Below the pieces are notes generated by a model. The model had not been told where the DNA came from, ran no database searches, and saw nothing but the letters and a program-made list of their open reading frames with translations. The position numbers were made by a program, and so were the translations under genes. DNA of 64,000 bases from an uncultured Pseudoxanthomonas sp. (GTDB lineage Bacteria; Pseudomonadota; Gammaproteobacteria; Xanthomonadales; Xanthomonadaceae). Each line of letters opens with the position of its first letter. Position 1 is the stretch's first letter. Of the stretch, positions 1 to 64,000 are shown piece after piece. The stretch is taken from NCBI GenBank assembly GCA_946886405.1, contig CAMPIO010000001.1:18980-82979 (forward strand). The letters run 5' to 3'.

Positions 1-20
1 TGTTTACGTTTCTTGTCGTG

Positions 21-49
21 TTGACTGTGCAAAAACCCGTGGCTATGTT
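21..49 (+). promoter_or_regulatory. Putative sigma70 promoter of the virB operon
   Basis: A TTGACT -35 hexamer (21-26) and a TATGTT -10 hexamer (44-49) are separated by exactly 17 bases. Transcription would begin near 56, leaving a leader of about 265 bases before virB7. It is the only good promoter seen ahead of the secretion genes. Confidence 0.55.
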
Positions 50-321
50 CGGCTCGACTGGCGTGATGCAGTGCGCGGCCGCAATGTGCGACGCACGTTA
101 AGCGCTTGAAGGAAACACAAGGAGCTTCGACGCATGGAGGCGGTGACAGGGGGCAGTGCGCAGGAAGGTTGCCTGCGCGACGCAATGAGCGCGGGATCCT
201 TTGTGATTCCCGCGCATGCAGGAGCGCGTTGCCGCCCCGTGACATTCTTCAGTGCCGTGACGCGTTTCTTGGGAGACGCGCATTGGATGTGGGTTGCTGA
301 CGATTGCAGAAAGGTGGATTC
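50..321. other. Leader/intergenic stretch upstream of virB7
   Basis: No convincing gene lies in this stretch. A 63-codon frame opens at 134 behind an AGGAG (120-124), but its composition is not gene-like and it runs into virB7. The motif TGATTCCCGCGCATGCAGGAG around 204 resembles a decayed ATTCCCGCG-type REP palindrome common in proteobacterial intergenic DNA. No 3' end of a preceding gene is visible, so the neighbour to the left (virD4 in Xanthomonas citri) cannot be judged. Confidence 0.4.
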
Positions 322-762
322 GTGATCCGGAATGTCGTTTCTCGCAGGATGATGGCGTGGTGCGTGGTGATGCTGGTCGCAGGATGTGCGACCCCGCAGG
401 CGGCCGATATCAATGGCCGCTGGCGACCGGTCAACCGGTTCGCTGAGGCGCCACAGGCTATTCCGCTGCAGCAGGCCTATATCTTTCAGCCATCTCCTGC
501 GGACGGCACGCTCAAGAACATGTTGACCCGCTGGGCGAAGGACGGAAGTCTCACGCTGGCGTACCTGCATCCGAATGACTACACATTGCACGCGCCGATT
601 GCGCAGATCCGTACCGGAAGCCTGGAGGATGCTGCTGCCGCGCTATCCGCTGCGTACGCGGACCAAGGGGTGCGCGTGGTGGTGGAGCGCCCCCGGATCA
701 TCGTGAGCCAGGCGTCACTGCCGTCGGCCGACGTGGCGCCCGCCGCGCCGCTGGGCGATTGA
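322..762 (+). CDS. virB7: VirB7 outer-membrane lipoprotein of the type IV secretion system
   Basis: VirB7 forms, with VirB9 and VirB10, the outer-membrane core complex. The lipobox LVAGC (about residues 18-22 from this start) follows a short positively charged and hydrophobic signal. At about 146 residues it is far longer than Agrobacterium VirB7 (about 55), and the region after residue 60 (PSPADGTLKNMLTRWA onward) fits the extra N0 domain described for X. citri VirB7. The GTG start at 322 was chosen because AAGGTGG lies just upstream; ATG at 349 or 352 is the alternative. virB8 follows after 16 bases. The family call rests on lipobox, size and position. Confidence 0.85.
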   Translation: MIRNVVSRRMMAWCVVMLVAGCATPQAADINGRWRPVNRFAEAPQAIPLQQAYIFQPSPADGTLKNMLTRWAKDGSLTLAYLHPNDYTLHAPIAQIRTGSLEDAAAALSAAYADQGVRVVVERPRIIVSQASLPSADVAPAAPLGD

Positions 763-778
763 AGGCGACGGCTCGCGC

Positions 779-1705
779 ATGTTCAAGAAGAAGACGTCCT
801 CCCCCGAGATCGATCGCGCCGTGGCGCATGGTGTCAGCTTCGAGATGACGCTGGCCGAGCGCGCGCGCAAGAGCGAAAGGCGTGCGTGGCTGGTCGCGTG
901 GTCGGCCATCGTGATGTCGTTGATCCTGGCAGGCGGTTACTTCCTGTTCCTGCCTCTCAAGGAGAAGGTGCCCTATCTGGTCATGGCGGATCCGTACACG
1001 GGCACCGCAAGCGTTGCGCGCCTCTCGGGCAATTTCCAGGATCGTGACGTCACCACAGAGGAAGCGATCAACAAGAGCAACGTCGCCCAGTTCGTTCTGG
1101 CCCGGGAATCCTATGATTCGGGCCTGGTTGGCCAGCGCAACTGGCGCACGACGCTGTCGATGGCGGGACCTGCGGTCGCGCCTGCGTACATCGCACTGCA
1201 TTCGGAAAGCAATCCGGAGCGGCCCTTCCGCCTGTACGGCAGCGCGAGTTCCGTGCGCACCCGGATCCTCAGCATCGTCCTGATCGGCGGCGGTGCGGGC
1301 ACGCGCCCCACGGGAGCGACCGTGCGATTCCAGCGGAGCCTGTACGACAAGGGGCGCGGCCAGGTACAGCCCCTGGACAGCCGGATCGCGACCCTCGAAT
1401 TCACCTACAACCCGGACCTGCGCCTGAGCGAGGAAGACCGGCTGTTGAACCCGCTCGGATTCCGCGTCACCAACTATCGCGTGGACGACGACTTCGCCGC
1501 AGCGACCGTGCCGGAGCGGGAGTTTCCCGCACCGCCCGCCGCGCCGCCGGCCGCGCCCGTACCGGCGGCAGCACCGCAGCAGGTTGCAGAGTCCGCTGCG
1601 TCGGGGATGCCGCCGGCCATGCCCAATGAGAACGATGTGTCGACGACCCCGCAACCTGCGGAGCAGTCGGAGCCCGAGACACGACCCGGAGTGCCACAAC
1701 GATGA
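779..1705 (+). CDS. virB8: VirB8 inner-membrane assembly protein
   Basis: VirB8 is a bitopic inner-membrane protein that nucleates T4SS assembly through its periplasmic domain. One membrane segment (about residues 37-58, WLVAWSAIVMSLILAGGYF) follows a cationic cytoplasmic N-terminus. The periplasmic NTF2-like domain spans about 65-235. A Pro/Ala-rich tail after residue 240 makes the protein (308 aa) longer than the usual 230-240 aa, a feature also seen in Xanthomonas-type systems. The last codon overlaps the virB9 start as ATGA, so translation is probably coupled. Confidence 0.9.
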   Translation: MFKKKTSSPEIDRAVAHGVSFEMTLAERARKSERRAWLVAWSAIVMSLILAGGYFLFLPLKEKVPYLVMADPYTGTASVARLSGNFQDRDVTTEEAINKSNVAQFVLARESYDSGLVGQRNWRTTLSMAGPAVAPAYIALHSESNPERPFRLYGSASSVRTRILSIVLIGGGAGTRPTGATVRFQRSLYDKGRGQVQPLDSRIATLEFTYNPDLRLSEEDRLLNPLGFRVTNYRVDDDFAAATVPEREFPAPPAAPPAAPVPAAAPQQVAESAASGMPPAMPNENDVSTTPQPAEQSEPETRPGVPQR

Positions 1706-2463
1706 GGTTGAAGGACGCATTGCTGCGGTTGGCCGCCATTGGTCTGCTGCTCATGACGCTGCCTGCGGTTGCGCAGGTGATCGAGGAGTACACGTACTCG
1801 CCGGACAAGGTGTATCCGGTGCGCACCGGCTTGGGTATCACGACGCAGATCGAGCTGTCACCGCACGAGGAAATACTGGATTTCAGCACGGGTTTCAGTG
1901 GCGGATGGGATATCAGTCGTCGCGGGAACGTGTTCTATCTGAAGCCGAAGAACGTCGATGTGGATACCAACCTGCTGGTGCGCACCGCAGCGCATTCGTA
2001 CATCTTCGAGCTGAGGGTCGTGGCCACGGACTGGCGCGTACTGGATCAGGCCCGCGCTGCGGGCGTGCAGTACCGCATCAAGTTCGCCTATCCCGGTGAC
2101 ACCAGCTTCGCCGGCACCGTCAACAAGCCGCAGGACGTTGCGTCGGAACTCAACACCGAGGTCGAGCCGGGACGCGCCTACCACTTCAACTACGACTACG
2201 CCCAGCGCAAGCGCGGTCCCGCCTGGCTGGTGCCAACGACGGTCTACGACGATCGTCGATTCACCTATATCCGCATGGGCGACCGTACGCGCTTCCCGAG
2301 TGGCAACTTCCCGGTCGTGTTCGCGCGTGACAGCGAGGACGGTGACGAGTTCGTCGTCAACTCGACCGTGCAGGACGACACCATCGTCGTCCACGGTACG
2401 TATCCCTACTTGGTCATCCGCCATGGCGACAATGTGGTGGGCCTGCGCAGGAGCCCGGAGTAA
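1702..2463 (+). CDS. virB9: VirB9 outer-membrane core protein
   Basis: This is the periplasmic/outer-membrane core component. The signal peptide is about residues 1-23 (LLMTLPAVAQ, cleavage after the AQ region). Conserved VirB9 features are visible: YSPDKVYPVRTGLGITTQIEL near the N-terminus, FYLKPKNVDVDTNLLV in the middle, and the C-terminal VirB7-binding part with the conserved stretch TRFPSGNFPVVF (about 198-209). Length (253 aa) is normal. It starts inside the virB8 stop (ATGA) and its TAA overlaps the virB10 ATG by one base. Confidence 0.92.
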   Translation: MRLKDALLRLAAIGLLLMTLPAVAQVIEEYTYSPDKVYPVRTGLGITTQIELSPHEEILDFSTGFSGGWDISRRGNVFYLKPKNVDVDTNLLVRTAAHSYIFELRVVATDWRVLDQARAAGVQYRIKFAYPGDTSFAGTVNKPQDVASELNTEVEPGRAYHFNYDYAQRKRGPAWLVPTTVYDDRRFTYIRMGDRTRFPSGNFPVVFARDSEDGDEFVVNSTVQDDTIVVHGTYPYLVIRHGDNVVGLRRSPE

Positions 2464-3665
2464 TGAACCAGACGCCGCACGACCATCCTGACATGGGCCC
2501 CGAACGGGCAGCTCCGCAGAGCCCCTACCAGACATCGCGTCCTGCGCCGGATCCCGACCTCGACGCGAACGCGCCCTACCTGCGTTCCGCCGATGTGCAG
2601 CGGTTGAACCGAAAGGCATTGCTGTTCCTGGCGGGCATCATCGTGCTGATGCTGCTCGTCGTCTTCTGGATATTCAGTGGCGGCCTGTCCTCCAGGGACG
2701 ACGGGGAACAGGTGTCAGCCAAGGGGGAACAGGTAGTGATCCCCGCCGCGCCGCGCGACCTGCCGGACTTGCCGCCGGAGGCGCCACCGGTGCCACTCGA
2801 GCCGGATCTGCCGCCATTGCCGGTGGTCGGCGAGACGGACCAATCGACGGCGTCGATGATGGCCATGCCGTCCGGATTGCCGGATCGGCAGGAGCCTTCG
2901 CTGCGCGAACGCCGCATGCTCGACATGGCGAGCACGTTCGGGGAAGGGCAGACAGCACAGGCGCCGCCGCAGGATCCCGGCATGGCCGAATACGCAGCCC
3001 TGCTGTCCGGTCAAGCCGGGCAGGGACCTGCGGCGCCGCGCGAGGCCCCGGATGGGATGACCAGTGCAAAGCCGCTCTACAACCCCAACACACTGCTGCT
3101 GCGCGGCACCTACATCCGCTGCGTGCTTGAGTCGCGCGTCATCACCGATGTGCCTGGCTACACCTCCTGCGTGGTGACCGAGCCAGTGTATTCGGTCAAT
3201 GGCAAGCGTCTGTTGCTGCCGCGTGGCTCGAAAGTGATGGGCAGCTACAACTCGGAAGCCATCATCGGTGAGCGTGCCGCCATCGTCTGGGACCGAATCA
3301 CTACGCCCACCGGCATGGATGTCAACATGCGCAGTCCTGGCACCGACATGCTCGGTGCCGCCGGCAATCCCGGACACTATTCCGCGCACTGGGCGCAGCG
3401 CATCTCATCGGCCCTGCTGATCAGCATGCTCAGTGATGCGTTCAAGTACGCCGGCGCCAAGCACGGCCCGCAGGAGACCTCGATCGTCAACGGCGCCATC
3501 GTCCAGAATCCCTACGAAAGCAATACCGCCAGGACCATGGAGCGCCTGGCCAACATGGCGCTGGACCGCAACATGGCGCGTCCACCGACGGTGACGATCA
3601 ACCAGGGCACCATCGTCAACGTTTACGTGGCGCGTGATGTCGACTTCTCCGCGGTGATGCGCTGA
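2463..3665 (+). CDS. virB10: VirB10 transenvelope core protein
   Basis: VirB10 spans both membranes and senses ATP use at the inner membrane. Visible parts in order are a cytoplasmic tail (1-50), one membrane segment (about 51-72), a Pro-rich periplasmic linker (about 93-125, repeated LPP/PPxP), and the C-terminal beta-barrel/antenna domain from about 205 with LLLRGTYIRCVLESRV, LLPRGSKVMGSY and the terminal TINQGTIVNVYVARDVDFS. Length (400 aa) fits the family. It begins at the virB9 stop (TAATG) and ends 13 bases before virB11. Confidence 0.93.
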   Translation: MNQTPHDHPDMGPERAAPQSPYQTSRPAPDPDLDANAPYLRSADVQRLNRKALLFLAGIIVLMLLVVFWIFSGGLSSRDDGEQVSAKGEQVVIPAAPRDLPDLPPEAPPVPLEPDLPPLPVVGETDQSTASMMAMPSGLPDRQEPSLRERRMLDMASTFGEGQTAQAPPQDPGMAEYAALLSGQAGQGPAAPREAPDGMTSAKPLYNPNTLLLRGTYIRCVLESRVITDVPGYTSCVVTEPVYSVNGKRLLLPRGSKVMGSYNSEAIIGERAAIVWDRITTPTGMDVNMRSPGTDMLGAAGNPGHYSAHWAQRISSALLISMLSDAFKYAGAKHGPQETSIVNGAIVQNPYESNTARTMERLANMALDRNMARPPTVTINQGTIVNVYVARDVDFSAVMR

Positions 3666-3678
3666 CCGGCGTGCAGGC

Positions 3679-4719
3679 ATGGATACGCAGAACGAGCCCC
3701 TTGCCCGCGTCTCCAACGAGTTCCTGGACTACCAGTACCAGGTGCTCGGGATCGGCGAGCACATGCAATCCTCGGATGTCACCGAGATCTGCATCAATCG
3801 CCCGGGCGAGCTCTACCTCGAAACAGCGCGGGCAGGCTGGCTGAAAGCCGACGTGCCGACGCTGACCTTCGAGCGGGCCCGGCAGTTCTGCACCTCGGTC
3901 GTCAACGAAAGCAACACCGGCCAGCGCATCACCGACATCGATCCGATGGTATCGCTGACGTTCCCGACCGGACAACGCGCCCAGTTCGTGATCCCGCCGG
4001 CCTGCGATGCTGGCAAGGTGTCGATCACCATCCGTCTGCCCGCGAAGTTCGGCAAGTCGCTGGAGCAGTACGAACAGGACGGCTTCTTCAGCGAAATCCT
4101 CGAACAGCAGCAAGTACTTGGCGATCACGACCAGGAGCTCCTGGAGTTGCGGCGCAGCCGCAACTACGCCGAATTCTTCCGCAAGGCGGTCCACTACCAC
4201 AAGAACATCGTGGTCGCCGGCGCTACCGGTAGCGGCAAGACGACCTTCATGAAGTCGCTGGTCAACCACATTCCCGACCAGGAACGCCTGGTGACGATCG
4301 AGGATGCGCGCGAGCTGTTCATCCGGCAGCCCAACGTCGTCCACCTGCTGTACTCCAAGGGCGGACAGAGCGCCAGTAACATCACGGCCAAGAATTGCAT
4401 GGAAGCCTGCCTTCGCATGAAGCCGGACCGCATCATCCTGGCGGAGCTGCGCGGCGACGAATCCTTCTACTTCATCCGCAATTGCGCGTCTGGCCACCCG
4501 GGGTCCATCACCAGTTGCCACGCCGGTAGCACGGCGCAGACCTGGGACCAGCTCGCCCTGATGGTCAAAGCGTCTGCCGAAGGAGCAGGCCTGGAGTTTG
4601 AGGTCATCAAGCGCCTGTTGAAGATGACCATCGACATCGTCGTGCACATCAAGGCGCACGCCGGACGCCGTTACATCACCGGCATCGACTTCGATCCCGC
4701 CCGTGCCTTGGCTGCCTGA
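3679..4719 (+). CDS. virB11: VirB11 hexameric secretion ATPase
   Basis: This is a cytoplasmic traffic ATPase of the VirB11/GspE family that powers pilus assembly and substrate passage with VirB4. Walker A GATGSGKT is at residues 181-188. The Asp box (VTIEDARELF) follows, then Walker B-like RIILAELRGDE and the His box GHPGSITSCHAGS. The N-terminal domain (about 1-165) and length (346 aa) are normal. The gene sits between virB10 and virB1, the Xanthomonas order. Confidence 0.94.
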   Translation: MDTQNEPLARVSNEFLDYQYQVLGIGEHMQSSDVTEICINRPGELYLETARAGWLKADVPTLTFERARQFCTSVVNESNTGQRITDIDPMVSLTFPTGQRAQFVIPPACDAGKVSITIRLPAKFGKSLEQYEQDGFFSEILEQQQVLGDHDQELLELRRSRNYAEFFRKAVHYHKNIVVAGATGSGKTTFMKSLVNHIPDQERLVTIEDARELFIRQPNVVHLLYSKGGQSASNITAKNCMEACLRMKPDRIILAELRGDESFYFIRNCASGHPGSITSCHAGSTAQTWDQLALMVKASAEGAGLEFEVIKRLLKMTIDIVVHIKAHAGRRYITGIDFDPARALAA

Positions 4720-4728
4720 AGGACGCAC

Positions 4729-4821
4729 ATGAACTCGATGCACCCATCACTGGACGGACTGGCGATCACCAAGGCGACTGGTGCGCACTTTCCGTGTGGT
4801 GGGAAAGGGAGGCTCTGCTGA
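4729..4821 (+). CDS. Possible 30-residue coupling peptide between virB11 and virB1
   Basis: ATG 4729 follows GAAGGA (4718-4723) and opens a 30-codon frame whose TGA (4819-4821) overlaps the virB1 ATG as TGATG. Translation of this frame could deliver ribosomes to virB1. The peptide (begins MNSMHPSLDGLAITK) has no signal or domain I recognise. It may be only a coupling device, or chance, since virB1 also has its own GGGAGG. Confidence 0.3.
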   Translation: MNSMHPSLDGLAITKATGAHFPCGGKGRLC

Positions 4822-5642
4822 TGTTGCCTGGCATGGAACTGATGGGCTGCACCGGACTGGCGGTTCCCCCGACCGTGATGGAGCACGTCGTGAAGGTCGA
4901 GTCCTCCTTCAATCCCTATGCGATCGGCGTGGTGGGGGGGCGACTGGCGCGGCAGCCACGCAATCTGGCGGAAGCACTGTCGACGGCCCGCATGCTCGAG
5001 GATCGCGGCTACAACTTCTCGCTCGGGCTGGCGCAGGTCAATCGCTACAACCTCACGCGGCAGGGGTTGGACAGCTACGAGAAGGCGTTCGACGTCTGCC
5101 CCAACCTGTTGGCGGGTTCTCGCATCCTCGCCGAGTGCTACTCGCGCTCCGGCAATGATTGGGGCAAGGCCTTCAGCTGCTACTACTCCGGCAACTTCAC
5201 CACAGGCTATCGCCACGGATACGTACAGAAGGTATTCGCCTCCTGGCAGCGGCAGGCAGGCAAAGGCACAGCGCAGGCGATTCCCGTGATCGATCGACGG
5301 ACTGCCACGCAGGTGCCGCGCACGACATCACGGACAGCATCGGTAACCACTTCACGCACCGCGACGGCAGGCCAGACATCGTCACGTGTGGCGCGACGCG
5401 TCGAGGAGGCGAGGTCCGAGCGGCCTCACCAGCAGCGCGTTGCCGTCAGTGCAAGTGACGCGCCGCGACTTGCGACAAGCACGGCGCCGCTGCCGTCAGC
5501 GCCCACCGTGCCGCCTGCCATCGCGCAGGCATCGGCCGACGCACCCGTCACGGTGCAGGCCTACCACCAGAACACCACCGTGACGCCGCAAGCGTCGCAG
5601 GTTGTGCAGGCATCCGGGAGGGATGACGCTTTCGTCTTCTAG
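4821..5642 (+). CDS. virB1: VirB1 lytic transglycosylase
   Basis: VirB1 is a lysozyme-fold enzyme that opens peptidoglycan for T4SS assembly. The catalytic Glu is E27 in KVESSFNPYAIGV. The family motifs GYNFSLGLAQVNRYNL (about 70-85) and CYYSGNFTTGYRHGYVQKV (about 122-140) follow. After residue 150 there is a Thr/Ser/Arg/Ala-rich tail of low complexity. The ATG at 4821 is preferred over GTG 4794 because GGGAGG (4806-4812) is well placed. No classical signal peptide is visible, so export may be unusual or the start may differ. Confidence 0.9.
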   Translation: MLPGMELMGCTGLAVPPTVMEHVVKVESSFNPYAIGVVGGRLARQPRNLAEALSTARMLEDRGYNFSLGLAQVNRYNLTRQGLDSYEKAFDVCPNLLAGSRILAECYSRSGNDWGKAFSCYYSGNFTTGYRHGYVQKVFASWQRQAGKGTAQAIPVIDRRTATQVPRTTSRTASVTTSRTATAGQTSSRVARRVEEARSERPHQQRVAVSASDAPRLATSTAPLPSAPTVPPAIAQASADAPVTVQAYHQNTTVTPQASQVVQASGRDDAFVF

Positions 5643-5715
5643 CAGTACCCGCCAGGGATGGCTCATCGGCACGCGAAAGTGCCACCACCGTTGCAATCAC
5701 CATTTGGGGTCGACT

Positions 5716-6090
5716 ATGAACAACATGCAGATCAACCAGGCGAAGCAGGCATCCAGCGCAATGATCATGGTGATCATTGCCGCCACCGCGCTGGCATTTC
5801 CCGAACTGGCACTCGCCCAGGACGCCACGGGCGCACAGGGACGCGTCACAAGCTTCTTTACCAACATCAATTCGCTGCTGAACGTGGCGTCGATCGCCAT
5901 CGTGACCATCGCGGTGATCTTCGCGGGCTACCAGATCGCGTTCAACCACAAGCGGGTCGGCGACGTGGCGCCGGTACTGATCGGTGGCTTCCTTATCGGC
6001 GCCGCAGCGCAGATCGCGAAGATGCTGCTGCCGTCGGACGTCACTTCCACCGCGATGGTCGTGGGCCAGATGCTGACACCGTATGCATAA
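5716..6090 (+). CDS. virB2: VirB2 major pilin
   Basis: This encodes the pilin subunit. A long hydrophobic signal ends near AFPELALA-QD (about residue 37), followed by two hydrophobic helices (about 57-76, VASIAIVTIAVIFAGYQIAF, and about 86-104) joined by a short cationic loop (NHKRVGD). This is the standard VirB2/TrbC layout. ATG 5716 was selected because upstream codons lack pilin-like composition. The last 8 bases overlap virB3. Confidence 0.9.
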   Translation: MNNMQINQAKQASSAMIMVIIAATALAFPELALAQDATGAQGRVTSFFTNINSLLNVASIAIVTIAVIFAGYQIAFNHKRVGDVAPVLIGGFLIGAAAQIAKMLLPSDVTSTAMVVGQMLTPYA

Positions 6091-6397
6091 GAACGTGCTG
6101 TTCAGGGGCTGCACACGCCCGCCCATGTTCATGGGGGTTCCCTATGTGCCCTTCACGATCGGGGCGGGTGGCTGCCTGCTGCTCACGTTCTACTTCAACA
6201 TGTTCTTCCTGGCCCTGTTGCCGGTGGTCATCTTCATCATGCGGCAGATGGCACGCCGCGACGAGATGATCTTCCGGCTGCTCGGGCTGCGATGGCAGTT
6301 CCGGACCAAGGTCCGGAACCTCCGTCACCATGAAGGCATGTGGGTGTTCACGCCCAACAGCTATCGCAAGCGCTTCGACGACTCCATTCCAGACTGA
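6083..6397 (+). CDS. virB3: VirB3 inner-membrane protein
   Basis: This is a small (104 aa) inner-membrane protein that works with VirB4 in pilin handling. The N-terminal FRGCTRPPMFMGVPYVPF is the family hallmark, followed by a hydrophobic hairpin (about 23-53) and a cationic C-terminus. It starts within virB2 (8-base overlap) and is followed by virB4 after 4 bases, so the three are surely cotranscribed. Confidence 0.92.
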   Translation: MHKNVLFRGCTRPPMFMGVPYVPFTIGAGGCLLLTFYFNMFFLALLPVVIFIMRQMARRDEMIFRLLGLRWQFRTKVRNLRHHEGMWVFTPNSYRKRFDDSIPD

Positions 6398-6401
6398 CGC
6401 C

Positions 6402-8909
6402 ATGCTCGCGCCCGACCTGTCCATCGCCGAATTCATCCCCCTGTCCGCCCACGTGTCGCCCCACGTGGTCAAGACGACGGGTGGCGACTTCCTGCTGACG
6501 TGGCGACTGGACGGATTGCCATTCGTTGGACGCGAGGAGTGGGAGCTGGAGCATCGGCACAATACGTTCAACCGCATGCTGCAGACCTTGCGGGCACCCG
6601 ACTTCGTCAACGTCGCGTTCTGGGTCCACGATCTCCGGCGTCGCGGCCGCATCCGGTCCGGCGCGCGCTTCGGCCAGACGTTCAACCAGGAACTGTCGGA
6701 CGGGTACTTCGACGCGCTGTCCGCGCAGAAGATCATGCAGAACGAGCTCTACCTCACGATGATCTACCGGCCCATCGTGATGGGGAAGAAGTTCGTCGAG
6801 AAGTCCGCCAACGTGCCGCGTCTGCAGGCAGAGCAGGATCAGGCGGTAGACAAGCTCATGGAGCTGGCGGGCAACGTGGAGGCTGTGCTCAAGGACTACG
6901 CACCGATACGACTCGGCATGTATGAGCCCGACACGGGCGGGGTCTTCTCCGAAACGCTGGAGTTTTTCGGCTTCGTGCTCAACCGCATCTCCGAGCCGGT
7001 CCCGGTCCTGCGTGCGCCGCTTTACGACTACCTCGCGGTGAGCCGGCACATGTTCTCGTCGAAGACCGGCGACTTCGTCGTCAGCACGCCGGACGGCCAG
7101 AACCACTTCGGTGCCATCCTGAACATCAAGGAATATACGGACGGCACCTGGCCCGGCATTCTCAACGGGTTGAAGTACCTCGACTTCGAATACGTCATCA
7201 CCCATTCGTTCAGCCCGATGGGGCGCCAGGATGCGCTGAAGGTGCTGGATCGCACCAAGGGCATGATGATCTCGTCAGGCGACAAGGCGGTAAGCCAGAT
7301 CATCGAGCTGGACGGTGCCATGGACCAGGTCGCGTCCGGCAACTTCGTGCTGGGCGAGTACCATTTCATCATGACCCTGTACGCGGAGGATCAGCAGCGT
7401 CTCTCGCAGAACGTGGCAGTGGCGCGCGCGGAACTGTCCAACGCAGGCTTTGTGTCGGCCAAGGAAGACCTGGCCGTCTGCTCTTCCTTCTATTCCCAGC
7501 TGCCGGGCAACTGGCGCTATCGCACGCGCCTGGCGAACGTCAGTTCGCTGAACTTCCTCGGCCTTTCGCCGCTGCACAACTTCGCCACCGGCAAGCGCGA
7601 CCACAATCCTTGGGGCGACAACGTCACGGTGCTGCAGACCACGAACGGCCAGCCCTACTACTTCAACTTCCACGCCACGCATCCCGCCGAAAATTCGCTG
7701 GGCGAGAAGGCCATTGCCAATACCATGGTCATCGGCAAGTCGGGCACCGGCAAGACGGCGTTGATCAACTTCCTGCTCAGCCAGGTGCAGAAGTTCGATC
7801 CGGTGCCGACGATCTTCTTCTTCGACAAGGACCGCGGTGCCGAGATATTCGTACGTGCCTGCGGAGGGAACTACCTGGCGCTGGAGAATGGCCAGCCCAC
7901 GGGCTTCAACCCGTTCCAGTGTGAGCGTACTGACGCCAACGTGCAGTTCCTGGCAGGGCTGGTCAAGGTGCTGGCGGCAAAGAGCCATTACACCGCGCGT
8001 GAGGATGAGGACATCTTCCGGGCGGTCGAAGCCATGCTCGACATGCCGCTTCACCTGAGGTCGATGACCAATTTCCAGAAGAGCCTGCCCAACATGGGCG
8101 ATGACGGACTCTACGCGCGACTGCGCAAGTGGACAGCCGGCAATGCCCTCGGCTGGGTCTTCGACAACCCCGTCGACACCATTGACCTGAGCCGCGCCAG
8201 CATCATCGGCTTCGACTATACCGACGTCATCGAGAATGCCGAGATCCGTGTCCCGGTGATCAACTATCTGTTGCATCGTCTGGAGGAGCTGATCGACGGC
8301 CGTCCGCTGATCTACGTGATGGACGAGTTCTGGAAGATCCTGGACGGTGGTGGTGCCCTCAAGGACTTCGCGAAGAACAAGCAGAAGACCATCCGGAAGC
8401 AGAACGGCCTGGGCATCTTCGCCACCCAGAGCCCGGAAGATGCCCTGGCCAGCGACATCTCGGCGGCGCTGATCGAGCAGACCGCCACCCTTATCCTGCT
8501 GCCGAATCCCAATGCGGCACGCGAAGACTATATCGACGGGCTGAAGCTCACCGACGCGGAGTTCAAGGTCATCAAAAGCCTGGACGAACGCTCGCGTTGC
8601 TTCCTGGTCAAGCAGGGGCACGCGTCGACCGTATGCCAGCTCAACCTGCGCGGCATGGACGACGCGCTTGCGGTGATATCGGCCAGCACCGACAACATAG
8701 AGATCATGCATCGCATCGTCGATGACGAGGCATTGCGCCTCGGCATCGACAAGGCCGACCTGCTGCCCGAGCAGTGGTTGCCGCGTTTCCAGCAGGAGAG
8801 GAAGGGATCGCGCAGCCGTCGGGAGACACCGGCGCCCTCGTCTTCACGGGAGGACCGTTCCACCGGCCCGCGCTCCACGCGGCCCACCCACTCCAGCATC
8901 CAGCGCTGA
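6402..8909 (+). CDS. virB4: VirB4 secretion ATPase
   Basis: This is the largest T4SS ATPase and is bound at the inner membrane. Walker A GKSGTGKT is at residues 445-452 and Walker B YVMDEFW at about 638-644 (D641, E642). The family stretch ATQSPEDAL and the C-terminal LPNPNA region are present. Length (835 aa) matches VirB4/CagE proteins. ATG 6402 was chosen since it lies 4 bases after virB3 and gives the normal N-terminus MLAPDLSIAEFIPL. The last 35 residues are Arg/Ser-rich and probably disordered. Confidence 0.94.
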   Translation: MLAPDLSIAEFIPLSAHVSPHVVKTTGGDFLLTWRLDGLPFVGREEWELEHRHNTFNRMLQTLRAPDFVNVAFWVHDLRRRGRIRSGARFGQTFNQELSDGYFDALSAQKIMQNELYLTMIYRPIVMGKKFVEKSANVPRLQAEQDQAVDKLMELAGNVEAVLKDYAPIRLGMYEPDTGGVFSETLEFFGFVLNRISEPVPVLRAPLYDYLAVSRHMFSSKTGDFVVSTPDGQNHFGAILNIKEYTDGTWPGILNGLKYLDFEYVITHSFSPMGRQDALKVLDRTKGMMISSGDKAVSQIIELDGAMDQVASGNFVLGEYHFIMTLYAEDQQRLSQNVAVARAELSNAGFVSAKEDLAVCSSFYSQLPGNWRYRTRLANVSSLNFLGLSPLHNFATGKRDHNPWGDNVTVLQTTNGQPYYFNFHATHPAENSLGEKAIANTMVIGKSGTGKTALINFLLSQVQKFDPVPTIFFFDKDRGAEIFVRACGGNYLALENGQPTGFNPFQCERTDANVQFLAGLVKVLAAKSHYTAREDEDIFRAVEAMLDMPLHLRSMTNFQKSLPNMGDDGLYARLRKWTAGNALGWVFDNPVDTIDLSRASIIGFDYTDVIENAEIRVPVINYLLHRLEELIDGRPLIYVMDEFWKILDGGGALKDFAKNKQKTIRKQNGLGIFATQSPEDALASDISAALIEQTATLILLPNPNAAREDYIDGLKLTDAEFKVIKSLDERSRCFLVKQGHASTVCQLNLRGMDDALAVISASTDNIEIMHRIVDDEALRLGIDKADLLPEQWLPRFQQERKGSRSRRETPAPSSSREDRSTGPRSTRPTHSSIQR

Positions 8910-8930
8910 CGGATAGCAGAGGACATCACC

Positions 8931-9704
8931 ATGAGCCAGTCGACATCGCACACCGCCAACTACCTTGCCATCGCACTCCTTGCCGTCGGTCTCGGCGCAA
9001 CCGCCAGCGCCCAAGCGCAATGGCGGGTGGTGGACAACGCCGCCAACACCAAGCTGCAGGACATGAACGGCCGCATCGGCACGACCAGTGCCAGTGGCAA
9101 CGGCAATGGCACGGTGAACGGCAACCTGCGCGAGCTTTACCAGCAGCAGGTGTTCGAATCGTTCAACGGCAACAACGAGGACAGCAAGGCCGCGCCGGAG
9201 CCCGAAGAAAAACTGCAGCATGCGCAGCCCACCAGGAGTGGCGTGAACATGAATGCGGACAACCGCTGCAAGCAGGCGACCAGCGGCATCGCGCAGCAGC
9301 AGTACCAGTTGTGCCGCGAGATCGTGAACACCGAACTGGCGAAGTACAACTACTCGCTGAAGATGTACGAGGTGACCACGCAGCGCCAGCGCTACCTGGA
9401 CGAACTCAAGCGTCAGCGCGCCAACATCCAGAGCCATGAAGTTGGCAAGCTGCAGGACAACACGAACCGCATCCTCCTGCTGATGTCGCAGATGGAGATC
9501 GACCGCCAGCAGCAGCAGACGTACATGGATGCCTACGTCGCCCGCATCGGGTACCTCCAGGAAGCCAGCAAGACCCTGTCACAGCAGGCGTTGGAGGGCA
9601 AAGGAAGCGCGTCGGCTGGCGTCGGTGGACTCATCGGCGGTGCGGTGGGCATCGGCACGCTGAAGTTGGCGCTGGACGCAGCACAGTCCAAGCGTCGTCA
9701 TTGA
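8931..9704 (+). CDS. virB5: VirB5-like minor pilin component
   Basis: This is a secreted protein with a signal peptide (about 1-30, cut near ASAQAQ). It is rich in Gln and helical, with a long heptad-like region (about 115-215, including QRQRYLDELKRQRANIQ). It resembles the divergent VirB5 of Xanthomonas-type systems in size and helical content, and in lying between virB4 and virB6. Two Cys (about 107 and 124) may form a disulfide. A Gly-rich hydrophobic patch (about 228-248) is near the C-terminus. The name rests on position plus general features, since VirB5 proteins share little sequence. Confidence 0.75.
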   Translation: MSQSTSHTANYLAIALLAVGLGATASAQAQWRVVDNAANTKLQDMNGRIGTTSASGNGNGTVNGNLRELYQQQVFESFNGNNEDSKAAPEPEEKLQHAQPTRSGVNMNADNRCKQATSGIAQQQYQLCREIVNTELAKYNYSLKMYEVTTQRQRYLDELKRQRANIQSHEVGKLQDNTNRILLLMSQMEIDRQQQQTYMDAYVARIGYLQEASKTLSQQALEGKGSASAGVGGLIGGAVGIGTLKLALDAAQSKRRH

Positions 9705-9763
9705 TCTCAGGCGGGATGCACGCCCCGACACAGGACGCGTCGTAGCAGCACGAAGGAATGAAC

Positions 9764-10831
9764 ATGGTGGATTTACCTTCATTGGGTAGCGGATTGGCGG
9801 CGGTGCTGCGCGAAATGGGCGCGGCGCTGGGCGCCGTCGAGCGCTGGGCGTTCTTCAGGCTGGTGTTCGACTGGGTCGACGAGGAGATCAACATCTTCCG
9901 GGACAACCTGCTTGGCGAGATGGCCGAATGGGTGGGTGGTGTCGCCTTCGTCCTGCTCACCCTCTGGGTATTGCTGCAGGGCTATCGCATCGTCACTGGC
10001 CAGTCGCGACAGTTCATGATGGAGCTGGTGGTCAAGTCGCTGAAGTGGGTGCTGATCATCACCGTGGCCACGACGTTCGCGATGGGAAGCAGCAACATCC
10101 ACCAGCTCCTGACCGACGACATGCCGCGCGCGATCAACGAATTGGTGACCGGCGACGACGAGGGTCCCGAGGACTCCATCGACGACAACCTGCAGCAGAT
10201 GGAGCTGGCGATGGTGGCCATCGATGCGCTCTACACGAGCTTCGACGAGACGCTACAGGAAGCCAAGACCCGCACCATGTGGTTCACCGGCGTGGGCGTC
10301 GCTGGCCCATCGCTGATGGGCGGGGCCATCCTCCTGATGTACAAGATGGCGATGGCGCTGTTCGTCGGGCTCGGGCCGTTCTTCATCCTGACACTGGGGT
10401 TCGAGCAGACCAAGGGCATGTTCCAGAAGTGGATCTGGTACGGCGTCGGCACGATGTTCTCGCTGGCGGTGCTCGCCTTCACCGTATCGATGATCTCCAA
10501 GCTGTTGGGCGTGGTGGCGGTGTCGTTCGCCGCGCAGTACCTGACCTTGTTGGCAACCAGTACGTCGCCGCAAGGTATCAGCAGTATGGCGATGCAGCAG
10601 GGCGGCCTGGGTCTTCTGATGACCCTGTTCCTGGTCACCGTACCGCCCATGGCGGCGGCGTTCTTCCAGGGAACCATTGGTCAGTTCATGGCTTACAACG
10701 CGTTTGGGCAAGGGCAAGGGCAAGCGATGCAGCCGACGCGGCCAGGTGGCGGATACGTTCCGGCGTCTGGAGGAGACGCGAGTAATCCGACCAGCGCAGC
10801 AGTGCACAGCCACCGAGGGACGCTCGCATGA
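9764..10831 (+). CDS. virB6: VirB6/TrbL polytopic inner-membrane protein
   Basis: VirB6 is the polytopic channel component of the inner-membrane complex. At least five hydrophobic segments are visible, starting around residues 56-73, 90-105, 180-205, 225-255 and 285-305. TrbL/VirB6 family stretches include GLGPFFILTLGFEQTKGMFQKW. The C-terminal tail after about residue 312 is Gly/Gln/Pro-rich. ATG 9764 is preferred over 9758 because AGGA (9754-9757) then has a 6-base spacing. The 3' end overlaps the next gene as ATGA. A diverged copy of this 3' end reappears near 11931. Confidence 0.92.
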   Translation: MVDLPSLGSGLAAVLREMGAALGAVERWAFFRLVFDWVDEEINIFRDNLLGEMAEWVGGVAFVLLTLWVLLQGYRIVTGQSRQFMMELVVKSLKWVLIITVATTFAMGSSNIHQLLTDDMPRAINELVTGDDEGPEDSIDDNLQQMELAMVAIDALYTSFDETLQEAKTRTMWFTGVGVAGPSLMGGAILLMYKMAMALFVGLGPFFILTLGFEQTKGMFQKWIWYGVGTMFSLAVLAFTVSMISKLLGVVAVSFAAQYLTLLATSTSPQGISSMAMQQGGLGLLMTLFLVTVPPMAAAFFQGTIGQFMAYNAFGQGQGQAMQPTRPGGGYVPASGGDASNPTSAAVHSHRGTLA

Positions 10832-11346
10832 GTGGGAAATGTCTTGAAGGACTTCTGGCGGCCGCTACTTTGGTAGCGTCCGGAGTGCTTTGGTCTGCAA
10901 CAGCGGGCGCGCAGACCGCGTGCCCTCAGGGTGTGACGCCGGGTAGTTCGCAATGCCTGCCCACTCCTCAGGGTGGAAGCCAAGCGATTCAAGCGCCGGC
11001 TCCTCGCTGGAAGCTGACGTGGGGAGCCATTGCTCTTGATCAAAGTACGGTCTCAATTGGCACAGCAACCGGACAGGTCTCCCGCCGAGCCGCGCTGAAA
11101 GAGGCTAAGGAGAAGTGCGAGTCAATTGGAGGAAAAGACTGCAGGATCATCCTTTACTACGAAAATCAATGTGCTGCGATAGCAGAGCCTGTGGCGGATA
11201 TCGAACCAATGATCGCGTCATATAAGGTTGGCCTCTCATCGCAGGAAGCGATAGATAGGGCAGTTCAAGAATGCGAAACAAAAAACAATGACGGGAGCTG
11301 CAAGCCAATATATTCAAGTTGCACAACTCCTATAAGAGTCAGATGA
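10828..11346 (+). CDS. DUF4189 secreted protein, copy 1
   Basis: This is an exported protein of unknown function with a signal peptide (about 1-29, ending TAGAQ) and a DUF4189-type domain: APRWKLTWGAIALD, GQVSRRAALKEAKEKC, GGKDCRIILYYENQC and a C-terminal Cys pair. About eight Cys in the mature part suggest disulfides in the periplasm. It starts inside the virB6 stop (ATGA), so it is made together with VirB6 and may serve the T4SS. Codon use is visibly more A+T-rich than in the virB genes, which suggests separate origin. Its stop overlaps the ATG of the broken copy 2. Confidence 0.8.
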   Translation: MSGKCLEGLLAAATLVASGVLWSATAGAQTACPQGVTPGSSQCLPTPQGGSQAIQAPAPRWKLTWGAIALDQSTVSIGTATGQVSRRAALKEAKEKCESIGGKDCRIILYYENQCAAIAEPVADIEPMIASYKVGLSSQEAIDRAVQECETKNNDGSCKPIYSSCTTPIRVR

Positions 11347-11871
11347 GTTTGAGTAGCGATATGGAGTTTATTGGCCTGACTATATTTCTTCTATCGACAC
11401 TGGGGCAGTCCCCCGTGGCGAAAGCCCATACTGCATGCCCCCAAGGAGTAACGCTTGGAAGTTCACAGTGCTTGCCGACGGGACCAGGCGCTACGCAGGC
11501 TCTTTCGCCATCGCTGCATGGGTGGAAAACGACGTGGGACGATCTCGCATCAGATGCGGAAGTTACTGTAATGGGTACCTCCTCTGATCAATCATCGCGA
11601 CGCGAAGCGGAAGGCCGCCATAGCGAAATGCCAATCGATGGGTGGGCAAGACTGCAAGATCACACTGGCCTAAGAAAACCAATGCGTCTTGATCGCAGGG
11701 CCGGTGGCCAATCTCGAGAGCTTCAAGCCTATGCATTCCCGAGGACCTATGGTTGAGATAACAAGCAATTTCGCACTTTGGGAATGCGCTCTCACAAACC
11801 AGGAAACGCGCGCTAGATCATCTACTCGAATTGTACTTGACCCGTACTCGTCAACTTGGCCTGACCCATAA
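11343..11871 (+). pseudogene. Broken DUF4189 gene, copy 2 (frameshift plus nonsense)
   Basis: From ATG 11343 the frame encodes a signal peptide and the family opening TACPQGVTLGSSQCLP. Near 11605-11612 the homology jumps frame: the shifted frame reads AKRKAAIAKCQSMGGQDCKIT, matching SRRAALKEAKEKC..GGKDCRI of copy 1. There, TAA (11671-11673) replaces the Tyr codon of the family YENQC. The same frame then continues ENQCVLIAGPVANLE and so on to 11871. Two separate lesions mean this copy is dead unless the assembly is wrong. It keeps the overlapping start with copy 1. Confidence 0.8.
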
Positions 11872-11930
11872 CCCTCAATAAGGATGTTGGATGAAGCGAG
11901 AGAGTACGTTTCTGTTTAGCTGCACGGGGC

Positions 11931-12142
11931 CACCTGTTCCTGGTCGCCGTACCACTCATGGCGGCGGCGTTCTTCCAGGGAACTGTTGGTCAGTTCAAAG
12001 CTTGCAACGCGTGCTGGCAGGGCGGGCGGCTCAGCCGAATCCGGCACAGCCAGACGTTCTGTATCCCAATGCGCCAGCGGTGGCACCCAACACAAGTATT
12101 ACGACTGCGGCCCCGCAGACTCCGCAGAGGACATACGGATGA
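11931..12142 (+). pseudogene. Displaced 3' fragment of a second virB6
   Basis: Bases 11933-12015 align with the resident virB6 at 10624-10706 with about eight differences by eye, encoding LFLVAVPLMAAAFFQGTVGQF. After a frame change near 12010-12030 a Pro/Ala-rich tail follows (AAQPNPAQPDVLYPNAP, then an end TYG-stop at 12140-12142). Its stop overlaps the start of DUF4189 copy 3 as ATGA, exactly as resident virB6 overlaps copy 1. The tail differs wholly from the resident tail, so this is an end from another virB6 allele. There is no plausible start codon of its own. Confidence 0.75.
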
Positions 12143-12648
12143 TTGAGTTGATGAGTCATAGCTCGCTGCGCCTCGCCCCCATGCTTCTGCTGACGTTTGT
12201 TGCCGTATCGGCAGAGGCTCAGATGGCATGTCCGCAAGGCGTGACGCCTGGAAGCTCGCAGTGCTTACCCAGTGGTGGTGGGGGTGCAGCGCCTCCTCCA
12301 GCCCCGCGCTGGCGGCTTACTTGGGGTGCCATGGTCGAGGATACGGTTACTGGTTATGTTGGCACATCTACTGGCCAGTTCAGTCGCCGGGCGGCGCGCC
12401 AAGTAGCCATGAGGAAGTGCGTAGGAATGGGCGGCATGAATTGCAAGCCGATCTTTGACTACAAGAACAACTGTGCGGTTGTTGTAGAGCCTGTGGAGTT
12501 CATCCATGGCAGTTCGATTGCCGTATATCGAGACGGATCAAGCGTGGAGGATGCGTCAGGCGTCGCACTTGCATACTGCAAGCAACAAAACGGGCGAGAG
12601 TGCAAAGTGAACTACGCGAACTGCACTAGCCCAGTACTTGTGAATTGA
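12139..12648 (+). CDS. DUF4189 secreted protein, copy 3
   Basis: This is an intact 169-residue exported protein. The signal peptide is about 1-27 (LLLTFVAVSAEAQ), followed by the same DUF4189 pattern as copy 1: MACPQGVTPGSSQCLP, APRWRLTWGAM, GQFSRRAARQVAMRKC, NCKPIFDYKNNC, and a C-terminal NYANCTSP. It begins within the stop of the displaced virB6 tail (ATGA). Function is unknown; periplasmic and disulfide-bonded by inference. The start at 12139 fits the coupling seen at the first copy; ATG 12154 is an alternative. Confidence 0.75.
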   Translation: MIELMSHSSLRLAPMLLLTFVAVSAEAQMACPQGVTPGSSQCLPSGGGGAAPPPAPRWRLTWGAMVEDTVTGYVGTSTGQFSRRAARQVAMRKCVGMGGMNCKPIFDYKNNCAVVVEPVEFIHGSSIAVYRDGSSVEDASGVALAYCKQQNGRECKVNYANCTSPVLVN

Positions 12649-12680
12649 ACGTCGCTTTTACAGTTCGATAGGGATATTGA

Positions 12681-13082
12681 ATGAACGTCAGGAATGTCTT
12701 GCTTTTAAGTTTCATGGCCGTTTCGGGCTGCGCATCCATCCCGGCGAACTTGGCAGCCAAGAAGTGGGTTGGACGGAGCATGGGTGAAGCGAGTTCTGTT
12801 TTCGGTGAGCCCGTCCACTTGAAGGCGCAGGACGATGGACGAACGGTGGGGGTCTGGCATCTCGAGCGCTATATGGAGGAGCTCAGGCCCGTTGGAAACG
12901 TGATGGGGCGTGATGCTGGTGGAAGGCCCGTGCTTCATCCCGTCCATGAGATGAGACAGAACAGGTACGCATGCGAGGTAACGCTGGTAAGCGAGGGTGA
13001 CCGGATTGTTTCCGCCAAGGTTCGGCCGATCGCCGGCATGGGGCCGCTGTTGGCGGGAGGTTGCGCTCAGGAAGGGCTATGA
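12681..13082 (+). CDS. Small lipoprotein of unknown function
   Basis: This is a 133-residue protein with a lipobox AVSGC (Cys17). The mature part has the pattern WVGRSMGEASSVFGEP..GRTVGVWHLERY..CEVTLVSEGDRIVSAKV, which recalls small BamE/OmlA-fold envelope lipoproteins. That likeness is weak and from pattern only. It lies between the DUF4189 genes and the first effector pair and is read in the same direction. Confidence 0.6.
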   Translation: MNVRNVLLLSFMAVSGCASIPANLAAKKWVGRSMGEASSVFGEPVHLKAQDDGRTVGVWHLERYMEELRPVGNVMGRDAGGRPVLHPVHEMRQNRYACEVTLVSEGDRIVSAKVRPIAGMGPLLAGGCAQEGL

Positions 13083-13222
13083 GGATGACCAAACGAATCA
13101 ACGACCGGATCCCTGAAAGTGAACGCCAATGCATCTGCCCGACATGTAAAGACGCTTGCGTCGGCAGTGCGCATCGCAGGCAGGTTCGAATGCGACGCCG
13201 CGTGCCGCACGGTAGCGCTGTC

Positions 13223-13930
13223 ATGAAGACGCGTCAGCCATGGCGTGCAGATGACTCTTTCAGCGTACGCGCGCGCGTGGCCGTCAGATTGATGGCGCGT
13301 TCACTGCTTCCCGCTGCGCTGTTATGGGTTTCCGCATGTTCGCAAGGACAGGATATGAACACTACGACTGATGCCCCAACCGAAGAAGGTGAGCCCCTCC
13401 GGAAGCTCAATCCGGCGCCGAAGCGCGGCTACGTCGTCACCATGACGTTGAAGGACGCGCCTGGACCGTTCGCCTCCATCGAAGGAGTTGCGCAGTACAC
13501 CGTGGAGAATTCGGCCGAGTGCGGGAAGAAGATTCCAATAGCGGGTGTGTTTCCCCGGATCAGCACCAATGAGCCCTTCGTGCTGACCCGTGTATCCGAA
13601 AGCGAGTATCGGGGGATCGTGTATGCCGACCTGGTGCTGGATGAGGATTACTTCGGACGCGGCGTATGCCGATGGGCGTTTGTGGAAGCGCGCGTCCGGC
13701 TTCGGGCAACGGATGACGAAAGGGACGCCAGATTCGTACCCAGCATTGTCGCGGAGTCCATTGTTGCTGGTGAATCCGATACGAGGTATTTCTGGAAAGA
13801 GCTCTACCCGCGTGTCAAAGATTACGATGCATATCCGGTATTCGGCGAAGCCAGTCTCGATAGTGTTCCTTCGGATAAGCGCGGAGAGTTCTTCACGATC
13901 ACCCTGAATTCTGAGGAGGCCGCGCCATGA
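13223..13930 (+). CDS. Lipoprotein, putative immunity protein for the adjacent lipase
   Basis: A lipoprotein signal (LLPAALLWVSAC) precedes a polar periplasmic domain (GYVVTMTLKDAPGPFASIEGVAQYTVENSAECGKK). The gene ends in an ATGA overlap with the lipase gene, so the two are made together. In Xanthomonadales bacterial-killing T4SSs, envelope-directed effectors are encoded beside periplasmic lipoprotein inhibitors (X-Tfi), and this arrangement fits. The start is uncertain: ATG 13079 overlaps the preceding stop but would bury the signal; ATG 13223 and ATG 13291 (giving MARSLLPAALLWVSAC) are more sensible. I recognise no named domain. Confidence 0.6.
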   Translation: MKTRQPWRADDSFSVRARVAVRLMARSLLPAALLWVSACSQGQDMNTTTDAPTEEGEPLRKLNPAPKRGYVVTMTLKDAPGPFASIEGVAQYTVENSAECGKKIPIAGVFPRISTNEPFVLTRVSESEYRGIVYADLVLDEDYFGRGVCRWAFVEARVRLRATDDERDARFVPSIVAESIVAGESDTRYFWKELYPRVKDYDAYPVFGEASLDSVPSDKRGEFFTITLNSEEAAP

Positions 13931-15219
13931 GTTTTGGGTCGCAAGCCTATGCAGGACTGGCGGATGATTCCTATCGGGATCGGTCCGCAGGCATCCGTCC
14001 GAGTGGCGAGGAAGAGAGGGTCACGATCGAGGGTGTCGACTACAAGATCCTTGAGCACGTCGACAGCAAGAGGACCGGATATCAAGGCACGATCTATCGG
14101 CGAGTTGACGGCGGAGAGATCGTGGTCGCTCATCGTGGCACCGAGCAGACATGGAAGGATGGCGTCGTCACCGACGGTTCGATGGTGCTGAGCCGGATCA
14201 ACCCGCAGGCCAACGAGGCGATCGAGTTGACGAGGCGTGCGGTCGCTCTCGCCAGGCAAGAAGGCATGCAGCCTGGAAAGACCACCCCGGAAGTTACCGT
14301 CACCGGCCACTCCCTAGGTGGGACACTGGCTCAGATCGCGGCGCATCACTTCGATCTGCGGGGCGAGACGTTCAATGCGTACGGCGCGGCCAGTCTTGAT
14401 CGCCGCATCCCTGAAGGCGGCGACAAGGTGCGCAACCACGTGATGGCGGCCGATACCGTCAGCGCGGCCAGTCCACACTACGGATTGGTCAAGGTGTATG
14501 CGACCGAGAAGGAGGTGGCGACATTGCAGGCCTCCGGCTACCACAGCAACCGCCTGCTCGATGTCGTCACGCCCGACAATCCTTTTCTGGCTGCAGGCGC
14601 TTCGTTGGGCTCGCATTCGATGCACCATTTCCTTCCGGTCGATGGCAAGGGCGCGCGCGACCGCTCCGTGCTCGACGACCCCCGCGCGAGCGCCCTTGCC
14701 GAAGAGAACCGCCGCGCGATCGCTGGCTATCGGGACGATGTGGAGGATCTGCGCCGGGGTATCACCGTGATTTCCCGCGGCCCGTTCGGTGCGTTGCGCG
14801 ACGGGTTCGATGCCGCGCGCGGCCCACTCCTGCCGGGAGAGCCCGCTGCGCGCGAGGGACGTACCGGTCAAGCGCGACCGCTATCGGAATGGGGGGCGCT
14901 GGCAGCGACCGCGAAGAGCGTGAACGAACGCGCCCGTGCAGAGCGGGAGGTCGGGGACGAGTCTTTCCCGTTCCATCCGCCGCTCCGGTCGGACGCACGG
15001 TCTCCGTCGTCGGAAGTGGAGCGCCTGTTGAAGGCGGCGCGGACGGGTGACCCAGGTGCGTTGCGCGCCGCGCAGGAAGAACTGCAGGCATCCGACTTCG
15101 GTCAGGCCTGGCTTGCGCGCGTGTACGAGCGCCAGGGCGAAATTCCGCGACAACTGCCAACGCAGGAAGCCTTGCAGCGTGAAGCCATCGAGCCTTCCAT
15201 GTCCCACATGGCGCGATGA
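13927..15219 (+). CDS. Class 3 lipase-type T4SS effector candidate
   Basis: This is an alpha/beta-hydrolase of the lipase class 3 type. The nucleophile elbow GHSLGG places Ser129 at residues 127-132, and SHSMHHF puts His233/234 where the catalytic His is expected. The upstream stretch IVVAHRGTEQTWKDGV matches the family oxyanion region. There is no signal peptide, consistent with T4SS delivery. The probable target is membrane phospholipid of rival bacteria. After about residue 250 the protein is charged and variable and ends in a short helical segment (about 365-405). No typical XVIPCD secretion domain is apparent. It overlaps the putative immunity gene by 4 bases. Confidence 0.75.
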   Translation: MSFGSQAYAGLADDSYRDRSAGIRPSGEEERVTIEGVDYKILEHVDSKRTGYQGTIYRRVDGGEIVVAHRGTEQTWKDGVVTDGSMVLSRINPQANEAIELTRRAVALARQEGMQPGKTTPEVTVTGHSLGGTLAQIAAHHFDLRGETFNAYGAASLDRRIPEGGDKVRNHVMAADTVSAASPHYGLVKVYATEKEVATLQASGYHSNRLLDVVTPDNPFLAAGASLGSHSMHHFLPVDGKGARDRSVLDDPRASALAEENRRAIAGYRDDVEDLRRGITVISRGPFGALRDGFDAARGPLLPGEPAAREGRTGQARPLSEWGALAATAKSVNERARAEREVGDESFPFHPPLRSDARSPSSEVERLLKAARTGDPGALRAAQEELQASDFGQAWLARVYERQGEIPRQLPTQEALQREAIEPSMSHMAR

Positions 15220-15272
15220 ATGGATTGTGTCCGGAGGGCCTCGTCGGGCCTTCGCCTATAAGGAGCATGACG

Positions 15273-15632
15273 ATGAAGAAGACCATCAAACTCGGAATCC
15301 TGTTCAGCCTGTTGGTGCTGTTCGATCTCAGCGCCCAGTCCAGCAGTGGCTACTATCAGCGGCTGTACTATCGCATGGACGATCCGTTCGTCTTCTGCAC
15401 GCAAGGCCAGGACATCAAGCGTAATCCCGCGCCTTGCTGGAAGCCGATGCCGCCGTTCACCGGTGCCTACATGCTGATGCCCTATTGCGATCCGCCGAAT
15501 CCCTACGGGAAGCCCTGGACGCAGGACGACACGCTCTCCTTCGCGCAGTACAAGGCGGTGTGTCCCAAAGCGATCACCTCCGGCCGTTGGGAGGGCGCGG
15601 GCCGCCCGGAATACACCCCGATCAGTCATTGA
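15273..15632 (+). CDS. Small exported protein of unknown function
   Basis: This is a 119-residue protein with a clear signal peptide (MKKTIKLGILFSLLVLFDLSAQ). The mature part is rich in Tyr, Pro and Cys (YYRMDDPFVFC, KRNPAPCWKPMPPF, MPYCDPP, YKAVCPK), with four Cys likely paired. ATG 15273 is set by AAGGAG (15260-15265) at 7-base spacing. It sits between the lipase effector and the next lipoprotein and could be a further immunity or envelope factor. No family recognised. Confidence 0.6.
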   Translation: MKKTIKLGILFSLLVLFDLSAQSSSGYYQRLYYRMDDPFVFCTQGQDIKRNPAPCWKPMPPFTGAYMLMPYCDPPNPYGKPWTQDDTLSFAQYKAVCPKAITSGRWEGAGRPEYTPISH

Positions 15633-15672
15633 TGCCCATTCTTGTGGAATCGCCTACATGAGGTCGCCGCAC

Positions 15673-16539
15673 ATGAAACAGCTTTCCCCCCTGCTCTTGG
15701 CCGCGATGGCCGCGCTCGCTGTCGGATGCGATGCGCAGGCGCCGCAAAGCGTGGATGCGGCGACCCAGGCAACACCCCCTCAGACGAAGGAACAGGACAT
15801 GTCAGAGCTGAAACCGCCTACCGCGGACAGCGTGTTGTATTTCATCTACCAACGCGACGGCGATGGTGCGGTCAGTTACAAGGTCGACGGCGGCGCCACC
15901 GTCAGCTACTGGTACGGCCATGCGTTCGATCTGAAAGGAAAGCATTACTTCACTGGCTTCGGCAGCAAAAGCGAGGGCGAAGGTCCAGAGGGCGAGAACG
16001 GGATGATGGATCCCGAGCATGTCGCCATCTCCCAGGCGACCTTCACGCGCGTCGAGAAGGATGGCAAGCCCGAGTGGTCCAAGCCTGATACGGACGGTTA
16101 TGTCGGCGAGTTCGGCAGGATGGGACGGGCGGAACAGATCGATGATTCGCGAAAGGCGCAGTCGTTCACCACCGGCGACGGCCGTTATCTTCTGGCCGTA
16201 CCGACCCTGGATTTCGTGAACGGCACGGACGTACGCATGTTCGCCTTGCTTCTCTTCGACCCTGGCAGCGTGGACGCACTGGGATTCAGGCAATGGGGCT
16301 ATCTCGGGAGCATCCCCGTCAGCTACGACAACAGTGACGCGTGCGATGGCGGAGAGGTGATGCCTTGTGCCGCAAGCAGCGGGACGCTGGCATTCGAGCA
16401 GACGGGTGCGGGTCTACCTGATCTCAAGGTTGTCTCGAAGGGAACCACCATCGCCGCGCCCGGGAAGGTTCGCGACATGACGGAAGCAGACACTGTGGTC
16501 TACACCTTCGATCAGGCGAAGCAAAGCTACGAGAAGTAA
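15673..16539 (+). CDS. Lipoprotein, putative immunity protein for the peptidoglycan hydrolase
   Basis: A lipobox (ALAVGC) and a Thr/Gln-rich linker precede a beta-rich domain of about 235 residues (SVLYFIYQRDGDGAVSYKVDG, DGRYLLAVPTLDFVNGTDVR). In X. citri the T4SS peptidoglycan hydrolase XAC2609 is blocked by the lipoprotein XAC2610 encoded next to it. This gene holds the equivalent place before a cell-wall hydrolase, and its lipoprotein, beta-rich make-up fits. I cannot confirm homology by eye. The start at 15673 uses the TGAGG upstream; ATG 15658 is possible. Confidence 0.55.
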   Translation: MKQLSPLLLAAMAALAVGCDAQAPQSVDAATQATPPQTKEQDMSELKPPTADSVLYFIYQRDGDGAVSYKVDGGATVSYWYGHAFDLKGKHYFTGFGSKSEGEGPEGENGMMDPEHVAISQATFTRVEKDGKPEWSKPDTDGYVGEFGRMGRAEQIDDSRKAQSFTTGDGRYLLAVPTLDFVNGTDVRMFALLLFDPGSVDALGFRQWGYLGSIPVSYDNSDACDGGEVMPCAASSGTLAFEQTGAGLPDLKVVSKGTTIAAPGKVRDMTEADTVVYTFDQAKQSYEK

Positions 16540-16635
16540 GCCGATTCACAGTTGACCGACTTGTATCAGGCCCATGGAGGGGCCCGGTTGACGTCCAGCG
16601 ACCCCGAGTCGCGTACCTCAGCAAAGGAGCCAACG

Positions 16636-18477
16636 ATGGCCAGTCAGTACACACGTGAACAGATTCTCGACATCATCGAAAGACAAGCGCAGGAAAGCGG
16701 TATTCCGCGGGAAGACTTCCTGCGATTCGCCTACATCGAGACGGGCGGGCGCTTCAACCCGAATGCAAGCAATCCCAGCGGCGCGAAGGGACTGTTCCAG
16801 TTTGTGCCGGGCACAGCCGAGGACTACGGAATAGCGGGGCAGGAGTTCGATCCGGTGGCGAACACCCGCGCGGCAGCAGCGTTGTATTCGGACAATCTGG
16901 GCGATATCACGCGCCGGCAGGCCCGCAGCGGCCACGATTTCCTCTCCGGGAACGAGACGCCGAGCGGACTGGACCTGTACCTGGCCCACCAGCAGGGCGC
17001 GGCCGGCTATGCGTCCATCCAGAATGCGATCGAGGCAGGTGAGTTCACACGCACCAACACGCGCAGGAATATCCTCAACAACATCAGCGAGCTTGATGTC
17101 GAGCGTCTGACAGGTCGTGCCTACGCAGACCTGCGCGGGCTTGATGATCGCGAGCTGGCAAGTACGTTCACGCAGTACTGGAATACCAAGTACGCCGCCA
17201 TCAGCATCGCGGACCGCGGTATCCACGCGAGCCAGCCCGACGCGGCTGTCCGCGAGCGCACGTCGCCGCTGGCGGATGGTGTGTTGCAGAGTGGTGAACG
17301 CGGCGAAGAGGTGCGCGCCTTGCAAACCTCGTTGAACCAGCTGGGATTCCGCGACGGCCAGGGTGCGGAACTGGAGACGCGCTCCGGCATCTACGGGGGC
17401 AAGACGCAGGAAGCCGTGCGCGCATTCCAGACTGCGAACCTGCTTGAAGCCACCGGCAACGCCGACGCGCGTACGCGCGAAGCGATCGCGCAGCAACTCG
17501 CGTTGCCCGAACAGGATCGCAATCGTGCCCCAGCCGCTGAAGCACCGCAGCACGAGGGCGGATTGGCCTGGCCGACCCCGGGCAACCATGACATCAACCA
17601 GGCCGACAAGCCGCGCGAGGGTCGGGGTGAGTTCGGTACGCCACGCAGCGGTGGACGGCGCCATGGCGGCATCGACATCGAGGGCAACGTCGGCGATCCG
17701 GTTGTGGCCGTTGCGGGCGGTACTGTGGTGGTGCGTCCGAACAATGAGGCGGCCGGCAACACCGTGCATGTGCGGCACGACGACGGCACGCTGACGAAGT
17801 ACTTCCATCTCGACGAGTTCAGCGTGCGCAATGGGCAGCGCGTCGAAGCCGGGCAGCAGATCGGCACCATGGGCAGGACCGGCAACACGCCGGCGCAGGG
17901 CGATACGCACCTGCATTTCGAGATGTGGCGCGATGGCCGCCAGGTGGACCCGTTGCCGCACCTGCAGGGTGCCGAGCGTGATGCCGCCGTTCCGACTCGG
18001 GCGGCTGCACCTGAGGTGCTGCGCGATGGCTCGTCGGGCGCCTCGGTGCGCGAGCTGCAGCAGCAGCTCAATCAGTTGGGTTATCGCGGTGCCGACGGGC
18101 AGCCGCTGGAAACCACCTCCGGCAAGTTCGGCCCCCAGACAGAACATGCCCTGCGGGCGTTTCAGGCGGACCGTGGCTTGAAAGTGGATGGCGAGTACGG
18201 TGAGCGCTCCCGAGAGACGCTGACCAAGGCCACGCGCGATGCGGCACGCGAGACGACGCCTGCGGAGACCACGCCTCAGAGCGTGCGGGGTGAGGATGCA
18301 CAGCGCTCGTTCGTGGACCGCATGTTCTCTGCCATGCATGGCGGCGACGATCGCGCAATGCGCCAGGCGCTTGACGACTACCTGAAGACGCCCGCTGGCG
18401 AGGGTTGGCGGAAAGAGCCCGTCGAAATAGAGCAGCAGGCCGCGCAGCAACGCGATCAGGTCGGGCCTGCCCGCTGA
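16636..18477 (+). CDS. Multidomain peptidoglycan hydrolase, T4SS effector candidate
   Basis: 613 residues, no signal peptide. Domains in order are: a lysozyme/SLT-like domain (about 1-200; likely Glu35 in FAYIETGGRF, then GAKGLFQFVPGTAEDYG); a PG_binding_1 domain (about 216-290); an M23 endopeptidase (about 330-435, with HGGID giving H343/D347 and HLHFE giving H425/H427); a second PG_binding_1 (about 462-530); and a helical C-terminus (about 560-613). It could therefore cut both glycan and peptide bonds. Absence of a Sec signal and linkage to the T4SS argue for injection into rivals. AAAGGAG (16623-16629) fixes the ATG. Confidence 0.8.
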   Translation: MASQYTREQILDIIERQAQESGIPREDFLRFAYIETGGRFNPNASNPSGAKGLFQFVPGTAEDYGIAGQEFDPVANTRAAAALYSDNLGDITRRQARSGHDFLSGNETPSGLDLYLAHQQGAAGYASIQNAIEAGEFTRTNTRRNILNNISELDVERLTGRAYADLRGLDDRELASTFTQYWNTKYAAISIADRGIHASQPDAAVRERTSPLADGVLQSGERGEEVRALQTSLNQLGFRDGQGAELETRSGIYGGKTQEAVRAFQTANLLEATGNADARTREAIAQQLALPEQDRNRAPAAEAPQHEGGLAWPTPGNHDINQADKPREGRGEFGTPRSGGRRHGGIDIEGNVGDPVVAVAGGTVVVRPNNEAAGNTVHVRHDDGTLTKYFHLDEFSVRNGQRVEAGQQIGTMGRTGNTPAQGDTHLHFEMWRDGRQVDPLPHLQGAERDAAVPTRAAAPEVLRDGSSGASVRELQQQLNQLGYRGADGQPLETTSGKFGPQTEHALRAFQADRGLKVDGEYGERSRETLTKATRDAARETTPAETTPQSVRGEDAQRSFVDRMFSAMHGGDDRAMRQALDDYLKTPAGEGWRKEPVEIEQQAAQQRDQVGPAR

Positions 18478-18486
18478 GTGTGGGGC

Positions 18487-18526
18487 AGGAGCGCGCGGGT
18501 CGGCCAGACCGGCTCGCGCGCCTCCT
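18487..18526. terminator. GC-rich inverted repeat between convergent genes
   Basis: AGGAGCGCGCG (18487-18497) pairs with CGCGCGCCTCCT (18515-18526) with one bulge, and GGTC/GACC inside the loop can pair too. It lies between the hydrolase (+) and the TauE gene (-). There is no T-run, so termination is only inferred. Confidence 0.4.
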
Positions 18527-18547
18527 CTACACGCAGCGCGCGATCGC

Positions 18548-19306
18548 TCAGTGGACGGTCATGAACCACGCTCGACCGATCTGGTACACGCTGATGCATA
18601 GCACCAGCACTCCGACTACCTTCAGTAAGACCCGCTCCGGCATGTGCCTCACGCACCATGCAGCGAAAGGTGCCGCGATGGCGCCACCGACCAGCAGCCC
18701 CAGCACGATCTCCAGGTGCTGCAGGCCGATGGTCAACAGGAATGTCAGCGACACCACCAGGGTGATGACGAACTCCGAGGCGCTGACGGTGCCGAGGGTG
18801 GTGCGCGCTTGACCGCCTCGCGCCAGCAACGTGGAGGTGGCCAACGGTCCCCATCCGCCACCGCCGATGGCATCGAGAAGGCCTGCAAGAAATCCCAGCA
18901 CCGGCACGCGGTTGACCTGTTCGCGCGGTACCCAGCGTCCGAACGAGCGAACGAGGATCAGCACCGCCAACGCCAACAGGTACAGGTAGACGAAGGGGCG
19001 GATCGCATCGCCCGGCAGACGCGTCAGCAGGTAGGCGCCAATGGCGCCGCCAACAGAGCCGGAAATTGTCAGTCGCCAGAACAGGCGCTTGTCGATGTTG
19101 CGGAAATACGCGTGCGAGGCGCCGGACACGCCCGTCGTGACCACTTCAGCGGCATGCACGCTGGCGCTTACCGCAGCCGGGGGGATCCCCATGCTGAGGA
19201 GGATCGATGAGCAGATCAGCCCGAACGCCATGCCGAGCGCGCCATCCACCAGCTGCGCGCCGAGACCGATGAGAATGAACCAGAAGAACGCGTTGCCAAA
19301 CTCCAT
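18548..19306 (-). CDS. TauE/SafE family sulfite/anion exporter
   Basis: This is an inner-membrane permease of the TauE/SafE family (252 aa), with about eight hydrophobic segments and the two family repeats. Each repeat carries a Gly/Ser-rich loop: GIPPAAVSASVHAAEVVTTGVSGASHAYFRN... in the N-half, and ARGGQARTTLGTVSASEF in the C-half. Members export sulfite, sulfoacetate or other small anions; the substrate here is not known. The gene stands alone, convergent with the effector genes. Confidence 0.82.
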   Translation of the reverse strand: MEFGNAFFWFILIGLGAQLVDGALGMAFGLICSSILLSMGIPPAAVSASVHAAEVVTTGVSGASHAYFRNIDKRLFWRLTISGSVGGAIGAYLLTRLPGDAIRPFVYLYLLALAVLILVRSFGRWVPREQVNRVPVLGFLAGLLDAIGGGGWGPLATSTLLARGGQARTTLGTVSASEFVITLVVSLTFLLTIGLQHLEIVLGLLVGGAIAAPFAAWCVRHMPERVLLKVVGVLVLCISVYQIGRAWFMTVH

Positions 19307-19372
19307 CCTGATGCTTCCAACGGGCGCGGGGGTGCCGTGGGTATCAGCGATGAGGATACAGGGCGAGGTCGC

Positions 19373-19863
19373 TCATGCGCCGAGCGCGTGGCTGGAACGC
19401 AGCGAGGTCTTGGCAAAACCGCGGGCGCGATAGCACGCATGCGCGTCGGCGCGATGCAGGGCCGTCGTCAGTTCGACTCGCACGCATCCTGCCCGACGTG
19501 CGCGCTGCATGGCTTCGTCCAGGAGTTGCCGGCCGATCCCGCAGCGTGGGTTGTCGGTACCCACGGTGAGGGCGGTGATCCTGCAGATCGTCGCGCCCAA
19601 CGGAAGGCAGTAGAGGAAATCGAGTCCCGGCAATCCGCAGACACGGCCCTGCTGGCGTACGAGCAACACTACTTGCGAGGCGTCAACCGTGGTGATGTGG
19701 ATGCGCGATCGCTGGCCTGGGCGGGCCCGCACGGATAGCCGAGATCGCCCAGCAGCAAGGCAACGTCATCGGCGTCGCCGGGTTGTGCGCTGCGAAGATC
19801 GAGCGGAGGCCTGGAATGCACGCTGGCGGCGGCAGGCCTCAGAGGACCGGCCGCCCGTCCCAT
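19373..19863 (-). pseudogene. GNAT acetyltransferase split by a frameshift
   Basis: The N-terminal part (LDLRSAQPGDADDVALLLGDLGYPC, GNAT alpha1) is read in one minus frame. The rest is in another: HITTVDASQVVLLVRQQ, then CRITALTVGTDNPRCGIGRQLLDEA, the acetyl-CoA loop (R/Q-x-x-G-x-G/A, here NPRCGIGRQLL), then HRADAHACYRARGF. The switch falls near 19705-19715, in a CGATCGCGC stretch prone to gain or loss of GC. A single indel restores one 160-residue protein. This is either a young pseudogene or a sequencing error. Confidence 0.65.
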
Positions 19864-19867
19864 GCGA

Positions 19868-20554
19868 TCAGCGGGTGCCGTATAGCACAACGGTCTTGCC
19901 GCGAGCATGCAGGGAGCCGTCGGCCTGCAGCTTCTTCAGTACACGGCCCGCCATCTCGCGGGAGCAACCGACCAGGCGTGCCAGCTCCTGGCGGGAGACG
20001 CGCAGCTGCGTGCCCTGCGGGTGGCTCATGGCCTCCGGCTCGCGGGCCAGGTCGTGCAGGGTGCGGATGATGCGGTCGGTGACATCCAGGAACGCCAGAC
20101 GGCTGGCCTTCCTGCTGGTGTCCAGCAGGCGACGCGACAGCTGGGCGCCGATGGCGTACAGCAGTTTGGGCGCATCGGCCGACAGGGTGCCGAGGAACAA
20201 CTGGTGCAGGCGCTCGTAGCTGACCTCGGCCAGCTCGCACTGGGTGCGGGTACGCAGGATCACTTCACGACGGTCGGACTCGATGAACAAGCCCATCTCG
20301 CCGACGAATTCGCCCGAACCGAAGTAGCCGAGGACCAGCTCGCGGTCGTCGTCTTCCTCGGTGATGATGCTGACCGAGCCGCTGACCACGTAATAAAGCG
20401 TGCCTGCCGGGTCGCCCGGGCGGAAGACATCGGCGCGGGCCGGGTAGCGCCGCCGGTGGCTGTGGGCCAGGAAGCGCTCAAGCGTGGCGTTGTCCGGCGT
20501 CAGGGGGCTGGCGGCGGGGCGAGCAGGGGCTGAAAGGGGGATGCCTGGGCTCAT
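19868..20554 (-). CDS. clp: Clp, CRP/FNR-family global regulator
   Basis: This is the CAP-like protein of xanthomonads, 228 residues here. The cyclic-nucleotide-binding fold (about 25-140) includes RRRYPARADVFRPGDPAGTLYY, GYFGSGEFVGEMGLF and RTRTQCELAEVSY. The C-terminal winged helix includes SRQELARLVGCSREMAGRVLKKL. In Xanthomonas, Clp binds c-di-GMP, which releases it from DNA, and it controls exopolysaccharide, enzymes and virulence genes. The sequence is very close to Xanthomonas Clp after its variable first 25 residues. Start ATG 20554; GTG 20563 is possible. It is divergent from speD. Confidence 0.95.
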   Translation of the reverse strand: MSPGIPLSAPARPAASPLTPDNATLERFLAHSHRRRYPARADVFRPGDPAGTLYYVVSGSVSIITEEDDDRELVLGYFGSGEFVGEMGLFIESDRREVILRTRTQCELAEVSYERLHQLFLGTLSADAPKLLYAIGAQLSRRLLDTSRKASRLAFLDVTDRIIRTLHDLAREPEAMSHPQGTQLRVSRQELARLVGCSREMAGRVLKKLQADGSLHARGKTVVLYGTR

Positions 20555-20740
20555 GGTGGTCACGGCTTGTAATTCAGGAAGCTTAGTCCGAATACGTGGC
20601 CCACGGCAAACGCAGGCCATGCAAGGGCTGGGCCAGTGTGCGACGGTACGCTGGCGGGTGGGCGGCGGACATTTCGCTGTCACCCCATATGGCGCATAAT
20701 CCGCCCCCTCATCCGACACCCCCGAAGAGGGATCACCGCC

Positions 20741-21535
20741 GTGGTAAAACCCCTGCCTCGCCTGCGGCTGCAAGGCTTCAACAACCTCACCAAGGCGCTG
20801 AGCTTCAACATCTACGACGTGTGCTATGCCTCGTCCGAAGACGAGCGTCGCCGGTACATCGAGTACATCGACGAGGAATACAACGCTGATCGCCTCACCC
20901 AGATCCTGACGGATGTGGCGGAGATCATCGGTGCCAACATCCTCAACGTGGCCCGCCAGGACTACGACCCCCAGGGTGCGTCGGTGACGATCCTCATTTC
21001 CGAGGAGCCGGTGATCGACAAGAAGGACGCGGGCAAGGAGATCATCTCCGACGCGGTGGTCGCGCACATGGACAAGTCGCACATCACAGTGCACACGTAT
21101 CCGGAGACCCATCCGGACAACGGCATCGCGACGTTCCGTGCCGACATCGACGTGGCGACCTGCGGGGTGATCTCGCCACTGAAGGCGCTGAACTACCTGA
21201 TCGAAAGCCTGGAATCCGACATCGTCATCATGGATTACCGGGTCCGCGGCTTCACCCGCGACGTGAAGGGCAAGAAGCACTACATCGACCACAAGATCAA
21301 TTCGATCCAGGACTTCCTGGCCAAGAACATCAAGTCGCGCTACGAGATGCTCGACGTGAACGTCTACCAGGAAAACATCTTCCACACGAAGATGCACCTG
21401 AAGGAGTTCGACCTCGACAACTACCTGTTCGAGGAAAAGGCCAAGAACCTGTCGTTCAAGGAGCGCATGAAGATCGAGGCGCGCCTGAAGCGGGAGATCG
21501 AGGAGCTGTACCACGGGCGCAACCTGCCGGAATGA
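20741..21535 (+). CDS. speD: S-adenosylmethionine decarboxylase proenzyme
   Basis: SpeD makes decarboxylated SAM for spermidine synthesis. It is of the long gammaproteobacterial type (264 aa). Self-cleavage before Ser113 in [11 protein letters not shown] produces the pyruvoyl cofactor. The GTG start at 20741 follows AGAGGGA at 8 bases and gives the conserved N-terminus [26 protein letters not shown] (20695-20700) is a likely -10 box for this gene, with a weak -35. It stands divergent to clp. Confidence 0.96.
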
Positions 21536-21600
21536 CGGATTGTCGGCCGGCGCGGGTTACATCCGGTTCGGGTGGCTTGCGCTAGCTTGCCCACACACAT

Positions 21601-21653
21601 GGCGGGACGACCTGCCCGCGGCGCAAGCCGCGCATCAGGACCGACGGCGGTCC
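21601..21653 (+). promoter_or_regulatory. Guanidine-II (mini-ykkC) riboswitch
   Basis: Two perfect 6-bp hairpins carry ACGR tetraloops: GGCGGG-ACGA-CCTGCC (21601-21616, one G-U) and GGACCG-ACGG-CGGTCC (21638-21653). Paired ACGR hairpins ahead of a sugE/gdx guanidinium exporter define the guanidine-II class, in which the loops kiss and bind guanidinium. The 21-base linker itself folds into CGCGGC-GCAA-GCCGCG (21617-21632), a GNRA-capped hairpin. The gene starts 62 bases downstream. Confidence 0.9.
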
Positions 21654-21691
21654 GGAACGCGAGTTCCGGGCCGTTTCGCGTTATGGCCCGG
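21652..21691 (+). promoter_or_regulatory. Alternative hairpins in the sugE leader (expression platform candidate)
   Basis: CCGGAAC-GCGA-GTTCCGG (21652-21669) overlaps the last two bases of the second aptamer hairpin. CCGGGCC (21666-21672) can instead pair with GGCCCGG (21685-21691). The two share 21666-21669, so they exclude each other. The ribosome site GAGGAGGT (21703-21710) lies just beyond. There is no U-run, so control of translation or a weak terminator are both possible. Confidence 0.5.
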
Positions 21692-21715
21692 ACAATCTAC
21701 CTGAGGAGGTGACGT

Positions 21716-22030
21716 ATGGCGTGGGTCTATCTGGTGTTGGCGGGACTGCTGGAAGTGGTGTGGGCCGTGGGCCTGAAATACTCGGAGGGTTTCAGCCGGC
21801 TGGTGCCCAGCGTGGTCACCGCGGTGGCGGCGGCCGCCAGCTTCTGGTTGCTGGCGGTAGCGCTGAAGCACATCCCGCTGGGCACGGGCTATGTCATCTG
21901 GGTGGGCATCGGCGCCGTGGGCACGGCGTTCGTCGGCATGTGGCTGTTCCAGGAGCCCGCCACGGCGGCGCGACTGGTCTGCATCGGCCTGATCGTGGCC
22001 GGCATCATCGGCCTGAAGCTCGCCTCGTAG
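21716..22030 (+). CDS. sugE: SugE/Gdx guanidinium exporter (SMR family)
   Basis: This is a 104-residue, four-helix small multidrug resistance protein. The family Glu is E13 in [20 protein letters not shown], and the [11 protein letters not shown] signature marks the SugE/Gdx rather than the EmrE branch. These proteins expel guanidinium in exchange for protons, which agrees with the guanidine-II riboswitch just upstream. The ribosome site is strong (GAGGAGGT). It is a single-gene unit facing coq7. Confidence 0.93.
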
Positions 22031-22093
22031 CGTGCGCCCCGCGCACGACCGCATGAGCCCATCACCGCACCTGGTCTCCAGGGCATCCAGCAT

Positions 22094-22168
22094 GTAGAGC
22101 CGAGCTTGCTCGGCTCCGCATGGTGCGCGTGCGAGGCCCAACCCCAAAAGCAGCGGAGCAAGCTCCGC
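22094..22168. repeat. Pair of REP-like palindromes between convergent genes
   Basis: GTAG followed by AGCCGAGC-TT-GCTCGGCT (22094-22115) has the GTAG head plus hairpin layout of REP elements known in Stenotrophomonas. A second hairpin, GCGGAGC-AA-GCTCCGC, lies at 22153-22168. They fill the space between the stop codons of sugE (+) and coq7 (-) and could end both transcripts. Confidence 0.55.
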
Positions 22169-22177
22169 GCTTCCGGG

Positions 22178-22819
22178 TCACAGCCGGTAGGCGACCGCCT
22201 TCATCAGCTTCGAGGCGCCAGCCATCAGCGTCGGGATCGGCGCGGGCAGAAGGCGGGCGCCCGCCTCTTCGGCATGCTCGGCGTGGCGGGCTTCATCGGC
22301 CTTCATCACGGTCAGGATTTCGCGGCTGCGCAGGTCGGCCGGCGGCAGGGTTTCCAGATGTTCGTCCAGGTGGGCTTCGACCTGACGCTCGGTCTCCACC
22401 ACGAACCCCAGGCTCCAGCCATCCCCGCGCACACCGGCGAGGGCGCCGAGGGCATAGCTGCCGGCGTACCACAACGGGTTGAACAGGCTGGGACGGCTGT
22501 CCAGCTCGCGCAGGCGGTCCGCACACCATGAAAGGTGGTCGGTTTCCTCCTGGGCGGCGTCGAGCAGGTGCGCGCGGGTGGCGTCGTCGCGGGCCACGGC
22601 GGCCTGTCCGAAGTACAGGCCCTGCGCACAGACCTCGCCCACGTGGTTGATGCGCATCAGGCCGGCGGCATGGCGTTGCTCGGCGGGGTCGAGGGCGACC
22701 TCAGGGGTGTCCCCGGCCGGGTTGGCGCGCTGGGCGGGCGGGTTGCCGAAGACGGTGTCCAGGCCGCGCTGGGCCTCCACCAGCCAGTGATCGAGGGGCG
22801 AGAAGGTCCGCATGTTCAT
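22178..22819 (-). CDS. coq7: Coq7/Cat5 demethoxyubiquinone hydroxylase
   Basis: This is a di-iron hydroxylase for a late ring-hydroxylation step of ubiquinone synthesis, membrane associated. Its repeated iron-ligand motifs are visible: [43 protein letters not shown] and [16 protein letters not shown]. Length 213 aa is normal. Two closely spaced ATGs (22819 and 22813) are both possible. It is divergent from rplM, with about 185 bases between. Confidence 0.94.
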
Positions 22820-22887
22820 GCCGCCATTGTGCCGCCTGGCCGGGTCCCCGTCTGCCCTGACGACCCTCGGACGCTGTCGGGCCAGAC

Positions 22888-22916
22888 TTGCGCCCCGCAG
22901 CAAGGCCCCGTACAAT
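22888..22916 (+). promoter_or_regulatory. rplM-rpsI promoter
   Basis: TTGCGC (22888-22893), a 17-base spacer and TACAAT (22911-22916) make a good sigma70 promoter. Start near 22923 gives a leader of about 80 bases before rplM. This is where L13 feedback, as described for E. coli, could act. Confidence 0.6.
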
Positions 22917-23005
22917 CCCGCGTCTTCCGTTTCACCCTTCACAACGCGTGGCAAAGTTCCGCCCGGGAAACCGCGGAATCCGCCCGACCAGACAATGAGA
23001 TTCAC

Positions 23006-23434
23006 ATGAGCACCTTTACCGCCAAGTCCGAGACCGTCCAGCGCGACTGGTACGTCGTCGACGCAGCAGGCAAGACCCTCGGTCGCCTGTCCACCGAGCT
23101 GGCCCGCCGCCTCCGCGGCAAGCACAAGCCCGTCTATACCCCTCACGTTGATACCGGTGACTACCTGGTCGTCATCAACGCCGAGAAGATCCACGTCACC
23201 GGCAACAAGCTGGCCGACAAGAAGTACCACCGCTTCACCGGCTACATCGGCAACCTGAAGACTGAGACGCTGGCGCAGGCGCTGGAGCGCCATCCGGAGC
23301 GCGTCATCGAGACCGCCGTGAAGGGCATGCTGCCGAAGGGCCCGCTGGGCCGCGACATGTATCGCAAGCTCAAGGTCTACGCCGGCCCGAATCATCCGCA
23401 CGCCGCTCAGCAGCCGCAGGTCCTGGACATCTAA
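23006..23434 (+). CDS. rplM: 50S ribosomal protein L13
   Basis: L13 is a primary-binding protein of the large subunit. It is 142 aa with the usual landmarks: [67 protein letters not shown] and [13 protein letters not shown]. The start at 23006 gives the standard N-terminus. It is followed after 2 bases by rpsI, forming the universal rplM-rpsI operon. Confidence 0.98.
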
Positions 23435-23436
23435 TC

Positions 23437-23829
23437 ATGGCTATCACTCAGAATTACGGCACCGGCCGTCGCAAGTCCTCCACCGCCCGCGTGTTCCTGC
23501 GCAAGGGCACCGGCAACATCACCGTCAACGACCGTCCGCTGGACGAGTTCTTCGGCCGTGAGACTGCACGCATGATCGTGCGCCAGCCGCTGGAGCTGAC
23601 CAAGAACACCGAAACGTTCGACATCAAGGTCACCACGACCGGCGGCGGCACTACCGGCCAGGCCGGTGCCATCCGCCTCGGCATCGCCCGCGCGCTGGTG
23701 GAATACGATGAAACGCTGAAGTCGGAACTGCGTACGGCAGGCTTTATGACCCGTGATGCGCGCGAAGTCGAGCGCAAGAAGGTCGGTCTGCACAAGGCGC
23801 GTCGCGCCACGCAGTTCTCCAAGCGCTAA
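23437..23829 (+). CDS. rpsI: 30S ribosomal protein S9
   Basis: S9 is a small-subunit protein of 130 aa. [17 protein letters not shown] is near the N-terminus, then [19 protein letters not shown], and the conserved C-terminal tail [25 protein letters not shown], whose last residues reach the P site. It ends 33 bases before tRNA-Gln. Confidence 0.98.
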
Positions 23830-23862
23830 CAGACGCGTTACACTACGCGCCACTGGTTACAC

Positions 23863-23937
23863 AGCCCCGTCGCCAAGCGGTAAGGCACCTGACTCTGACT
23901 CAGGCATTCGGAGGTTCGAATCCTTCCGGGGCTGCCA
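23863..23937 (+). tRNA. tRNA-Gln (anticodon CTG)
   Basis: A 7-bp acceptor stem (AGCCCCG/CGGGGCT) begins at 23863. The D arm contains CCAAGCGGTAAGGC. The anticodon stem CCTGA/TCAGG holds loop CTCTGAC, so the anticodon is CTG and it reads CAG. The T arm has GGTTCGAATCC. CCA is encoded at 23935-23937. TACACT (23839-23844) may be its own -10 box. Confidence 0.96.
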
Positions 23938-23962
23938 ATCCGACGTCCTTACGGACATCCGC

Positions 23963-23986
23963 AAAGCCCGCCTATGGCGGGTTTTT
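23963..23986 (+). terminator. Rho-independent terminator after tRNA-Gln
   Basis: CCCGCC (23967-23972) and GGCGGG (23976-23981) pair around a TAT loop, with AAAG before and TTTTT after. It would end the rplM-rpsI-tRNA transcript. Confidence 0.85.
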
Positions 23987-23999
23987 GCGTTGAGGGCTC

Positions 24000-24752
24000 A
24001 TGCCGATGGTCGCGATGTTCCAACCCCCGTTCTGCCCCGCCGACGAGGCCGTGCGCCGCGTGCAGGAGCGTGGCTACGCCGTGCTCGAGCCGAGGGCCAT
24101 GGCCGAAGCGGTGGCAGTGGACCTTCAATCGCTAGATGCGTTGCTCCCCAGCTGGGATCGGCTCGATGTGGACGGATACCTGAAGGACGGCGGCCGTTAC
24201 CGGCGTCGCCGCCACTCCTGTTTCATCGTCGGTGCCAGCGGCGTGGAGCAGGCGCCGCATCGGGCGCACTGGCAGTCGCTGGACTACAACGCCCTGCACG
24301 GTGGCATGCAGCGCTGGTTCGAGCCGATCGAGACAGCGGTCGCCTCCGATCCTGCCTGGCAACAGCTGCTGGCGGGGCTTGGGCGCTGGTGTTCCGCGCT
24401 GAAGGGCGAACGCCCGTGGTACGTCGAGGCGCACCAGTTCCGCATCGACACCACGGACGGCATCGGCCGGCCGACCCCCGAAGGGGCGCATCGCGATGGC
24501 GTGGATTTCGTCGCCGTGCTGCTGTTGGATCGGCAGGGCATCAAGGGGGGCGAGACCCGGGTGTTTGCTGCCGCCGGGCCCGACGGGCAGCGCTTCACGC
24601 TGGAGGCGCCCTGGTCGCTGCTGTTCCTCGACGACGAGCGCGTCATCCACGAATCCACCCCGATCCAGCCGCTGGACGGGCAGGGTCATCGCGATACGCT
24701 GGTGCTGACCTTCCGCAAGAACGGGTTCCAGGGTGATCCTGTTGCGGGCTGA
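24000..24752 (+). CDS. 2OG-Fe dioxygenase family protein
   Basis: This is a 250-residue protein of the 2OG-Fe dioxygenase group (PF10014-like). Iron ligands appear as HRD in GAHRDGVDFVAVLLL and a distal His in ERVIHESTPI. Arg in GHRDTLVLTFRK may bind 2-oxoglutarate. Related enzymes hydroxylate free amino acids such as isoleucine, but the substrate here is unknown. Alternate starts lie at 24006 and 24015. It sits alone between the tRNA terminator and the fah promoter. Confidence 0.75.
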   Translation: MPMVAMFQPPFCPADEAVRRVQERGYAVLEPRAMAEAVAVDLQSLDALLPSWDRLDVDGYLKDGGRYRRRRHSCFIVGASGVEQAPHRAHWQSLDYNALHGGMQRWFEPIETAVASDPAWQQLLAGLGRWCSALKGERPWYVEAHQFRIDTTDGIGRPTPEGAHRDGVDFVAVLLLDRQGIKGGETRVFAAAGPDGQRFTLEAPWSLLFLDDERVIHESTPIQPLDGQGHRDTLVLTFRKNGFQGDPVAG

Positions 24753-24776
24753 CGGACGTGCGCATTTCGTTACAAT
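24749..24776 (+). promoter_or_regulatory. Putative promoter of fah
   Basis: CTGACG (24749-24754), 16 bases, TACAAT (24771-24776). The -35 overlaps the stop codon of the preceding gene. The ATG lies about 33 bases past the likely start point. Confidence 0.45.
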
Positions 24777-24815
24777 TGAAACCATGGCGCGTGGGCGCCG
24801 GCATCTGGAGTTCCG

Positions 24816-25805
24816 ATGAAGCTGGGTTCCCTGAAGGAAGGTGGTCGCGACGGTACGTTGGTCGTCGTGTCGCGTGATCTGGCCCGCTGCGTGCGCGCCA
24901 CTGGCATCGCACCCACGTTGCAGCGCGCACTGGAGGACTGGAGCAATACCGCACCGCGCCTCAACGCGCTTTATGAATCGCTGAATGCGGGCGACGCCGA
25001 TGGCGCGTTCGACATCGACATGCAGACGCTCGCCGCGCCGCTGCCCCGTGCTTACGAATTCGTCGACGGCAGCGCGTACCTGCCTCACGTGGAGCGTGTG
25101 CGCCGCGCCCGCGGGGCCGAGGTGCCGGAGAGTTTCTACACCGATCCGCTGATGTACCAGGCCACCAGCGCCGCGTTCTACGGCCCGCGCGATCCGGTGA
25201 AGGTGGTCAGCGAGGAACACGGCATCGACCTGGAAGCCGAGATCGTCGTCATTACCGACGACGTGCCGATGGCGGTCACGGCTGCGCAGGCCGCCGGCCA
25301 TATCCAGCTCATCGGCCTGGTCAACGACGTGTCGCTGCGCAACCTGATCCCGGGTGAACTGGCCAAGGGTTTCGGCTTCCTGCAGTCCAAGCCGCGCTCG
25401 GCGTTGTCGCCGGTCTTCGTCACGCCGGATGAACTGGACGACGCCTGGCGCGACAACAAGGTCCACCTGCCGCTGGTCACGCACATCAACGGCGAATGGT
25501 TCGGTGCACCGGAGGCGGGCGTGGACATGCAGTTCGACTTCGCCCAACTGGTCGCCCACGCGGCCAAGACGCGGCCGCTGTCGGCCGGCACCATCGTCGG
25601 TTCCGGCACCATCGCCAACGAGGACACGTCGAAGGGCGCGTCCTGTTTCGCCGAAAAGCGCACCGTCGAGACACTGAGCGACGGCAAGCCGTCCACACCC
25701 TTCATGAGCTTCGGCGACGTGGTGCGCATCGAAATGACGGACCGTGACGGCCGTTCCATTTTTGGTGCGATCGAGCAGCGGATCGAGCCTCAGCCCTTGC
25801 CTTGA
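24816..25805 (+). CDS. fah: Fumarylacetoacetate hydrolase family protein
   Basis: This enzyme splits fumarylacetoacetate to fumarate and acetoacetate, the last step of tyrosine degradation. It is 329 aa. The metal-binding carboxylates fit IDLEAEIVVITDDVP (E-x-E) and LVNDVSLRN (D). C-terminal family stretches are SAGTIVGSGTIANEDTSKG and MSFGDVVRIEMTDRDG. The adjacent maiA, whose product forms fumarylacetoacetate, strongly supports this substrate over other FAH-superfamily reactions. GGAG lies 7 bases before the start. Confidence 0.88.
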   Translation: MKLGSLKEGGRDGTLVVVSRDLARCVRATGIAPTLQRALEDWSNTAPRLNALYESLNAGDADGAFDIDMQTLAAPLPRAYEFVDGSAYLPHVERVRRARGAEVPESFYTDPLMYQATSAAFYGPRDPVKVVSEEHGIDLEAEIVVITDDVPMAVTAAQAAGHIQLIGLVNDVSLRNLIPGELAKGFGFLQSKPRSALSPVFVTPDELDDAWRDNKVHLPLVTHINGEWFGAPEAGVDMQFDFAQLVAHAAKTRPLSAGTIVGSGTIANEDTSKGASCFAEKRTVETLSDGKPSTPFMSFGDVVRIEMTDRDGRSIFGAIEQRIEPQPLP

Positions 25806-25903
25806 AGGCGCGCCCGGGCCCAGTGTGACCACCGGACGGAGCAGGACGGGCATGGACGTGGATTCCGGGTATTCGAAGGCGCAAACCGCGGGGAGCGGCT
25901 TGC

Positions 25904-26563
25904 ATGGCTGAGCAACTCAGGCTGTATTCCTACTGGCGATCGAGCGCCGCCTATCGCGTGCGCATCGGTCTGAACCTCAAGGGCCTGGCCTACGAGACCG
26001 TGCCCGTGCATCTGGTCCGCGACGGCGGACAGCAGCATGCGCCCGACTACGTCGCCAAGAATCCCCAGCACATGGTGCCCACGCTGCAGCATGGCGTGCG
26101 CGTGATCCGGCAGTCGCTGGCCATCCTCGAATACCTGGACGAGGCGTGGCCGTCCCCGCGCCTGCTGCCGATGACGGCCCGTGACCGCGCCCGGGTGCGC
26201 GCGTTGGCGCTGATGGTCGCCTGCGACATCCACCCCCTCAACAACCTGCGCGTGCTGCAGTACTTCGAGGGCACCTGGAACGTGCCGCAGGCCGAGCGCG
26301 ACGACTGGGTGAAGCACTGGATCATGGAAGGATTCGCGCCCATGGAAGCACTGCTTGCCGGCGATGCCGCGACCGGCGCCTTCTGCCACGGACAGACCCC
26401 GGGGTTGGCAGACTGCTGCCTGGTGCCGCAGGTCTTCAATGCGCGCCGGTTCGGCGTGGACATGAGCGCCTTTCCCACGATCGTCCGCATCGAACAGGCC
26501 TGCCTCGCCCTGCCGGCCTTCGATCAGGCGCGGCCCGAGAACCAGCCCGACGCCAACGTCTGA
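25904..26563 (+). CDS. maiA: Maleylacetoacetate isomerase
   Basis: This is a zeta-class glutathione transferase (219 aa) converting maleylacetoacetate to fumarylacetoacetate with glutathione. The zeta signature SSAAYRVRIGLNLKG (residues 14-28; the family usually has SSCSWRVRIAL-like) is followed by the thioredoxin-fold motif VPTLQHGVRVIRQSLAILEYL and the all-helical domain with DIHPLNNLRVLQYF. The usual Cys of SSC is Ala here; Ser is retained. It lies about 100 bases after fah. Confidence 0.92.
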   Translation: MAEQLRLYSYWRSSAAYRVRIGLNLKGLAYETVPVHLVRDGGQQHAPDYVAKNPQHMVPTLQHGVRVIRQSLAILEYLDEAWPSPRLLPMTARDRARVRALALMVACDIHPLNNLRVLQYFEGTWNVPQAERDDWVKHWIMEGFAPMEALLAGDAATGAFCHGQTPGLADCCLVPQVFNARRFGVDMSAFPTIVRIEQACLALPAFDQARPENQPDANV

Positions 26564-26582
26564 TCCGGATCGTCGAAACGGA

Positions 26583-26606
26583 AACGGGCGGGTTTCCCCG
26601 CCCGTT
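26583..26606. terminator. Bidirectional hairpin between maiA and pilU
   Basis: A 10-bp stem AACGGGCGGG / CCCGCCCGTT (26583-26592 with 26597-26606) encloses a TTTC loop, between the stops of two convergent genes. T-runs are poor on both sides. Confidence 0.6.
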
Positions 26607-26635
26607 CCGGCTTGCCGTCCTGCACCGGGGAGTCC

Positions 26636-27772
26636 TCAGCCGAAGCCGTGGGTGATGCGCGGCGAGCTGCTGCCGGTGTCGTAGTCCGCGTAAGGATCGT
26701 GTTCGCCCTTGCTGCCCTCGGACAGGCGGAACTTCAGCGCCAGGCCATCGCGCGAGTCTGCGGCGCGCAGGGCTTCTTCCTGGTCGATCTGGCCTTCTTT
26801 CACCATGCGGAACAGGCACTGGTCGAAGGTTTCCATGCCTTCCTCCAGGGATTCCTCCATCGCGGCCTTGATCTCGTGTACCTGGCCGCGGCGCAGCAGG
26901 TCACGGATCATCGGCGTATTGATCAGCACTTCCGCCGCCGGCATGCGACGACCGTCAGCGCCCTTGACCAGGCGCTGCGAGACCACGGCGCGCAGGTTGA
27001 GCGCCAGGTTCATCAGCACGTTCTTGTGCGCGCTTTCCGGGAAGAAGTTGAGGATGCGCTCGATGGTCTGGTCGGCATTGTTCGAGTGCAGCGTCGCCAG
27101 GCACAGGTGGCCGGTTTCGGCGAAGGCGATGGCGGCCTCCATCGTGGTGGCATCCAGGATTTCGCCGATCAGGATGACGTCCGGCGCCTCGCGCATCGCA
27201 TTCTTCAGCGCGTTGTGGAACGCATGCGTGTCCAAGCCCACTTCGCGCTGGTTGACGATGGACTGCTTGTGCCGGTGCAGGTACTCGATCGGATCCTCGA
27301 TGGTGAGGATATGGCCGGTACTGGTGGTGTTGCGGTAGTCGATCATCGACGCCAGCGACGTCGACTTGCCCGAGCCGGTGGAGCCGACGATCAGCACCAG
27401 ACCGCGCGGGGTCATGATGATGTCCTTCAGTACCGGCGGCAGGTTCAACTCTTCGATCGTGGGGATCACGCTGCGGATCGCACGGATGACCATGCCCACT
27501 TCGCCGCGTTGTTTGAACACGTTGACGCGGAAGCGGCCGGCGTCGTGCAGGGCGATGGCCATGTTGAGCTCGAGCTCGCGCTCGAAGACCGGCACCTGGC
27601 CCTCGTCCATCAGGGAATAGGCGATCTTCTTCACCATGCCGGGTGGCAACCCGGTGTTGCCCAGCGGATAGAGCTTGCCTTCGATCTTGATGTAGACCGG
27701 CGCCCCGGTCGTAAGAAACATGTCCGAGGCGTTCTTCTCGGTCATCAGCTTCAGGAAATAGCCGATGTCCAT
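26636..27772 (-). CDS. pilU: PilU, type IV pilus retraction ATPase (PilT-like)
   Basis: This is a hexameric ATPase that assists PilT in retracting type IV pili. It is 378 aa. Walker A GSTGSGKS is at residues 130-137, the Asp box at ILTIEDPIEYLH, Walker B at PDVILIGEILD and the His box at GHLCLATLHSNNA. The extended C-terminus beyond the PilT length and the opening MDIGYFLKLMTEKNASDMFL (PilU) separate it from PilT (about 345 aa). GGGGAG lies 8 bases before ATG 27772. No pilT is next to it in this window. Confidence 0.93.
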   Translation of the reverse strand: MDIGYFLKLMTEKNASDMFLTTGAPVYIKIEGKLYPLGNTGLPPGMVKKIAYSLMDEGQVPVFERELELNMAIALHDAGRFRVNVFKQRGEVGMVIRAIRSVIPTIEELNLPPVLKDIIMTPRGLVLIVGSTGSGKSTSLASMIDYRNTTSTGHILTIEDPIEYLHRHKQSIVNQREVGLDTHAFHNALKNAMREAPDVILIGEILDATTMEAAIAFAETGHLCLATLHSNNADQTIERILNFFPESAHKNVLMNLALNLRAVVSQRLVKGADGRRMPAAEVLINTPMIRDLLRRGQVHEIKAAMEESLEEGMETFDQCLFRMVKEGQIDQEEALRAADSRDGLALKFRLSEGSKGEHDPYADYDTGSSSPRITHGFG

Positions 27773-27867
27773 GTGCAAGACTCCCCAAGATGCGCGGCAC
27801 CACGTTGCAACGGCGCCGAAGGCTACAGACAATGGCCGCGCGTACCCCTCAACGTCACGGCACCCCA

Positions 27868-28245
27868 ATGACTGTTAGCTTCGCACACTTCCGCAGGCCC
27901 CTGCATGTGATGGCCGCCGCAGTAGCGGCATTCGCGCTGTCGCCGGCGTTAGCCCAGAGCGTGCCGACCCCCGAGCTGGAAGCGGCAATCAAGGCGGTGC
28001 AGCGTGCCGACCAGGCCGATGCGGACCAGTACGCACCCGCCCCGCTGGCGGCAGCCCGTCAGTCCCTCGCGCAGGCGCAGGCGACACGGAACAAGAAGGA
28101 AGCCCTCGATTTCGCCGTTCGTGCGGCCGCAGACGCGGATCTGGCGCGCGCGCGCAGCGAGGAAGCCGTCGCGATGGCGGAGGTGGACCAGCGTCGCGCG
28201 GAGATCGCGGACCTGCAGCGACAGCTCGGGGAGGGCGGTCGATGA
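27868..28245 (+). CDS. DUF4398 exported helical protein
   Basis: This is a 125-residue protein with a signal peptide (about 1-31, ending SPALAQS) and a helical DUF4398-type repeat pattern (AIKAVQRADQADADQYAPAPLAAARQSLAQAQ..). Its function is unknown; members are usually paired with OmpA-like proteins. It overlaps the next gene by 4 bases (ATGA), so the two products probably act together in the periplasm. Confidence 0.75.
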   Translation: MTVSFAHFRRPLHVMAAAVAAFALSPALAQSVPTPELEAAIKAVQRADQADADQYAPAPLAAARQSLAQAQATRNKKEALDFAVRAAADADLARARSEEAVAMAEVDQRRAEIADLQRQLGEGGR

Positions 28246-29135
28246 GCGCGTACGATCGGATGATCCGCTTGTCCCTGGCCTTGGTGCTGTCCTTCGCTGC
28301 CGCTACCGCCGTTGCCGCAGACAACCCGGTAGTCGCCCAGCTCAGCCAGCGATTGGCTGCGCTGCAGTCCGATCCGGTGCTTGGCGAGTTCGCGGCCTAT
28401 GAGAAGTTGCAGGCGCAGCACGCCGTGGCAGCGCTCGACAAGGGGCGCCGTAGCCAGCGGGAAAGCTTGCAGTTTGTTGCGGAACGTCGCGTCGAGATCG
28501 CCGAAATCGCCGCCCGCACGCAAGCGGCACGCCGCGATGCCGATCGCCTGGACCGCACGCGTAGCGAATTGTTGGTCGAAGCCAGCCGTCGCGAAGCCGA
28601 GCGCGCCCGCCGGGAGGTCGAACGCCTGCGCGTGCAGGCACAAATCCAGGCCGAGGAAACCGAGCGCCTGCGCTTGGCCGCTGAGGCCGAGGCGCTGGCC
28701 CGACAGGAGGCCGAAACCACGCTCGACACGGTCGCCGGCCAGCAGGCCAACCGATTGAGCACGGCGCGCCAGCGGGAGTTGAAGCTGGCCCGGGAAGAGG
28801 CCGAACTGGTGTCCGGCGCAACGTTGCCGGCGTCGAAGTTCGACGCGCGAGGTGAGGTCTTCACGCTGGGAGCGGATCTGTTTGCGGGCAACTCCGCCAA
28901 ACTCTCCGGCAGCGGAACGTCCAGCGCCAGCGCGCTGGCAGCGTACCTGCAGGCCAATCCAAAGGCCCGTGCGCGGATCGAGGGATACGGGGACAAGCAG
29001 ACGCCGGGCCAGCGTCGGGCGGATGCCTTGCGGGATGCGCTGACAGGGGCGGGCATCCAGAAGTCGCGCCTTCAGAGTGCCGCCAAGGGAACGGGAACGA
29101 AGGCGCGCGCGCTGGAAGTGATCATCACGCATTGA
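28242..29135 (+). CDS. OmpA-like protein with coiled-coil region
   Basis: 297 residues: a signal peptide (about 1-26, ending TAVAA), a long charged helix (about 50-195, many Arg/Glu/Ala heptads) and a C-terminal OmpA-like domain (about 200-297). The OmpA part is short: ARIEGYGDKQTPGQRRADALRDAL lacks several residues of the usual TD..G....N..LS..RA stretch, and the end KGTGTKARALEVIITH departs from the R-R-V-E ending. Peptidoglycan binding is therefore uncertain. It is coupled to the DUF4398 gene. Confidence 0.75.
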   Translation: MSAYDRMIRLSLALVLSFAAATAVAADNPVVAQLSQRLAALQSDPVLGEFAAYEKLQAQHAVAALDKGRRSQRESLQFVAERRVEIAEIAARTQAARRDADRLDRTRSELLVEASRREAERARREVERLRVQAQIQAEETERLRLAAEAEALARQEAETTLDTVAGQQANRLSTARQRELKLAREEAELVSGATLPASKFDARGEVFTLGADLFAGNSAKLSGSGTSSASALAAYLQANPKARARIEGYGDKQTPGQRRADALRDALTGAGIQKSRLQSAAKGTGTKARALEVIITH

Positions 29136-29282
29136 ATTTTCCTTGAAAATCAATTGCCTGGACGAATCATTCTCGTGCCCAAGGGGATAGTCTGAACCGC
29201 CGCAGATGCTCGATATTCCTTGTGAATCAATCGCTTGAGGTCGCGCTTGCCGGGCTGGAAATCGAGGAGTAGGGTCGTATAC

Positions 29283-29304
29283 CCAAGCGACTCCCGTCGC
29301 TTGG
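29283..29304 (+). repeat. Hairpin CCAAGCGA/TCGCTTGG in an intergenic leader
   Basis: An 8-bp perfect stem with a CTCCCG loop sits 20 bases ahead of a small reading frame. There is no T-run. It could be a regulatory stem or a processing site for a short transcript. Confidence 0.35.
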
Positions 29305-29324
29305 CTCACCGGAGAATCGACCCG

Positions 29325-29450
29325 ATGACGCCCGTACCGATCCACCAGGAGACCGCCGCCGGCAAGCAGGACGCCGTCGGCATTCCGAAGGGAAGTACCC
29401 GCGCCGCCGGCAAGATGCTTCGCTCCCAAGCCAACGCCCCGTGCCTGTAA
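29325..29450 (+). CDS. Possible 41-residue protein
   Basis: ATG 29325 follows CGGAG (29310-29314). The frame has strong GC bias in third positions, as in real genes here (MTPVPIHQETAAGKQDAV...). It ends within the loop of an inverted repeat (29433-29463). The peptide is cationic, without a membrane segment or a known domain. It may be a leader peptide for the DUF465 gene. Confidence 0.35.
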   Translation: MTPVPIHQETAAGKQDAVGIPKGSTRAAGKMLRSQANAPCL

Positions 29451-29463
29451 AGGCCGGGGCGTT
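29433..29463 (+). repeat. Inverted repeat overlapping the small frame stop
   Basis: AACGCCCCG (29433-29441) pairs with CGGGGCGTT (29455-29463) around a 13-base loop holding the TAA of the small frame. It ends 16 bases before the AGGAGG of the next gene. It may be a weak terminator or a stem controlling entry to that gene. Confidence 0.45.
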
Positions 29464-29491
29464 CGTGTTTCCGCTGAAGGAGGTAATGATC

Positions 29492-29710
29492 ATGTTCGAA
29501 GGTCAACCGCAGGCCGACATCGATGCGCTCATCAAGGCCGATCCGGAGTTCAAGCAGCTGTACCAGCGCCACCGCGAGCTCAACAAGAAGGTCACCGACG
29601 CCGAACTCGGCGTGCTGCCCATCGACGACACGCTGCTCGGCCAGATGAAGCGCGAGAAGCTGCACGCCAAGGAGCGATTGCTCCGGATCTACGACGCCAA
29701 GCCGCACTGA
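29492..29710 (+). CDS. DUF465 (YdcH-like) protein
   Basis: This is a 72-residue helical protein with the DUF465 pattern LIKADPEFKQLYQRHRELNKKVTDAE followed by DDTLLGQMKREKLHAKERL. Function is unknown; family members are short cytoplasmic antiparallel coiled coils. AAGGAGGT at 7-base spacing selects ATG 29492 over ATG 29486. Confidence 0.85.
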   Translation: MFEGQPQADIDALIKADPEFKQLYQRHRELNKKVTDAELGVLPIDDTLLGQMKREKLHAKERLLRIYDAKPH

Positions 29711-29825
29711 CGCCTCTCCCCGCGCTTTTTCGTCGCGGGCGGCGGCGGCCTCCTCGTCGGCCGTCGCCGTCCGCGTCACCCAGGTGCGATAATCCGGTCC
29801 TGTACCGCACCGGATGCACGGCCGC

Positions 29826-31196
<1,371 letters not shown>

Positions 31197-31295
31197 GAGG
31201 ACGGCCCGCCCGCCAGCCCGCGGGCGGAGTCGTCACATGGACGGTACGTTAAGACCCGGCTGGTAGAATGCCCGGCTGTTTGAAGGAACATGAAC

Positions 31296-32492
31296 ATGGC
31301 GCACTCTTCGAGCCCCGCCAGTGGGGCGCCCGGCGACCTTGCCCTGGGCACACTGGCTATCCACGGTGGGCAGTCCCCGGACCCCAGCACCGGCGCGGTG
31401 ATGCCGCCGATCTACGCGACATCGACGTACGCGCAGAGCAGCCCGGGCGTGCACCAGGGATTCGAGTATTCCCGGACGCACAATCCAACGCGCTTCGCCT
31501 ACGAACGCTGCGTGGCGGCACTGGAAGCCGGCAGCCGCGGTTTCGCGTTCGCCTCCGGCATGGCGGCCACGTCGACCGTGCTGGAACTGCTGGACAGCGG
31601 CAGCCACGTCATCGCGATGGACGATCTCTACGGCGGCAGCTACCGGCTGTTCGAGCGCGTGCGCAAGCGCACCGCCGCGTTGGATTTCAGCTTCGTCGAC
31701 CTGACCGACCTAGCGGCCTTCGAGTCCGCCATCACGCCGGAAACGCGAATGGTGTGGGTGGAAACCCCCACCAACCCCATGCTGAAGATCGTCGACATTG
31801 CCGCCATCTGCGACATCGCGCACAAGCGCGGCCTGCGCGTGGTCGTCGACAACACCTTCGCCTCACCGATCCTGCAGCGCCCGCTGACACTCGGTGCCGA
31901 CATCGTCATGCACTCGGCGACGAAGTACCTCAACGGCCACTCCGACATGGTCGGCGGCATGGTGGTGGTTGGCGACGACGCGGAACTGGCCGAACAGATG
32001 GCGTTCCTGCAGAACTCCATCGGTGCGGTGCAGGGGCCGTTCGACAGCTTTCTTGCCCTGCGTGGATTGAAGACGCTGCACCTGCGAATGAAGGCGCACT
32101 GCGAGAATGCGATGGCGTTGGCGCAGTGGCTGGAGACGCATCCGGCGATCGAGAAGGTCATCTACCCGGGGCTTGCCTCCCATCCCCAGCATGCGCTTGC
32201 TACCAAGCACATGCAGGGCTATGGCGGGATCATTTCCGTAGTGCTGAAAGGAGGTTTCGAAGCCGCGAAGATGTTCTGCGAGAACACGACGCTGTTCACG
32301 CTCGCGGAATCGCTCGGCGGCGTGGAAAGCCTGGTCAACCATCCGGCGGTGATGACCCATGCATCGGTGCCGGTGGAGCGGCGGGAGGCGCTTGGGATCA
32401 CGGATGGGCTGGTGCGGCTGAGTGTGGGCATTGAGGATCTCGCTGATCTGCACGCGGAACTGTCCGGCGTACTGGCCCAATGCCGCAGCTGA
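31296..32492 (+). CDS. metB: Cystathionine gamma-lyase/gamma-synthase (metB of xanthomonads)
   Basis: This is a Cys/Met-metabolism PLP enzyme of 398 aa. PLP Lys210 is in HSATKYLNGHSD. Family motifs are EYSRTHNPTRFAYE, FASGMAATSTVL and AESLGGVESLVNHPA, the last being the C-terminal signature. Next to cbs the likely reaction is cystathionine cleavage to cysteine, though gamma-synthase cannot be excluded by eye. AAGGA at 8 bases favours ATG 31296 over 31290; TAGAAT (31264-31269) may be a -10. In Xanthomonas metB marks the left edge of the LPS locus, as here. Confidence 0.9.
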   Translation: MAHSSSPASGAPGDLALGTLAIHGGQSPDPSTGAVMPPIYATSTYAQSSPGVHQGFEYSRTHNPTRFAYERCVAALEAGSRGFAFASGMAATSTVLELLDSGSHVIAMDDLYGGSYRLFERVRKRTAALDFSFVDLTDLAAFESAITPETRMVWVETPTNPMLKIVDIAAICDIAHKRGLRVVVDNTFASPILQRPLTLGADIVMHSATKYLNGHSDMVGGMVVVGDDAELAEQMAFLQNSIGAVQGPFDSFLALRGLKTLHLRMKAHCENAMALAQWLETHPAIEKVIYPGLASHPQHALATKHMQGYGGIISVVLKGGFEAAKMFCENTTLFTLAESLGGVESLVNHPAVMTHASVPVERREALGITDGLVRLSVGIEDLADLHAELSGVLAQCRS

Positions 32493-32506
32493 GGGTTGCA
32501 GCCAAG

Positions 32507-33874
32507 ATGAACAGAAGCGCCCGCATCCCTTTTGAGTCCAGAGTGATGGATTGGGCTCGTCGAGTAGCGCCATTGAGCAACCTCTACAGGCGGCTTCCGT
32601 CGAGTCTTCGGGAACGTGTGGCGCGATTCTCCAACGACCGCCTATCGAGCCAATTGAAGTTCGATCGAACGTCCGCCTGGCAACGTGTTCCCGACCTGAC
32701 GACGGAAGCGACGTTGGACGGGCAGGTGGCGACGAGTGTCCAGAACGATACTCCCGGAATCAACGTGTTCGGCTATCTGCGGGGTCAATTCGGTCTGGGC
32801 GAGAGTGCGCGTCAGTATGCACAAGCGCTGATCGGTGCAGGCGTCGATGTCGCTCTTGTGGATCTCGACCTGGATCTCCCGCATGGTTGGCAGGACGGCA
32901 CGTTGGAGGCGTTGCTCGGTAAGCAGGCCCCGCATCCGGTCAGCTTGCTTTTCGTCAACCCCGACTATCTGGATGCCGCGCTCGAACGCATAGGTCCGGA
33001 TCGGCTTCGTGGACGGCGTTTGATCGCATGCTGGTTCTGGGAACTTGATCGGATTCCAGAGGCCTGGATGCCATCGTTGGAAAGGGTTGACGAACTCATG
33101 GTCAGTTCGGCGTTCATCGAAGAGGCTTTTCGGGCGGTCACCGACAAGCCGATCTTCCGTGTACCCCTGCCGCTATCCCCCCAGCCAGACAGTGCTCTGC
33201 AGCGGAGCGATTTCGGCCTGCCGGAAGATGCGTTCTTGTTCCTGACGTCGTTTGATTTCAATTCATGGATAGCACGCAAAAACCCGTACGCAGTGATCGA
33301 GGCTTTTACTCGCGCTTTTCCCGTCGGCACGGAGCCAGTCCGCCTACTACTCAAGACGAGCAACGGGTTCCGCTACCCGGGCCCACTACGTGAACTTCTC
33401 ACGGCGACTGCCGTCGATCCACGCGTAATGGTCCGCGACGACATCATTGAGCGCGCTCACATGACGGCCTTGCATCGTTGCAGCGACGCGTACGTGTCGC
33501 TACACCGTGCCGAGGGTTTCGGGCTGGGAATGGCGGAAGCCATGGCAGCCGGTAAGCCAGTGATAGCCACCGACTGGTCGGGCAATCTGGACTTCATGTC
33601 CGCGGACGTTGCTTGCATGGTGCGCTATCGGCTGGTTGCGGTGGAGCCCAACCAGTATCCGCACGCTAGCGGGGCCTATTGGGCCGAACCCGATGTGAAC
33701 TCGGCCGCCGCCGCCATGCGTCGCTTGGCGGAGGATCGCGATGCCGCTGCGCGTTTGGGCGCGCGCGCGCGTACCCATGTACTGGAGACGCTTCATCCGG
33801 GAACGGCTGCTGCGGCGCTCGTCGGCCATCTGCAGGCCTTGCAAACGAAGCCACCACCGGAGGTCCACTCCTGA
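32507..33874 (+). CDS. GT4-type glycosyltransferase of the O-antigen locus
   Basis: This is a GT-B glycosyltransferase of about 455 residues. The acceptor side has GYLRGQFGLGESARQYAQAL. The donor side has FDFNSWIARKNPYAVIEAF, then the E-x7-E region HRAEGFGLGMAEAMAAGKPVIATDW. It acts in the cytoplasm on the growing O-chain; the sugar is not predictable. The first gene of the operon, it starts 14 bases after metB (ATG 32480 would overlap it) and overlaps wzm by one base. Confidence 0.82.
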   Translation: MNRSARIPFESRVMDWARRVAPLSNLYRRLPSSLRERVARFSNDRLSSQLKFDRTSAWQRVPDLTTEATLDGQVATSVQNDTPGINVFGYLRGQFGLGESARQYAQALIGAGVDVALVDLDLDLPHGWQDGTLEALLGKQAPHPVSLLFVNPDYLDAALERIGPDRLRGRRLIACWFWELDRIPEAWMPSLERVDELMVSSAFIEEAFRAVTDKPIFRVPLPLSPQPDSALQRSDFGLPEDAFLFLTSFDFNSWIARKNPYAVIEAFTRAFPVGTEPVRLLLKTSNGFRYPGPLRELLTATAVDPRVMVRDDIIERAHMTALHRCSDAYVSLHRAEGFGLGMAEAMAAGKPVIATDWSGNLDFMSADVACMVRYRLVAVEPNQYPHASGAYWAEPDVNSAAAAMRRLAEDRDAAARLGARARTHVLETLHPGTAAAALVGHLQALQTKPPPEVHS

Positions 33875-34668
33875 TGCGTGAGATGTTCGCCGCCATCTGG
33901 AAGTACAGGCTCTTCGTCTTGTCTTCGATCAGTAATGAACTCCGGGTGCGCTTCCTGCGGAGCAAGCTCGGTGGGATGTGGATGATCATCCACCCGCTGG
34001 CGCAGGTGCTGATCTTCGCCCTTGTTCTGTCGGAGGTGTTGGCCGCCAAACTGCCGGGTATCGACAACAAGTATGCGTACGCGCTGTATTTGATGGCTGG
34101 CACGCTGGGTTGGACGCTGTTCGCCGAGACGGTAAGTCGCTGCGTGGTGTTGTTCGTGGAGAACGCGAATCTGATGAAGAAGATGGCGTTTCCGCGCATC
34201 TGTCTGCCGATCATCACCGCGGGCACGACGCTGGTGCAGAATGTCCTGTTGGCCGTCGCCATCTTCGTCGTGTTCGCGGTGCTGGGTCATTTGCCTGGCA
34301 AGCATGCGTTGTGGCTCCCGATTCTGATACTCGTCAGCCTAATGCTTTCCGCCGCGTTGGGGATCCTGCTGGGAATCTTCAATGTCTTCGTGCGCGATGT
34401 CGGTCAAGTGGTGCCGGTAGTCATCCAGGCGTTGTTCTGGATGACGCCCGTGGTGTACTCGATCGACATGTTGCCGCCTGGCACACGCGCCTGGTTCCAG
34501 CTGAATCCCCTGGTCCCGCTGATCACCAGCTACCAGAATGTGTTGGTCTTCGACCGGCCTCCCGAATGGGGGGGCTTGCTGTGGCTCGCGGGAGGCGCAC
34601 TCGCGCTGGCGGCGCTAGCGTTGTTGGTGTTCCGCCGCGCGAGCGCGGAAATGGTGGACGTGCTGTGA
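33874..34668 (+). CDS. wzm: Wzm, O-antigen ABC exporter permease
   Basis: This is an inner-membrane permease (264 aa, six hydrophobic segments) of the ABC-2 polysaccharide exporter family. The amphipathic N-terminus includes LRVRFLRSKLGGMWMIIHPLAQ, and a typical WMTPVVYSIDMLP lies near the C-terminus. It flips complete undecaprenyl-linked O-chains with Wzt. It is joined to its neighbours by overlaps at both ends (TGATG and GTGA). Confidence 0.93.
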   Translation: MREMFAAIWKYRLFVLSSISNELRVRFLRSKLGGMWMIIHPLAQVLIFALVLSEVLAAKLPGIDNKYAYALYLMAGTLGWTLFAETVSRCVVLFVENANLMKKMAFPRICLPIITAGTTLVQNVLLAVAIFVVFAVLGHLPGKHALWLPILILVSLMLSAALGILLGIFNVFVRDVGQVVPVVIQALFWMTPVVYSIDMLPPGTRAWFQLNPLVPLITSYQNVLVFDRPPEWGGLLWLAGGALALAALALLVFRRASAEMVDVL

Positions 34669-35927
34669 GCCCGGCCATTTCGGTGTCGGGGGTTGGCAAG
34701 GCATATCGCCATTGGACGAGCGAGTGGCAACGTTTCGCTCGCTGGTTCGGCGTCCACTCGGCGCCTGAAGTCGAACAATGGGTGCTGCGCGATGTGAATT
34801 TTCAGGTCTCCCGCGGAGAGTCGGTCGGCATCATCGGCCAGAACGGAGCAGGTAAGAGCACGTTGCTCAAGCTGGTTACCGGAACGGCCCGGCCGAGCGA
34901 AGGCGAAATCGTTCTCAACGGACGTGTGGCCGCTATCCTGGAGTTGGGGATGGGTTTCAATCCCGAGTTGACCGGGCGCCAGAACGTGCGTCATGCCGCC
35001 GGTTTGCTTGGCTACATGGAGTCGGAGATCGATGCGTTGATTCCGGAGATCGAGCGATTCGCCGAGGTGGGAGAATATTTCGACGAGCCGGTGCGTGCGT
35101 ATTCCAGCGGCATGCAGGTCCGCGTGGCGTTCAGCGTGGCGACCGCGACCAGGCCAGACATCCTGATCGTCGATGAAGCGCTGTCTGTGGGCGACGCGTA
35201 CTTCGTCCACAAGTGCTTCCAGCGTATCCGTGAGTTTCGCGCAAAAGGGACCACGCTGCTGTTCGTTTCCCACGACCCGGGAGCCGTGCAGGCTCTTTGC
35301 GACAGGGCGATCCTGCTGGTGCAGGGACGCGTGGCGATGGACGGCGATCCTCATTACGTGTTCGATTACTACAACGCGCTAATCGCAGAGAAAGAAAATA
35401 GTCGGTTGCTGCAGCGCGAGGCGGCGGACAAGCGTGTCAGTACCGAATCAGGTTCCGGCGAAGCATCCATTGTCTCGGTTCGGTTGCTGGCGGAGAACGG
35501 TCTGCCAATCGAGTACGTGGCGGTAGGGCAGCATGTGACTCTCGATGTCGAGGCGCGCATACATTCACCGCTGGACAACATCGTCTTCGGGTTCATGATC
35601 CGCGATCGCCTCGGACAGGCCGTGTACGGAACCAATACCCATCACACCGGGCAATCCCACTCGCGGCTGGCAGCGGGAGAGACGCTGCATTTCTCGGTTG
35701 CCTTTCCGGCGAACCTGGGGCCCGGAAGCTACTCTGTATCCATCGCGCTGACCGAAACGGAGACTCATTTGGTGCGCAATTACGTATGGCGGGATCTCGC
35801 GCTGGTTTTCCAGGTCGCCAATATTGGCCTGCCGGAGTTCGTGGGTAGCGCGTGGTTGCCGGTCGACATCCATGTCGAGAAGCTCCCGGGCGCGGGTCCG
35901 ACAACGATGGAGGGAGATCAGCGATGA
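34665..35927 (+). CDS. wzt: Wzt, O-antigen ABC exporter ATPase with C-terminal sugar-binding domain
   Basis: 420 aa. N-terminal ABC ATPase: Walker A GQNGAGKS at residues 58-65, signature YSSGMQVRVAF near 146, Walker B ILIVDEAL near 166, switch His in FVSHDP. The C-terminal half (about 255-400) is the beta-rich Wzt_C domain that recognises the modified chain end before export. That fits the chain-modifying methyltransferase encoded next. It starts with GTG inside the wzm stop. Confidence 0.93.
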   Translation: MSPAISVSGVGKAYRHWTSEWQRFARWFGVHSAPEVEQWVLRDVNFQVSRGESVGIIGQNGAGKSTLLKLVTGTARPSEGEIVLNGRVAAILELGMGFNPELTGRQNVRHAAGLLGYMESEIDALIPEIERFAEVGEYFDEPVRAYSSGMQVRVAFSVATATRPDILIVDEALSVGDAYFVHKCFQRIREFRAKGTTLLFVSHDPGAVQALCDRAILLVQGRVAMDGDPHYVFDYYNALIAEKENSRLLQREAADKRVSTESGSGEASIVSVRLLAENGLPIEYVAVGQHVTLDVEARIHSPLDNIVFGFMIRDRLGQAVYGTNTHHTGQSHSRLAAGETLHFSVAFPANLGPGSYSVSIALTETETHLVRNYVWRDLALVFQVANIGLPEFVGSAWLPVDIHVEKLPGAGPTTMEGDQR

Positions 35928-37653
35928 GCGCGACGCGTACGCCCGAAGAGGAGGCCGGACACGTGATCAGGCGTTTGCGACGAGAACTGTCTCGTCGCGC
36001 CGCCCTGCCTCCCATGTCCGCTAGCGACACGGAGCCGGGCAACGAATTCGCCACGCTCCCGCGCTGGCGTCCGGAGCAGGCCGGGTTGCCTGAGAAGCCG
36101 GCGTACGTATTGCAGGACCTCCTACAATATGACGACGAACAATTCGTGGAAGTGGCCTACCAGGTGATCCTGCGTCGGGCGCCAGATGAGATCGGCTTCC
36201 AGCACTATTGTCAGCAGTTGCGTGCGGGCGGCGTCTCCAAAGTGGAAATCCTGGGCAACCTGCGTTGGTCGCAGGAAGGGCTTCAGCGTGGTGTCCATGT
36301 GGATGGTCTGCTCCTGCCCTACAAGGTGCAGCAGTGGCGGCACCGGCGCTGGTTGGGGCCGATACTCGAGTGGGGCTATACGCTGTTACGTCTTCCCAGA
36401 CTCGCTCGTTTGCAGGCCATATCCAGCACGCGTGGTGTGCGTGAGGCGCGTCGCATCGGCCAGTTGCTCAACCAGGTCAGTGATGGGGTCGGTAACCAGG
36501 CTGATGTGATGGGCCATCGCCTGGAAGCGCTGTCGGCCGAGCTGCATGGCCTCGAACAACGGGCGAAAGCGCTCGCGGGCGAGCAGGCGACGCGCATCGA
36601 CAAGTTGGACCAACTGCTGGCGGTGGAGTTTGGCCAAGGGCCGGACGAACCCGCACCGAGCCGCGTTACCTTGGCTTCGCGAATCGTAAAGTTGGAGCGG
36701 CTGGTCGAAGAGGCCGGCCAGCACATCGAGTTGCGCGTGCAGCCGCAGTTGGATGCGGCTAGAGCGGCCGTTGCCGCCACGACGGAGCGGCAGGAGAGTG
36801 TGGAGCTTCGTCAGAACGCGCTGGGCGACAGCTATGCCGAATTCCATGAAACCTCGGGAGCCATGAACCGTCGCGTGGACGAACGCCTGGACGCGATCGA
36901 GAACGCGTGTACCCACCTGGCTGAACGCCTCAGTCAGCTCGCGGAGAGCCTTACGCCGGTCGCTCCCGCGGGGGGGCGCAATCTCGACGCTCTTTATGCG
37001 GCGTTCGAAGAGGCCTTCCGTGGCAGCGACAGCTTGGTCAAGACGCGCGTGGCGCCATACATCACCGACATTGCCGCCGCAGCGACCCCAGGTGAACTCA
37101 TCCTGGATGTCGGTTGCGGTCGCGGAGAGTGGCTGGAGCTCCTGCGCGACGCGGGCTATCGCGCCCGCGGCATCGACAGCAACGAAGTGTTCGTGCAGAC
37201 ATGCCGTTCCAAGGATCTGGACGTCGTCCATGGCGACGCCTTCGAGGTGCTCAGGCAACTGCCTGATACATCGGCGGCCGGCATCACGTCGATGCATCTC
37301 GTTGAGCATTTGCCCTTTCCGGCGTTGATCGATTTGCTCGACGAGGCGTATCGCATTCTGCGGCCGGGCGGCATCCTGATCCTCGAGACGCCTAACCCGG
37401 AGAACATTCTGGTGGGCGCCAACTGGTTCTACATGGATCCTACCCATCGCAATCCGCTGCCCCCGGGTTTGTTGTTCTGGCTGGCGCGTGCTCGCGGCTT
37501 CACGGATCTGCGCGTGGAGCGCCTGACCGAAGCGCGCGATGTTCCGATGCCCGACCCTTTGCCGGCGGACGCGGCCGGTGCTTCAGCGCTAAACGGCGTG
37601 ATCGAGCATTTCCGTGCAGCGGTTGACTATGCAGTGATCGCAAGGAGGGGTGC

Positions 37654-37657
<4 letters not shown>
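35924..37657 (+). CDS. DUF4214/coiled-coil/SAM methyltransferase, probable O-chain terminator
   Basis: 577 aa. In order: a DUF4214-like domain (about 55-130, FVEVAYQVILRRAPDEIGFQHY), a long helical coiled-coil region (about 185-350), then a class I methyltransferase (DVGCGRG at 395-401, followed by HLVEHLPFPALIDLL and RPGGILILETPNPEN). E. coli WbdD likewise caps ABC-exported chains by methylation and measures length with a coiled coil, and Wzt_C binds the cap. The position directly after wzt supports the same role. The sugar-binding role of DUF4214 is inference. Confidence 0.8.
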
Positions 37658-39545
<1,888 letters not shown>

Positions 39546-39571
39546 CCCACACCTGCGAACGGAACCGCCGC

Positions 39572-42500
39572 ATGCGTATCGCCCTGGATCTACAAGCGTG
39601 CCAGACCGCCTCGCGGCACCGCGGAATCGGGCGCTATAGCCTGGATCTGACGCGCGCGCTGCTCGCGGAAGCCCCAGGAGAGTTGCTCCTTGGCTTGGAT
39701 GGGACTTATCCGTCCGAAGCCGAGGAGGTGGTTGAAAGTCTGGGGGACCTGGCGCCCAGGGCCGCGTTAAGTCGCTACTACTACCCCGGTCCGGTGCACG
39801 CGCATGGGCATCCTTCCGATATTTTTCGACCGGCCTCGGACGTGCTGGTGCGTTCGCACTATCGCCGACTTTCTCCCGATGTAGTGCATGTCCACAGTCT
39901 GTTCGAGGGTTTCGTCGATCACGCCGGGGGCATGTCGGGCGTCCCAAGCCTGGAAGGCACGATCAGCTCCGTAACGCTGTACGACTTCATTCCTCTGGTG
40001 TACTCGGCCCGCTACCTGACCAATGCCGAGTACAAGACGTGGTACCTGAGGCGGCTCGCCGTGTTGCAGAGGTTCGATCTGCTGCTTTGCATCTCCGAGG
40101 CGACGCGCGCGGATGCTATCCGGTTCCTGGGCATTCCCCCGGAGCGTCTTGCGGTGATTCACGCCGGCGTCGGCGCGGAGTTCCTACCCCGTGCCTGGAT
40201 GCCGGACGAGCGCGCCGTCTTCTTGCGCAGGTTTGGTATCCGCGGAAGATTCGTGCTTTACACGGGCAACGGAGACTTCCGAAAGAACTTGGCCGGCGCT
40301 ATCGAGGCCTTCTCAAAATTGCCACAAGAGGTGCGCGACGGCGTTCAGCTCGTGCTGAATCAGGTCGATGACGAAGCCGGACTGCGCATACTCGCTGCGC
40401 GGTTTGGGTTGGCTGACCAAGACATGGTCATTACAGGGAAAGTATCCAACCAGGACCTGATCGGGCTGTTCCAGACGTGCGATGTGTTCTTCTTCCCATC
40501 GCTCTATGAAGGCTTCGGCCTCCCGGTGCTGGAGGCCATGGCGTGTGGTGCGCCGACCATCTGCGGCGACAATTCGAGCTTGCGCGAAGTCATGCAGCGC
40601 AACGACGCGATGTTCGATGCATCCAGCCCCGAGGCTGCCGCGGGCTTGCTGACGCACGCACTGCTTGATGAAGGTATGCGCGCGTCCTTGAGGGAGTCTG
40701 GCCTCGCGCGCGCCAAGGAGTACTCATGGGCACGCACCGCCCGTTTGACCGGCGAGGCCTGGCACGAGGCGCACGCGCGGACCCATGCCAGCATGAGGTC
40801 AGCCCTCGTACGGCCACCCCGTAAGCGCGTCGCGATGGTGACACCGCTGCCTCCAGAGCGGACGGGGGTGGCGAGCTATGTCTCAGAGATCCTGGCGCCG
40901 CTCTCGCGGTATGTCGACCTGGATCTGTATACCAGCGCCGAACTATCCAGCGCGCAGACCACGAGCGCGCACTTGCGGGTGAGTCCCTGGACACAGTTGC
41001 CGGACATGGCGGCGCATTACGATTGCATCATCTATCAGTTCGGCAACTCTCCCTTCCATTCGCATATGGTGGGGTTGCTCGAACGCTTCCCGGGCATCGT
41101 CGTCCTGCACGACGTCTACCTGAGTTCCATGTTCTGGCACATGGACGAGCATGAGGGTGAGGCCGGTGCATTCTCAAAAGCGCTGCTGCGCTCGCACGGC
41201 CGGGAGGCGGTAGTGTGTCTGCGGCAAGAAGGCGTGCTCGAGGCGAGACGCCGGTATCCGGCATCGCTGGGCGTGTTGGAGGCAGCAACTGCCGTGATCG
41301 TGCATTCCCAGCACTCACTGCGAACGATCCGTGACCAGTTTCCCTATGCTCGGGGCGGCCGCGTCCGCGTAGCGCCGATGCCGATAAGGTCCGAGGGGCG
41401 GCCCTCGCACGCTGAACGCCGCTCGGCTCGGGAGCGGCTCGGGATCGCAGATAGCGATTGCCTGATCGTCAGCTTCGGGTTCATCGCCGACACGAAGCTG
41501 TCGACCACGATACTGGATGCGCTCGCACGCCTCAAAGAGGGCCATCCTGGGTTGAAGATGGTCTTTGTCGGCGAGAATGACGGTGGATCCTATGGCCAGG
41601 ATGTCCTGCAACGGATCCAAACGCTCGGGGGGGCGATTCCGGTTTCGATCACCGGTTTTGCCGACGATGATGTCTATAGCGACTACTTGATCGCCTCCGA
41701 TATCGCGGTGCAGTTGCGGGCGGGAAGCCGCGGGGAAACCTCGAAAGCCGTGTATGACTGCATCTCCCACGGATTGCCGACCGTGGTGAACGACTACGCG
41801 AGTCTCGGCGAGCTGCCGGACGGGTACGTGCGCAAGATTTCCAGTATTCCAGGCGCAGAGGAGCTTTCCGCTGCATTGGGCGCATTGATTGTCGATGCCG
41901 AGCTGCGCGATGTTCTGGGCGCGGCCGCGGTCGAATTCATGCGTTCGGTACATGCGCCGGACGCTACCGCACGTGTTTACGCCGATACGCTCGAAGAGGC
42001 TATCGCCGCGCGCAGGGCTCGCAGCGGAGATGACCTGGTGAATGGCCTCTCGCGGGTTTTGGAGGATCGTTCCTTGCTCGACGGCGAAGCTTCCGCACTG
42101 GAGTACGCGATCGCCCGCGATCGCCGGGACGCGCCGGCACCCCGCGTGCTGCTCGACCTGAGTGAAGTGACGCATACCGACTATGCCACGGGCGTGCATC
42201 GCGTTGTGCGAAACCTTGCGCGAGAAATGCTGCTCCGGGAATCGCCCACGGTACTTCGACTGGCTGCGGTCGCGCATGAGAAGGATGGGGCTTTGGTGTC
42301 GGCAGAGGCCTACGTGGAATCTGCGCTGGGGGTCCCTGGGCGCGGAGAGGATGGGGTGAACTTTGCAGCCGGAGATCTATTGTTCCTGCTTGATTCCGCA
42401 TGGGAAATGCCCGACCGCTTCGATCGTTCGCTTGCCAAGCTCGCGGATGCCGGCGGGCGCGTGGCGGCCTTCGTGCATGACCTCATACCGCTCAGGCATC

Positions 42501-43258
42501 CGGAGTTCTGCGTTGACTACATGCCGGGCGTCTACGAGAAGTGGCTGCGCTACGTCGTAGCGAACTGCGACGTGTTGGTATGCAATTCATTGGCGACGGC
42601 GGACGACCTGCGGGCCTGGATTGGTGAGACGGGGGCGAGCCGCAAGTCCGCTCAGCGCATTGGCCACGTCCATCTGGGCGCCGATCTTGTCGAGGACTGT
42701 CGCCTCGATGATGCGTCAGATCGCATCCGCGAGGCGATGGCGGGCCGTGCGGTCTTGATGGTGGGCACCGTAGAGCCACGGAAAGGCCATGCCCACGTAC
42801 TGGAGGCGTTCGAGGCGGCCTGGAAGGCGGGTACGGATGTCTCGTGGGTAATCGTCGGCAAGCAAGGTTGGAACGTTGAGCCCTTGGCGGAAACGTTGCG
42901 CCGACACCCGCAGGCGGGCAAGCGGTTGTTCTGGCTGGAGGACGCGAGCGATGCGGATCTCCGTTACGGATACTCGCATGCTCGTGCTGCCCTGCAGGCC
43001 TCATTCGCGGAGGGATTCGGTTTGCCGATCGTCGAAGCCGCCCACTACACGTGTCCATTGATCCTCAGCGATATCCCGGTCTTCCGTGAGATCGCCGGGG
43101 AGCACGCGGCCTACTATCCGGCGGGGGATGCGCGCGCTTTGGCCGCGCGCTTGGCGGCGCCGCCGTCTGCACGGCCTAAGGTTCTCGCGCAGAGCTGGCG
43201 AGACTCGGCTGCGGGAGTCATCTCGCTGTTGATGGCGGATGGAAGGGGGGGAACGTGA
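39572..43258 (+). CDS. Multi-domain glycosyltransferase (1228 aa, up to three GT4 units)
   Basis: A GT4-type unit occupies about 1-410 (start MRIALDLQACQTASRHRGIG; donor-side motif EGFGLPVLEAMACGAPTIC near 312-330). A second unit is about 420-815 (VAMVTPLPPERTGVASYVSEI; donor site changed to RGETSKAVYDCISHGLPTVV). A third is about 850-1228 (VLLDLSEVTHTDYATGVHRVV; EGFGLPIVEAAHYTCPLIL near 1146). Such fusions build O-chain repeats in one protein, as WbdA does for mannan. With GDP-D-rhamnose as the local precursor, a rhamnan polymerase is plausible but not shown. Confidence 0.85.
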   Translation: MRIALDLQACQTASRHRGIGRYSLDLTRALLAEAPGELLLGLDGTYPSEAEEVVESLGDLAPRAALSRYYYPGPVHAHGHPSDIFRPASDVLVRSHYRRLSPDVVHVHSLFEGFVDHAGGMSGVPSLEGTISSVTLYDFIPLVYSARYLTNAEYKTWYLRRLAVLQRFDLLLCISEATRADAIRFLGIPPERLAVIHAGVGAEFLPRAWMPDERAVFLRRFGIRGRFVLYTGNGDFRKNLAGAIEAFSKLPQEVRDGVQLVLNQVDDEAGLRILAARFGLADQDMVITGKVSNQDLIGLFQTCDVFFFPSLYEGFGLPVLEAMACGAPTICGDNSSLREVMQRNDAMFDASSPEAAAGLLTHALLDEGMRASLRESGLARAKEYSWARTARLTGEAWHEAHARTHASMRSALVRPPRKRVAMVTPLPPERTGVASYVSEILAPLSRYVDLDLYTSAELSSAQTTSAHLRVSPWTQLPDMAAHYDCIIYQFGNSPFHSHMVGLLERFPGIVVLHDVYLSSMFWHMDEHEGEAGAFSKALLRSHGREAVVCLRQEGVLEARRRYPASLGVLEAATAVIVHSQHSLRTIRDQFPYARGGRVRVAPMPIRSEGRPSHAERRSARERLGIADSDCLIVSFGFIADTKLSTTILDALARLKEGHPGLKMVFVGENDGGSYGQDVLQRIQTLGGAIPVSITGFADDDVYSDYLIASDIAVQLRAGSRGETSKAVYDCISHGLPTVVNDYASLGELPDGYVRKISSIPGAEELSAALGALIVDAELRDVLGAAAVEFMRSVHAPDATARVYADTLEEAIAARRARSGDDLVNGLSRVLEDRSLLDGEASALEYAIARDRRDAPAPRVLLDLSEVTHTDYATGVHRVVRNLAREMLLRESPTVLRLAAVAHEKDGALVSAEAYVESALGVPGRGEDGVNFAAGDLLFLLDSAWEMPDRFDRSLAKLADAGGRVAAFVHDLIPLRHPEFCVDYMPGVYEKWLRYVVANCDVLVCNSLATADDLRAWIGETGASRKSAQRIGHVHLGADLVEDCRLDDASDRIREAMAGRAVLMVGTVEPRKGHAHVLEAFEAAWKAGTDVSWVIVGKQGWNVEPLAETLRRHPQAGKRLFWLEDASDADLRYGYSHARAALQASFAEGFGLPIVEAAHYTCPLILSDIPVFREIAGEHAAYYPAGDARALAARLAAPPSARPKVLAQSWRDSAAGVISLLMADGRGGT

Positions 43259-46074
43259 GCGTGACCCTTGGCGGTGCCAGTGCCGCTCCACCGGCGAAAA
43301 TGGAGCATAGGATCTATAGCGCACCGCAAGATGGGGCTAACGCGCAGGCGCTGCGCGCAAGCCGCTACGGATGGCTGGGCTGGTTGCTCTTGGTTGGATT
43401 CTTTGCGCTTTATTACGCAGCCTACTTCTCGCCCGTACTCGTGCATGGCGGGACATTGGCTCCCGGAGACGGCGAAGTCTATTACCTCTCCTACTTCGAC
43501 CTGCCCATCTTCCAATTCTGGAACGACAGCATCCTGTCGGGTTTTCCGGTCATCGCGGACATCCAGGCTCAGACGCTGTATCCGTTGAGATGGTTGAGTC
43601 CAAACTACAACGTGATGGTCGTGTCGGCGTACGTGGTTGCGGCGATTGGAACCTTTGGCCTCGCATTCACCCAGACCGGCTCACGTATCGCTGCGTTGTT
43701 CTCCGCGTTTGTGGTGTCGGGCAGCGCATTCATGATGGGTCATCTGGGACACCTCGGCATCGTGCATTCGGCGGCCTGGGTTCCCGCAATCCTATGGGCG
43801 CTGGCCTCGCTATCGCGAACGCTCTCCTGGCGTGCAGTCGCGTGCGGTGCTCTGTCGGTGGCGATGTGTTTGCTCGGCGGTCACCCGCAGATATCCATCG
43901 TGGGGCTGCTGTTCGCCGGAACGTACGCCGTCGTTGAGATCGGCTTGTCCGCGACCGGGTACGGGCGAGGGCATGCTCTGCGCTTGTTGGTGCGCGTCTT
44001 CGCACTATTCATGATCGGTTTGCTGATGGCGTCGCCGACGCTTATCGGAACCCTGCAGTCGGCCGCCGGTGGCATGCGGGGGAACTGGAGCGTTGGCGAG
44101 TTCAACTCCTTCAGCCACACTTGGTCTTCGCTCCGTCTGGCGTTGCTTCCTCACCTGTACGGCGCGCATCCGGCGGGCCCGTACGGCGCTTACGGTGGGC
44201 CGTTCAACATCACCGAGCTGGCAATCTATGCCGGACTGTTGCCTTGGATGCTCGCCTGTTTCGCGGTTCCGCAATGTGTACGGCAGGTGCGCGTTGCGTT
44301 TTGGATGGCGTCCGCCGTCGTGTCGTTCTTGCTGTGTGTCGGAACGCTAAGCCCGTTGGGCGAGATCGTATACGAACTGCCGTTGCTCGGACGTTTCCGC
44401 GCGCAGGCTCGTTTCGGCTACCTTGGCATCCTCTGTTTGAGCATGCTGTCAGCCCATGGCCTGGCCGCCATTCTGGCGAACGGGTTGTCGCCGCGCGCTC
44501 GAGGCGCGTCGGTGGCTGCGCTCCTGCTCATGCTGGGTACTGCTGCGTTCTGGCTTTCCCGCGGCCTGCCAGAGGCAGCGTCTGCCGAGCTCCGGCTAGG
44601 GCTGAAAGTCAGCATGGTTATCGGCGCTCTCAGCCTGGCCGGTGTGGCGCTGGTCGTATGGCGGAACCGTCGCGTGGTGGCGCTGGCGCTGGTCGCTCTC
44701 GTTGCGCTGGACTTGGCGAGCTTTGGCTGGTTCTACGAGTGGCGTTACGCCAGCCCGACGCTAGCACCCTTGCCGGCGGACTCGGCGCGGCTGGTCGACA
44801 CGCTCAAGGATGGCGGTGGCCGACTGCTGCCTATGGGTGCCGAGCGTTGGGGGCCGAACGCGCTTCGACCCAACATCAACATGCGGTATGGGGTGCCGTC
44901 GGTCGTCGGATACGGTCCGCTGTTGTCTTCGCGATATGCCGGCGCGACAGGGGCCGACACCGTTGGCGGCTTCCCGCGTTTGCCTTTCGACGCGCCTTTG
45001 CTGGATGTCCTTGGGGTGCGTTGGCTCGCCGGCGAGCTGCAGGATGTGCAGCCCGTCCTGATGGGGGCCGGCTGTGGCTTGGATACGGGGTTGAGCCGAG
45101 TGCGCGCCACCCTGCCGGCGGGCGTTCCTGTGCGAGCGGTTCGCGTGGTCAGCCATATGAGCTGCTCACAGTCGACACCCACGGGGCATCCAATCGCGAC
45201 GGTGGAGTTCTCGAGCGCGAGCGCGTTGCCGCTTCGAAGCGTCATTGCGGCGGGCAATGGCACAGCGGAGTGGGCATGGGATAGACCGGACGTGCGTGCT
45301 TCGGTGGCGCATGCGCGTTCACACGTCGCGGACACGTTCGAGGCCGAGGGCACCCGCGGATTATGGTTCGATGCCGTGCTGGATGTGCCGGACGCACCTT
45401 CGCGTGGCGAGAGCATCGTCGTATCGCTGATGCCCGACAACGCTGTTCCGTTCAAGGTCCGTTCGATCGAGTACGAGGGAGAGGATGGGGCGTGGCACCC
45501 CGTGCCCTTGGGGCCGGATGTGAGCGAGAGCGCGGCTCTTCTCGGCGTGCCGATGCTGTCCGAAGGATTACCAGCAGTGCGCGAACGGCGCGGCTATGTC
45601 GGTGCAGCATGGGCCGTGTGTAGCGTGCGCGCCGTCCCGCTTGCCGATATGGCCGACCTCCTGAGGTCGCGGAATCAACTGGATGCACGACGCACAGCGC
45701 TCGTGGAGCAGCCACTTGAGTTTGAAGCGGCGTGTCGACAGCCACCTGCCGTGACGGTGCAAGAGCATCGTCACGGTTACTGGCGCGTACGCAGCGCTGG
45801 GCAGGACGGTACCGCGCTGCTCGTCATCAGCGAAGCCTATGCCGCCGGATGGCGCGCATGGATCGATGGAGCCGAGACGCAGTTGGTCCCGCTCTATGGC
45901 GTCGTCATGGGCGTCAGGGTGCCAGAGGGAACACACGAGATCGAGCTCAGCTATCGCCCCCAGTGGCTGTCTATCGCGCTGGTGCTGGCAGGCCTGGGCT
46001 TGTTGACCACAATTCTGCTGATGTCCTGGGGGCTGTACAGGCCCAGGGTCTGGCTTCAAAATAGGAAGGAATAA
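43255..46074 (+). CDS. YfhO-type polytopic membrane protein (GT-C-like)
   Basis: 939 aa. An N-terminal hydrophobic segment (about 40-58) is followed by some ten more up to about residue 490. A periplasmic beta-rich part follows to about 905, and a last membrane segment at about 905-930. The acidic motif in the first loop (LAPGDGEVYYL) matches GT-C enzymes that use polyprenyl-phosphate sugars. In YfhO proteins of other bacteria this fold glycosylates teichoic acids. Here it may decorate the O-chain in the periplasm with a sugar supplied by the GT2 and GtrA encoded nearby. GTG start overlaps the previous stop. Confidence 0.75.
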   Translation: MSVTLGGASAAPPAKMEHRIYSAPQDGANAQALRASRYGWLGWLLLVGFFALYYAAYFSPVLVHGGTLAPGDGEVYYLSYFDLPIFQFWNDSILSGFPVIADIQAQTLYPLRWLSPNYNVMVVSAYVVAAIGTFGLAFTQTGSRIAALFSAFVVSGSAFMMGHLGHLGIVHSAAWVPAILWALASLSRTLSWRAVACGALSVAMCLLGGHPQISIVGLLFAGTYAVVEIGLSATGYGRGHALRLLVRVFALFMIGLLMASPTLIGTLQSAAGGMRGNWSVGEFNSFSHTWSSLRLALLPHLYGAHPAGPYGAYGGPFNITELAIYAGLLPWMLACFAVPQCVRQVRVAFWMASAVVSFLLCVGTLSPLGEIVYELPLLGRFRAQARFGYLGILCLSMLSAHGLAAILANGLSPRARGASVAALLLMLGTAAFWLSRGLPEAASAELRLGLKVSMVIGALSLAGVALVVWRNRRVVALALVALVALDLASFGWFYEWRYASPTLAPLPADSARLVDTLKDGGGRLLPMGAERWGPNALRPNINMRYGVPSVVGYGPLLSSRYAGATGADTVGGFPRLPFDAPLLDVLGVRWLAGELQDVQPVLMGAGCGLDTGLSRVRATLPAGVPVRAVRVVSHMSCSQSTPTGHPIATVEFSSASALPLRSVIAAGNGTAEWAWDRPDVRASVAHARSHVADTFEAEGTRGLWFDAVLDVPDAPSRGESIVVSLMPDNAVPFKVRSIEYEGEDGAWHPVPLGPDVSESAALLGVPMLSEGLPAVRERRGYVGAAWAVCSVRAVPLADMADLLRSRNQLDARRTALVEQPLEFEAACRQPPAVTVQEHRHGYWRVRSAGQDGTALLVISEAYAAGWRAWIDGAETQLVPLYGVVMGVRVPEGTHEIELSYRPQWLSIALVLAGLGLLTTILLMSWGLYRPRVWLQNRKE

Positions 46075-46080
46075 CGAGAT

Positions 46081-46797
46081 ATGAGTATGAAAAGAGCCGT
46101 CGTTCTCGCGGGTGGCAAGGGCACGCGTCTGCGTCCCTATACGGTGGCTCTCCCGAAGCCGCTGATGCCGATTGGCGAGTATCCAATTCTCGAGGTCATC
46201 ATCCGGCAGCTGCGTGCGCAAGGTTTCGAACACGTGACACTCGCGGTGAACCACCAGGCCGACCTATTCCGCGCGTTCTTCGGTGATGGTTCGAAGTGGG
46301 GCATGCGCATCGACTATTCGCTTGAGTCCAAAGCACTCAGCACCATGGCGCCCTTGAAGCTCATCGACGATCTTCCCGAGCATTTTCTGGTGATGAATGG
46401 CGATATCCTGACCGACATCGCTTACGGCGACTTCCTGCAGGCGCACGTCGAAGCCGATCGGCTTTTCACCATCTCGGCTTCCGCCCGTCAGCAGAAAATC
46501 GACTACGGTGTGCTGAATGTCGACGCAGCCGGCATTCTCAATGGCTTCGAGGAGAAGCCAAGCATCCCGTTCCTGGTGAGCATGGGCGTATACGCGGTGT
46601 CGCGGCGAGCGGTCGATTCGATCCCGCCGGACCAAGCGTACGGATTCGACGACTTGGTGCTCGGCTTCCTCAGGCAGGGCGAAATAGTCACTACGGTGCC
46701 CCACCACGGGTACTGGCTCGATATCGGGCGGCCCGACGACTACGAGCGCGCCAGCGAAGACTGGCCGGCGCTGTCCCAGCGACTGCTGCTCGCGTGA
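46081..46797 (+). CDS. Sugar-phosphate nucleotidyltransferase
   Basis: 238 aa. The N-terminal signature AVVLAGGKGTRLRPYTVALPK shows the nucleotide-binding loop and Lys, VMNGDILTD is the metal-binding Asp motif and GYWLDIGRPDDYERA is the end. It is of the RfbA/mannose-1-phosphate guanylyltransferase group and makes an NDP-sugar; the base and sugar cannot be read. It pairs with the overlapping epimerase gene downstream, so the product probably feeds it. ATG 46087 is another start. Confidence 0.82.
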   Translation: MSMKRAVVLAGGKGTRLRPYTVALPKPLMPIGEYPILEVIIRQLRAQGFEHVTLAVNHQADLFRAFFGDGSKWGMRIDYSLESKALSTMAPLKLIDDLPEHFLVMNGDILTDIAYGDFLQAHVEADRLFTISASARQQKIDYGVLNVDAAGILNGFEEKPSIPFLVSMGVYAVSRRAVDSIPPDQAYGFDDLVLGFLRQGEIVTTVPHHGYWLDIGRPDDYERASEDWPALSQRLLLA

Positions 46798-47669
46798 ACA
46801 TCAAAGGATCGTTTGCCGCCCGTCGTGTGGCCGTCACCGGCGCCGGTGGATTTCTCGGCGCCCGATTGGTACGGGCGCTTCGAGACGCGGGGGCCGTCGT
46901 CGACGCATACAGTCGCGCCGATGGATTCGTCTTGTTGCGCGACGAAATGGACCTGGCTGGCGTGGAGCACGTGTTCCACCTGGCGGCGGAAACCGGCGTG
47001 CCGGCGTCATGGGAGGCGCCCGAGAAGTTCCATCTGGCGAATGCCCATGGAACGGTGCGCGTTCTCGACCAATGCCGCCGCGCCGGCTGCAGCCTGAGCT
47101 ACATTGGCGCGTACATCTACGGAACCCCGTCGAGCCTGCCGATCAGCGAGACGCACGCGTTGGAGCCGAACAACCCCTACGCGTTCTCCAAATGGATGGG
47201 GGAGCAGGCTTGCGCATGGTATGCGCAGTACTATCGTGTTCCCGTGACGGCGATCCGCCTGTTCAACGTATATGGGCCCGGGCAGAGCAATCAGTTCATC
47301 GTGCCTCGCATCGTTGAGCAGGCCCTGGATCCGGGTTCGCCCGAGATTGTCCTCATGGATCTGAACCCCAAGCGCGATTACCTGTATGTCGATGACGCGC
47401 TGAAGGCATTCATGATGTCGGCCTTCCCGACCGATTTTCACCTCTACAACGTCGGTAGCGGGGAGTCGCACAGCGTGCAGGCCGTCGTCGATGCCGTACA
47501 GATAGCCGCCGGTACACGCAAGCCCGTGCGTGCCATCGGCGAGGAGCGGCGCAACGAGATTCCCGACGTTCGCGCCGATTGCACGCGGTTGACAACGGAA
47601 ACCGGTTGGATGCCGCAGCACACACTGCAGGAAGGGATCGCCGCTACCGTCGAGGGAATGAAGTCATGA
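46794..47669 (+). CDS. NAD-dependent epimerase/dehydratase
   Basis: 291 aa extended SDR. GAGGFLGARL (about 17-26), a Thr/Ser-like YIGAYIYG strand, NPYAFSKWMGEQ (Tyr/Lys) and RLFNVYGPGQSNQF are present. It modifies the sugar of an NDP-sugar, probably the product of the gene before it. GTG start overlaps that gene's stop by 4 bases. Exact reaction unknown. Confidence 0.8.
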   Translation: MNIKGSFAARRVAVTGAGGFLGARLVRALRDAGAVVDAYSRADGFVLLRDEMDLAGVEHVFHLAAETGVPASWEAPEKFHLANAHGTVRVLDQCRRAGCSLSYIGAYIYGTPSSLPISETHALEPNNPYAFSKWMGEQACAWYAQYYRVPVTAIRLFNVYGPGQSNQFIVPRIVEQALDPGSPEIVLMDLNPKRDYLYVDDALKAFMMSAFPTDFHLYNVGSGESHSVQAVVDAVQIAAGTRKPVRAIGEERRNEIPDVRADCTRLTTETGWMPQHTLQEGIAATVEGMKS

Positions 47670-48661
47670 AGTCCATCGACGTACTCTGTCCGGTGTTCAG
47701 GGAGCGGGAGGGGATACTGGATTTCCACGTACGACTCCACGATGCGCTTGCCCCGCTGCGTAGTCGCTTCTCGGTCACGGTGACCTACGTGGTGGATCCC
47801 GCGGGTGACGGTACCGAGGAAGTCATCGAGGGACTGGTCACGCGCGAGCCAAGCGTCCGTCTGTTGGTGATGTCGCGCCGATTCGGACACCAGGCGGCTT
47901 TGCTTGCCGGTATCGACGCAACGACTGCCGATGCGTTGGTGATGCTCGACAGCGACGGACAGCATCCGCCTGAGCTCATTCCGACGCTGGTCGACCACTG
48001 GGAATCGGGCGCCAAGATCGTACAGACGCTGCGGCGCGACGGGCTTGAAACAGGGTTTCTCAAGCGTTCCACCTCGTCGATGTTCTACCGGTTGTTGACG
48101 CGTATCGGATCGATCGAACTGAAACAGGGCGCTGCGGACTTCCGATTGCTGGATCGCGCCGTCGTCGACGTGATTCGCGATCAGCTGCAGGAGCGGAATG
48201 CCTTCCTTCGCGGGCTGATCGCATGGGTGGGCTACAACATCGCGTTCGTGGAGTTCCAGCCGCGCGAACGGATGTTTGGCGCATCCAAGTATCGCCCCTC
48301 AATCCTGTTCAACTTCGCTCTGCAGGGCATCAGTTCGTTCTCGAAGGCGCCGTTGCGCCTATGCACCGTGCTCGGCATCTCGGTGTCCATACTGAGTGTT
48401 CTGGCGGGCATCGGGATGGTCGCGAGCTACCTGTTCGGCGATGTCGCCGTTCCGGGTTGGGCGACGCTGATGACGTTCCTGTCGCTGATGGCCGGCATGC
48501 AGTTCTTCTTCATGGGCGTCATCGGTGAGTACGTCGGCCAGGTGTTCGATGAAGTGAAAGGCCGCCCACGGTACATCGTGGCGCATCGCGCCGGCGACTG
48601 GACGCCGCCAGTCGCCGGGCGTCGTTCCATCCACCCCGCGCACCCTAGGGAAACTCCATGA
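47666..48661 (+). CDS. GT2 glycosyltransferase, GtrB/DPM1-like
   Basis: 331 aa. A cytoplasmic GT-A domain (about 1-230; VLCPVFREREGILDF, VMLDSDGQHPPELI with the DxD-like DSDGQ, QRNAFLRGLIAWVGY-like stretch) is followed by two membrane helices (about 235-265 and 275-300). This is the layout of enzymes that charge undecaprenyl phosphate with one sugar. A GtrA flippase gene lies 1.2 kb on, in the facing operon, and a GT-C-like YfhO lies upstream. Confidence 0.85.
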   Translation: MKSIDVLCPVFREREGILDFHVRLHDALAPLRSRFSVTVTYVVDPAGDGTEEVIEGLVTREPSVRLLVMSRRFGHQAALLAGIDATTADALVMLDSDGQHPPELIPTLVDHWESGAKIVQTLRRDGLETGFLKRSTSSMFYRLLTRIGSIELKQGAADFRLLDRAVVDVIRDQLQERNAFLRGLIAWVGYNIAFVEFQPRERMFGASKYRPSILFNFALQGISSFSKAPLRLCTVLGISVSILSVLAGIGMVASYLFGDVAVPGWATLMTFLSLMAGMQFFFMGVIGEYVGQVFDEVKGRPRYIVAHRAGDWTPPVAGRRSIHPAHPRETP

Positions 48662-49884
48662 CGCAGACGTTCCTCGACCAGCGCCGGTTGGACGAAGCGG
48701 TATCCCAACGTTCGTACTCGTATTTTGACGCCGATATCTCGGGGCGCGCCGACGAGCTCCGACAGGCCATCGCCGGGAAGCGCGTCCTTGTTGTCGGCGG
48801 AGGTGGAACCATCGGTTCGGCGACCACGACGCTCATCGCCGATCTCGGTCCGACCGTGCTCCATGTGGTTGATCAAAGCGAGAACTATCTGGCCGAACTG
48901 GTGCGCTCGCTGCGCGGCCGCCCCCAGGGTCTCGACGTCAAGGAGTTCAGGACCCTGCCGCTGGATTACGGCTCGCCGGTAACGGGACGATACCTGGCGG
49001 AGTCCGCGCCGTTCGACGTGGTATTGAACTTCGCTGCGCTGAAGCATGTACGTTCGGAGAAGGACGTCTATTCACTGCTGCAGATGCTCGACACGAACGT
49101 CGTGAGGCACGTGCGGTTCCGAAAATGGCTTCGTGATAACGGCCACGGCGAGCGCTACTTTGCCGTTTCGACCGACAAGGCGGCCAATCCGACCAGTCTG
49201 ATGGGCGCCAGCAAGCGACTCATGGAGGACGTCGTGTTCGCCCAGGACCTGTCCTTGTCGGGCCAGGACACCACCGCCCGGTTCGCCAACGTGGCGTTCT
49301 CCAATGGCAGCCTGCTGCAGGGCTTCATCGCGCGGCTTGCTCAGCGCCAGCCGCTGGCCGCGCCGCGTGAAACCCGCCGGTATTTCGTCTCTCAGCGCGA
49401 GTCGGGCGAAATCTGCGCGCTCGCCGCGTTGCTCGGTCCTGCAGGCAGGGTCATGTTCCCGACGCTGGACCCGGAGCGTGAGCTTCAGCCGTTGGACCAG
49501 GTCGCGTCGCGGGTGCTGGCGGTCGCCGGCTACGAGGCGGTGCCGTTCGACGACGAGGAAGAGGCGCGTCTTGCGGTAGAGCCGCTGGCAGCGAGTGGAC
49601 GCTATCCGCTACTGCTCACACCGTTGGATACCAGTGGCGAGAAGCCCTATGAGGAGTTCGTCGGGGCTGGCGAGGCGCAGGTGGAGAGCGGCCTGGAGAC
49701 ACTGTCCGCCGTCCGTCACGTACCCACGGGTGCCTTGACCAATGATGTCCTGCATCTGCTCGAGGACGCGGTCAGTCGTACGACAGGCACAATCGACAAG
49801 GTTGCCCTCGTGCGAGCGATCGAAGGCGTCATACCGACCTTTTCGCACCGCGAGACAGGCAAGTCGCTCGACGACCGTTTGTAG
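48658..49884 (+). CDS. CapD/FlaA1-like polysaccharide biosynthesis SDR
   Basis: 408 aa, polysaccharide biosynthesis family (PF02719-like). The cofactor motif is GGGGTIG (47-53) where GAGGSIG is usual. The core includes NFAALKHVRSEKDVYSLLQMLDTNV and STDKAANPTSLMGASKRLME; Met stands where FlaA1 has its catalytic Tyr, as in the PglF-type members. Likely reaction is NDP-sugar 4,6-dehydration or epimerisation. It overlaps the GT2 gene by 4 bases and is last in the + strand operon, with only 13 bases to the converging gtrA. Confidence 0.8.
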   Translation: MTQTFLDQRRLDEAVSQRSYSYFDADISGRADELRQAIAGKRVLVVGGGGTIGSATTTLIADLGPTVLHVVDQSENYLAELVRSLRGRPQGLDVKEFRTLPLDYGSPVTGRYLAESAPFDVVLNFAALKHVRSEKDVYSLLQMLDTNVVRHVRFRKWLRDNGHGERYFAVSTDKAANPTSLMGASKRLMEDVVFAQDLSLSGQDTTARFANVAFSNGSLLQGFIARLAQRQPLAAPRETRRYFVSQRESGEICALAALLGPAGRVMFPTLDPERELQPLDQVASRVLAVAGYEAVPFDDEEEARLAVEPLAASGRYPLLLTPLDTSGEKPYEEFVGAGEAQVESGLETLSAVRHVPTGALTNDVLHLLEDAVSRTTGTIDKVALVRAIEGVIPTFSHRETGKSLDDRL

Positions 49885-49897
49885 TGGTGCGTTGCGC

Positions 49898-50278
49898 TCA
49901 GACTGAGTGCGTTTGACGAAACACGAAAACGCGGTTCATCACATACGATGCGCCGACGTACACGGCGCCTGCGACAAGTTGCGCAAGTCCTTCGTGCATG
50001 GCTAGGTAGCGGACAAACACGAACAGTGCCGCCAGATTCAGAAGATAGGAAAGTCCGAAAACCAACAGGAAGCGCAGCGGCTCGGCCGTACCGCGTGCGG
50101 TACTGCGGAATGTGAACCATTTGTTGAGGGCGTAGGACGTGACCAGCCCACAGCCGTAACCGATGACATTGCTCAGCAGCGGGCCCAGCTTGGCCGGATA
50201 CATGCAGGCGAAGATAACGGCGAAGCCGAATACGGTGTTGAACATCCCAACGAGCAGGAAACGGACGAACTGACTCAC
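49898..50278 (-). CDS. gtrA: GtrA-family flippase
   Basis: 126 aa with four membrane helices. GtrA features include FVRFLLVGMFNTVFGFAVIF at the start, YGCGLVTSYALNKWFTF in the middle and MNRVFVFR at the end. GtrA proteins turn undecaprenyl-phosphate sugars to the periplasmic face. Start overlaps the stop of the methyltransferase (ATGA). It completes a GtrB-like/GtrA/GT-C set with genes on the facing strand. Confidence 0.88.
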   Translation of the reverse strand: MSQFVRFLLVGMFNTVFGFAVIFACMYPAKLGPLLSNVIGYGCGLVTSYALNKWFTFRSTARGTAEPLRFLLVFGLSYLLNLAALFVFVRYLAMHEGLAQLVAGAVYVGASYVMNRVFVFRQTHSV

Positions 50279-50967
50279 GCGGGCGCCTTGCCGCCGACCC
50301 AGTACTGCCCACCCAGGGGCAGCCAGGCCAGATGCTTCTCCAGCGGCGCCAGGCGGGCGAATCGAGGCGGAATGAAGAGACAGTATCCGTCGCCGGCGGG
50401 CGTCAATCCGGCCCCGGCCAGCAGGCGCTTGAGCTCAAGGGGTTTCAGCAGGACCGCATCGGCGTCATAGGGGCAGTTGTTGACGATCCTGCGCGTCACC
50501 GGATTGTAGGGATTGTGTTCGAACACATACACGCTGCCGCCAGGATTGAGGCGGCGCGCGACGGCGCCTGCGGCGCCGACGCGCTCCGTGGGCGGGATAT
50601 GGTGGAAAACGCCTGCGATGAAAATCAGATCAAAGCTGCCGACATCAAGATCAGCAGTCTCGACTTCGAACCGCGCCTGCGGGTAGTCGCGGCGCGCCTG
50701 TTCAAGGCTGGCCGCCGAGATGTCTGTTCCGACCACCTCCGCCTGAGGGAACGCGCGCTGCAGGTAGGGGATGTTGCGGCCGATGCCGCATCCGTACTCC
50801 AACACCCTGTTCACGGGTCGCGCGCTTTCGCGCGAGGCGACCAGGTCGACCTTATAGCTTGCGAAATATTCTTCGCTGGACGAGAAGAATTGCGTTCCTT
50901 CGCGCAGCAGCTCGTTGTAGTTGTCCGTGTACTTGTCGAAGTCGACTTTGTCGTTCATGTCGGTCAT
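50275..50967 (-). CDS. Class I SAM-dependent methyltransferase
   Basis: 230 aa. SAM loop EYGCGIGRNIPYL near residues 57-69, acidic strand GTDIS, then LIFIAGVFHHIPPTER and LNPGGSVYVFEHNPYNPVTRR. It probably methylates a lipid-linked or nucleotide sugar of this locus, but the target is unknown. It lies between the NUDIX gene (27 bases upstream) and gtrA. Confidence 0.8.
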   Translation of the reverse strand: MTDMNDKVDFDKYTDNYNELLREGTQFFSSSEEYFASYKVDLVASRESARPVNRVLEYGCGIGRNIPYLQRAFPQAEVVGTDISAASLEQARRDYPQARFEVETADLDVGSFDLIFIAGVFHHIPPTERVGAAGAVARRLNPGGSVYVFEHNPYNPVTRRIVNNCPYDADAVLLKPLELKRLLAGAGLTPAGDGYCLFIPPRFARLAPLEKHLAWLPLGGQYWVGGKAPA

Positions 50968-50994
50968 CCATCAGGACGCAGAAAGGGGAACCGC

Positions 50995-51495
50995 CTAGGA
51001 TAGGCTCGCCAGGCGTGGAAGGCCGTGCTCGAAGTAACCACGGTGGCCGTGAGAGATGGATTCAAGCCGCACAGCGGAGGAAGGTGGTAGGCGCAGGATC
51101 GCTTCGCCCGCATCCACCCATTCCAACGCGGAGACCTCCGTGCCATCGACACGCGCGCCGGCGCGTTGAGCATCCGTCGCCGAGGCCAGGAACAGGAAAT
51201 GCACCGATTCACTGAATCCGCCGGCTGGCGCGACGATATCCGTGCAGAGCAGCCCCTCCAACTGCGCTGTCATGCCGCATTCTTCGGCCAGCTCACGCAA
51301 GGCGGCGTCGGCTGGGGTCTCATCCGACTCGACAACGCCGCCAGGCAGCAGCCACTCGTTCCGATACGTCGGCTTCACTATCAGGATGCGGCCGTCCGGA
51401 TCCAGCAACAAGAGGCCGGCCGAACACCGTTTGCGCGGCAGGCACGCGTCCAACGCCGCGATTCCCTCTCTCTGACGGGTGCCGGTGTCAGACAC
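50995..51495 (-). CDS. NUDIX hydrolase
   Basis: About 166 aa. The Nudix box reads [24 protein letters not shown] (G-x5-E-x7-R-E-x2-E-E-x-G), with all metal-binding Glu present. The substrate is unknown; GDP-mannose or another nucleotide sugar is possible given xanB just upstream. GTG 51495 overlaps the xanB stop by 8 bases; TTG 51513 is an alternative. Confidence 0.82.
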
Positions 51496-52891
51496 GGCCG
51501 TACGTATCCTCAAATCGAACGATATCGTCCTCGCCGAGATAGCTGCCGGACTGGACCTCGATCAACTCCAATGGCAGCTTGCCCGGATTCCGCAACCTGT
51601 GGGTGACGCCGAGGGGAATGTACGTGCTCTGGTTCTCCGTCAACAGCAACACCTCTTCGCCGCGCGTTACCTCCGCGGTACCGCTGACGACGATCCAATG
51701 CTCGGCGCGGTGATGGTGCATCTGCAGGCTGAGGGACGCGCCGGGCTTCACCGTGATCCTCTTGACCTGGAACCTTTCGCCGTTGTCGATGGAATCGTAG
51801 GCGCCCCATGGCCGGTACACTTTGCGGTGTGCAATGGCCTCGCCGCGACCGGACTGCTTGATCTGTGCGACGATGCGTCTGACCTCCTGAGACCTGCTGG
51901 CATGGCCAACAAACACGGCGTCGTCGGTCTCCACTACCACGACATCCTGTAGCCCGACCATGGCGATCAGACGACGGCTGTATGCGTAGGTGTTCGAGCA
52001 GTCGATCTCGATCACGTCGCCGTGATGGGCATTGCCGCGAGCATCCTTCTCAGAAGCCTCCCACAGGGCGTACCAGGACCCGAGGTCGCTCCACGCCGCG
52101 GCCAACGGGACCACGACGGCATCGCGGGTGCGCTCCATGATCGCGTAGTCGACCGACTCGCTCGGCGAAGCACTGAATGTGTCCGCGTCCAGCCGTATGA
52201 AGTCGGCGTCCCTTGACGCGGCGGCCAGCGCGCGCTTGCACGCAGTGAGGATCTCGGGACAGAACTTCTCAAGTTCCTCCAGGTAGCGCGAAGCCCTGAA
52301 GAGGAACATGCCGCTGTTCCAGTAATAATCCCCCGATGCAACGTACTCGCGTGCCAGTTCGAGATCCGGCTTCTCGACAAAGCGCTCGACCGGCATCGCG
52401 CCCTTTCCGGCGGCGGCTTTGATGTATCCGTAACCGGTCTCTGGGGATGAAGGCACCACGCCGAAGGTCACCAGTTTGCCGGTTTCGGCTGCACGGGCGG
52501 CTTCGTCAATCGCACGATGGAATGCCTCTACATCCTGAATCACGTGATCGGATGGCAGAACCAGCAACAGGGCGTCGCCGGACTTCTCGAGCGCATGCAG
52601 CGCCGCAAGTGCGATCGCCGGCGCCGTGTTGCGCGCGGCGGGCTCGAGGATGATGGCATCGGGAGCCGCGCCGCGTTCACGCAATTGTTCGGCGGCCATG
52701 AAGCGATGCTCCTGGTTGGCCACGACGAGCGGTGCGCGCGTAGCGATGCCCGCCACGCGGTCCCATGTCGCCTGCAACATCGTCGCCTCACCTATGAGCG
52801 CGAGGAACTGCTTGGGATAGGCTTCCCGGGACAATGGCCACAGACGGGTGCCAGAGCCGCCGGAGAGGATGACTGGAAGGATCTGATGCAT
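51488..52891 (-). CDS. xanB: XanB, mannose-1-phosphate guanylyltransferase/mannose-6-phosphate isomerase
   Basis: 467 aa bifunctional enzyme. The N-terminal pyrophosphorylase has [19 protein letters not shown] and the FVEKP motif; the C-terminal cupin isomerase (about 345-467) has [20 protein letters not shown] and [17 protein letters not shown]. It makes GDP-mannose from fructose-6-phosphate together with XanA, for LPS and xanthan-type polymers. The start at 52891 is 17 bases after xanA ends. Confidence 0.95.
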
Positions 52892-52908
52892 GCAGTGTTT
52901 GTCGGAAT

Positions 52909-54270
52909 TCAGGATTCGTTGATAAGAGCGCTTATCTCGGCTGTGCGGTTGGCGAGTAGGGCGGCATCGCCGCGGCTCTCCACGTTCAATCGCAACAGGG
53001 GTTCGGTGTTGGAACTCCGCAGATTGAAACGCCAATCGCCGAAATCGGCGCTGACGCCGTCGGTGTGGTCCAGCTCTGGCCGCAGTGCCGCGAACCGGTC
53101 CAGCACGCGCTCCGTCGAGACGCGCGCATCCGAGACGCGAAAGTTGATCTCGCCGCTGCAGGGATAAGCGCGCACCCTGTCTTCCACCAGCGCACCCAGT
53201 GTTTGTCCAGAGCGCGAAACGAGCTCAGCGATCAGCAGCCAGGGGATCATCCCGGAATCGCAATACGCGAAGTCACGGAAATAATGGTGCGCACTCATTT
53301 CCCCGCCGTACAGCGCGTCTTCCATGCGCATCCGCTCCTTGATGAAGGCATGACCGGTCTTGCTCATGACGGCCTGACCGCCCGCTCGCGCCACCATGTC
53401 TTGCGTGTTCCAGACCAGCCTGGGGTCATGGATGATCTTGGCGCCGGGATGACGCGGCAGCATGGCCGACGCGAGCAGGCCGACGAGGTAATAGCCTTCG
53501 ATGAAATGGCCGTGTTCGTCGAAGAAAAAACAGCGATCGAAGTCGCCATCCCACGCGATCCCGAAATCCGCGCCATGGGATCGAACGGCCTCGCTCGTTG
53601 CGTGCCGTTTCTCGGGCAGCAGCGGATTGGGGATGCCGTTGGGGAAGGTGCCGTCGGGCTCATGTTGGATGCGGACGAACTCGATCGGCAGGCTGCCGGC
53701 CAGCAGATCGATGACCTGGCCCGCACCGCCGTTTCCCGAGTTCACTACGATTTTCAGGGGCTTGATAGCATCGACATCGATGTATCCGAGCAAGTGCTCG
53801 ACGAGCGCACTCTTGTCGAGGTCGGTCGCGTAAGGTCCGCTGGCCTCCATCGCCGCCGCCATGCCAGCGGAAGCGACAACATCACGGATCGCGTTCAGCC
53901 CGGAGTCGCCGCTGATCGGTCGCGCGCCCTCGCGCACCAGCTTCATACCGTTATAGTCCATGGGGTTATGGCTGGCGGTGACCATAACGCCGCCTGCGGC
54001 GCCGCGATGGAACGTTTGGAAATACACTTCCTCGGTGCCGCACAGGCCGATGTCCAGGACGGCTCGTCCGGACTGCCGCAACCCCAACTCCACGGCACGC
54101 TGCAGGGGTTCGCTGCTCAACCGCACGTCGCGGCCGACGACGACCGGGCCTGGGCCCAGGATCGCCGCCATGCCGCGCCCAATCAGTTCGGCGATTGCCG
54201 GATTCAGTTCGTCGGGCACGCGTCCACGGATGTCGTACGCTTTGAACGCCTGGGTCGAGATCGCGCTCAT
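52909..54270 (-). CDS. xanA: XanA, phosphomannomutase/phosphoglucomutase
   Basis: 453 aa alpha-D-phosphohexomutase. The phosphoserine loop is [11 protein letters not shown], the metal loop DGDFDRC, the sugar-binding loop [10 protein letters not shown] and the phosphate-binding end [15 protein letters not shown]. It interconverts 6- and 1-phosphates of mannose and glucose. The order xanA-xanB is opposite in strand to the O-antigen operon. Confidence 0.95.
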
Positions 54271-54292
54271 CGTGTCGCTGAACTATTAGGCA

Positions 54293-54886
54293 TCAGTTCG
54301 CCAGCGCAGCGCCGGCCGCATCACAGACTTGCGGGCCGCAGAGGGTAAAGGGCCCGAGGTCGATGCGCTGTTCCGGCGTCGCGTCGTGCCAGCCGACCGC
54401 TTCCTGCACCAGCGCAATGCGTAGTTTCCGGCCTTCAAAGCGCGGGTCGGCGGGAACGGAGACGACCACGTCTGCCTGCGTGCCCGAGGAAACATAGGGA
54501 AGTGGGGTGCGCATGAAGTCGCGAACGCCACCCGATCCCTTCACATCATCGTTATCGCCCAGAATCTGTATGCCGAGATTGACCGGTTTGGTGCCCACGC
54601 CGTAGAGCGCGGAGGTGCCATCGTTGGCGACTTTGATCACGATGTCCATGCCCGCGCCCGTTGTCGAGGCGTGCGGCGCCTTGGCAATGCTGATGTTGGC
54701 GCGGAACGCGTCACCGGTGAGGGCGTCGTTGATGGCATTCGGATCTACGGGAGCCGCCGGCGGAGCTGGCGCTGCAGTAGCCGGCTGCTCAGCGACCTGG
54801 TCGACCGAACTCGGTGCTGGCTCACGGTTGCATGCCGTGATGCCGGCGATCAGGCAGGCCACGAGGGCGAATCTGGAAGGATTCAT
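54293..54886 (-). CDS. Lipoprotein of unknown function
   Basis: 197 aa. Lipobox IAGITAC (Cys19), a Pro/Ala-rich linker (about 25-50), then a beta-rich domain (FRANISIAKAPHASTTGAGMDIVIKVANDG...DLGPFTLCGPQVCDAAG) with a Cys pair near the end. GAGGA lies 8 bases ahead of ATG 54886. It ends 22 bases before xanA and may be cotranscribed with it. No named family. Confidence 0.7.
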   Translation of the reverse strand: MNPSRFALVACLIAGITACNREPAPSSVDQVAEQPATAAPAPPAAPVDPNAINDALTGDAFRANISIAKAPHASTTGAGMDIVIKVANDGTSALYGVGTKPVNLGIQILGDNDDVKGSGGVRDFMRTPLPYVSSGTQADVVVSVPADPRFEGRKLRIALVQEAVGWHDATPEQRIDLGPFTLCGPQVCDAAGAALAN

Positions 54887-54962
54887 CGATGAATTCCTCA
54901 AGTGAGAAGCGGGGAAGTACGGTTCGTTGAACCGCTGCGAACGTTGGCGTTGCGCGGGCATT

Positions 54963-55901
54963 CTAAAGGCTGGATTCCAAGTCTGGCAGGATTGAAAACA
55001 AATCCCCCACCAACCCGATATCCGCGATCTCGAAGATCGGCGCTTCGCCGTCCTTGTTGATGGCGACGATCGTGCCGGCATCCTTGATACCGGTCAGGTG
55101 CTGGATGGCGCCGGAGATGCCGACGGCCACGTACAGCTCGGGGGCGATGATCTTGCCGGTTTGGCCGACCTGCAGTTCGTTCGGCACGTAGCCGGCGTCG
55201 ACTGCAGCACGCGAAGCACCGACGGCGGCGCCGAGCTTGTCGGCGAGGGCGTAGATCACCTTGAAGTTCTCGGCCGAGCCGACGCCGCGGCCGCCGGAGA
55301 CGACGCGCTTGGCGCTCTGCAGGTCGGGGCGGTCGGATTTGCCCGCGGCAAGACCCACGTAACGCGTATGCGTCGGCAGGGTGGCTTCGACGTTGGCGGC
55401 TTCGACCGATGCGCTGCCGCCCTTGGCGGCTTCCGGCCACGAGGCCGTGCGCACGGTGGCGACGACGGTCTGATCCGGCGGCGTTTCGACGGTGATGATC
55501 GCGTTGCCCGCGTAGATCGGGCGCTTGAAGGTATGCGGGCCTTCCACTGCCATCAGGTCGGAGACCTGGTTGACGCCGAGCAGGGCGGCCACGCAGGGCA
55601 ACAGGTCCTTGCCGAACGTGGTCGACGGCGCGAACACATGCGTGTAGCCGGCTGCGAGCTTGGCGATCTGGGGTGCCAGCACCTGGGCGATGGCGTTGGC
55701 GTTAGCGGCACTGGCGACGGTCAGCACCTTCGCGACGCCGGCGATCTGCGCGGCGTCGTTGGCGACGGCCGCCGGGTCGGCGGCCAGCACGACCACATCG
55801 ATGGCACCGGCCTTCACGGCGGCGGCGGCGCTGACGGTCTTGGCGGTGGAAGCGTTGAGTTTGCCGTCCAGGTGTTCGGCGATGACGAGAACCTTGGCCA
55901 T
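54963..55901 (-). CDS. etfA: Electron transfer flavoprotein alpha subunit
   Basis: 312 aa; binds FAD. The C-terminal FAD domain shows the signature [27 protein letters not shown], preceded by [14 protein letters not shown]. It passes electrons from acyl-CoA dehydrogenases to ETF-ubiquinone oxidoreductase, whose gene ends at the right edge of the window. It overlaps etfB by one base. etfA is the classical right-hand flank of the Xanthomonas LPS locus. Confidence 0.96.
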
Positions 55902-56647
55902 TACAGCAACCCCTTCTGCTTGAGTGCGGCGACCAGTTCGGCCGCGTCCTTCACCATGACGCCCTTGCTGCGCTTGGCGGGTGGGGCGTAGTGGGTGGTC
56001 TTGTGGGTGTCGGCGGATTCGACGCCGAGGTCGGCAAGCTGCAGTGTTTCCAGCGGCTTGCTCTTGGCCTTCATGATGTCGGGCAACTTGATGAAGCGCG
56101 GTTCGTTGAGGCGCAGGTCGGTGGTGACGACCGCGGGCAGATCGACTTCCAGCGTTTCAAGGCCGGCGTCGACTTCGCGTACCACCGTGGCCTTGCCGTC
56201 GGCGATGTCGAGCTTGCCGGCGAATGTGGCCTGCGGGCGACCCCACAACGTGGCCAGCATCTGGCCGGTCTGGTTGGCGTCGTCATCGATGGCCTGCTTG
56301 CCGAGGATCACCAGGTCCGGCGATTCCTTCTCGACCAGCTTCAGCAGCGTGCGGGCGGCGGTCAGCGGCTGGATGGCCTGGTCGGTCACCACGTGGATGG
56401 CGCGGTTGGCGCCCATGGCCAGGCCGTTGCGCAGATGGGCCTGGGCGTCGGCGGGGGCGATGGTGGCGACCACGACCTCGGTGGCGATGCCCTTGTCGCG
56501 CAGGCGCAGGGCCTCTTCCAGCGCGATCTCGTCGAAGGGATTGGGGGACAGCTTGACGCCATCGGTGACCACGCCGGACCCGTCCGGCTTGACCTGGATG
56601 CGGACGTTGTAGTCCACCACGCGCTTGTAGGCGACGAGAATCTTCAT
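55901..56647 (-). CDS. etfB: Electron transfer flavoprotein beta subunit
   Basis: 248 aa. Begins MKILVAYKRVVDYNVRIQVKPDGSGV. The adenine-nucleotide-binding middle includes LVILGKQAIDDDANQTGQMLA, and the etfB signature VVREVDAGLETLEVDLPAVVTTDLRLNEPR follows. It is the first gene of etfBA. Confidence 0.96.
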   Translation of the reverse strand: MKILVAYKRVVDYNVRIQVKPDGSGVVTDGVKLSPNPFDEIALEEALRLRDKGIATEVVVATIAPADAQAHLRNGLAMGANRAIHVVTDQAIQPLTAARTLLKLVEKESPDLVILGKQAIDDDANQTGQMLATLWGRPQATFAGKLDIADGKATVVREVDAGLETLEVDLPAVVTTDLRLNEPRFIKLPDIMKAKSKPLETLQLADLGVESADTHKTTHYAPPAKRSKGVMVKDAAELVAALKQKGLL

Positions 56648-56723
56648 CCTGCGGGAATTCCTGTGTGCGACGGTGAGGCCCGGCCGCGGCGGCTGGCCGA
56701 GGGCAGACGTGGGATTTTAGCCG

Positions 56724-57656
56724 TCAGGCGGGGGCCATGCGAGCCCGTACGGTACCGTCCGCCAGCTGCGATGCCAGGACAGTCGCGAAACGTGCGGCGC
56801 TGCCGGGGGCCTGGGCGAAGAACAGCGAGGGCTCCGTCAGTTCCAGTTCCAGCAGCTGCGGTTGCCCGTCGGCGCCGGTCAACAGGTCGATGCGCGCATA
56901 AGGAAGGGGCGTCTCGAGCTGCCTCAGGCGCGCGGTTGCGGCGAGCACCCGCTCCGCCAGCGCCTGCTCGGCGGCCGTGGCGACGGTTGCCCCGATCTCG
57001 CCGAGGGCCATCGGCGCCTGCCGTGCCGTCTCGCCCGGAGGCAGTTGCGCGCTCTTGCGGGCGGCATGGCTTAACCGGCCATCGAAGTACAGCAGTGCGG
57101 TTTCACCCTGCTGGTCGACGGAGGTGACGTAAGGCTGCAGCATCACGCTGCGCTCCTGTTCAAGCAGCCGGCCGATGTGGTTGCCGGCCACGAACTGCTG
57201 GTCCCGGGCATACCGCTGGGTATCGCGCGCGCCGGCGCTCACCGTGGGTTTGACGACGAACTCCTGTGTGTCGAATTCGTTCAGGAATGCGGCCAGCGCG
57301 TCCATGGGCTCGGCATCGGGCTCGACGAACCGGGTGGGGACGACCGGGATACCGATGGTGGCCAGGTCCGCGAGATAGTGCTTGTCGGTGTTCCACCGCA
57401 CCACGTTCAACGGATTGAGCAGGCGTGTCACCCGGTCCGTGTGCTCGCACCAGGCCAGGAAGTCGGACAGCCGCTCGGTGTAGTCCCATGGCGAACGCAG
57501 CAGCGCCGCATCGAAGCGGCTCCAGCTCACGGTCGGGTCGTCCCAGGCGACGGCGCGGGCATGCAAGCCGGCGTCTGCGCAGGCATCGAGCAGGGGCGCG
57601 AGGTCGTCGTCGTGGCCTGCGGCAGCCACTGCGGTGACGAGGGCAAGGGTCTTCAT
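56724..57656 (-). CDS. ATP-grasp family ligase
   Basis: 310 aa with ATP-grasp features: a pre-ATP-grasp N-terminal fold (ALVTAVAAAGHDDDLAPLLDACADAG), the nucleotide Lys region EFVVKPTVSAGARDT, and the metal ligands in YARIDLLTGADGQPQLLELELTEPSLF. Such enzymes join a carboxylate to an amine or thiol; this branch resembles glutathione-synthetase-like hypothetical proteins. No substrate can be given. It is divergent from scoA. Confidence 0.75.
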   Translation of the reverse strand: MKTLALVTAVAAAGHDDDLAPLLDACADAGLHARAVAWDDPTVSWSRFDAALLRSPWDYTERLSDFLAWCEHTDRVTRLLNPLNVVRWNTDKHYLADLATIGIPVVPTRFVEPDAEPMDALAAFLNEFDTQEFVVKPTVSAGARDTQRYARDQQFVAGNHIGRLLEQERSVMLQPYVTSVDQQGETALLYFDGRLSHAARKSAQLPPGETARQAPMALGEIGATVATAAEQALAERVLAATARLRQLETPLPYARIDLLTGADGQPQLLELELTEPSLFFAQAPGSAARFATVLASQLADGTVRARMAPA

Positions 57657-57756
57657 GGGTATCAGTGTACGCGCACGCCTCGCACGCGCTTCCCATTGCC
57701 CGAAAGTACCTGTGTGAGCGGATGGGCGCTGGGTAGAATGGGACTTTCCTCATCGA

Positions 57757-58499
57757 ATGGATCGCGCCATGGCGGGTAACCCCGGCTCCGGAGGCAAGCA
57801 GAAGCTGTATCACAGTGCGGCGGAAGCGCTGCAGGGCGTGGTGGCCGACGGCCAGACGCTTGCGGTCGGCGGGTTCGGCCTGTGCGGTATTCCCGAGGCG
57901 CTGATCGGCGCGCTGCGGGATAGTGGCGCCAAGGGGCTGACGGCGATCTCCAACAACGCAGGCGTCGACGGCTTCGGCCTGGGCCTGCTGCTCGAGACCC
58001 GCCAGATCAAGAAGATGATTTCGTCCTACGTGGGCGAGAACAAGGAGTTCGAGCGCCAGTTCCTTTCGAATGAGCTGGAACTGGAATTCAACCCGCAGGG
58101 CACGCTGGCCGAGCGCCTGCGTGCCGGCGGCGCTGGCATCCCGGCCTTCTTCACCCGGACGGGGTACGGTACGGTGGTCGCCGAAGGCAAGGAGACCCGC
58201 CAGTTCGGTGAACACTGGTATGTCATGGAAACGGCGCTCAGCGCCGATGTGTCGCTGGTCAAGGCGTGGAAGGCCGACAAGTCCGGCAACCTGGTGTTCC
58301 GCAAGACGGCGCGCAACTTCAACCCGGCCTGCGCCATGGCGGGAAAGGTCTGTATCGCCGAGGTTGAAGAGGTCGTGGAGGTGGGCGAAATCGATCCCGA
58401 CCACGTCCACCTGCCCGGCATCTACGTGGACCGCATCGTACACAACCCGACCCCCGAGAAGCGCATCGAACAGCGCACCGTCCGCCAAGGAGACAAGTG

Positions 58500-58500
<1 letters not shown>
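57757..58500 (+). CDS. scoA: 3-oxoacid CoA-transferase subunit A
   Basis: 247 aa. The family signature is [15 protein letters not shown], followed by [16 protein letters not shown] and [27 protein letters not shown]. With ScoB it moves CoA from succinyl-CoA to acetoacetate. Acetoacetate is a product of the fah-maiA route, so this enzyme could use it. TAGAAT (57734-57739) may be a -10. ATG 57769 (MAGNPGSGG) is a close alternative start. Confidence 0.94.
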
Positions 58501-59135
<635 letters not shown>

Positions 59136-59323
59136 GTCGCCTGAGTCGCTCCGAGTCGTGACGCAAGTCCGGTTGTCGTGGGCGATGGCGCACGCCTGAC
59201 TTTCAGCTGTACGTTTTCCTGCCGATAACTCGGAGAGGCGAACCCGTTGGCTGTTTTGTGGCCCGGGGGCTGGGCTATAGTGTCGGCTCAGGGGCTCTAT
59301 CCGTTTTTCTCAGAGGCGTACGT

Positions 59324-61702
59324 ATGAAACTCCGGGTCGGCGCTTGCGCCTTGATGTTGGTCTTGGCCGGGTGCAGTGGAGAAAGCCCCGAATCGGGCAT
59401 GGCAGGCATGCGCGGTGTGGCCGCGAGCAAGCCGGCCGGCAGCCTGCCGACGTCGCTGCCGCTGGCACGCGCAATCGGCGCGTCCATCGCCAACGCGCCC
59501 GATCGCGGCGCGTTGCTGTCCTTCCCCGACAAGGCGGCGCCCACCAAGCAGGAGGGCGCCTACACCTGGTTCCCGACCGCCATCAGCGAAGCGCACGCCT
59601 TCAAGGGCATCGCCACCGGTGAAATGACGGTGCCTTCGCCTGACGGCAGCCAGGTCAAGCTGCGTTACGAGCGCCACGTTGAAGAGATCGACGGCAACTG
59701 GACGTGGATCGGCCGCGTTGTTGGCGGCGATCCGATGCAGGAAGCCATCATCACCTTCGGCGAAAAGGCAGTGTTCGGCTCGATCCCGCAAGCGAATGGC
59801 AAGCCGGCCCTGAGCCTGCAGACACGTAACGGTGCCGTCTTCGCGGTCCAGACCGATCCCTCGAAGGTAGTGTCGGCGACGAAGGGCCATGTGGACGTGA
59901 TGATCCCCGAGGCGAGGGCGCTTCGCTCATCGATGGGCGCTGCAGTCAGCGCGGCGGCCCAGTCCACCCAGAACGCCATTGCAGTATCCCAGGGTGCGCC
60001 ACAGACCGCCGCCAACACGATTGACGTGGCGATCGGCTACACACCTGAGTTCGCGACGGCCAATGGCGGCGCGTCCGGTGCGGCGACACGACTGGTGTTC
60101 TTGATCCAGGTCGGCAACCAGGCGTTCGTGAACAGCAACGTCAATGGCTATCTCCGTGTCGTCAATGCCGTGCAGGTCAGCTACACCAACACCAACACGA
60201 ACCAGACGGCGTTGTCCGAGCTGACGGGCAGCAACGGTCAGTCCGCCGTCACCGTTCCCGCCAGCCTGGCACCGTTGCGTGCGGCGCGTGACCAGTACGG
60301 CGCCGACATTGCCATCCTGGTGCGCAAGTTCAATACGCCCGAGAATGAGGGTTGCGGTGTCGCTTGGTTGAATGGCGCGAACGGCGCTAGCAATCCCAAT
60401 CAGCCGCCGATCACGGTCGCTGCCGACGCACCCTGGGGTTATGCGGTCGTCAATGATGGTTTCGACACGGGTACCGACGGCAAGACGTATTACTGCGCCG
60501 ACGAGACGCTGGTGCACGAAGCCGCACACCTGATGGGCTCGGCGCATGACCGCGCGAACTCGTCCAGCGCTGGCGCGTTCGCTTATTCCTATGGTTACAA
60601 GACAACGGCTTCCACCGGGAATTTCTACACGGTCATGGCGTACGGAGATACCGGACAGACCGCGCACCGCATTTTCTCGACGCCGCTCAAGAGCACCTGT
60701 GGCAGCGCCGGCAACCTGGCATGTGGCGTTGCGAACAGTGAAGACAATGCGCGGAGTTTGAGTCAGACGATTCCCGTGGTGGCTGCGTTTCGGGCTACGG
60801 TTGTGCCGCACACCACACCCATGCCCACTGATTTGATTGATGCCAAGGCAGGAGACGTCAATGGCGATTCGCGCGCCGACCTGTCGTGGATGCTGGCGGA
60901 CGGCAGCCAGTTCGCCTACTGGACGATGAATGGCGGCACCAAGACCGGTGGCGTCGGCTACGCTATGGGTACCGCGTGGAAGATGATCGCGAGCGGCGAC
61001 TTCCGTGGCGATGGTCGTACGGACTTCCTGTGGAGCGACTACGACAGCATGCAGCTGTGGGACAACACGAACGGCGGCATGACGCCCTATGGCATGCGCA
61101 GCTACCCGCAGGGTTATAACGTGGTGGCCGTCGGTGATGTGAATGGCGATGGTCGCGCGGATCTTGTGTGGCGCGATGAGAACAACACGACGCTCGCGAT
61201 CTGGCTGATGAATGGCCAGAACATCATCGGCAGCGCCAGCTACTCTGTTGGATCGACCTGGAGCGTCTTGGCTTCCGGTGATCTGAACAATGATGGACGA
61301 CTCGATATCATCTGGAGCAACGGAACCATCATGCAGGCGTGGCTGGGGACAGCGGGCGGCGGATTCGCCGGCGCTTCTCTGCCCGTCTATCCGACCGGCT
61401 GGACGCTTTTCGGTATCGGCGACATGGATGGCGATGGTTTCGACGATCTGTTCTGGAGACTGGCCACCACTGGTGACGTTGCGGTGTGGAGAATGTCCGG
61501 CGGCACTCGACTCGGAGGCTACGGTTTCCCGGGCTCCACCTCTTGGAAGCCGATCCAGGTGGCGGACTTCACGGGAGATGGCCGTGTAGACATCGTGTGG
61601 ACGAACGGCACTTCGTCGCAGTTGTGGCAGTCGCAGGGCGCATCCTTTACAGGTGTCGCCATGCCGAACTTCCCTACCGGATGGCTGTTGATCCGACGCT
61701 GA
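59324..61702 (+). CDS. Secreted reprolysin-like zinc metalloprotease lipoprotein with VCBS/FG-GAP-like repeats
   Basis: 792 aa. Lipobox VLAGC, a propeptide-like region (about 30-225), and an M12B-like catalytic domain (about 225-490) whose zinc site HEAAHLMGSAHD starts at H398 (HExxHxxGxxHD). Six repeats follow (about 505-790), each with a D-x-N/D-x-D-x-x-x-D-type calcium loop (DVNGDSRADLSW, DFRGDGRTDFLW and so on). It is probably surface-held or released and degrades protein. TATAGT (59276-59281) is a candidate -10. It is a single-gene unit ending in a strong hairpin. Confidence 0.85.
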   Translation: MKLRVGACALMLVLAGCSGESPESGMAGMRGVAASKPAGSLPTSLPLARAIGASIANAPDRGALLSFPDKAAPTKQEGAYTWFPTAISEAHAFKGIATGEMTVPSPDGSQVKLRYERHVEEIDGNWTWIGRVVGGDPMQEAIITFGEKAVFGSIPQANGKPALSLQTRNGAVFAVQTDPSKVVSATKGHVDVMIPEARALRSSMGAAVSAAAQSTQNAIAVSQGAPQTAANTIDVAIGYTPEFATANGGASGAATRLVFLIQVGNQAFVNSNVNGYLRVVNAVQVSYTNTNTNQTALSELTGSNGQSAVTVPASLAPLRAARDQYGADIAILVRKFNTPENEGCGVAWLNGANGASNPNQPPITVAADAPWGYAVVNDGFDTGTDGKTYYCADETLVHEAAHLMGSAHDRANSSSAGAFAYSYGYKTTASTGNFYTVMAYGDTGQTAHRIFSTPLKSTCGSAGNLACGVANSEDNARSLSQTIPVVAAFRATVVPHTTPMPTDLIDAKAGDVNGDSRADLSWMLADGSQFAYWTMNGGTKTGGVGYAMGTAWKMIASGDFRGDGRTDFLWSDYDSMQLWDNTNGGMTPYGMRSYPQGYNVVAVGDVNGDGRADLVWRDENNTTLAIWLMNGQNIIGSASYSVGSTWSVLASGDLNNDGRLDIIWSNGTIMQAWLGTAGGGFAGASLPVYPTGWTLFGIGDMDGDGFDDLFWRLATTGDVAVWRMSGGTRLGGYGFPGSTSWKPIQVADFTGDGRVDIVWTNGTSSQLWQSQGASFTGVAMPNFPTGWLLIRR

Positions 61703-61727
61703 TCCCGCGCAGTCTGGTGAGATTTTC

Positions 61728-61759
61728 ACGATGCCACGATCGATCGATCGTGGCATCGT
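61728..61759 (+). terminator. Terminator: perfect 32-base palindrome plus T-run
   Basis: Bases 61728-61759 equal their own reverse complement (ACGATGCCACGATCGA and its mirror) and are followed by CGTTTTG. It ends the protease transcript. A further small stem, TGCCCG/CGGGCA (around 61771-61790), could serve the converging gene. Confidence 0.75.
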
Positions 61760-61816
61760 CGTTTTGTGGGATGCCCGCATGCCTTCGGGCAGGGGTGAAG
61801 ACCATGGACGATCGAC

Positions 61817-63874
61817 TCAGGATCGGTTCGCGAACGGGTAACGCGCGGAGGGCGGCATGGGCTCGCCCAGCAATGCTTCGATGGTTTCGTGGCGATAGCC
61901 GGCAACTGTGGCGCTTACACCGCAGAGGCGTTCGATCGCGTGCGCGATGGTGCCGTCGGCCTGTCCTCGCTCCTCAGCGAAGTCGCTGGCCAGCAGATCC
62001 ATTTCGATCAGCGGGCGGATGGCGGACAAGCGCGCCCAGAACATGCTGCCGGAGACGAACTCGGCGCTATTTACATCGCCGTAGAAGCCCATCCTTCGTG
62101 CGAGGTGCATAACCTGTGCAGCATTGCCGCCTAGATAGCTGCCGAGTGGCAGGGTGTGGGACGCAGGACCTGCCAATCCAACCCCGGGGTCGCGTTTCAT
62201 TGCGTCGTACACGTGTAGCGCGCGTTGCCCTCCTGCGAGTTGTCCCAACAAGTCGCGCCGCCACGCTTCTCCGTCGGCCCGATGCAGGGACTTCTTGGTA
62301 TGGAGTTTCAATACCAAATCCGAGCCTTCGTCGAGCAATCTTCCTGCCACTCTCAGGAACGGGAGTATGTCGCGGCCCCGATTCTCGAGTACGTGCAGCT
62401 CGCACTCCAGATCGAGGCGTCGCAGCACCTCACGCACTGCGCTCTCTACCTCGCTGGTCGTCGTCACCACCCATCGCCAGTCGATGCCACTGGAGGCGAG
62501 TACGGCGGCGATCTCTTCGAGCGCGTCGGGATACCACGCATGCACCACAGCGCATGCCTGGGATTGGGTGCGAGCTGTCCCGTGAAGCGCACGTTGGGTC
62601 GCTTTGAGGTAGGCGTAACCGCGTCGTGCGTCCGGTTCGAGGATGGCGCCCTCGGCCCATTCGTTCCAGGCGTTGATGAATATCGGCGATCGTCCTGCAT
62701 CGCGCGAAGACGCGTCGATGGCCGATGCTAGCCAGCGCTCGTAACCTTGTGGGGTTGCGTGCAATAGCGTTCTGCCGCGTCCGGAGCGCCGGGGTTCGTT
62801 GTCCCAGCCGCAGTTGACGGTGCGGAACGTGCGGGTGGATGGGCGCTCTGGTCGACTGTTAAAGCTGGCAGCCATGTCGCGCCAGTCCCGGACATCGCCG
62901 TGGAATCCCTCGTGGAATAGTGTTTGCTTACTTGTCAGGCTCGCCGGCTGACTCATGTTCGGTGGAAACTCCACGCTTGAATCGAAGCCCAGATCGGCTG
63001 CGGGGATAGCGCTGAAAGCTTGTACGCATGCGAGGTGAATCTCCCCCAGCCCGTTGTCCAAACACCAATCTCGCCAGCGACACGCCGTATCCATCGCCTC
63101 TGGCAGCAGTTCAGGCCTGTACATCAGAAGGATCGGCTTCCCATCCACCCGCAGATACCGCGGGTCCCGCATGTACTCCGCCACGTGCTCGATGAACGCA
63201 ATATCGTCTTCCGGCGAATGCTTCTGGTCGATCAGGATCTCGTCCCCACGACCATCCCACGTGCGCGTCCACTTCTCGTTTGCCCAGCACAGGCAGAATT
63301 TCAGGTCGATGGTCTTGTCGTTGAGCCAGTTGCGTAGCGGGGTTTCGAGCAGGGTCTTGCCGCCGAACCAGTAGAAGTAGAAGCAGAACGCGCTGATGCC
63401 GTACTCGCGGGCGAGGCGGGCCTGTTCGTGCATGACCTCGACGTTGCGCAGGTCGTAGAAGCCCAGGTCGCCCGGCAGCTTGGGCTGATAATGGCCTTCG
63501 AACTGCGGCAGGGCACGCGTGACGTTGCGCCATTCGGTGAAGCCCTTGCCCCACCACTCGTCATTCTCGGGAATGGTGTGGAACTGCGGCAGGTAGAACG
63601 CGACGAGGGTGGCAGGCAGCGGGTCGGGCAGTTCGCCTTTTTCATAGGGTACGTAGCCGATCGCGCGCTCATCGGAGCGGACGTACGGTCTGCGCGGCAG
63701 GTCGCCGGTCGGTGCCTTGCCTTTGGGGCCCTCTGGCACCCAATGGCCCTTCGTGTCCAGGAAGCGTTCGCGCAGTTTGTCGCGCGTGCCTTGCGGCATC
63801 GGCGTCAACCGGAATGCGGCTCGCAGCGCGTAGAACAGGCCGGTACGAACGCGGCGTGACAGGGAATTCGTCAC
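61817..63874 (-). CDS. WbsX/RgpF-type glycan biosynthesis protein
   Basis: 685 aa. The N-terminal two thirds (about 85-425) match the WbsX-like family (PF14307 pattern): AFYLPQFHTIPENDEWWGKGFTEW, FCFYFYWFGGKTLLE, CWANEKWTRTWDG and NAWNEWAEGAILEPD. The last part (about 440-680) resembles RgpF rhamnan-synthesis proteins: ENRGRDILPFLRV, VLKLHTKKSLHR, GMFWARLSAIRPL-like (SGMFWARLSAI). It probably takes part in rhamnose-rich surface glycan synthesis, though it lies 12 kb from the O-antigen operon. The exact reaction is unknown. Confidence 0.82.
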   Translation of the reverse strand: MTNSLSRRVRTGLFYALRAAFRLTPMPQGTRDKLRERFLDTKGHWVPEGPKGKAPTGDLPRRPYVRSDERAIGYVPYEKGELPDPLPATLVAFYLPQFHTIPENDEWWGKGFTEWRNVTRALPQFEGHYQPKLPGDLGFYDLRNVEVMHEQARLAREYGISAFCFYFYWFGGKTLLETPLRNWLNDKTIDLKFCLCWANEKWTRTWDGRGDEILIDQKHSPEDDIAFIEHVAEYMRDPRYLRVDGKPILLMYRPELLPEAMDTACRWRDWCLDNGLGEIHLACVQAFSAIPAADLGFDSSVEFPPNMSQPASLTSKQTLFHEGFHGDVRDWRDMAASFNSRPERPSTRTFRTVNCGWDNEPRRSGRGRTLLHATPQGYERWLASAIDASSRDAGRSPIFINAWNEWAEGAILEPDARRGYAYLKATQRALHGTARTQSQACAVVHAWYPDALEEIAAVLASSGIDWRWVVTTTSEVESAVREVLRRLDLECELHVLENRGRDILPFLRVAGRLLDEGSDLVLKLHTKKSLHRADGEAWRRDLLGQLAGGQRALHVYDAMKRDPGVGLAGPASHTLPLGSYLGGNAAQVMHLARRMGFYGDVNSAEFVSGSMFWARLSAIRPLIEMDLLASDFAEERGQADGTIAHAIERLCGVSATVAGYRHETIEALLGEPMPPSARYPFANRS

Positions 63875-63881
63875 AGGCTTC

Positions 63882-64000
63882 CTAGAGATTCTGGTAACTC
63901 GGCCCCGCGCCGCCTTCCGGCGTTACCCAGTCGATGATCTGGTAGGGGTCCTTGATGTCGCAGGTCTTGCAGTGCACGCAGTTGGCGGCGTTGATCTGCA
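63882..64000 (-). CDS. Electron transfer flavoprotein-ubiquinone oxidoreductase, C-terminal end (partial)
   Basis: The last 38 codons of a minus-strand gene running off the window: [19 protein letters not shown] then [17 protein letters not shown] and stop. The [12 protein letters not shown] motif holds three of the Cys of the [4Fe-4S] cluster of ETF-QO, and the GGAGPSY end is typical. This enzyme passes electrons from EtfAB to ubiquinone, so it works with etfBA 7 kb away. Confidence 0.93.

What the first reader, a model, noticed from the sequence alone, without database searches (positions are those of the whole stretch)
10620..12648. Displaced virB6-tail/DUF4189 cassette behind the resident pair
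The resident virB6 ends in an ATGA overlap with a DUF4189 gene. About 1.3 kb on, a second virB6 3' end (some 80 bases nearly identical to 10624-10706, then a quite different Pro/Ala-rich tail) again ends in an ATGA overlap with another intact DUF4189 gene. This looks like the orphan modules of CdiA/Rhs loci: an incoming virB6 end plus its partner replaced the old one, which was pushed downstream. It implies that the VirB6 C-terminal tail and DUF4189 protein form a matched, exchangeable pair, perhaps for self/non-self or substrate specificity of the T4SS. The swap model is inference; the overlap pattern and repeat are seen directly.
Basis: partly seen in the sequence, partly recalled or inferred. 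Interest (0 to 1): 0.75.

Follow-up and report, generated by a model that had tools for sequence, protein, structure and literature searches.

The report
Swapped virB6-end and partner gene cassettes
Behind the channel gene virB6 of what looks like a bacteria-killing secretion system, this bacterium keeps the cut-off end and the partner gene of an earlier version of that pair; relatives keep rows of such leftovers, which could be a system for recognising and sparing kin, although the protective role is not shown.

Summary
virB6 (9758-10831) overlaps DUF4189 gene A (10828-11346). Then come a frameshifted virB6 3' remnant (11933-12142) and an intact DUF4189 gene C (12139-12648). The remnant's tail plus C resembles the resident pair of Pseudoxanthomonas japonensis, as the swap model predicts.

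The pattern is general. In 97 loci with DUF4189 (mostly from the Pseudoxanthomonas family, chosen partly for clustered hits), 50 DUF4189 copies sit behind 5'-truncated virB6 pieces with scattered 5' ends; 43 of 50 pieces run to the conserved 3' end. In 28 cross-locus pairs with VirB6 cores at least 95% identical, none share the resident DUF4189; in 4, one strain's resident is the other's orphan, twice both ways. Orphan DUF4189 genes are constrained (dN/dS 0.03-0.42 where defined) and outlast their virB6 pieces.

Best reading: DUF4189 is an exported exclusion or immunity factor paired with the killing system's VirB6, like TraS/Eex with TraG in conjugation; it could supply the unexplained protection from sister cells reported for X. 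citri. Exchange and displacement are well supported; exclusion is inference; tail binding is untested and, by predicted topology, doubtful.

The parts
304..8909 (+). T4SS genes upstream: VirB7-like protein (304-762), virB8 with Pro/Ala-rich C-terminal extension (779-1705), virB9 (1702-2463), virB10 (2463-3665), virB11 (3679-4719), virB1/SLT (4794-5642), virB2 (5602-6090), virB3 (6083-6397), virB4 (6402-8909)
   Evidence: Pfam matches of nine proteins, (the TcpQ match of the VirB7-like protein is below the Pfam cut-off)
8931..9704 (+). protein of unknown family in the virB5 position, signal peptide by eye
   Evidence: ORF; no Pfam match; position by analogy with other virB operons
9758..10831 (+). 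resident virB6 (357 aa); variable tail, low-confidence in the model from residue 309
10828..11346 (+). DUF4189 gene A, resident partner, ATGA overlap with virB6, signal peptide by eye
   Evidence: 80% identical to the resident DUF4189 of L123, whose virB6 tail is also alike (score 0.91)
11343..11808 (+). decayed DUF4189 copy B (frameshift and internal stop), ATGA overlap with A; profile match 11403-11808
11933..12027 (+). virB6 3' fragment (body), homologous to 10624-10721
12023..12142 (+). displaced virB6 tail (AAQPNPAQPDV...QRTYG), out of frame with the body fragment
   Evidence: aligns through to the ATGA with the resident virB6 tail of L002 (153 identities in 222 columns over 11934-12145)
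12139..12648 (+). DUF4189 gene C, intact displaced partner, ATGA overlap with the displaced tail
   Evidence: 80% to an orphan in L001 and 73% to the resident of L002; dN/dS 0.09 against the L001 orphan
13061..15219 (+). candidate immunity gene (13061-13930, no family match) and class-3 lipase, candidate effector (13927-15219), downstream of the array
   Evidence: by eye the same order in L001 and a lipase-like gene behind the array in L010

Best explanation
The segment is one step of a repeated exchange at the 3' end of virB6 in a bacteria-killing (X-T4SS-like) type IV secretion system. Incoming DNA that carries a different virB6 3' end plus its DUF4189 gene recombines into virB6. The new pair becomes resident; the old DUF4189, with a 5'-truncated piece of the old virB6 in front of it, is left downstream in the same orientation. 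Repetition builds arrays in which the virB6 pieces decay and the DUF4189 genes are kept. [Supported by comparison; the recombination itself is inferred.] The kept gene most likely protects: the predicted-exported DUF4189 protein blocks or tolerates attack by a T4SS whose VirB6 is of the matching type, a kin-exclusion factor comparable with TraS/Eex, which act on the VirB6 homologue TraG. The resident copy spares sister cells, and orphans spare cells from strains that still use the old type. [Inferred.] Confidence about 0.9 for exchange and displacement, about 0.5 for the exclusion function; the figure given is for the whole.
For: Exchange and displacement: the window's displaced tail plus C resembles the resident pair of P. 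japonensis, and the window's resident A is the resident type of L123, although the VirB6 core is closer to L001 (0.95) than to L123 (0.91). 50 DUF4189 copies sit behind 5'-truncated virB6 pieces whose 5' ends are scattered over model positions 17-275, in 30 of 97 loci; 43 of 50 pieces reach position 304 or beyond of 320. 28 cross-locus pairs with core >= 0.95: 0 share the resident DUF4189 (>= 0.80), 4 have one strain's resident as the other's orphan, 2 of them both ways (L079/L090 at 96 and 93%, L065/L132 at 91 and 92%); with cores < 0.70 it is 0 of 2705 pairs. Protection by DUF4189: orphans evolve under constraint (dN/dS 0.03-0.42 where defined; median pN/pS 0.23 in 38 pairs scored as both displaced); DUF4189 intact with virB6 piece broken in 18 units, the reverse in 2 (p 0.0004). 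In L108 a virB4-like ORF runs straight into a virB6 tail, with no virB6 body found, yet the DUF4189 is intact. DUF4189 is tied to this virB6: 164 of 175 DUF4189 genomes have a relative of it, odds ratio 111 over 395 genomes. In five loci (L103, L105, L111, L114, L134) the next same-strand gene behind virB6-DUF4189 is a glucosidase-like ORF and I saw no effector in the roughly 3.6 kb read (by eye), so DUF4189 goes with virB6. Published background: exclusion factors TraS and Eex seem to act on the donor's VirB6 homologue and lie next to its gene (PMC11493245, passages); an X. citri strain with eight effector/immunity pairs and XAC2609 deleted is still not killed by wild type, and the authors name a still-to-be-characterised protection (PMC10933484, abstract and passages).
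Against: No functional data. DUF4189 looks exported, whereas the VirB6 tail is probably cytosolic, and in SXT/R391 and F the contact regions are reported as cytoplasmic, so a direct tail contact needs an unusual route. Tail/DUF4189 co-variation follows from linkage alone. Within core >= 0.95 pairs the tail-DUF4189 rank correlation is weak (0.27, p 0.17). 118 DUF4189 copies show no virB6 piece just upstream, so part of the array growth may be plain duplication. 24 of the 28 close pairs show no resident-orphan match at 0.80. 11 genomes have DUF4189 and no matching virB6, 26 the reverse. DUF4189 also exists in mycobacteria (Rv1813c), where no such role is described. The arrays could also serve as silent donor cassettes. 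That this system kills bacteria is itself inferred from its relatives.
Confidence: 0.55

Rival explanations
1. Silent-cassette reservoir: displaced virB6-3'/DUF4189 units are donors for recombination back into virB6, so that the cell varies its VirB6 tail and DUF4189 (as proposed for some CdiA/Rhs orphans). DUF4189 itself may be a structural or surface accessory of the T4SS.
For: 28 of 50 displaced pieces keep virB6 body and tail in one frame up to a stop near the DUF4189 start; they keep homology to virB6; tail types are highly diverse behind near-identical cores. The CDI literature offers this model beside the immunity model (PMC4927057, passages).
Against: The DUF4189 genes outlast the virB6 pieces (18 against 2) and are under purifying selection; 118 copies show no virB6 piece just upstream with which to recombine.
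Confidence: 0.2
2. DUF4189 proteins are ordinary effector-specific immunity proteins (X-Tfi) for toxins encoded elsewhere, and virB6 ends hitch-hike as recombination homology.
For: In loci of G360, G334 and G161 the repeated unit also carries a lipoprotein-like gene and a gene with an XVIPCD-like end behind DUF4189 (by eye). In X. citri the order is virB6-xac2611-Tfi-Tfe.
Against: Resident DUF4189 sits behind virB6 also where I saw no effector following (L103, L105, L111, L114, L134; effectors elsewhere in those genomes were not looked for). Dense arrays such as L077 (about 1 kb per unit) leave little room for effectors. The Tfi is a separate gene in X. citri.
Confidence: 0.15
3. Neutral debris: recombination at a repeat-prone locus leaves copies without function.
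For: Copy B in the window and a share of others are decayed: 22 of 118 copies without a virB6 piece and 6 of 50 with one are not intact.
Against: dN/dS well below 1 for orphans; 96 of 118 and 44 of 50 intact; some orphans match other strains' residents.
Confidence: 0.07

Closest known systems
CdiA-CT/CdiI and Rhs orphan toxin-immunity modules
   Same: A new 3' end plus partner gene is thought to integrate into the big gene; the old 3' end and partner are left downstream in the same orientation, often as tandem arrays; displaced units can match other strains' residents (PMC4927057, passages).
   Different: The truncated gene is a channel subunit, and its tail is 16-116 residues of low-complexity sequence in the residents, not a toxin domain; the kept gene product looks exported.
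Entry exclusion in conjugation (TraG with TraS or Eex)
   Same: A small protein gene next to the gene of its VirB6-homologue target; distinct type groups within a family (PMC11493245, passages).
   Different: There the substrate is DNA and the contact regions of TraS/Eex and TraG are reported as cytoplasmic; here it is a soluble-looking, cysteine-rich protein (8 Cys in 72 of 87 resident domains) with a signal peptide by eye, at a system with no DNA-transfer genes looked for, and in multi-copy arrays.
X-T4SS immunity proteins (X-Tfi, e.g. XAC2610)
   Same: Small exported proteins in the same operon region of a bacteria-killing T4SS.
   Different: X-Tfi are paired with effectors; DUF4189 is paired with virB6. 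In X. citri the gene between virB6 and the Tfi is xac2611, listed as hypothetical.
Rv1813c of Mycobacterium tuberculosis (PDB 7NHZ)
   Different: A secreted mycobacterial protein (PMC10269737, passages), no T4SS context seen in those passages; the fold gives no function.

Membership tests
DUF4189 (PF13827) | Profile match above the curated cut-off | tested here: met
   A 75.4 bits, C 56.3 bits, cut-off 25
DUF4189 (PF13827) | Fold of the solved member Rv1813c | tested here: met
Orphan module of CdiA/Rhs type (architecture) | 5'-truncated 3' end of the upstream gene followed by a partner gene, downstream, same orientation | tested here: met
   window and 50 displaced units, 44 with intact DUF4189
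Orphan module of CdiA/Rhs type (architecture) | Displaced pair equals the resident pair of another strain | tested here: met
   L107 displaced = L074/L109 residents, DUF4189 97/95%, tail score 0.87; DUF4189 reciprocal pairs; the window's own case is a looser match, 73% to L002
CDI/Rhs polymorphic toxin | The exchanged 3' end encodes a toxin domain | tested here: not met
   Resident tails are 16-116 residues, 69% P/S/T/G/N/Q/A, low-confidence in the model; filed as architecture only, not as a member
T4SS entry exclusion | Exclusion gene adjacent to the gene of the VirB6-type target | tested here: met
   87 resident units behind a full-length virB6
T4SS entry exclusion | Recipient protein reduces transfer from a donor of the same type | not testable with these tools
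   needs a killing assay
X-T4SS (bacteria-killing T4SS) | VirB8 of 290-370 aa with Ala/Gln/Gly/Pro-rich C-terminal extension | tested here: met
   VirB8 308 aa, Pfam domain ends at 238, rest Pro/Ala-rich (criterion from PMC6536674 section 10)
X-T4SS (bacteria-killing T4SS) | VirB7 with an extra C-terminal N0-like domain (feature recalled) | tested here: inconclusive
   TcpQ match E 8e-5, 23 bits, below the Pfam cut-off of 27
X-T4SS (bacteria-killing T4SS) | Effectors with XVIPCD motifs | tested here: inconclusive
   No window ORF over 120 residues matched two simple XVIPCD patterns; effectors may lie elsewhere, and L010, L086 and L109 have XVIPCD-like ends by eye
X-Tfi immunity protein | Neutralises a specific co-encoded effector | not testable with these tools
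   no assay; position argues against

The most novel reading that the evidence does not exclude
Kin exclusion at the level of the machine: a bacteria-killing T4SS carries a polymorphic VirB6/DUF4189 type, DUF4189 stops attack by any T4SS of the same VirB6 type whatever its effectors, and orphan arrays record and cover the types of past and neighbouring strains. This would be the missing protection against fratricide in X-T4SS.
Probability: 0.45. Interest if true: 0.93.

Novelty: new variant of a known kind. Interest (0 to 1): 0.83.

Why it matters
Antibacterial secretion systems are commonly thought to spare kin through one immunity protein per toxin. For the X. citri T4SS that was reported not to be the main shield, and the real one is named as unknown (PMC10933484, abstract and passages). 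This finding offers a concrete, genetically marked candidate and makes the question testable. It would also link conjugation's entry exclusion to killing machines, suggest a function for DUF4189 in this setting, and might explain multiple virB6 copies such as the four reported in X. euvesicatoria (PMC10432156 section 15).

Tried and rejected
Chance or assembly artefact: rejected. VirB6 tail as a toxin domain: rejected on length and composition. DUF4189 as a lipoprotein: a lipobox-like pattern in only 4 of 87 residents. ATGA overlap as the hallmark: not general; 16 of 87 residents have a start within -4..0 of the virB6 stop, 52 at 1-30 bases after it (the start taken was the candidate nearest the stop, which favours overlap). 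Looking for the same resident DUF4189 behind near-identical VirB6 cores: none in 28 pairs.

Tail hypervariability as proof of function: tails in loci without DUF4189 are shorter and more alike at core identity 0.80-0.90 (median score 0.71 in 14 pairs, against 0.29 in 28 pairs with DUF4189). However, the DUF4189-less set is 17 loci (19 found; L141 dropped and one without the anchor motif), 13 of the 14 pairs are Luteimonas, and the other pair is as low as 0.11, so I do not rest on it. Sequence search for a solved relative of A: none at E <= 1, although the fold comparison found 7NHZ. NCBIfam: no match for either DUF4189, a weak one below cut-off for virB6; PADLOC: none for all three proteins. 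Homologues of the L008 DUF4189 gave only 3 hits, itself included, and did not reach X. citri by name. Literature searches for DUF4189 (3 papers, none on a T4SS by title and abstract start), virB6 + Stenotrophomonas + hypervariable (0), type IV secretion + Xanthomonas + fratricide since 2022 (2), X-T4SS + entry exclusion (1 review) and XAC2611 (2 papers) showed no report of these arrays in the listings and passages seen. Bias to note: regions were picked from the strongest and most clustered DUF4189 hits of a capped list, so array frequency is not a prevalence estimate; some genomes gave more than one locus; 'intact' means one profile piece of at least 130 of 154 positions, and region ends can cut copies.
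Full report
WHAT IS THERE. The window holds a T4SS operon (virB8-virB11, virB1-virB4 by Pfam) ending in virB6 9758-10831. Its last bases overlap DUF4189 gene A as ATGA. A's stop overlaps the start of a second DUF4189 copy, B, in the same way; B is broken by a frameshift and a stop. At 11933 a virB6 3' fragment begins (84/98 nt to 10624-10721). Its body is in one frame and its tail in another, so it is decayed. The tail ends in an ATGA overlap with the intact DUF4189 gene C. A and C are 77/168 identical. The nearest named relatives found are Pseudoxanthomonas (virB6 86-88% in L001-L004); the window's own genome is not held.

The fragment matches the window's own virB6 only up to 12027, but it matches the resident virB6 of P. 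japonensis DSM 17109 (L002) through the whole tail into the ATGA (153 identities in 222 columns). C is 73% identical to that strain's resident DUF4189 and 80% to an orphan in L001, while A is 51% or less identical to any fetched DUF4189 outside L123. A and its tail match the resident pair of L123 (80%; tail score 0.91). By VirB6 core the window is closer to L001 (0.95) than to L123 (0.91), while L123 and L002 cores are 0.98 alike with DUF4189 at 0.48. Core and 3' module therefore have different histories.

HOW GENERAL. DUF4189 occurs in 175 of 395 genomes drawn from the family of G001 and a relative of this virB6 in 190; 164 have both, 11 DUF4189 only, 26 virB6 only. I examined 108 loci by profile; 97 hold DUF4189 after dropping L119, which repeats L072. 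They were chosen partly for clustered hits; a few are from other families (a Rhodoferax MAG, Luteibacter). Of 264 DUF4189 elements, 89 follow a full virB6, 57 a 5'-truncated virB6 and 118 neither. After removing L119, four contig-edge cases and three broken residents, 87, 50 and 118 remain. The 50 truncated pieces lie in 30 loci and start at model positions 17 to 275 of 320; 43 reach position 304 and 39 position 312 or beyond. L058 has four and L077 seven such units. In loci of G360, G334 and G161 the repeated unit also carries, by eye, a lipoprotein-like gene and a gene with an XVIPCD-like end, and in G360 even virB4'-virB5, with transposase-like genes.

EXCHANGE. 28 cross-locus pairs of residents (28 loci, all from different genomes within each pair) have VirB6 cores at least 0.95 identical. 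Median core is 0.99, tail score 0.17, DUF4189 identity 0.52; none share the resident DUF4189 at 0.80. In 4 of 28 the resident of one is an orphan of the other, and in two pairs this is reciprocal: L079/L090 (96, 93%) and L065/L132 (91, 92%). The control by core identity: 4 of 27 pairs at 0.95 or more, 3 of 52 at 0.85-0.95, 3 of 131 at 0.70-0.85, 0 of 2705 below (pairs with no array on either side left out). Same resident at 0.80: none at 0.95 or more, 3 pairs at 0.85-0.95 (L074/L109, W/L123, L095/L085), none below. The twin list (11 of 82 residents) includes L073-L125, where the twin is a broken resident, and L106, a contig edge. So in the matched cases the DUF4189 gene is replaced, not merely fast-evolving; for the other 24 close pairs either is possible.

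CO-VARIATION. All 20 pairs with tail score at least 0.5 have DUF4189 identity of 0.62 or more (19 of them lie between different loci, and they overlap in membership). The best-DUF4189 partner elsewhere is in the top 5% by tail for 64 of 121 modules (200 shuffles: mean 5.7, maximum 13). The partial Mantel correlation given the core is 0.22, with 0 of 2000 permutations as high (82 residents). For cores of 0.85 or more the tail-DUF4189 Spearman is 0.50 (90 pairs), for 0.95 or more only 0.27, p 0.17 (28 pairs); core-DUF4189 is near zero in both. Against: for displaced modules the match elsewhere is often weak; of 27 with a usable own resident, the best match elsewhere beat the own resident in 21, and the six L077 modules tested reached at most 0.51. 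Linkage alone could produce all of this co-variation.

SELECTION. Among intact DUF4189 pairs with at least one displaced member and identity of 0.68 or more, dN/dS is 0.03-0.42 where defined; 38 pairs scored as both displaced have median pN/pS 0.23 (contig-edge cases were kept here, and part of the divergence may predate displacement). DUF4189 is intact with the virB6 piece broken in 18 units, the reverse in 2 (p 0.0004). In L108 a virB4-like ORF (by eye) runs straight into a virB6 tail, no virB6 body is found, yet an intact DUF4189 (92% to L105, dN/dS 0.07) remains; that genome has another virB6 locus (L083), and the date of the loss is unknown.

MECHANISM. I favour exclusion or immunity. The kept part is the predicted-exported protein, the paired part is the channel subunit, and conjugative exclusion factors TraS and Eex seem to act on VirB6 homologues encoded next door (PMC11493245 passages; PMC12624023 passages). 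Oka et al. 2024 report that an X. citri strain with eight effector/immunity pairs and XAC2609 deleted is not killed by wild type, and they leave a still-to-be-characterised protection open (PMC10933484, abstract and passages). In X. citri xac2611 lies between virB6 and the immunity gene in one transcript (PMC7286519 passages). Its published qPCR primers translate in frame to GSPQC-8 residues-DDIPTP; 7 of 232 intact DUF4189 domains here carry GSPQC-8-x[DE][IL]PxPP. That suggests, without proving, that xac2611 is DUF4189; I could not fetch the X. citri gene by name. The same paper notes xac2611 as the exception among hypothetical genes near virB, its expression being similar in medium and in planta (PMC3953393 passages).

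NOVELTY. The orphan architecture is known from CdiA/Rhs (PMC4927057 passages) and exclusion is known from conjugation. Their combination around VirB6 of a killing T4SS was not seen in the listings and passages of the held library, which lacks most subscription papers and all preprints. The report of four virB6 copies in X. euvesicatoria (PMC10432156 section 15) may be the same phenomenon; I did not compare those sequences.

Noticed in passing
window 13927-15219 and 16552-18477: The lipase and the SLT/PG-binding/M23 protein share a short C-terminal motif (GD..A[LM]R.A followed by G..W) and lack two simple XVIPCD patterns; it may be an alternative secretion signal.
   Followed up: partly
L148/L149 (G360): Four full-length virB6-DUF4189 units in about 33 kb; the two in L148 are followed, by eye, by lipoprotein-like and effector-like genes, with repeated virB4'-virB5 and transposase-like genes.
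   Followed up: partly
L141:2650-5034 (-): A virB6 frame that runs on for over 400 residues into a region with an SRAP-family match.
   Followed up: partly
L112 (G398): A DUF4189 gene with no virB6 relative in its genome at the search threshold and no T4SS gene recognised nearby.
   Followed up: partly
PMC3953393, X. citri xac2611: Reported as the exception among hypothetical genes near virB: its expression did not fall in planta.
   Followed up: no
resident virB6 tails of the surveyed loci: About half of the tails (44 of 87) hold a short Gly-x-Arg-Gly-like motif near their end behind a variable stretch.
   Followed up: no
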